From the IMG/VR virus record IMGVR_UViG_3300025483_001129, positions 1 through 21,770 of that record: 21,770 bases of DNA; one strand, written 5' to 3'. Every line of letters starts with the position of its first letter. The first letter of the stretch is position 1. This document shows positions 1-21,770 of the stretch, piece by piece. The notes under the pieces were generated by a model, which did not search any database, was not told the origin of the DNA, and was given only the letters and a program-made list of their open reading frames with translations. Origin of the DNA: a virus. Both the position numbers and the translations under genes were made by a program.

Positions 1-2358
1 GACATTTGTGCCTGTAGCAACAGTTAGGGTAATACCATTTGTAATCTGTGCATCACCTGCAGCAGACGCACCACTAACACTACCAGTAGGACCAACATCA
101 TTCAGAGAAATGTGAGTACCGATCAGTGCTTCATTACCTACTGTGGTAGAAAGAACTGTCAATTGATACTCTTCATCATCAATAGCAATAAACTGTTCGT
201 TAGAACCTAATGTAGTAACAAAGGTGCCAGAGGGAACCGAGATAGCATCGTAAGTTCTTCTGACGATCATCGATTCATCACTGATCGACTTGATATACTT
301 CTTAGGCATATTCGAGAATAGATCGCTATTCTCCTGACCCAACAACTGTGCTCTATTACGAACCAAAACAGTATAGGTATCAGCAGCAACACTACCAGCA
401 CCTGCACCAACGTTTACAATTTGATTAGTAAAGTCGAAAATTGTTGTGCCTGAACCAGAAGTAGCAAAGTTTGTAGGATTTACTTTATCAACAACCAAAT
501 AGTTATCTTCATCAATATAGATTCTGTCACCAGCACGAAGGTCGCGAGCAAAGTTGGTATTGAAACCTGAGATTGTGCCAGCACCACTGTCATAGGTAAA
601 GGTATCACCTTCGAGTGATAGGAAGTCATCAAGAATTACATCTGCTGTACATTCAACCGCACTAGTGTCTTCATCTTTACAAACGAAAGAACGAATATCA
701 GAGAATTCATATGTATAGAAGAAGGAGATAGTACCAGCATCGATACCATCGATGAAGACAGTTTCACCTACTCTAAAGTTACCACGGAGACTGTAAGTTT
801 TTAGATGAGTTGCACCAGTTTGATCTTCAACAATTAGTGCTGTTGCACCAGAGGAACCACCGACAACTTGGGATCCTTGGAGAACATCTGTTGTTGCACC
901 GACTTGGATAACCGTAAGCATCTGAACGTCAAATACATTGACGTTGTAAACATCATCATCAGTTCCATAGGTAGTATCAGCACCAGAGCCTTCATGCTCC
1001 ATAGCAAGAGCACGGCAGAAACCAATAATTGATGCAGCTCCATCTGGAGCAACACCATTAGTAGTAATGGCATAGTCATATAGTTCCATGACCTGATATG
1101 CATCAGTGACGCTACCAGCACCAGTAAAGTTGGGGAATCCGTGTACTTTGTTTACCTGGAAGTTATTACCAGTTGCAAATGGAATGATTTGGTTTTCTAA
1201 TGCCTTAGTATCTCTAGGTTTGGGGAAGTCCACAAACTGAGGTACAAGAGTTTCAATTTGATTTCCACGAACGTAGTCAATACCAGGTGTAATCTCTGCA
1301 GTATACAGATTGTCAGATGAAATATTACCAGACTTTGTAGTCTCTCCTGCTTCATATACACCATTGATACCAGGTCTCAGATCATCATTCAAACAATCTC
1401 TGACTGTAATCTGATGATTCTTGACAGAATAATCACCATGGGTTTCATAGGTTCTCTTAGCGAGTGCCTTTTCTAGTTCATTATATGCAGTTCTTTGTAC
1501 AATCTTTTCAACTCTAGAGTTGTTGATTCTAAGAAGTTCAATAAAGTTCTTATCGGACTCGTCATCAATTAGTTTCTTGATAAGAGTCGTTGTGATTTTG
1601 AAACGATGTGCTCCAGGTGCAGAGTAGTTTGATGTACCTGCTGCGTTATCGTTCAGCGAGTCGTCATCCTCGGAGGTGATGATAGACTCAGTAACTTCTA
1701 AACCAACTCGATATGATGGATTACTACCATACTGATCGAGAAGAATGGACTGTGTAGGAACATCTACAAAGAAACCACGGATATAATAAACACCAGATTC
1801 AATATAAGCAGCAGAACCACGCTGTAAAGCATTCGATGGCAGCAACTGTGCAAATGGCGAACCAGTTTCAATCAAAGTTGTACCAAACGTAATGTCAACG
1901 TTGGTGATCAACTGTTCATTATTTTCAAACGTTTGAATAGTGCCCTCAGCACCACCAGACTCAACATACTTGATATACAACGTCAGATAACCATTATCTG
2001 AAGTAGTTGCATCGATACTGTATAGAACTTTTGCCTTTACCCCTGTAGTCAAACCTGTAATTAGTTTGCCATCAAGTTGACTTCTATACGATTCAATATC
2101 AGCACCTAGAAAACTTGCTTGCAATTGAATGCAATCAACTTTCGTATCATATCCCACTTGACCAGGGATAATCATCGCGCCATCTTTGAACAAATTCGTT
2201 CCCATGCTCTCGATCTGATTCTGCAGAATCGATTGCATTGACGTTAGTTCTCTTGCCTGAATCGGAAATCCAGGACGGAACAAGACTTTATAAAAGTTCT
2301 TGTCCTGATCAAAGTCGTCGTAATATGGTGTAACGTTGAGGTTAGTATTCTGGGGCAT
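1..2358 (-). CDS. DUF4815-type phage structural protein (3' end beyond window)
   Basis: The frame is open from ATG at 2358 to the left edge, giving 786 residues and no stop, so the C-terminus is missing. The N-terminus (MPQNTNLNVTPYYDDFD, then VLFRPGFPIQARELTSMQ at about residues 25-42) is the pattern I associate with DUF4815 proteins of T4-like marine phages, which are virion proteins of unsettled function, probably baseplate or tail fibre. The rest is Gly/Ser/Thr/Asp-rich, as expected for beta-structured tail proteins, with a GETVFIDG-type segment near residue 515. There is no signal peptide or membrane segment. It starts 5 bases after the gp8 stop and is probably co-transcribed with gp8. 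An AAAGGA ribosome-binding sequence lies unusually close to the ATG, but no better upstream start exists because the gp8 stop intervenes. Its place next to gp8 supports a baseplate or fibre-attachment role; the exact role is unknown. Confidence 0.85.
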   Translation of the reverse strand, partial: MPQNTNLNVTPYYDDFDQDKNFYKVLFRPGFPIQARELTSMQSILQNQIESMGTNLFKDGAMIIPGQVGYDTKVDCIQLQASFLGADIESYRSQLDGKLITGLTTGVKAKVLYSIDATTSDNGYLTLYIKYVESGGAEGTIQTFENNEQLITNVDITFGTTLIETGSPFAQLLPSNALQRGSAAYIESGVYYIRGFFVDVPTQSILLDQYGSNPSYRVGLEVTESIITSEDDDSLNDNAAGTSNYSAPGAHRFKITTTLIKKLIDDESDKNFIELLRINNSRVEKIVQRTAYNELEKALAKRTYETHGDYSVKNHQITVRDCLNDDLRPGINGVYEAGETTKSGNISSDNLYTAEITPGIDYVRGNQIETLVPQFVDFPKPRDTKALENQIIPFATGNNFQVNKVHGFPNFTGAGSVTDAYQVMELYDYAITTNGVAPDGAASIIGFCRALAMEHEGSGADTTYGTDDDVYNVNVFDVQMLTVIQVGATTDVLQGSQVVGGSSGATALIVEDQTGATHLKTYSLRGNFRVGETVFIDGIDAGTISFFYTYEFSDIRSFVCKDEDTSAVECTADVILDDFLSLEGDTFTYDSGAGTISGFNTNFARDLRAGDRIYIDEDNYLVVDKVNPTNFATSGSGTTIFDFTNQIVNVGAGAGSVAADTYTVLVRNRAQLLGQENSDLFSNMPKKYIKSISDESMIVRRTYDAISVPSGTFVTTLGSNEQFIAIDDEEYQLTVLSTTVGNEALIGTHISLNDVGPTGSVSGASAAGDAQITNGITLTVATGTNV

Positions 2359-2363
2359 TTCCT

Positions 2364-3896
2364 TTAGAACTCGATTACGATTTTGATATCTTCGATTTGA
2401 TCGCTTGCACGACTAATAGACCTTCTATTATCTAGGTAAATAATTTCACCCGTGTTGAAAGCAACCTCTGGTTTTGCATATGCAGAAGTAAATCTCATGC
2501 CCAAATCATACTCAGTGTTATTGATAACACGGGAGGAAGTATTTGGAACCGTTGGGAAATTGATATCAGGTTCTGCAGAAGAACCCGAGGATGCACCCGA
2601 GATAGCGTTAGAACCGTCAAACTCATTCAATGAACCTGTGATTTCGGGGAAGATTCCGTCAACACGATTCTGATAATATTTCAGAACTTTTGTAGTAGGG
2701 TTCCAAGAGATAACTCTTGCTCTAGACGTAACTGACTGTCCACCAACTGTACGAGTTTGGGTAATAATCTCGTCAGGCAAGAAGTTGCCTTGGAAAGTAG
2801 GAGCGAAAATTACTGCTTTAGTAACAGAAGAAGTCAAATCTGACTGCAATTCGCTAGTACCAAACTTACGTGGGTTGACAACTAGACCGACACGACGATA
2901 GTCGTTATCGACAGGGAAGTCACCTGCACCTTCATCATAAGACAGTTTTGCGTTGATCATGACACGGTATGCACCGAGTTCAATGATAGAGTCAAAACCG
3001 TGTCCTCCTGGAGGAGGCATACTCACATCAATTTGTGCTGCAGCACCAGTACCGATACCAGAGATAGTGTCAACACTGATCTTACCGAAAGAGTATCCAG
3101 TACCACCAGATGTTACAGTTGCAGAAATGATTTTACCACCGTCAACAACAATAGAAACACGACCACCAACACCGTCACCTGCAATAGCAACGTTGTCATA
3201 AGTGCCGTTATTATAACCAGAACCTGATGATGTAATAACAACAGTATCAACTTCACCAGAAACTGCGTTTGTCTTCACCGAATTATTGGTGAAGACTGGC
3301 ATGTACTCATTGGAGAAGAATTTCAGAACCTGTGCCACTGGGATGGTGTACATGTACTTCCAACGATAACCATCAGCAGTAGTGATAATAGAAGTAGAGG
3401 TGCCAGTGGGCTCAATTGTCGAAGGTTTACCATTAGGGTCTGAAGGAGACGTTCCATTGTAGATACACTTATAAACTTGATAGTTTGTGTTTACAACATA
3501 AAAGTCTGCATCATACAGTTTGGTAGCACCAGATGCTGCTGTATTTGTTGGGGAATAGTCATGGCGATACATATCGTATGTAAAACCAAGACCACCAGTT
3601 GTTTGTTCTGGAGGAGTCCAGTCAATTCTACGGATAACCTGAATGGTATCTGATGCAAGAACTCTTTTCATAGAGATCATGTCATCATAACTGTCCGAAA
3701 ACTGATCGAATGCATCGATTGCCTGAGGTGGCGAGTTTTCGTTGTCCCACGCCTGCGGTCTTCCAATGAAGACATAAAGGCGATCCCTGTCTTCACCCGC
3801 CGCAGCATCAGACTGGGTGGCATCAGGACCTTCCAGTGATTTGATGAACTTCTTCGCAGAGAAGATTCTAAATTGATCTGTAAGTAGAGCTGACAT
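2364..3896 (-). CDS. 8: Baseplate wedge subunit, T4 gp8 family
   Basis: The 510-residue protein matches T4 gp8 at both ends. The N-terminal part has an FRIFSAKKF segment, VFIGRPQAWD (compare FGRSEPW in T4), a VIRRIDW segment (compare VIPRRDW) and DGYRWKYMYTIP with NEYMPV. The C-terminus, GEIIYLDNRR followed by DQIEDIKIVIEF, parallels the T4 gp8 end. T4 gp8 (334 residues) forms a dimer in the wedge and contacts gp6, gp7 and gp10. The extra length comes from a Gly-rich insert at about residues 210-295 carrying two GSGY-type beta repeats, and another at about 360-440. A TATAAATA box lies 26 bases upstream of the ATG, and a GAGGA ribosome-binding sequence lies 12 bases before it. The family assignment is firm, based on remembered T4 sequence; the role of the inserts is unknown. 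Confidence 0.92.
   Translation of the reverse strand: MSALLTDQFRIFSAKKFIKSLEGPDATQSDAAAGEDRDRLYVFIGRPQAWDNENSPPQAIDAFDQFSDSYDDMISMKRVLASDTIQVIRRIDWTPPEQTTGGLGFTYDMYRHDYSPTNTAASGATKLYDADFYVVNTNYQVYKCIYNGTSPSDPNGKPSTIEPTGTSTSIITTADGYRWKYMYTIPVAQVLKFFSNEYMPVFTNNSVKTNAVSGEVDTVVITSSGSGYNNGTYDNVAIAGDGVGGRVSIVVDGGKIISATVTSGGTGYSFGKISVDTISGIGTGAAAQIDVSMPPPGGHGFDSIIELGAYRVMINAKLSYDEGAGDFPVDNDYRRVGLVVNPRKFGTSELQSDLTSSVTKAVIFAPTFQGNFLPDEIITQTRTVGGQSVTSRARVISWNPTTKVLKYYQNRVDGIFPEITGSLNEFDGSNAISGASSGSSAEPDINFPTVPNTSSRVINNTEYDLGMRFTSAYAKPEVAFNTGEIIYLDNRRSISRASDQIEDIKIVIEF
3021..3263 (-). repeat. Two GSGY-type beta repeats inserted in gp8
   Basis: Residues about 212-292 hold two copies of a unit of the form V..V.ITSSGSGY...(N)..I.GDG.GG, then a short linker, then I..ATVTSGGTGY. 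T4 gp8 has no such Gly-rich insert at this point. The same unit recurs in the 3934-7488 gene and in the giant gene. It is seen directly in the translation; its function is unknown. Confidence 0.7.
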
Positions 3897-3922
3897 TAGT
3901 TAGAACTTTCCTCTTCGTTAGT

Positions 3923-3930
3923 TATTTATA
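3923..3930 (-). promoter_or_regulatory. T4-type late promoter box before gp8
   Basis: The minus strand reads TATAAATA, the exact T4 late-promoter -10 box recognised by the gp55-type sigma factor in T4. It lies in the 37-base gap between the 1184-residue gene and gp8. Transcription would start about 20 bases before the gp8 ATG, leaving the GAGGA ribosome-binding sequence in the leader. It should drive gp8 and the DUF4815 gene. Confidence 0.8.
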
Positions 3931-3933
3931 GGT

Positions 3934-6900
3934 TTATGAGAACTCGTTTCTGATTAGATTGTCATATCCAATATCCTTGATTCTCCAACGCGCACCATTA
4001 TTTCCAACAATCTCTTCACCGCCAAGGATTGCTTCAAGCACTGCACCAGTGCCTGTAGTATCACTTGCATCATTTGTTACTGTGATAGTTGGGTGTAAAT
4101 TGAATGTACCATCAACACTTTGCACATAACCATAACCTTCTGTAGTAATATTTACACTATCAATTTGGTCACCAGATGCAGTCATAGTTGCAGTGGCAAC
4201 TGCATCTATACCAGTGGTGCTGGTTTCAATTGCAATTGTTGGTGTTGCAGTATAATTCACACCAGGATTGACAACCTTCATATCAATGATACTACCGCTC
4301 TTGGAGAATGTATAGAAACTACCATTTGTACCAAGAGCAACATTACTAGTATTGTATGGTGTAATGTTACGAACCACCAATTCTCTAGTTGCATTATCCC
4401 AAGATGTTACCGTAGCAATAATTCCAGATTGCTGTCCTGTAATCAATTCATCTGGGAAGAAGTTGGCATTGTTGGTATATCTCACGTCTAAGATAAGAGT
4501 CAATGTTGAGTTATGTTCAACACCATCACCAAGAGCACCTGCCAAATCGACTCGTGCAATCTTGACAGGGTTACTAGTATCATTTAGACCATCACCAACT
4601 TGGAACAAGGTAGTGTTTTGACCACCCACTGTTTCTTCAATACCATACAGAGAATCAAACAGACCACCATCTAAACTGATCTGGTTATCAAACTGAGTTC
4701 CAGTATTGTTTAGATCGACAATTCCATCATCATCAGTATCTACATATGCAGTATTTAGTAAGACTGTTGGAGGTGTAATCTTTACATTATAAACTGCATC
4801 ACCTTCAAACAGAACGATCGAAGAACCAATCTCGGTTTCTGTTGTATGTGGCAGTGAACTAGCAGGAGACGCATCAGAGAATCCAGCATCAAATGCAACG
4901 GTAAGTTCTTCAGATGAAGGAATACCAGCATCAATAAATGCCAGATCATCAACTTCAAATTTTACAAATAGTTCTCTAGATTCAGGTCTCCAGTCATAAA
5001 CTTTAGCAATTTTATTACTAGAGTTATCGATACGTCTGATAACTTTATCACCCACTTTGAAATTGTAGGTTGAAATGCCCTCAGAATTATTCTGTCCTGT
5101 ATCTAGGATAACACGCTGATCATATCTAAAGTTTATACCACGAATACAACCAGTAAATCTACCCCTTTCTCTACCAGTGTATCTAACAATTTCATTTCCA
5201 AGAATGAATGTACCAGATCCATCAAATGCACTAGTATTGTCAACAAAGATATTTGTATCTGTTGCCGTTGCAGAAGATGCTAATCCGCAGAAATTATAAT
5301 CAACTGAATTATTTGATTGTCTATTTCTTACTTTTCTCTTTAGGTTTACTAGTTTTGTAAAGATAATATTTGGTGGACTGGTATAACCAACACCAGGATC
5401 AAGGACATCAATACCAACAACATTACCTTGAGAGATTCTTGCTCGTGCTTTAGCACCAATACCACCGCCACCATCAATCAAAATATAAGGTTCTTCTTGG
5501 TAGAACTGACCACCATTATCAACACTGATAGAAGTTAGTTTACCTGTAGTATCAACATATGCAACACCAGTTGCATTTGCTCCACCACCACCTTGGAAGA
5601 ATAGAGACGGAGGTGTTGCATATTCTCTACCTTCGGAAATCAGGGACAAACCAGTAACAGTTTGAGTAACTGCATTACCTACAGCACCAGTGCCTTCACC
5701 ACCAAGAATTTCAACACGAGCAGCACCAAAGTATCCATCACCATTGGACTTCATACTAACATACTGTAGTGATCCAGATGGATAAATTACATTGCCACCA
5801 GTATCAAGTTGGTCTTCTTCGTAAATGATTACTTCTGCATCTGCACCCCTAGGTGACTCCAAGTTGATACTAGGAAGAACTGCACCTGGTTTATAATCTT
5901 TACCAAAGTATTTTGGACCAATAGCATATGGATATACAGGATCTCCATTACTATCTTGTGTCAGGAAGTATGCATAGGTTCCATTTGGATATTCTGTAGT
6001 AACGCAATATCTACCATTGAAATCATCTAGATCTGCATTAGTGCTGTCATAGATATAATCTTGTACAAATGTACCTGCTAGATATCCAGTACATACAAGA
6101 CGTTCTGCCATATTTGCATGGTTATAGCAGAAATAATATAACGTATCTGGTGCTTCTACAGGAACTGTAATTTCTACTCTTCTTAGAGTAGCACCATTGA
6201 ATTGTGCATTATAGGTTTCGTAGTCTACTTCAGCGTTCTCAATGTAATAAACTACACCTTGAGACCAAACTGACGATTTATTGAACTTTACTTGATCTGC
6301 TGTATGCCAACCTTGAGCATCACTATTTCCAAATGCTGAAAATAGAATGCCATGACCAGTATTAGTAGAATCGTCTTGATTGAAAACATATGTACTACCA
6401 CGCTCAAGATTCAGGAACTGTTTCTCAGCATTAGTGAATCCACCACCAGTAATATAATATCGATTACCACCAGGAGTAATTTGACCAGCAGCTACAGTTA
6501 TAGTAAATGTAGTTGTAGATGGAGTAATAACATCTGGTCTAGTTGCAGATACTTCCACACCCGTTCTGAGACGGAATCCACTACGCATTCTGCTAGTAGC
6601 ACCTGGAATCAGAGAATTTGTATATCCCCAAGGTCCGTAAATTGGATATCCATCATAGGAATATCCCAAAATTTTAGAATGTCCATTTGAGTGCCTAGAC
6701 TTATCACCAGAGTAATCAGTATCACTATAATATGGAGCAATAGAAAATGCACCACCCGAAGATGCAAAAGCATCAATTAGTCTAGAACTGGTGTAATAGT
6801 ATCTTCCAAGTTCTGTTGGTTCTCTTGAAGTAGTACCATCATATTGATCCATACCAAGAATGGTAGGAGTCTTGACTACATCATAGTTGAAATTTGGGTA

Positions 6901-7488
6901 TGTGGGAATACCTGGTGGAAGATCGAAAAAATCAGGAGTATGGAGTTCAGTTCCATTTGCCATGATACCCAATGGAGTATCTTCTTGATTTGATCTTACT
7001 TCAGTGCTAGGAACTTCCTTGCCACCTCGGTAAACAAATGTATGATCGTAATCCTGTGCAAAGACTTGTCCTACTGCATTATATGGAGATGGATCTGGTA
7101 ACCCATTAGTAATTATTCGGAGTCTATCATACTCCACAAATATACTAGATGTGACTGAAGTATTACTAGATACAAAAATATCTTTTGCATCAAATGTAGA
7201 AATGACTGTAACCGAGTCTTGACGAGGTGTGATTTCTACCCTAAGAGGATCATATCCTTTACCTGAGTTTAGAACTCGAACGTAAACAATCCTTCCAGAG
7301 TCTTCATCAATAAAAGGATATAGCAGTGCTTCAACTTGTGGCGTTCCACAGTTATCAATAGTAAGTCTTGGAGGATCTAGAGGATCATATCCACTACCCC
7401 CATTTAGCACCTCAATAGATAAGATGCCAAAATCGCTATTGAAGTTTGGTTTGATTACCGCACCCGATCCAGGAACTGTCCTTGCCAT
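3934..7488 (-). CDS. YHYH-family tail protein with inserted cupredoxin domain
   Basis: This is an 1184-residue multidomain structural protein. Residues 19-88 hold two GSGY-type beta repeats. A YHYH-family domain begins at about 121 (LRIITNGLPDP) and runs to about 310, including SNGHSKILGYSYDGYPIYGP. It resumes at about 470-535 (FNGRYC...EYPNGTYAYF...VYPY). Between these halves, about 326-467, sits a cupredoxin-like domain with His379, Cys454, His457 and Met460, a full type-1 copper ligand set with amicyanin-like C-x2-H-x2-M spacing. Residues about 573-712 and the C-terminus carry more beta repeats. The signature YHYH is absent; the aligned position reads RYYYTSS. The start at 7488 follows an AAGG ribosome-binding sequence, 9 bases after the gp10-like gene, so the two are probably co-transcribed. 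No membrane segment or signal peptide is seen. A baseplate or fibre location is inferred from context. Copper binding is predicted only from ligands. Confidence 0.85.
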   Translation of the reverse strand: MARTVPGSGAVIKPNFNSDFGILSIEVLNGGSGYDPLDPPRLTIDNCGTPQVEALLYPFIDEDSGRIVYVRVLNSGKGYDPLRVEITPRQDSVTVISTFDAKDIFVSSNTSVTSSIFVEYDRLRIITNGLPDPSPYNAVGQVFAQDYDHTFVYRGGKEVPSTEVRSNQEDTPLGIMANGTELHTPDFFDLPPGIPTYPNFNYDVVKTPTILGMDQYDGTTSREPTELGRYYYTSSRLIDAFASSGGAFSIAPYYSDTDYSGDKSRHSNGHSKILGYSYDGYPIYGPWGYTNSLIPGATSRMRSGFRLRTGVEVSATRPDVITPSTTTFTITVAAGQITPGGNRYYITGGGFTNAEKQFLNLERGSTYVFNQDDSTNTGHGILFSAFGNSDAQGWHTADQVKFNKSSVWSQGVVYYIENAEVDYETYNAQFNGATLRRVEITVPVEAPDTLYYFCYNHANMAERLVCTGYLAGTFVQDYIYDSTNADLDDFNGRYCVTTEYPNGTYAYFLTQDSNGDPVYPYAIGPKYFGKDYKPGAVLPSINLESPRGADAEVIIYEEDQLDTGGNVIYPSGSLQYVSMKSNGDGYFGAARVEILGGEGTGAVGNAVTQTVTGLSLISEGREYATPPSLFFQGGGGANATGVAYVDTTGKLTSISVDNGGQFYQEEPYILIDGGGGIGAKARARISQGNVVGIDVLDPGVGYTSPPNIIFTKLVNLKRKVRNRQSNNSVDYNFCGLASSATATDTNIFVDNTSAFDGSGTFILGNEIVRYTGRERGRFTGCIRGINFRYDQRVILDTGQNNSEGISTYNFKVGDKVIRRIDNSSNKIAKVYDWRPESRELFVKFEVDDLAFIDAGIPSSEELTVAFDAGFSDASPASSLPHTTETEIGSSIVLFEGDAVYNVKITPPTVLLNTAYVDTDDDGIVDLNNTGTQFDNQISLDGGLFDSLYGIEETVGGQNTTLFQVGDGLNDTSNPVKIARVDLAGALGDGVEHNSTLTLILDVRYTNNANFFPDELITGQQSGIIATVTSWDNATRELVVRNITPYNTSNVALGTNGSFYTFSKSGSIIDMKVVNPGVNYTATPTIAIETSTTGIDAVATATMTASGDQIDSVNITTEGYGYVQSVDGTFNLHPTITVTNDASDTTGTGAVLEAILGGEEIVGNNGARWRIKDIGYDNLIRNEFS
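4013..4290 (-). repeat. C-terminal beta repeats of the YHYH/cupredoxin protein
   Basis: Two units begin at IIDMKVVNPGVNY and IDSVNITTEGYGY, each followed by a P-x-I-x-I/V strand and a Gly/Ala-rich stretch ending near AVLEAILGG. They are of the same type as the repeats in gp8 and the giant protein. Confidence 0.6.
5353..5772 (-). repeat. Central GSGY-type beta repeats
   Basis: Residues about 573-712 contain four units: SMKSNGDGY, SLISEGREYATPP, SVDNGGQFY and DVLDPGVGYTSPP. Each is followed by a short strand and a GGGG-A-type loop. They are seen in the translation and probably form a beta-helix-like or stacked beta arm; the fold is inferred. Confidence 0.65.
5884..7128 (-). other. Split YHYH domain (paralogue of the one at 9669-10457)
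   Basis: The halves at residues about 121-310 and 470-535 match the neighbouring YHYH protein in order: LRIITNGLPDP, HSNGHSKILGYSYDGYPIYGP, NGRYC, EYPNGTYAYF and VYPY. At DNA level 5977-6031 and 9722-9776 are still clearly similar. The HYH histidines of the family name are replaced by Tyr in this copy. Confidence 0.8.
6088..6513 (-). other. Cupredoxin-like domain nested in the YHYH domain
   Basis: Residues about 326-467 show the cupredoxin pattern: LERGSTYVFNQDDS, then GHGILFS with the first His ligand (His379), an extended loop, and APDTLYYFCYNHANM with Cys454, His457 and Met460. The C-x2-H-x2-M spacing is that of amicyanin-type blue copper proteins. The loop between ligand strands is longer than in the domain at 7501-7731. 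The ligands are visible; bound copper is a prediction. Confidence 0.75.
7225..7434 (-). repeat. N-terminal GSGY-type beta repeats of the YHYH/cupredoxin protein
   Basis: Two units occur, SIEVLNGGSGYDPLDPPRLT and VRVLNSGKGYDPLRVEI, at residues about 23-86. They are the same type as the later repeats in this protein and in its neighbours. Confidence 0.65.
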
Positions 7489-7497
7489 ATTACCTTA

Positions 7498-8739
7498 TTA
7501 TTTGATTTGCAGAACACCTGCCATGTTCGTGTGGATGGTACACTGATAGTACAATGTATTGGGTGCGCTATGAGGAACCGTAAAGACCTGCGTACCTGTT
7601 TGACTACCAGACACGCCTAGAGTCCACTGGGATCCAGAAAGACCAGTAGTTGACTGGAATCTAAATGGATGGTTTGTACCAGCATTGTTGACAAAGATAT
7701 AAGTAAATCCTCTATACAGATGCAATGTCGGGTCATCTGTTTGTGCCTGACCAGGACCTTCAATCAAATATGAGTTGTTGTTCAAACCAACTGAAATAAT
7801 ATACCAAAGCGTTGGTGATGGTTGATTGACCCAAGCATCAGTTGCACCATTACCTTGAGGATCATATGTAATAGAATCACCTCTAGCAATAGCGGTGAAA
7901 TTGACATCAGTAAGTTCGGCAAACTCAAAACTACCGTCTACATTGACAGTAAGTGTATCGCCAGAAACTGCAGTAGTACAATTAGTACCGCCAGCAATAG
8001 TTAGTGTGTCAGCAGAACTATCTGCTGTTGTGCTTCCAGAATCACCACCAATAGTTTGGAAAATATTTTGAGTTGCAGCACCTGCAGCATCATCACCTGG
8101 AACGAACTTATTATTGACTGCATCCCATTTGAGAACCTGGTTTGCTGTCGGAGCAGTAGTTGTAATATCAACGTCAACTAATTTATCAATACTACTGTAA
8201 TTGGTAACAATGTCAGCAGTAATATCGCCAAGACCACCACCTGCTCCAATATGCACTTTAGGGTTTTGATCGCCATTGACTGTGAAGAAATACCCTTTAG
8301 TGCTTGCTAATGTTGGTGCAGCACCAACTGTTGCATATTCGTTCTTATATGCAATAGATGAAGATAACTGTAGTTGTCCTGTGGATCCATCAAACGTGGA
8401 AGTTTGACCACCATAAGTAACTTGCACGTCTCCAGTTCCATCTGGAGCTAGATTGATATTGTTACCGCCAGTGCTAACAATATTGTAGTTGTTAGTGTTT
8501 AGCGTTGAAGTTAGATTTGAAAAATCTTGTGGAATAAAATCTGTACCATTCCAACGAAGAACTTGTCCAGTTTGAGCACCTGCTGTATTGATCAGCAGAT
8601 TGCTGCCATTTCCCATGGCACCATAGACTTCTAGAAAGTTATCGTTTACTTTATCAGCACCAGCCCGCAGAGAGTCACCAGTACCATCATTGGGGTTCGT
8701 ACCAATATTTACGTTCTGTTTTCCTGTTCCGTAGGGCAT
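7498..8739 (-). CDS. gp10-type baseplate protein with C-terminal cupredoxin
   Basis: The 413-residue protein opens with QNVNIGTNPNDGTGDSLRAG and then KVNDNFLEVYGAMGNG. This closely matches the start of T4 gp10 (QNINIGNVVDDGTGDYLRKG, then KINENFDELYYELGDG), the module that docks gp10 onto the wedge, mainly via gp7. The middle (about 50-300) is Gly/Thr/Asn-rich with two Q-V-L-[RK]-W-[ND] segments, typical of trimeric fibre-like shafts. The C-terminus (about 337-413) is a cupredoxin-like domain with His357, Cys400, His403 and Met406. The rest of T4 gp10 is missing, so this is a gp10-module protein rather than a full gp10. A TATAAATA box lies 17 bases before the ATG, implying a very short leader with only a weak GAG ribosome-binding sequence. 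A baseplate-anchored tail pin or fibre is the likely role. Confidence 0.85.
   Translation of the reverse strand: MPYGTGKQNVNIGTNPNDGTGDSLRAGADKVNDNFLEVYGAMGNGSNLLINTAGAQTGQVLRWNGTDFIPQDFSNLTSTLNTNNYNIVSTGGNNINLAPDGTGDVQVTYGGQTSTFDGSTGQLQLSSSIAYKNEYATVGAAPTLASTKGYFFTVNGDQNPKVHIGAGGGLGDITADIVTNYSSIDKLVDVDITTTAPTANQVLKWDAVNNKFVPGDDAAGAATQNIFQTIGGDSGSTTADSSADTLTIAGGTNCTTAVSGDTLTVNVDGSFEFAELTDVNFTAIARGDSITYDPQGNGATDAWVNQPSPTLWYIISVGLNNNSYLIEGPGQAQTDDPTLHLYRGFTYIFVNNAGTNHPFRFQSTTGLSGSQWTLGVSGSQTGTQVFTVPHSAPNTLYYQCTIHTNMAGVLQIK
7501..7731 (-). other. C-terminal amicyanin-like cupredoxin domain
   Basis: Residues about 337-413 read LYRGFTYIFVNNAG, NHPFRF (His357), then APNTLYYQCTIHTNMAG with Cys400, His403 and Met406. 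All four type-1 copper ligands are present with C-x2-H-x2-M spacing. The domain ends exactly at the C-terminus, so it would form the exposed tip if the N-terminus docks to the wedge. Confidence 0.75.
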
Positions 8740-8756
8740 TGCTCTATGTTTTTAGT

Positions 8757-8764
8757 TATTTATA
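8757..8764 (-). promoter_or_regulatory. T4-type late promoter box before the gp10-like gene
   Basis: The minus strand reads TATAAATA in the 32-base gap after the YHYH-hydrolase gene. The surrounding 16 bases (ACCTATAAATAACTAA) are identical to those at the gp8 promoter. It should drive the gp10-like gene and the 1184-residue gene that follows 9 bases later. Confidence 0.8.
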
Positions 8765-8771
8765 GGTGATA

Positions 8772-10493
8772 TCACGAAAGAGTATTTCCATTGCTTTGGA
8801 AATACTCAGTAATTGCAGCAAGGAGACCAACATTGGTATTATGTCCTGCATTACTTGTCAATTGAACAACATGATTGTTCAGGTATGAATATTTGGTTAC
8901 GGTTGAATAATTGAAGTATTGTTGTCCCGAAGACAAAATTCCACCTTCATATCCCTGACTTGTAGCCATCAGGAATGAACTATGTTTGGCAGGAAGGAAG
9001 ATTGCAGAACCTGGTCCTGGAGAGGAAGATCCTGAGTATGGAACTGTATTATCGTTTGTATTATTGATTTGTAAATATTTTCTAGGTCTATACGGAGATG
9101 CTTCAGTATCGTATCCCGCATTTGCATAGTCTGTATGAATATATTCGGGATCACTTGGTTTATAAAATTTACCCTCTCTATATTGTTGTTGATGTATTTG
9201 TGAAATAATACAACATACAATGTCAATTGATGGTTCATCAAGTTCAATATATGCCCTAGCTGCTAGAGCACCACCATTAGAAGATCCTAGGATTCTAATT
9301 CTATTCAATGAAACATTAGCATATGTCTTGATACTCGCAATCAAGTCGGTAAGCATTTCCATATCTGGTGCTAAATGCTCATTCACCACATTCCATTGAT
9401 TTTGAAATCCAGTTGGTGCAATCAAGATGTGGTTTGGCAATACATCAGCAAATGCATCGATAGTTGCAGCACCGTTACCACCTGCTCCATGAAGAAGAAT
9501 ACAAACTGGTCTTACAGTTCCTTCAGGACCTGCAGGGACTCTAATATTTACAGGGTATGTAAATGTCCCTTCGCTCCATGCTTTCGTAATTGTTAGATCC
9601 GTATCATTTGCAATGAAAGTTGGAGTTGCGATAGGACCGCCTGCAGATCTCTGCTCTTTAGTGCTGTTCCCAAAAATATATGGATATACTGGACGATTCT
9701 GCGTATCCAGTGTCATAAAATATGCATAAGTTCCATCAGGATATTCTGGCGTAGCACAGTATCTACCATTATGAATATCGAGAGAACCTAAATTTTCAAC
9801 AAACTCGTAGTCTTGAATATATGTTCCTGCAGGAATATCAGCGTAGAGAGAACCTCTATTTGCAACTGGTGAAGGAAAAGCACGATAAGAACTCTTCATT
9901 CTCACTACAGGAGTCAATCTATTACCTGCATTTTCATATCCAAAAGGACCATACACAGGATATCCATCGTAACAGAAACCAACAATCTTAGAATGACCGT
10001 CAGGATGCCTGAAGTAATCACCATTGTACTCACTACTACTAAAGTATGAGTTGGATGCGATTACTTTAGAACCCCAGCAGTTTGCTAGAAAAGATCCACT
10101 ATGGTAGTGATACTCACCATTCTGCTCTGGATGACCTCCACATGCGTCTACACCATACGATTGCTCATTATATACCGCATTGTACGCAAATCCTGCAGGA
10201 GGTGTTGTAGACGATCCTGGAAGGGGACCAGGAGCAGCAGAAGCATTGAAAAGGGGTACTCCATTTAGAGCAATACCAATATCACCCAAAGTAGTATTTT
10301 GAGGGTTAGAAGTATTTGTTCCTGCTCTCAATGTAAACTGTACATCGACAGATCTAATCTGTACGGTATTTGGATTGCCAGGAAACAATCCTGACCCCAA
10401 AGGAGTGCCATACAGTGCAGGATCAGGTCGTCCATCAGTGACGACCCTTAGCGTTGTACCATCTAGAGTAGCGGTTGTTGCAGATATCGCCAT
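8772..10493 (-). CDS. YHYH domain fused to alpha/beta-hydrolase (putative esterase/depolymerase)
   Basis: The 573-residue protein has an N-terminal YHYH domain (about 13-275): LRVVTDGRPDP, CGGHPEQNGEYHYHSG with His129 and His131, GHSKIVGFCYDGYPVYGP, and EYPDGTYAYF. From about 310 a complete alpha/beta-hydrolase follows. It has HGAGG (335-339, oxyanion region), G-S-S-N-G at 403-407 with nucleophile Ser405, Asp481 in INNTNDNTVPY, and His551 in NAGHNT. The HGxGG and GxSxG layout resembles the polyhydroxybutyrate depolymerase/LpqC/feruloyl-esterase group, so an ester substrate on the host surface or exopolymer is a reasonable inference. The actual substrate is unknown. There is no signal peptide, as expected for a virion component. 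The ATG lies 24 bases after the giant gene, with GAGGA 12 bases upstream. The last codons form a strong hairpin. Confidence 0.88.
   Translation of the reverse strand: MAISATTATLDGTTLRVVTDGRPDPALYGTPLGSGLFPGNPNTVQIRSVDVQFTLRAGTNTSNPQNTTLGDIGIALNGVPLFNASAAPGPLPGSSTTPPAGFAYNAVYNEQSYGVDACGGHPEQNGEYHYHSGSFLANCWGSKVIASNSYFSSSEYNGDYFRHPDGHSKIVGFCYDGYPVYGPFGYENAGNRLTPVVRMKSSYRAFPSPVANRGSLYADIPAGTYIQDYEFVENLGSLDIHNGRYCATPEYPDGTYAYFMTLDTQNRPVYPYIFGNSTKEQRSAGGPIATPTFIANDTDLTITKAWSEGTFTYPVNIRVPAGPEGTVRPVCILLHGAGGNGAATIDAFADVLPNHILIAPTGFQNQWNVVNEHLAPDMEMLTDLIASIKTYANVSLNRIRILGSSNGGALAARAYIELDEPSIDIVCCIISQIHQQQYREGKFYKPSDPEYIHTDYANAGYDTEASPYRPRKYLQINNTNDNTVPYSGSSSPGPGSAIFLPAKHSSFLMATSQGYEGGILSSGQQYFNYSTVTKYSYLNNHVVQLTSNAGHNTNVGLLAAITEYFQSNGNTLS
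8775..9566 (-). other. Alpha/beta-hydrolase domain with complete Ser-Asp-His triad
   Basis: The order of motifs is canonical: strand VCILLHGAGGNG, strand HILIAPTGFQNQW, nucleophile elbow ILGSSNGGALAARAY, strand-Asp LQINNTNDNTVP, and strand-His VVQLTSNAGHN. All triad residues (Ser405, Asp481, His551) are intact, suggesting an active enzyme. The length of about 264 residues fits a single-domain esterase. Confidence 0.82.
8780..8807 (-). terminator. Perfect 11-bp hairpin at the end of the hydrolase gene
   Basis: The arms 8780-8790 and 8797-8807 are perfect inverted repeats with a 6-base loop. On the minus strand the stem ends in CTC followed by only TTT, so it is a weak candidate for a factor-independent terminator. 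It could also protect mRNA 3' ends. It lies inside the last codons (Glu-Tyr-Phe...Thr-Leu) and directly before the late promoter at 8757. Confidence 0.55.
9669..10457 (-). other. Intact YHYH domain
   Basis: Residues about 13-275 contain the signature EYHYH, a Cys/His-rich lead-in (DACGGHPEQNG), DGHSKIVGFCYDGYPVYG and NGRYCATPEYPDGTYAYF. The conserved His and Cys residues suggest metal binding or a structural core; the family function is unknown. It is a paralogue of the split domain at 5884-7128. Confidence 0.85.
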
Positions 10494-10514
10494 TTCAGAA
10501 TATCGTCCTCGTTA

Positions 10515-10521
10515 TATTTAG
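10515..10521 (-). promoter_or_regulatory. Possible variant late promoter before the YHYH-hydrolase gene
   Basis: The minus strand reads ACCTAAATATAACGAGG across the stop codon of the giant gene. CTAAATA resembles the late box and keeps the ACCTA start of the two good promoters, but it lacks the exact TATAAATA. The position, 21 bases before the ATG, is suitable. It could be chance, in which case the hydrolase is read through from the giant gene. Confidence 0.4.
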
Positions 10522-13500
10522 GTCGTACTAGAAGACCAGATACCAGTTGTGGTGTATCCCGAAAGGTTGTATGCAGTAGATGGGGGAACAGTCGGGAGTT
10601 CCTCAATTGCCGTAGCACCAGAAGTTACTCCAGGAATACCGCCACCAGAGGTTGTACCGCCCGTGGTAGTGGTTGTATTATCTTGGACACCCAATTGCTC
10701 AGGTGTTTCCGTAACAGCACCGCTACCAACTCCACCAGCACCAAACGTATCAATAATTGGAGTTGGTGTACCATCTTCAGGATATTGTAGCAGATCTGGT
10801 GTAGTCCAATCATCAGGAACACTAGATTCTGCGACAACCACAGGATACTTATAACCAGAACCTCTGTTTGTAAGTTCCACACGTTCAACTCCAACCAATG
10901 CTTTGATGTTTGCATCGTAACCGCTGATTGAGTCAACACGAACTAATGGGCGTGTAGTAAATCCAGATCCGCCAGAGGTTACTCTTGCTTCTCTGATTGT
11001 ACCTTTAGTGACCGCAGCAGTTGCTGAAGCGTCCTTACCAAAGACTGATCCGAGGTAATCGAAGGTGATGAGAGAGTTAGACGATTCGATAACTGCGACA
11101 TCTCGATCGCTAGTCTCGCCCTGAATGTCAATTGCATCGCCAGGTTCAATTGGTGGGATAACATTCTCGGCATCAACGTCTGCTTCAGAACCCACGTACG
11201 AGAACGCCACGAATGTGGATCCTACGCGAGGAACTTCTGCGAAGATGATTCTAGAACCAACCAAGTTGAATGCAACACCAGGTTCCTGAATAACACCATT
11301 GAGTGATACGATAATGTTATTCTCTGGTCGTACAACTGCAGATTGGACACCATCAGTCAGTGTCAGTGAGTAGAATGTACCGCTGCGACGTAAGTTGAAA
11401 GACTGACGCAAAGAGTCAAACTCGAACGAAATATCATCCAGTTGTCTGAGTTTACCGAAGTATACACCCACGAACGATGCACCAACTTCAGGAGCTTCGT
11501 TGAACTGGATGTTATCTGAGAATGCTGTATAAGCATCTCCAGAACCAGGAGGTTGAAGAATACCATTGATGAAGATCATCATGTGACCTTCGGGATCTGG
11601 GAAGTATGGAGTACCGTTCGCGGTAGTGAGTTTGTAGGTAGTCTGAGTACCATCGAAACCACGGAATGAACGCTTGACTCTTGCTTTCAGATCAATAACA
11701 GTTTGAACTTGTGCTCTATAACCTGCGCGTGCCTTGAGGGTTTCACGAGCAGTCCATGATCCACGGATATCTTCAATAAAGACTCTCTTAGAGGTGCCGA
11801 CAGTCTTGATATCAACAACCTTAGCAGCAGCATTACCTGTTGATACGACTGAAGTTTGAATGACTGCGTAACCAACAGGGAACTCACCATCAATAGCACC
11901 ATAGTAAGCAATGCCTTCACCATTGTTGAAAGTTCCGAGATATGGTTGTGCGTAGATAAAGTTATTACCCAGATCAACCTCAGTGATAATTGCGCGTCTG
12001 GAAGGATCTTTTGTACCACCCGTGACGCCATACAGAATACCACCTTGCTCAAAGACATTCAGATTACCCTGAACCTGTACGCCATAACGTACATAACCAT
12101 CAGAGACGATTCTTTCACCAACGTTGAGTTCGAGACCTGCGAACTGGTTGATGTCAAGGTACTGGCGAGAGTTTTCTGGATAAACAACACTGGTAGTCTC
12201 GAAAGGTCCAAGAAGACTTTCTGTGTCTACTGTTAGTTTACCACCAGTGTTACCAAGGACTGCTGCGTCAGACTTGATGAAGGTTGTTGTGGTCGCAGTT
12301 TCGCCACTAGTGTAACCCTTGAATGGTACGCCAGTAACAAAGTCACCTTTCAAACTAATAACATGAAGTCTCTTCTCGATAGCATCTACAGTTGCGAAAG
12401 CACCTTCATTGGATTGCAGAATATCTGCAGTCGCCCAAGCACCACCCGTGACATCAATGTCCAGATAGTTGAAGTTCTCATCCGCCCAGAAGGCGTAAAT
12501 AGTTCCTGTGACTGCAAGATCACCTTGCTTGTTACAGGTATCGTTTAGGACGAAAGGACCATCAGTGATTCCACTTACGGTCATTCTCAAGTATTCCTTG
12601 ACAACATAACCTTCATTGACATTGTATCCTCTAATTTCAGAGTTCGAGTCGCTAAGAAGACCGTAGATAAACGAAGACTGTTGAATTTCGCCACCGAATG
12701 GGATAGGAACAGTTCTAGTACCAAACGTCTTAGGCGTAAGAATAATATTATTTTTAGTTTGTAATCCAGTATAGAAGGTACTATCGACCAATTGCGACTC
12801 ATATAATCCGACCAGATAATTGACTACTGCCTGAGCATTTGCTGTAGTATACTCTGCTCCAAGAGTTGCGTCAGTATAAGACAGGAACGTTCCAATTGGT
12901 GAAGGTGATACCAACGTCTGTGCAAGAGCAGCATTCATGTACTGCTTCATTTCATTTAGAATATAAGTTCTAATATTCAGAGCATTGTCAGGGAAGAATG
13001 ATGTACCACTTTGTGCGGCATAAACATCCAAGTTACCTTGATTGAGTTTTGCACCCCACATGTAGACGCCAGATGTACCATCGCCTGCAGTATTTGTAGA
13101 ACCGTTAGATGTACCATAAGAAGAAACATTCAGAGAAGAAACACCGAATGGAACATCGATTGTGATGAATGCTCTATACCAACCATCACCTTGTGGGAAG
13201 ACGCCTGTAGCAACAGGGGTAATACCAGATTGGTTGACCGAGAAAGAGTTACCGTTAGTCAGATCAATCGTGAAGAACACATAGTTGGTTGCATTCCAAT
13301 CAATACGAAGTCTTGCTCTGTCATATCCACCTTCCTTGAAGAAGATTGAGTATGTATATCTCTGAGTGGAGACGTTTACACCAGAGTCATATGATTCTGT
13401 GTCACTATCAAAGGAGACGTTATCACGGTCAAATGTGGTATATGCAGTTAGAACATAACTTCTACTCAGTGCCTTGTCATTAGCATTATTTGCAGGAATT

Positions 13501-16500
13501 ACAAGATCTGCTGTTGTAGTTGCATCAGGTGCTGTAGCGGAATTGATAGTGACAGTGATATCACTAGAACCATTACTTGACCATCCACCACCAGATACAT
13601 CCTCAGTTTGAAGAGCAGGAATCAGGTTTACACCTGCAACCAGATCAGTTGTAATTTGCAATGCTCTCAGACTTGCAAGTGTTTGAGTATTGTTGATTTC
13701 TGTATTAGCAGGAAGAGTAGAGATATCAGTAATTACGATATCGTGAATGACATCATCTGCAACTTGGTTGATGAAATCTTCATACTCTGTACCCCAGATA
13801 CCTGCACCCCACTGGTTAGTGACATCTTGTTCAATCTCAGTTTGATAGTAGTTCTTATTGAACAGCATGATTTGAGCAGCACTTCTGGATGGATCACCAC
13901 CAGGTGCAAGGGTATTGATCATCGAAGTGAACAAGTTGTCAATAGTAGATTGAACATTTGCACAATCTGATGCACTATAATTACCACCTGCGCCAGAGGA
14001 ATCATGTGTAATTGTAGTATCACTAAATGCAACTCTGTTAGTAAACTGAGCAACGTAATAGTCACCACCAAGTGCAATACTATTTGCAGTCTGCAGTAAG
14101 TTTGCTACTGCTTTCTTAGCAAGGAATTGTACTTGCTCAAATGCATATAATGTACTGGTTAGTTGATCTTCTACATGCAGAATCTGCAGATTAGAGTCTA
14201 GGTAGGATTCAACTGCTCGTAAAGAACTATTGTTACCACCCGTCAAAAGGTCTGCAATTACACCTTCTAAGATCAGACCAGCGTCACGGATACACTTGTT
14301 TCTGCCATCAACACTACCACCTGGATATTGGAATGACTGATACTGAGCACCGTTAGAAAGTTCGTAGAAGAATTCTTCTTCCATCAAACTAATTGCTTCT
14401 TCTGTGATGTACTGTTTGTTGAACTTGATAAGATCTGCAGCATCCTTATAACGATCACTCACAGGAGATATGATCGTGTTCATTGTAGTAATCAAGTTGT
14501 CAATAGCAGTCTTGACGTTTGCACAGTTGCCAGCGTCGTTAGTAATGCCAAGGTCAGATACGATTACCGAGTCAGTATATATTGCTGCTGCTTCAAGATC
14601 GCCAGTAATAGCAAGTTTTGCCATCGCACCAAGTTGCTCATGAGCAAACAATGATGCATAAAGTTGTAAGCGAACATGCTGGATCTCATCGTTCTGTCCA
14701 AGATAGAACTTAGCAGCCTCTACAGAATATCTGTTACCGCCAAACTTCAAGTCTTTGATGATTGCTTGCAGGATAAGTGCAAGGTCAGTTTTACAGCGAG
14801 TTGTTCCAGCGCCACTACCATCAGTGTTTCTAGGCATCTCTAATGCCAATGATGGATAGCGGTCGAGCATCAAACCAGCAGTTTCATCGATAATTGCTTC
14901 TGAATTGATTTGAATCAGATCTGCAGCATCAATAAATCTGTACTGAGCATCAGCATAGATTTCATTGACATAGAACTTATCATTAGTAGCATCGTTGAAT
15001 CTGACCGTAAGTGGATCGCCACGATATGCATAAACTTCACCGCCTGCCCATGGGAACAGAGGAGATGTTTTCGTTACGGTAGCAAGATGATCAACTGCTG
15101 TTGCATTAGCATCAATTGCAAGTTCTGCAGCAGAGACATATGCTTGATCCAGAGTGGTTGTAATGATTGCGATCAAGTTGTCCATTGCAGTAGCAACATC
15201 AGCACAATATGGTGATGAAGGATCAACAGTAATAGTTGAATCAATGGTTTGAGTCAGACCATGGTCACCTTGAATGGTAACAGTGGTACTTCTCATAACT
15301 TCTTTGGCAATAGTATTTGCCATGTCGATTGCCCAAACAGTCTCTGCTTCTTCACCCACAATGTGATTGAGAGTAATTGGAGTTACGCTACGGTTGACAT
15401 ATTGTGCAGCAGCGTCCCAAATATAAGCGTTACCACCGTTTCTAACATCTTTCAGTAGAGCACCTACAATCAGTTTAGTGTCAAGGGTACACTGTTGATG
15501 ATTAGGATGCGTTCTAGTTACTTGAGTAATTGATGATGGATATGTTGCAGCATCATTACCGTCAGGATCCATGATGGTATCAGTGACAATTGCCATCAAG
15601 TTATCAATAGCGGTTTCTATGTCAGTACAACCACCAAATACACCAGTGATAGTGGTGTCAGTAGTTTGCGTCAGACCATGCGAACCTTGAATTGTGACGG
15701 CAGTGTTGTTGATAACCTGCTTTGCAACATCTCTTGCAGAATTGAATACGCTTACTGAATCTGCTTCATTGCCAGTCAGGTGCTGAATTACAGTACCGTT
15801 TGTATACAGATCTGCAGCATCCCAAGTTTTGGAGTTGAATCCATACTTCAAGTTATAAGCAATATTGCGAATAGCATCCTTTACATCATCGATGCAGTCT
15901 TGAGCAGTAGTACCACCTGGAGGGGTGGGTCCAATTCTTTCATAACCTTCATTAGCGATAAAATCAAGGTTTGCAAGAATGAGATCATGTGAATCTGCAC
16001 CACGATCACTATCAACTGGAGCAGGGACATGCAAGCGTGGGAAGTTGCGATCCATGCGATAAACTGCTTCAGCAGCAATCAGATCGATATTTGCCTCAAC
16101 TTGATTAGCGGCATCGTAATATCTAAATGCAATGGCAGAGTTTACAAACTCGTCGCCAGCAGTCCAAGTTGGAACACCAGACCAATCGTAGGTAGTGGTA
16201 GTGTCATACTCTTGCTCCATATGAAGAAGAAGTTTGATACCAGCAACACCCTGATAGATACCTGCCAAAGGAGTGAAGTTTGCACTGTATGCCTGATCCG
16301 TACGGATCATGACTTCATCAATGTATCCAGTGAAGTAGTTGCTTGTCAAAGCACCACCAACTGCAACACCCTTAGCGGGGTAGGAGTTTGCATCTGTACC
16401 ATTACCACGGTTGACGCCATCTAGGAACAGAGCACCGTTACCGCTAGTTCTGCTATATGCAATATGATACCAAGAACCAGCAGAAAGAACTGCAGTACCA

Positions 16501-19500
16501 GAGTTTGCAACCACAGCACCATTTACTTCGACAGTAATAATACCGTTGTTCAGATACATTCTAACAGCGACATCAGGATCAGATGCACGCATGTCAAGGA
16601 AAGTTGCTTCTCCAGTTACAGCAGCTGCTTCTGGATAGATGTAACATTCAATTGTAAATGCGTTAGTTCCGAAAGCAAATTCACTGCTAGATGGAATTGT
16701 CAGATTATCACCAACAGTGCCATCAACATAAAGAGATGCTCCACCAAATTTCTTTTCTGTAGTAGATAGAGCAGCGTCACCATTGAAAGTAGCAGTATGG
16801 ATTTCTCCACCAGCACTATCACCACGACTGGTCTTACCAAGATAGATGATACTTTGTCCAGAATTATAACCTAAAACTTCCGCTTTAGCATTCTCACTTC
16901 TGATAATTTGACCTGCACTGAAGAAACCATCACCTTGGAAGTTCCTGATTGCAAGTTGTCTTACTTCTGCAGTTTCATTTGCAAACAGTTCACCAGAGTT
17001 ATTACCATAATTGAAGGTATAGTTGCGAACAAACTCAGTTTCTTGGATTGTACCAGACTCATTACTATACACAATCGTGTAATTGTTTACACTTTCCCCA
17101 GTTGGGAAGTTAGAATCAAATGAGACTAGGTTTGTTTCAAAGTCATTGATCTGAATTTGAGAATCTGCAATATTATCGAGAACAACGTTTGGATACGTTG
17201 CGTTAGAGATTCTGTTGAACAGAAGACCAAAGAATGTAGAACCTTCAGAAATAATAACTCTTGGAATTGCTTCACCACTTACATCATCCGTATAATTGAA
17301 TGCTCTAGTGATAAATGTGACAACGCCAGACTTGAGACCAACGATAATATTATACTGCTCAATTTCAAGCAGACCTGGAGTAGACTGATAAGTACCAGTC
17401 GTCTTGGACACTGCCAGTTCTTGAGTAACCTCAACGTCGGTACTATAAACAGGACCATTTTCCTGCTGCTGTGCAGGTGCAGTACCAGACTGACCACGTT
17501 GCACTTCAATAGTTAGCGACTCTGAAGTTGGGTTTTGTACTGCAGTGACAGAGATGATCTCAGCACCAAACTGATATTGACTACCAACTTCAAACGTTCC
17601 TGCAGGAGGTGGACTAGGAACAGTGCTGGAAGAACCATAAGATACCACTTCAAAAGTAGTAGTACCAGTACCAATAGTATATCTTAGTTTTGCAATAGGA
17701 GATTGCTGACCAACCGAGAGGTTGATTTCTTCAATTTTTGCTTTTTCGCCCTGGAAGTTGACAATCTCTTCACCAAACTGATAAAGATAATCATTAGAGT
17801 TTGTAGCGTCCTTGATAGTTGTTACAGAATCAAGAATACCAAGGAATCCTGTAGAAGATACAGACATGGTTTCACCAAGGTCATATCCATCAACAGCAGC
17901 AGTAGATTCTTGCAAACCACCAGTTGTGGTCAAAGGTGTACCCGCCTGACCATTGAAGATGACATCAATATCATTACCAGATGTCCTGATAACAGTTCCT
18001 CTCCAATTAGAGGTCAAACCAAAGATTGTTTGTCCTAAAGTTGGGAAGATGCCAGATACGCTACTGAAGGAGAATTTGTAAACACTGACGAAATCAATTT
18101 CAACATTTGCATATTGAACCATTGCATTAGGTTGTGGTGGTTCAGAGAAGACAATGCTATTACCCTGAATGTTGAATGCATCGCCTGGGTTTTGAACAAC
18201 ACCGTTGAGAACAACCATCAACTGGTTAGATGCAGCAGATACCGCTTCCTGGTTTACACTAATTGGGAACGAGATACGCTCACCATCAAACAGTTCAGAA
18301 ATATCATCCAAACGCTGAACAATAGAAGTTAGAATGTTCTCCGAAGAAGTCAATCTTCTCTGTCGGAACAGAACTTCACTATTATTATACTGAGTGTAAA
18401 TTGGTTCAACTAGAGCAAAGTTCTGAATATTAGGAACAATTGCAGCATCAGATAGGTTTACAGACTTAGTTAGTTCAAAGTCTGTAATACGATTCTGGAT
18501 AAGTGCTTTATCAGTAAGATTCAATTCACCAAAGAGTTTGAATCCTGCAGGGTGGCAGTTAGTAGTAACAAGTTCTCTCCAGTTCTCAATTGAGACAGAA
18601 GACTGAACAACGTATGAGAAAGACTGATAGAAGTAAGAATCTTGTACTTTCTGAATAATTTCGGATAGTTTACCAACATCATCGATAAACTGACCAGTAG
18701 TTTTAGTGATCGAGTCAATATCAAGAACACCACGAGCAATTGCTAAGTCAGCAATGACACCAGAAGACTTGGAGATCTTACCAGTGACTTTCTCACCGAG
18801 TTCAAAGACTCCTGTGTAATCAACCAGTTTGAGCAGTCTGGGACCGACCAACCAACCATCGTTCTCGGAAACATAACCGATTGCAGTTGGGGTATTTACA
18901 TTTTCGCCCTGATAGATTTCTTCACCTGCAAGGAACTCGCCAGTACCCACGTTAGCAGTTGCAGCACCACCAAAGGATGCAGTAAGAAGAATTTGACGAC
19001 CAGCACCAGCGTTCACGAAGGAAATTGAGTCACCCAGTTCTGCATTAGTCTCGGTAATAGCAATTTTGAGTTGATCCTCTTCTAGTGAGTTTGCAGTACC
19101 AGAAATTGCATAATAAGTCGTAGTAGAGTTTAGTGTACCGACTGCACCAGCAGCGATTGGGAATGCACCATCAACTCCACCATCAGCTTCGGTTTGAAGT
19201 TGTACTTCAGATCCGCTGACAATACCATGAGGATACGAGAACTGCAGCAGACCCAAGTCAAGGTTGACAACATAATTGAAAGATGACTTCAAAGAAACAT
19301 CTGGTTCGGAAGAATATCCAGCACCAGGATCTTTGACAATAATCTTATCAATACGACCGTTCTTGATTGATGCCTCAGCAATAGCACCAGATCCACCACC
19401 ACCTTCAATAACTACAGTAGGTGGTTGAGAATATCCAGAACCAGGATCGGTGACAGTGATGTCACGCAAGATACTAGTATTGATCAACTGAGCGTTGATT

Positions 19501-21770
19501 GGGAATGTAATCTCAGGACGCAAAGTATAGTCATGAGGATAATCATAACCGAAGTTATTATTCTTCAGTTTCTTGATCTTACCAACGTTATTGCCTCTAG
19601 TGAAGATAGAAGCGCCACTACCGAAAGGTGGAATCTCAACTTGCAGATCTGCACCAGAACCAGTAAGACCAGCTCCAAGGATGCCAGGAATTGCTTCAAT
19701 GTCGATAGTTGCAGCAGTATAACCCTTACCAGCATTACTGATAATTACACTACTAATCTGTCCAGGAATTGCTCCTCCCTCTGCATCTTCTCCATCAGTA
19801 ACTGTAATCTGGACTAGTCCGCCTTCTCCATCACCCTGGATAGGAACACTGTAGTAAACACCAACAGAATATTCAGTACCAGGTTCAATGATATTGACAC
19901 GCTCAATCTTTCTGCTAGATACGATACTATCTACAATTGGTAGTTTTCTGTAGAACCCACCTGGGTTGACAATACGAATATTACCAATCAGACCAACAAC
20001 TTTCACTGAAGATGTGGTATAAGAAGAACGAGTTACGTTTGCATCACCTTCAGGTTCGTTTAGCAGTGAGAACTTCATGATATCTGGACCACGAGTAATC
20101 GTTGCACCAGCAAGGATACCAACAGTAAACTCACCCAAGTAAGGAGAATCTACAACGTCAAGGTAAGCATTAGAATTTACAGGAGAGGTAGCACCAATTC
20201 TAGATGGGTCAAAATAGTATGAGATATTAGTAATCTCTGGTTCTGTAACACGGAAGACAACACTTGCACCAGTTTGACCTGGAATACCAGTTCTGAGAAT
20301 CGAGTTGAAAGAATACTCCAGTTTGTTCAGGTTATCTTTAGAGAAGGACAGGAAATACCCTGCCATAGAGGTATCACTGACATCAAAGTCATACTGATGT
20401 CCATAGTACATCTTGATAACAGGAGACTTAGCAAAGATTGATACTGAACCGTAGTTAGAAGTAGCAGGATCAGATGTGGCCGCGGCATTCAACTTATACG
20501 TGAATTCTTTGCTACCAACAATAGTATTGACTGGGAATGCACCATCGTACTCGTCAACTTGTATAGAGTTGACAGTTCTAGATGGGTTACCATCTACAAA
20601 GATCATATCTTGAGGATTTAGATAATGTCTGCTGCTAGTAACAACATATACATCATCAGTTCTTGTCAATACTGTAGGTCTGATAACCTTTTCTAATGTC
20701 AAGAATAGAGTCGCTTTAGTAACACCAGTGATATTAGAAATTGTAATATCAGTCAGTTCAGTGTTATTGTAAGCAATGTTAGTCGCAACATCAGGAATGT
20801 CAATAACAGATCCAGTAATATATGCAGCACCACCTGCTACTTCATCAACACGCAATGAATACAGACCAACTGCTACTTCATCGTTGTCTACCTTGAAGAA
20901 TCTTGCAAACTGATCTAGTGTACCACCGTTATAAGAAACGGTTGACATATCAAATTGGAATATACCAGGAGTAGATGCTGTTACCTGAGGGAACTCATAC
21001 CTAATGATTCTATTGACATCGTTAGGTACTGGACCAGTGATATCTAAACCATCTTCATCGAATTGAACCGTACGAAGTTCATAGTTACCTGCAAGATCAT
21101 CTGACCAGTCATTATTATTGATAGCAACATAGATATAATCGTTTTCAGTATCGACAGAAACAATATATGCACTGTTGACGAAAGAACCAATCGTTAGATT
21201 TGTGCCCACTAGAGCAGAACGATTACGAAGTTCTAATTTTGTCTTTTCAGTAAAATTGAATGCTTGGTTTGTAGTCAGTCTCAAGATATTATCAATTTTT
21301 ACTGTTGAAGTAGGTTTGATAAAGAACTTACCTAAGACTTGTGCATCAACCTTGACTTTTCTAGAACCAGGTGCAGGAACAGTTGCAGTTCTGGAAGACC
21401 ACAGATCATTTAGAATTGTACTGGAACCAGTTGCAAAGGTATTTGTTACACCAGTGTTATCAAAGTCTAGAAGTTGTAAACCGCTGCCACCCAGTACCCA
21501 TGTACCTAAGGAAACCGAGTTTAGCGCAGTTGCCAGATTGAAACTAGTTGTAGCAGATCTTGTAATCGTAAGATCGCTAAAGAATGAACCATTATTCGGG
21601 AATGTACCCAATCTAACAGCATCATTATTTTTATCAACCTTACACTGATAACCAATATAAGGAATATCATCGTTCTTATACAGATAAGAGTTACGAGTAA
21701 ACTTATCACCAAAGAATGAAGAATCGGTAAAGTTGTAATTTTCAGTTGTAGACGATGCCAGATCACTAGG
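10518..21770 (-). CDS. 7: Giant gp7-like baseplate wedge protein (5' end beyond window)
   Basis: The frame stays open from the stop at 10518 to the right edge, giving 3750 visible residues. The true start lies outside the window. Visible residues 1062-1078 contain N-W-x8-H-P-A-G-F. This matches the W-x8-H-P-V-G-F motif I recall near the C-terminal third of T4 gp7 (1032 residues), and the place upstream of gp8 fits gp7. About 2650 residues follow the motif. In order, with visible numbering: beta repeats (about 603-823), the gp7-like motif, one NGVVQNPG unit (about 1180-1227), a LamG-like domain (about 1660-1837), a helical repeat array (about 1878-2693), a carbohydrate-binding-like jelly-roll (about 2710-2927), two more NGxxQxPG units (about 3394-3526) and C-terminal beta repeats (about 3587-3648). 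The extreme C-terminus is Thr/Gly/Pro-rich. It should sit in the wedge and project host-facing modules. The gp7 identity is moderately sure; the structural role is very likely. Confidence 0.8.
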   Translation of the reverse strand, partial: PSDLASSTTENYNFTDSSFFGDKFTRNSYLYKNDDIPYIGYQCKVDKNNDAVRLGTFPNNGSFFSDLTITRSATTSFNLATALNSVSLGTWVLGGSGLQLLDFDNTGVTNTFATGSSTILNDLWSSRTATVPAPGSRKVKVDAQVLGKFFIKPTSTVKIDNILRLTTNQAFNFTEKTKLELRNRSALVGTNLTIGSFVNSAYIVSVDTENDYIYVAINNNDWSDDLAGNYELRTVQFDEDGLDITGPVPNDVNRIIRYEFPQVTASTPGIFQFDMSTVSYNGGTLDQFARFFKVDNDEVAVGLYSLRVDEVAGGAAYITGSVIDIPDVATNIAYNNTELTDITISNITGVTKATLFLTLEKVIRPTVLTRTDDVYVVTSSRHYLNPQDMIFVDGNPSRTVNSIQVDEYDGAFPVNTIVGSKEFTYKLNAAATSDPATSNYGSVSIFAKSPVIKMYYGHQYDFDVSDTSMAGYFLSFSKDNLNKLEYSFNSILRTGIPGQTGASVVFRVTEPEITNISYYFDPSRIGATSPVNSNAYLDVVDSPYLGEFTVGILAGATITRGPDIMKFSLLNEPEGDANVTRSSYTTSSVKVVGLIGNIRIVNPGGFYRKLPIVDSIVSSRKIERVNIIEPGTEYSVGVYYSVPIQGDGEGGLVQITVTDGEDAEGGAIPGQISSVIISNAGKGYTAATIDIEAIPGILGAGLTGSGADLQVEIPPFGSGASIFTRGNNVGKIKKLKNNNFGYDYPHDYTLRPEITFPINAQLINTSILRDITVTDPGSGYSQPPTVVIEGGGGSGAIAEASIKNGRIDKIIVKDPGAGYSSEPDVSLKSSFNYVVNLDLGLLQFSYPHGIVSGSEVQLQTEADGGVDGAFPIAAGAVGTLNSTTTYYAISGTANSLEEDQLKIAITETNAELGDSISFVNAGAGRQILLTASFGGAATANVGTGEFLAGEEIYQGENVNTPTAIGYVSENDGWLVGPRLLKLVDYTGVFELGEKVTGKISKSSGVIADLAIARGVLDIDSITKTTGQFIDDVGKLSEIIQKVQDSYFYQSFSYVVQSSVSIENWRELVTTNCHPAGFKLFGELNLTDKALIQNRITDFELTKSVNLSDAAIVPNIQNFALVEPIYTQYNNSEVLFRQRRLTSSENILTSIVQRLDDISELFDGERISFPISVNQEAVSAASNQLMVVLNGVVQNPGDAFNIQGNSIVFSEPPQPNAMVQYANVEIDFVSVYKFSFSSVSGIFPTLGQTIFGLTSNWRGTVIRTSGNDIDVIFNGQAGTPLTTTGGLQESTAAVDGYDLGETMSVSSTGFLGILDSVTTIKDATNSNDYLYQFGEEIVNFQGEKAKIEEINLSVGQQSPIAKLRYTIGTGTTTFEVVSYGSSSTVPSPPPAGTFEVGSQYQFGAEIISVTAVQNPTSESLTIEVQRGQSGTAPAQQQENGPVYSTDVEVTQELAVSKTTGTYQSTPGLLEIEQYNIIVGLKSGVVTFITRAFNYTDDVSGEAIPRVIISEGSTFFGLLFNRISNATYPNVVLDNIADSQIQINDFETNLVSFDSNFPTGESVNNYTIVYSNESGTIQETEFVRNYTFNYGNNSGELFANETAEVRQLAIRNFQGDGFFSAGQIIRSENAKAEVLGYNSGQSIIYLGKTSRGDSAGGEIHTATFNGDAALSTTEKKFGGASLYVDGTVGDNLTIPSSSEFAFGTNAFTIECYIYPEAAAVTGEATFLDMRASDPDVAVRMYLNNGIITVEVNGAVVANSGTAVLSAGSWYHIAYSRTSGNGALFLDGVNRGNGTDANSYPAKGVAVGGALTSNYFTGYIDEVMIRTDQAYSANFTPLAGIYQGVAGIKLLLHMEQEYDTTTTYDWSGVPTWTAGDEFVNSAIAFRYYDAANQVEANIDLIAAEAVYRMDRNFPRLHVPAPVDSDRGADSHDLILANLDFIANEGYERIGPTPPGGTTAQDCIDDVKDAIRNIAYNLKYGFNSKTWDAADLYTNGTVIQHLTGNEADSVSVFNSARDVAKQVINNTAVTIQGSHGLTQTTDTTITGVFGGCTDIETAIDNLMAIVTDTIMDPDGNDAATYPSSITQVTRTHPNHQQCTLDTKLIVGALLKDVRNGGNAYIWDAAAQYVNRSVTPITLNHIVGEEAETVWAIDMANTIAKEVMRSTTVTIQGDHGLTQTIDSTITVDPSSPYCADVATAMDNLIAIITTTLDQAYVSAAELAIDANATAVDHLATVTKTSPLFPWAGGEVYAYRGDPLTVRFNDATNDKFYVNEIYADAQYRFIDAADLIQINSEAIIDETAGLMLDRYPSLALEMPRNTDGSGAGTTRCKTDLALILQAIIKDLKFGGNRYSVEAAKFYLGQNDEIQHVRLQLYASLFAHEQLGAMAKLAITGDLEAAAIYTDSVIVSDLGITNDAGNCANVKTAIDNLITTMNTIISPVSDRYKDAADLIKFNKQYITEEAISLMEEEFFYELSNGAQYQSFQYPGGSVDGRNKCIRDAGLILEGVIADLLTGGNNSSLRAVESYLDSNLQILHVEDQLTSTLYAFEQVQFLAKKAVANLLQTANSIALGGDYYVAQFTNRVAFSDTTITHDSSGAGGNYSASDCANVQSTIDNLFTSMINTLAPGGDPSRSAAQIMLFNKNYYQTEIEQDVTNQWGAGIWGTEYEDFINQVADDVIHDIVITDISTLPANTEINNTQTLASLRALQITTDLVAGVNLIPALQTEDVSGGGWSSNGSSDITVTINSATAPDATTTADLVIPANNANDKALSRSYVLTAYTTFDRDNVSFDSDTESYDSGVNVSTQRYTYSIFFKEGGYDRARLRIDWNATNYVFFTIDLTNGNSFSVNQSGITPVATGVFPQGDGWYRAFITIDVPFGVSSLNVSSYGTSNGSTNTAGDGTSGVYMWGAKLNQGNLDVYAAQSGTSFFPDNALNIRTYILNEMKQYMNAALAQTLVSPSPIGTFLSYTDATLGAEYTTANAQAVVNYLVGLYESQLVDSTFYTGLQTKNNIILTPKTFGTRTVPIPFGGEIQQSSFIYGLLSDSNSEIRGYNVNEGYVVKEYLRMTVSGITDGPFVLNDTCNKQGDLAVTGTIYAFWADENFNYLDIDVTGGAWATADILQSNEGAFATVDAIEKRLHVISLKGDFVTGVPFKGYTSGETATTTTFIKSDAAVLGNTGGKLTVDTESLLGPFETTSVVYPENSRQYLDINQFAGLELNVGERIVSDGYVRYGVQVQGNLNVFEQGGILYGVTGGTKDPSRRAIITEVDLGNNFIYAQPYLGTFNNGEGIAYYGAIDGEFPVGYAVIQTSVVSTGNAAAKVVDIKTVGTSKRVFIEDIRGSWTARETLKARAGYRAQVQTVIDLKARVKRSFRGFDGTQTTYKLTTANGTPYFPDPEGHMMIFINGILQPPGSGDAYTAFSDNIQFNEAPEVGASFVGVYFGKLRQLDDISFEFDSLRQSFNLRRSGTFYSLTLTDGVQSAVVRPENNIIVSLNGVIQEPGVAFNLVGSRIIFAEVPRVGSTFVAFSYVGSEADVDAENVIPPIEPGDAIDIQGETSDRDVAVIESSNSLITFDYLGSVFGKDASATAAVTKGTIREARVTSGGSGFTTRPLVRVDSISGYDANIKALVGVERVELTNRGSGYKYPVVVAESSVPDDWTTPDLLQYPEDGTPTPIIDTFGAGGVGSGAVTETPEQLGVQDNTTTTTGGTTSGGGIPGVTSGATAIEELPTVPPSTAYNLSGYTTTGIWSSSTT
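10825..11010 (-). repeat. C-terminal GSGF/GSGY beta repeats of the giant protein
   Basis: Two units are seen, ARVTSGGSGFTTRPLVRV and VELTNRGSGYKYPVVV, just before the Thr/Gly-rich tail. They are of the same type as the repeats in gp8 and the 1184-residue protein. Confidence 0.6.
11192..11318 (-). repeat. NGVxQxPG unit, third copy
   Basis: The unit IIVSLNGVIQEPGVAF...GSRIIFAEVPRVGSTFVAFSY follows the common phage fibre pattern of a short beta unit with an NGxxQxPG turn. It is related to the copies at 11455-11587 and 18088-18233. Confidence 0.7.
11455..11587 (-). repeat. NGVxQxPG unit, second copy
   Basis: The unit reads MMIFINGILQPPGSGDAY...DNIQFNEAPEVGASFVGVYFG. It is adjacent to the third copy and forms a tandem pair with it. 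Confidence 0.7.
12990..13640 (-). other. Carbohydrate-binding-like jelly-roll in the giant protein
   Basis: Visible residues about 2710-2927 run from a GGGWSSNGSS start through YTYSIFFKEGGYDRARLRID, a GDGWYRAFITI strand and GVYMWGAKLNQG to FFPD. This Trp/Tyr-rich pattern (F-W-x-x-D-x-x-x-G and W-Y-R-x-x-I) resembles the CBM-like jelly-rolls common in phage tail fibres. Glycan binding is inferred from fold resemblance only. Confidence 0.55.
13690..16135 (-). repeat. Four-unit helical repeat array in the giant protein
   Basis: Four degenerate units each contain a helix pair with C-x2-D-x3-I-x3-[LIV]-x2-[DN][LV]-x2-G, usually GGN, and [AV]-x2-Y. The cysteines are at 15894, 15489, 14793 and 14292. 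Each unit ends in C-x-[DN]-[IV]-x-[TS]-[AT]-[IM]-D-N-L, at about 15598, 15175, 14493 and 13933. Cys-to-Cys spacing is 135, 232 and 167 residues, so units have gained or lost segments. Units 1 and 2 also share TVTIQG-x-HGLTQT, clear at DNA level (15663-15705 versus 15245-15287). A partial fifth unit follows. The strongly helical composition contrasts with the beta-rich remainder of the protein. Confidence 0.75.
16260..16790 (-). other. LamG/concanavalin-like lectin domain in the giant protein
   Basis: The landmarks of a LamG-type jelly-roll occur in order: FGGASLYVDG, LTIPSSSEFAFG, FTIECYIYPE, SWYHIAYSR, GALFLDGV and GYIDEVMIR. The length of about 177 residues fits the family. In phage tails such domains usually bind glycans; the ligand is unknown. 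Confidence 0.8.
18088..18233 (-). repeat. NGVxQxPG unit, first copy
   Basis: The unit reads NQLMVVLNGVVQNPGDAF...GNSIVFSEPPQPNAMVQY, about 115 residues after the gp7-like motif. It may act as the joint between the wedge core and the extension. Confidence 0.7.
19300..19960 (-). repeat. N-terminal GSGY-type beta repeats of the giant protein
   Basis: Units include VNIIEPGTEYSVGVYY, SVIISNAGKGYTAATI, TVTDPGSGYSQPPTVVIEGG and IIVKDPGAGYSSEPDVSL. They alternate with Gly-rich loops and short strands. They interrupt the part of the protein upstream of the gp7-like motif. Confidence 0.65.

Follow-up and report, generated by a model that had tools for sequence, protein, structure and literature searches.

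A predicted cupredoxin nested in the YHYH domain of a T4-like cyanophage baseplate wedge protein

Cupredoxins such as amicyanin, plastocyanin, rusticyanin and the N-terminal domain of Hyphomicrobium NirK are beta-sandwich proteins in which a His precedes a strand, and in amicyanin a Cys-X2-His-X2-Met motif lies at the last loop. The phage-encoded domain described here resembles them in each of these features, including the amicyanin ligand spacing (CX2HX2M), but differs from known cupredoxins in that it is nested within another domain of a baseplate protein, that its copper site is predicted, and that its middle region is longer, with 75 residues from His379 to Cys454 as against 43 in the copy carried by the adjacent protein P0002. 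The interrupted domain is of the YHYH type (PF14240), which has been proposed to be a tail-associated Zn-dependent hydrolase (PMC7824862). Both halves in the host protein, P0001, score above the Pfam cut-off and the RHxxGHSK motif is retained, whereas the interruption by a cupredoxin and the loss of the His residues of the GGHPE and YHYH motifs set P0001 apart. The closest described relatives of the whole gene are the members of PHROG 708/T4-GC 399 (SShM2_097 of S-ShM2, PSSM4_082 of P-SSM4, gp103 of syn9), which are the same gene in the operon order gp9-399-gp8; the lineage analysed here has one nested cupredoxin, at a site termed B, whereas in syn9, Syn30 and P-SSM4 there are two, the ligands being present at A and absent at B. 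Among cellular proteins, secreted lipoproteins of marine gammaproteobacteria (L201), Poseidoniales (L225) and SAR86 (L235) carry a domain of the same CxxHxxM family, but there it is free-standing, C-terminal and un-nested, preceded in L201 and L225 by a cadherin-like or collagen stalk.

T4-like cyanophages rank with the most abundant viruses of the ocean, and knowledge of their baseplates and of how they contact receptors is poor. In the open-licence literature no paper was found on cupredoxins in cyanophage baseplates or nested in YHYH domains, nor any relevant paper joining cupredoxins or blue copper with cyanophages or tail fibres; the constituent parts are known, and their combination here is apparently undescribed. 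The reading that we favour, with somewhat better than even confidence, is that a baseplate wedge protein bears a type-1 copper cupredoxin in a loop of its YHYH domain, forming a copper-pinned surface knob that would serve adhesion or assembly and not electron transfer.

Gene order and the interrupted YHYH domain

The window, that is, the whole 21,770-base virus fragment that was analysed, has all of its large open reading frames on the minus strand. These encode a giant gp7-like protein, the YHYH-hydrolase P0003, the gp9/10-like connector P0002, P0001, gp8 and a further large product, and four of them are central to the comparison:

2364 to 3896, minus strand: gp8 baseplate wedge, the conserved neighbour downstream of P0001 (PF09215, E 3e-18; PHROG 438)
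3934 to 7488, minus strand: P0001, T4-GC 399-like baseplate wedge protein of 1184 residues, host of the nested domain (PHROG 708, E 0)
7498 to 8739, minus strand: P0002, gp9/gp10-like baseplate wedge tail fibre connector (PHROG 677, E 6e-167)
8772 to 10493, minus strand: P0003, uninterrupted YHYH domain plus alpha/beta-hydrolase (PF14240, E 7.7e-40, one stretch)

The gene order of the window is the same in S-ShM2, where the homologue of P0001 is the T4-LIKE GC 399 protein (95% identity over the YHYH-cupredoxin region), and the core order connector-399-gp8 recurs in Syn30, syn9, P-SSM4, ACG-2014d and ACG-2014b. Sequence family and operon position both place P0001 with the T4-like baseplate wedge proteins of PHROG 708, and its annotation (PHROG 708, RefSeq) as a baseplate wedge protein is more precise than the "tail protein" of an earlier, sequence-only reading of this DNA. 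No relative with a solved structure was found. The match of P0002 to the Pfam model T4_gp9_10_N falls just below the cut-off (E 3.5e-5), as does that of P0003 to Abhydrolase_2 fall below its own (E 0.0036). The hydrolase-like domain of P0003 contains GSSNGG, a nucleophile-elbow-like motif, and its S-ShM2 homologue is annotated as the gp7 baseplate wedge initiator, an apparent misannotation.

The YHYH domain of P0001 is divided as follows:

6535 to 7131, minus strand: N-terminal part of the YHYH domain, residues 120-318 (our own YHYH-N profile, E 2e-52)
6784 to 6807, minus strand: degenerate form of the namesake motif, GRYYYTSS at residues 228-235, where stand-alone domains have GEYHYHSG (by alignment)
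6673 to 6696, minus strand: retained motif RHSNGHSK, residues 265-272 (GHSK conserved without exception in the 48 rows of alignment A3)
6088 to 6513, minus strand: nested cupredoxin domain, residues 326-467, at insertion site B (by AlphaFold2, PDB matches and absence from insert-free YHYH domains)
5899 to 6084, minus strand: C-terminal part of the YHYH domain, residues 469-530 (containing the PF14240 stretch 5947-6084)

P0001 matches PF14240 at 76.2 bits, against a gathering cut-off of 25, in two stretches that are each above cut-off (window 6535-7008, minus strand, profile 11-137; and 5947-6084, profile 141-185), so that the domain is split between profile positions 137 and 141. In the insert-free comparison copy, that of P0003, PF14240 is matched in one piece (profile 8-184). 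The sequence-only reading had held that two YHYH halves flank the insert beside an intact neighbouring copy, and in this, as in its residue numbering of the four ligands and in the span that it gave for the insert (window 6513-6088, which is residues 326-467), it was exact. Alignment to the insert-free domains of P0003, L014-16 and S-BM3 leaves a gap that corresponds to the insert alone, and comparison indicates that the YHYH domain without insert is the common form and the insert derived, because intact domains occur in all of these proteins as well.

Stand-alone YHYH domains keep both GGHPE and GEYHYHSG, where P0001 has DGTTS in place of the former as well as the altered namesake motif. His is present at the namesake columns in 5/5 stand-alone domains and in none of the T4-GC 399 rows checked, which keep RHxxGHSK while GGHPE and YHYH have lost their His residues. 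The namesake His residues and the proposed Zn site of PF14240 are thus lacking from P0001, which by these alignments is classed as a degenerate scaffold of YHYH type and not as a working YHYH enzyme. Because these His residues are lost, and if the Zn-hydrolase view of the domain is taken (PMC7824862), the metal site of the P0001 domain is probably dead and the domain inactive, serving as a scaffold.

Fold of the nested domain and its predicted copper ligands

AlphaFold2 predicts the insert alone at a mean pLDDT of 96.1 and a pTM of 0.90; for residues 111-545 of P0001 the pLDDT is 74, most of the insert exceeding 80, and structural matches of this longer model are confined to model residues 210-358, which are the insert. 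The best VIA-align match of the insert (model 1..142) is NirK 2dv6 (Z 9.4, rmsd 2.5 over 100 residues), followed by rusticyanin (Z 7.2-7.9), auracyanin (6.9), laccase and NirK domains, and all of the 50 matches listed are domains of the cupredoxin/multicopper-oxidase superfamily. Rusticyanin and AcoP are the top Foldseek matches, with plastocyanin also among the fold matches; the Foldseek TM-scores to PDB entries are modest (0.4-0.6), and BFVD relatives reach E values down to 4e-11. At the sequence level the blue-copper similarity is detectable via family profiles only and not from single sequences. The family profile finds NirK/multicopper oxidases at 1.3e-5 and then plastocyanin, amicyanin and azurin, and some family members weakly match the NCBIfam models for amicyanin (2.9e-4) and halocyanin (3.4e-3). 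None of the Pfam cupredoxin models gives a match, and the insert as a single-sequence query against Pfam and PDB returned antibody and DUF noise, nothing meaningful. The diversity of a first family alignment, A2, made it unsuitable for scanning DNA. The absence of a cupredoxin fold, the outcome that would have counted against the sequence-only reading of a cupredoxin nested in YHYH, was not obtained in prediction, and with high confidence the model depicts the insert as a complete, independently folding cupredoxin nested in a YHYH loop.

The predicted ligands are these, with their occurrence in intact and degenerate copies at site B:

6352 to 6354, minus strand: His379, predicted first copper ligand (15/15 intact, 0/28 degenerate)
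6127 to 6129, minus strand: Cys454, predicted copper ligand (15/15 intact, 0/28 degenerate)
6118 to 6120, minus strand: His457, predicted copper ligand (15/15 intact, 0/28 degenerate)
6109 to 6111, minus strand: Met460, predicted axial ligand (13/15 intact, Lys in the other 2; 2/28 degenerate)

In the insert model the first His stands just before strand 56-59, the Cys ends strand 124-129, and the second His and the Met lie in the loop preceding the last strand, 138-141. The four residues therefore occupy canonical type-1 copper positions in terms of strand and sequence position. Cupredoxins often have an Asn immediately after the first His; here it is absent, the pair being His-Gly in P0001 and His-Pro or His-Ala elsewhere, and therefore the colour and potential of the predicted site may be atypical. 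This missing Asn, together with the Lys at the Met position in 2 of the 15 site-B rows that have the Cys and both His, would fit a metal-dependent receptor-binding site whose occupant is a different metal (zinc, or solely Cu(I)) or a small ligand. We regard this as quite improbable, as the ligands are spaced as in type-1 copper sites and the family profiles select blue-copper proteins, not zinc proteins. A sub-lineage with CHNHINK at site B (L054-L058, L060, L061) keeps the Cys and both His but has Lys for the axial Met, and so represents a naturally occurring variant of the axial ligand.

Across 48 aligned copies from phages, bacteria and archaea, H, C, H and M are the only four invariant columns; as the rows had been pre-filtered on CxxHxxM, the first His alone is an unfiltered invariant. 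Without such a filter, CxxHxxM is present in 42 of the 43 cellular-genome loci. In the degenerate site-B copies the ligand columns are more variable (entropy 1.57-2.89) than the domain median (0.99). The dN/dS of the insert against S-ShM2 is about 0.17, which indicates purifying selection on the insert at the sequence level. This selection, the independent fold and the conservation among phage records show that the insert is no chance feature. A value above 1 for the C-terminal YHYH half in the same comparison was discarded, there being 1 synonymous and 6 nonsynonymous changes only.

Distribution among cyanophages and cellular relatives

Inserts related to the P0001 cupredoxin are present in 297 GenBank phage records, every one a cyanophage, and by these matches many T4-like cyanophages share the nested cupredoxin as a conserved trait. 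The nesting had at first been read as unusual; it proves instead to be a family trait with repeated nested and free-standing copies, and an unusual single event is ruled out by nested copies at two loops and in the gp7-like proteins L011-13, with two YHYH domains each. Within YHYH domains there are two nesting sites: site A precedes RHxxGHSK, and site B is that of P0001. The 147 T4-GC 399 proteins, with 93 distinct tails among them, show only two states: 102/147 have a ligand-bearing cupredoxin at site A and a ligand-less one at B, and 45/147 have site B alone, with ligands. Every one of the 147 has exactly one ligand-bearing cupredoxin, none having both and none neither, when C-x2-H-x2-M/K is taken as ligand-bearing at site B. 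In the Syn30/syn9 lineage (L018, L020, L021, L022, L028) the YHYH domain has gained about 250 residues before GHSK, made up of a further stretch of about 100 residues and the site-A cupredoxin.

Many independent switches between A and B had been considered as a test of this one-site pattern; the tree shows only one, a single change sufficing (SH-aLRT 99), and the pattern is on this phylogeny a conserved rule from a single event, not repeated convergence. In the cupredoxin tree the site-B copies group together (92), the degenerate B copies form one clade (99) and the A copies another (100). The simplest history suggested by these groupings is that the site-B insertion is ancestral, and that one lineage acquired a different cupredoxin at site A and lost the ligands at B.

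Ig-like decorations are common on phage tails, and the nested cupredoxin might likewise be a purely structural beta-sandwich spacer whose inherited site is metal-free in the virion. The site-B copies of the Syn30/syn9 lineage, which keep their position and fold-level similarity with all four ligands lost, are what such a spacer would look like. However, the second nested cupredoxin of the same lineage keeps H-C-H-M, 0 of 147 proteins are without a ligand-bearing copy, and all 15 intact site-B copies have H, C and H; we consider the spacer a possible explanation, if a doubtful one.

A scan of GTDB genomes with the cupredoxin family yielded 43 loci, mostly in marine MAGs and single cells, and some of these are clearly cellular lipoproteins with a cadherin-like or collagen-repeat stalk and a C-terminal cupredoxin (L201, L225). 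The lipoprotein loci L201:4206-5327, L225:3999-5321 and L235:4848-5348 belong to marine bacteria or archaea, and the domain in them is outside Pfam coverage. Marine surface-protein cupredoxins match the family at E 1e-18 to 1e-35 and plastocyanin only weakly, at about 0.005, and capture from a host plastocyanin is therefore ruled out. The same disparity bears on the proposal that the domain functions as a redox protein, swapping electrons in the manner of plastocyanin with surface or photosynthetic components of the host at infection. The type-1 ligand set, the photosynthetic hosts and the fold matches to plastocyanin and rusticyanin speak for it, but with the sequence affinity lying elsewhere and no partner or oxidase encoded nearby in the window it appears very improbable. 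In the tree, the phage copies are spread over several lineages among the cellular ones, with low support, and it is likely that the cupredoxin has been exchanged between marine surface proteins and phages. One cupredoxin family is common to phages and to marine bacterial and archaeal surface proteins.

Proposed role of the nested cupredoxin and further copies

In the copper-pinned knob that we favour, the CX2HX2M site of amicyanin length would bind copper as a type-1 site. Free copper in the cytoplasm is extremely low, and a preformed cupredoxin site is able to take up copper outside the cell. Because phage proteins fold in this nearly copper-free compartment and the preformed site can load outside it, copper would probably be taken up only after lysis. 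The metal would then pin a rigid knob projecting from the baseplate toward the fibres or the host surface, with the YHYH domain, which has lost its own metal ligands, as its scaffold or arm. Relatives at the C-terminus of stalked lipoproteins and in fibre and connector proteins of cyanophages are counted in favour of a surface role; electron transfer is not proposed because no redox partner is evident. Since each protein copy keeps one complete ligand set, virions may carry copper, and a conserved predicted site, one per protein even when moved, predicts virion copper and an effect of chelation on infectivity. A stronger version is that T4-like cyanophage virions are copper metalloprotein particles, with one obligatory type-1 site per wedge subunit kept through relocation between YHYH loops and loaded only outside the copper-poor cytoplasm, copper uptake completing or arming the baseplate after lysis and infectivity being tied to seawater copper; this we think unlikely, if worth stating.

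The connector encoded next to P0001 carries a free-standing relative of the insert:

7501 to 7809, minus strand: C-terminal cupredoxin of P0002, residues 311-413, with H357, C400, H403 and M406 (same HMM family, E 3e-32)

It is represented by 49 non-redundant copies, with CxxHxxM in all. The YHYH domain is a recurrent acceptor of nested domains. Gp7-like proteins of 3300 residues (L011 424-10347, L012 352-10269, L013 421-10251) contain 6 or 7 cupredoxin-like copies each; they have two YHYH domains per protein, both hosting nested copies, one pair of which is in tandem. The second insertion point in these proteins is displaced by about 15 residues, lying after and not before the QDY strand. Within the window itself, the giant reading frame at 10518-21770 includes a weak, ligand-less cupredoxin-like stretch at 20196-20504, minus strand (family HMM, E 5.6e-6).

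Follow-up and report, generated by a model that had tools for sequence, protein, structure and literature searches.

A predicted serine esterase joined to a YHYH domain at the baseplate locus of marine cyanomyoviruses

Results

The window, meaning the whole stretch of DNA analyzed here (21,770 nucleotides; positions 1 to 21,770 of IMG/VR virus record IMGVR_UViG_3300025483_001129), is a fragment of a cyanomyovirus (Kyanoviridae) near S-ShM2 and S-RIM14, with all large genes on the minus strand. In order of transcription, these encode a giant virion protein of PHROG 701, identified by profile and homology, whose 5′ end lies outside the window (10518–21770); the YHYH-hydrolase protein studied here, designated P0001 (8772–10493); a gp9/gp10-like wedge/tail-fibre connector of PHROG 677 with a cupredoxin-like C terminus (7498–8739); a baseplate wedge subunit of PHROG 708 (3934–7488); a gp8-like baseplate wedge recognized by Pfam and PHROG profiles (2364–3896); and a DUF4815/"VrlC" protein (1–2358). 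A first-pass annotation of this DNA had set the gene among baseplate wedge genes, and this is correct: the gp10-like, PHROG 708, and gp8 wedge genes lie downstream and the giant PHROG 701 gene upstream.

Two matches to the T4 late-promoter consensus, TATAAATA, were found on the minus strand just upstream of gp8 (3923–3930) and gp10 (8757–8764) and none elsewhere in the window, a count within chance (mean 1.2); none was found before the YHYH-hydrolase gene. The giant virion protein holds a concanavalin A-like (Laminin_G_3) domain at residues 1685–1822 of its partial frame, and in the PHROG 708 wedge protein the YHYH motif has degenerated to YYYT, its domain being split by a cupredoxin-like insertion. 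Cupredoxin-like domains were seen three times: at the C terminus of the 7498–8739 product, at about residues 320–470 of the 3934–7488 product, and at the C terminus of a subtilase protein from another cyanophage cluster (L028:10285-13209). All three keep the His...Cys..His..Met set of type-1 copper ligands, and two of them, as well as related loci, weakly matched models of amicyanin, plastocyanin, and rusticyanin. Judging from these residues, they are possibly copper-binding parts of the tail; a literature search found nothing on cupredoxin together with cyanophage tails.

The interval 8772–10493 is a single uninterrupted minus-strand frame of 573 aa with an ATG start, while the plus strand has stop codons throughout; the coordinates and the single 573-residue protein given in the first-pass annotation were thus correct, and the strand, unstated there, is minus. 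P0001 is a full-length member of PHROG 2576 (1022 bits, residues 1–573 on profile positions 1–587), and the same protein, at 94% identity over its full length and in the same gene order, is found in S-ShM2 (ADO97705.1) and S-RIM14 (A0A1D7SKQ1). The PHROG 2576 gene order is shared by S-ShM2, S-SSM4, and ACG-2014d. A frameshift or stop artefact was rejected, the frame being intact in the relatives checked. Both halves of the protein are under purifying selection (dN/dS about 0.05–0.30), with values of 0.11–0.30 for the hydrolase and 0.05–0.30 for the YHYH half, dS being saturated in the more distant pairs. A phmmer search of PDB sequences with P0001 gave no match.

The gene is therefore already in databases, cultivated Synechococcus phages included, and its function is unstudied. 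Annotations of PHROG 2576 phage proteins go no further than "hypothetical," "YHYH domain-containing," or "gp7 baseplate wedge initiator," and no esterase assignment was found among them. The gp7 label is carried publicly by SShM2_094 of Synechococcus phage S-ShM2 (L025:14001-15722). P0001 has no gp7-type Pfam match, and its PHROG baseplate matches run through the YHYH part only; we dropped this label as functional evidence.

The YHYH domain (PF14240) reported in the first-pass annotation was readily recovered at residues 57–264 (9702–10325, minus strand), with 137.3 bits against a curated cut-off of 25 (E 7.7e-40), and its motif occupies residues 128–131 (10101–10112, minus strand) in the context EYHYHSG. 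Six residues of this domain (D116, H121, H129, H163, D165, and H167) do not vary among 14 homologues and are candidate metal ligands. Since a published prediction (PMC7824862) makes YHYH a tail-associated hydrolase that binds Zn2+ through conserved His/Asp residues, P0001 could be a two-enzyme unit in which the YHYH half is itself metal-dependent, a reading compatible with an esterase in the other half. We consider it possible rather than likely; the invariant residues fit it, whereas the models of this half, at a pLDDT of about 25 in the full protein and 33 alone with 12 sequences, are too poor to be usable. Because the YHYH half could not be modeled, an attachment role for it is likewise a guess. 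It may anchor the hydrolase, or it may be the metal-dependent hydrolase predicted by others.

The C-terminal half is an alpha/beta-hydrolase module (residues 291–573; 8775–9623, minus strand), delimited by its presence or absence as a unit after ...STKEQRS. All of its motifs stand, on the minus strand, at the residues given in the first-pass annotation: HGAGG, of the oxyanion-hole type and supported by the relatives' alignment, at 335–339 (9477–9491), and, from both model position and alignment, the nucleophile Ser405 (9279–9281) within GSSNG (403–407), the acid Asp481 (9051–9053), and the base His551 (8841–8843). An AlphaFold2 model built from eight sequences reached a pLDDT of about 80–94 in most 10-residue blocks of this half, with weaker loops (below 50) at 364–374, 451–455, and 484–496. 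In this predicted model, Ser405 falls between strand 394–404 and helix 406–417, Asp481 follows strand 472–478, and His551 lies between strand 542–547 and helix 555–566, so that, as modeled, the nucleophile-acid-base order is canonical. Of the structure check proposed earlier, the fold thus stood in the predicted model; for the triad, strand-helix positions and homology point to the expected arrangement.

Across 22 relatives, including secreted Bacteroidota enzymes, Asp481 and His551 were each conserved in 22 and Ser405 in 21, the sole exception (L046) having Asp in place of the Ser. Chance occurrence of the motifs was rejected, S405, D481, and H551 staying unchanged in alignments with as little as 42% identity. 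The first-pass claim of an intact serine-hydrolase unit within a baseplate gene cluster is borne out by the fold, the conserved triad residues, and selection, and, as modeled, this half looks like a working serine esterase.

The model of the hydrolase half (residues 295–571) matched many solved serine esterases with Z 15–21. With VIA-align, residues 289–569 matched the acetyl xylan esterase AoAXEB (9j07/9j08) at Z 21 (238–239 residues; 21.1 over 239), the feruloyl esterase 8jh8 at Z 19.2, and PHB depolymerase-type structures (8daj/9byu) at Z 18–19. An independent sequence-profile search again placed AoAXEB (9j07) on top (5.6e-4), with both GxSNGG and D..xPYxGG, the acid motif, in register. Sequence libraries detect the hydrolase weakly, Pfam Abhydrolase_2 falling below its cut-off. 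The CE1-type enzymes of A. oryzae (9j07, AoAXEB), A. alcalophilum (8jh8), and L. thermophila (8daj) therefore share a fold with P0001, and 9j07 also its GxSxG and PYxGG-bearing acid motif, which suggests a structural and weak sequence kinship to CAZy CE1-type enzymes; they are, however, non-viral, lack YHYH, and are about 15% identical to P0001, and their substrates are not transferable.

The first-pass term "depolymerase-like" held only as a sign of distant kinship. The model for extracellular type 1 scl-PHA depolymerase (NF050058) matched P0001 partially, at 27.9 bits (1.5e-6) against a cut-off of 150, and the PHB depolymerase family esterase model TIGR01840 (cut-off 107.85 bits) did not match it at E 0.1; TIGR01840 scored at most 18.8 bits in hydrolase relatives. 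Since P0001 does not reach the cut-offs set for these PHA-depolymerase families, the term should stay a loose label. No pectate-lyase or beta-helix match to P0001 was found in Pfam or PHROG; its C-terminal half is an alpha/beta-hydrolase.

Cellular relatives were sought by scanning one genome per species with two peptide patterns. Four were found, all in Bacteroidota (Polaribacter and Saprospiraceae; L052–L055), with hydrolases 42–46% identical to that of P0001 and the same triad residues. Unlike the phage protein, they are secreted by the cell: all have a signal peptide-like start, and three of the four carry a T9SS sorting tail. Among 196 genomes of Polaribacter's order, only that Polaribacter genome gave a match at 1e-30, and the subfamily is accordingly rare there. 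In BFVD, six viral models matched at 1e-3, namely two of these cyanophage proteins, one viral protein of 303 aa (32% identity), and three giant-virus hydrolases.

Whole P0001 matched 454 phage records, mostly through YHYH, and the hydrolase matched 65, which correspond to roughly four lineages (S-ShM2/S-SSM2/S-RIM14, S-SSM4/S-SSM6b, ACG-2014d, and ACG-2014h [S-MbCM7]). In the first three, the hydrolase forms the C terminus of a YHYH protein, with the gene order unchanged. On contig L015, by contrast, an 88% identical YHYH protein ends exactly at ...STKEQRS, the 0.85-kb hydrolase is missing, and TAAATAACTAAAAACATAGAGCAATG follows, the same leader as precedes gp10 in the window; the YHYH proteins of L016–L022 likewise stop at about this point.

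The carrier also differs. The hydrolase of S-MbCM7_177 (AHB80591.1, V5URI3), 42% identical and with the triad residues kept, is borne not by YHYH but by a peptidase S8 protein adjoining tail-fibre genes. There, as at six metagenomic loci (L043, L044, L045, L048, L049, and L050), the hydrolase follows the S8 domain, with a cupredoxin-like domain beyond it wherever the end is present; PHROG 9158 spans these proteins, its profile being about 280 residues shorter. S8 proteins of S-H9-1, S-RSM4, and S-CAM4 match the protease part alone, and S-H38 has a hydrolase-free relative of the subtilase protein between baseplate wedge genes. Elsewhere, the hydrolase forms the C terminus of a PHROG 17744 "baseplate wedge subunit" (L037; 2e-92) or the N-terminal part of an Ig-domain (He_PIG) protein (L046/L047). 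Subtilase proteins were also noted in their own right in cyanophage tail/baseplate clusters (L028:10285-13209 and L059:4007-5659), some with an esterase and a cupredoxin-like domain.

Sequence divergence also points to exchange. Between L013 and ACG-2014d, dS was 0.005 for the hydrolase and 0.18 for YHYH, as expected if the module alone had been exchanged. Two separate acquisitions might lie behind the two YHYH-hydrolase clades, which an unrooted tree did not group together, although support for the key branch was only 84/86. Most cyanomyoviruses have no such module, which must therefore be dispensable for infection in general. The hydrolase is a plug-in accessory module of marine T4-like phages, carried by different baseplate or tail proteins.

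Evidence bearing on virion location came from S-SM1, whose T4-GC969 protein (SSM1_102, 6180 aa) lies between gp6 and gp9. Mass spectrometry identified this protein in virions that had been purified (PMC3037559). It is 38–56% identical to the giant protein of the window in three long stretches, and a segment at its residues 1423–1543 shares 43% identity with YHYH residues 167–275 of P0001. Because a detected virion protein is homologous to the giant neighbor and holds a YHYH segment, a virion location for P0001 is supported indirectly; it is also favored by the L037 wedge fusion, the S8 gene of S-H38 among wedge genes, and the syntenic cluster. Our literature search found no virion proteomics of a phage carrying a YHYH-hydrolase gene, and none joining a depolymerase with a Synechococcus cyanophage virion proteome.

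Discussion

We propose, as the probable though by no means certain explanation, that P0001 works at the baseplate as a serine carboxyl/acyl esterase of a CE1-like branch of the alpha/beta-hydrolases, attached to the virion via YHYH and de-esterifying a surface or exopolymer glycan. Its catalysis, virion location, substrate, and role in entry are what we infer, as follows. P0001 would be held on the virion through its YHYH half; after tail contact, Ser405 would attack the ester, with His551 and Asp481 as the relay and the HGAGG loop serving as oxyanion hole. The target would probably be an O-acyl group on an outer polysaccharide or exopolymer of Synechococcus, whose removal might open up or expose the surface so that irreversible binding or approach of the baseplate can follow. 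Because acetyl, feruloyl, and polyester bonds are all cleaved by CE1-type enzymes, the fold does not reveal the substrate. An extracellular habit is favored by the closest cellular relatives that the scan recovered, all four from Bacteroidota and three of them bearing a T9SS sorting tail.

A different use of the same fold would be binding, as in receptor recognition, with catalysis vestigial or irrelevant. YHYH proteins have been listed among putative receptor-binding and carbohydrate-binding components (PMC7029224), and the Ig-domain proteins retain the domain without its nucleophile. We nevertheless find this unlikely: a binder would not need Ser, Asp, and His to be retained together, yet these are kept in every other relative, across three further architectures and the cellular enzymes. 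The exceptions themselves (L046:5833-9342 and L047:5833-9342) have GFDTG in place of GxSNG, with Asp instead of the nucleophile Ser but with acid and His retained, and on their sequence appear to be a natural inactive or altered-chemistry variant.

Alternatively, P0001 could be a late-made, non-virion protein, a soluble enzyme released at lysis that degrades host debris or exopolymer. The secreted nature of the cellular relatives would suit such a role, as would the indirect way in which P0001 has been placed on the virion. Against it stand the position shared with virion genes, the YHYH segment in the detected S-SM1 protein, and a baseplate wedge protein that carries the module as a fusion, and we regard it as improbable. 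That P0001 is a true short-chain-length polyhydroxyalkanoate depolymerase is very improbable, for although NF050058 matches every architecture scanned with NCBIfam and the fold match to a PHB depolymerase has Z 18.7, the scores of 20–48 bits in hydrolase relatives fall far below 150, acetyl xylan and feruloyl esterases fit the fold equally well or better, and PHA is an intracellular polymer that is not known as a surface polymer of the hosts of these phages.

A tail-borne esterase is, as such, an already known kind of thing: SGNH-type tailspike esterases and beta-helix depolymerases are tail-borne enzymes that trim surface glycans. As a baseplate-associated esterase, P0001 would act like them, but its fold and catalytic motif differ, and it is encoded at a baseplate locus, whereas they are found on a trimeric spike. 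The novelty lies in an alpha/beta-hydrolase fold at a baseplate locus and in its having been exchanged among genes of virion type. The recurrence of the esterase piece in several tail-type genes suggests an interchangeable, ester-cutting surface tool. Tentatively, and with more doubt than confidence, we suggest that an esterase cartridge swapped among YHYH, subtilase-cupredoxin, wedge, and Ig-domain carriers might combine with a virion subtilase and a YHYH metallohydrolase into a variable baseplate digestive kit directed against host exopolymer, unlike the known fibre-borne depolymerases.

Little is known of how cyanophages cross the outer layers of marine Synechococcus, and only a few of the phages' surface enzymes have been identified. 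Because the cultivated phages S-ShM2, S-SSM4, and S-RIM14 carry a conserved putative esterase whose active residue can be predicted, this entry question is testable, and the plug-in pattern shows a route by which enzymes reach the tails of large marine phages.
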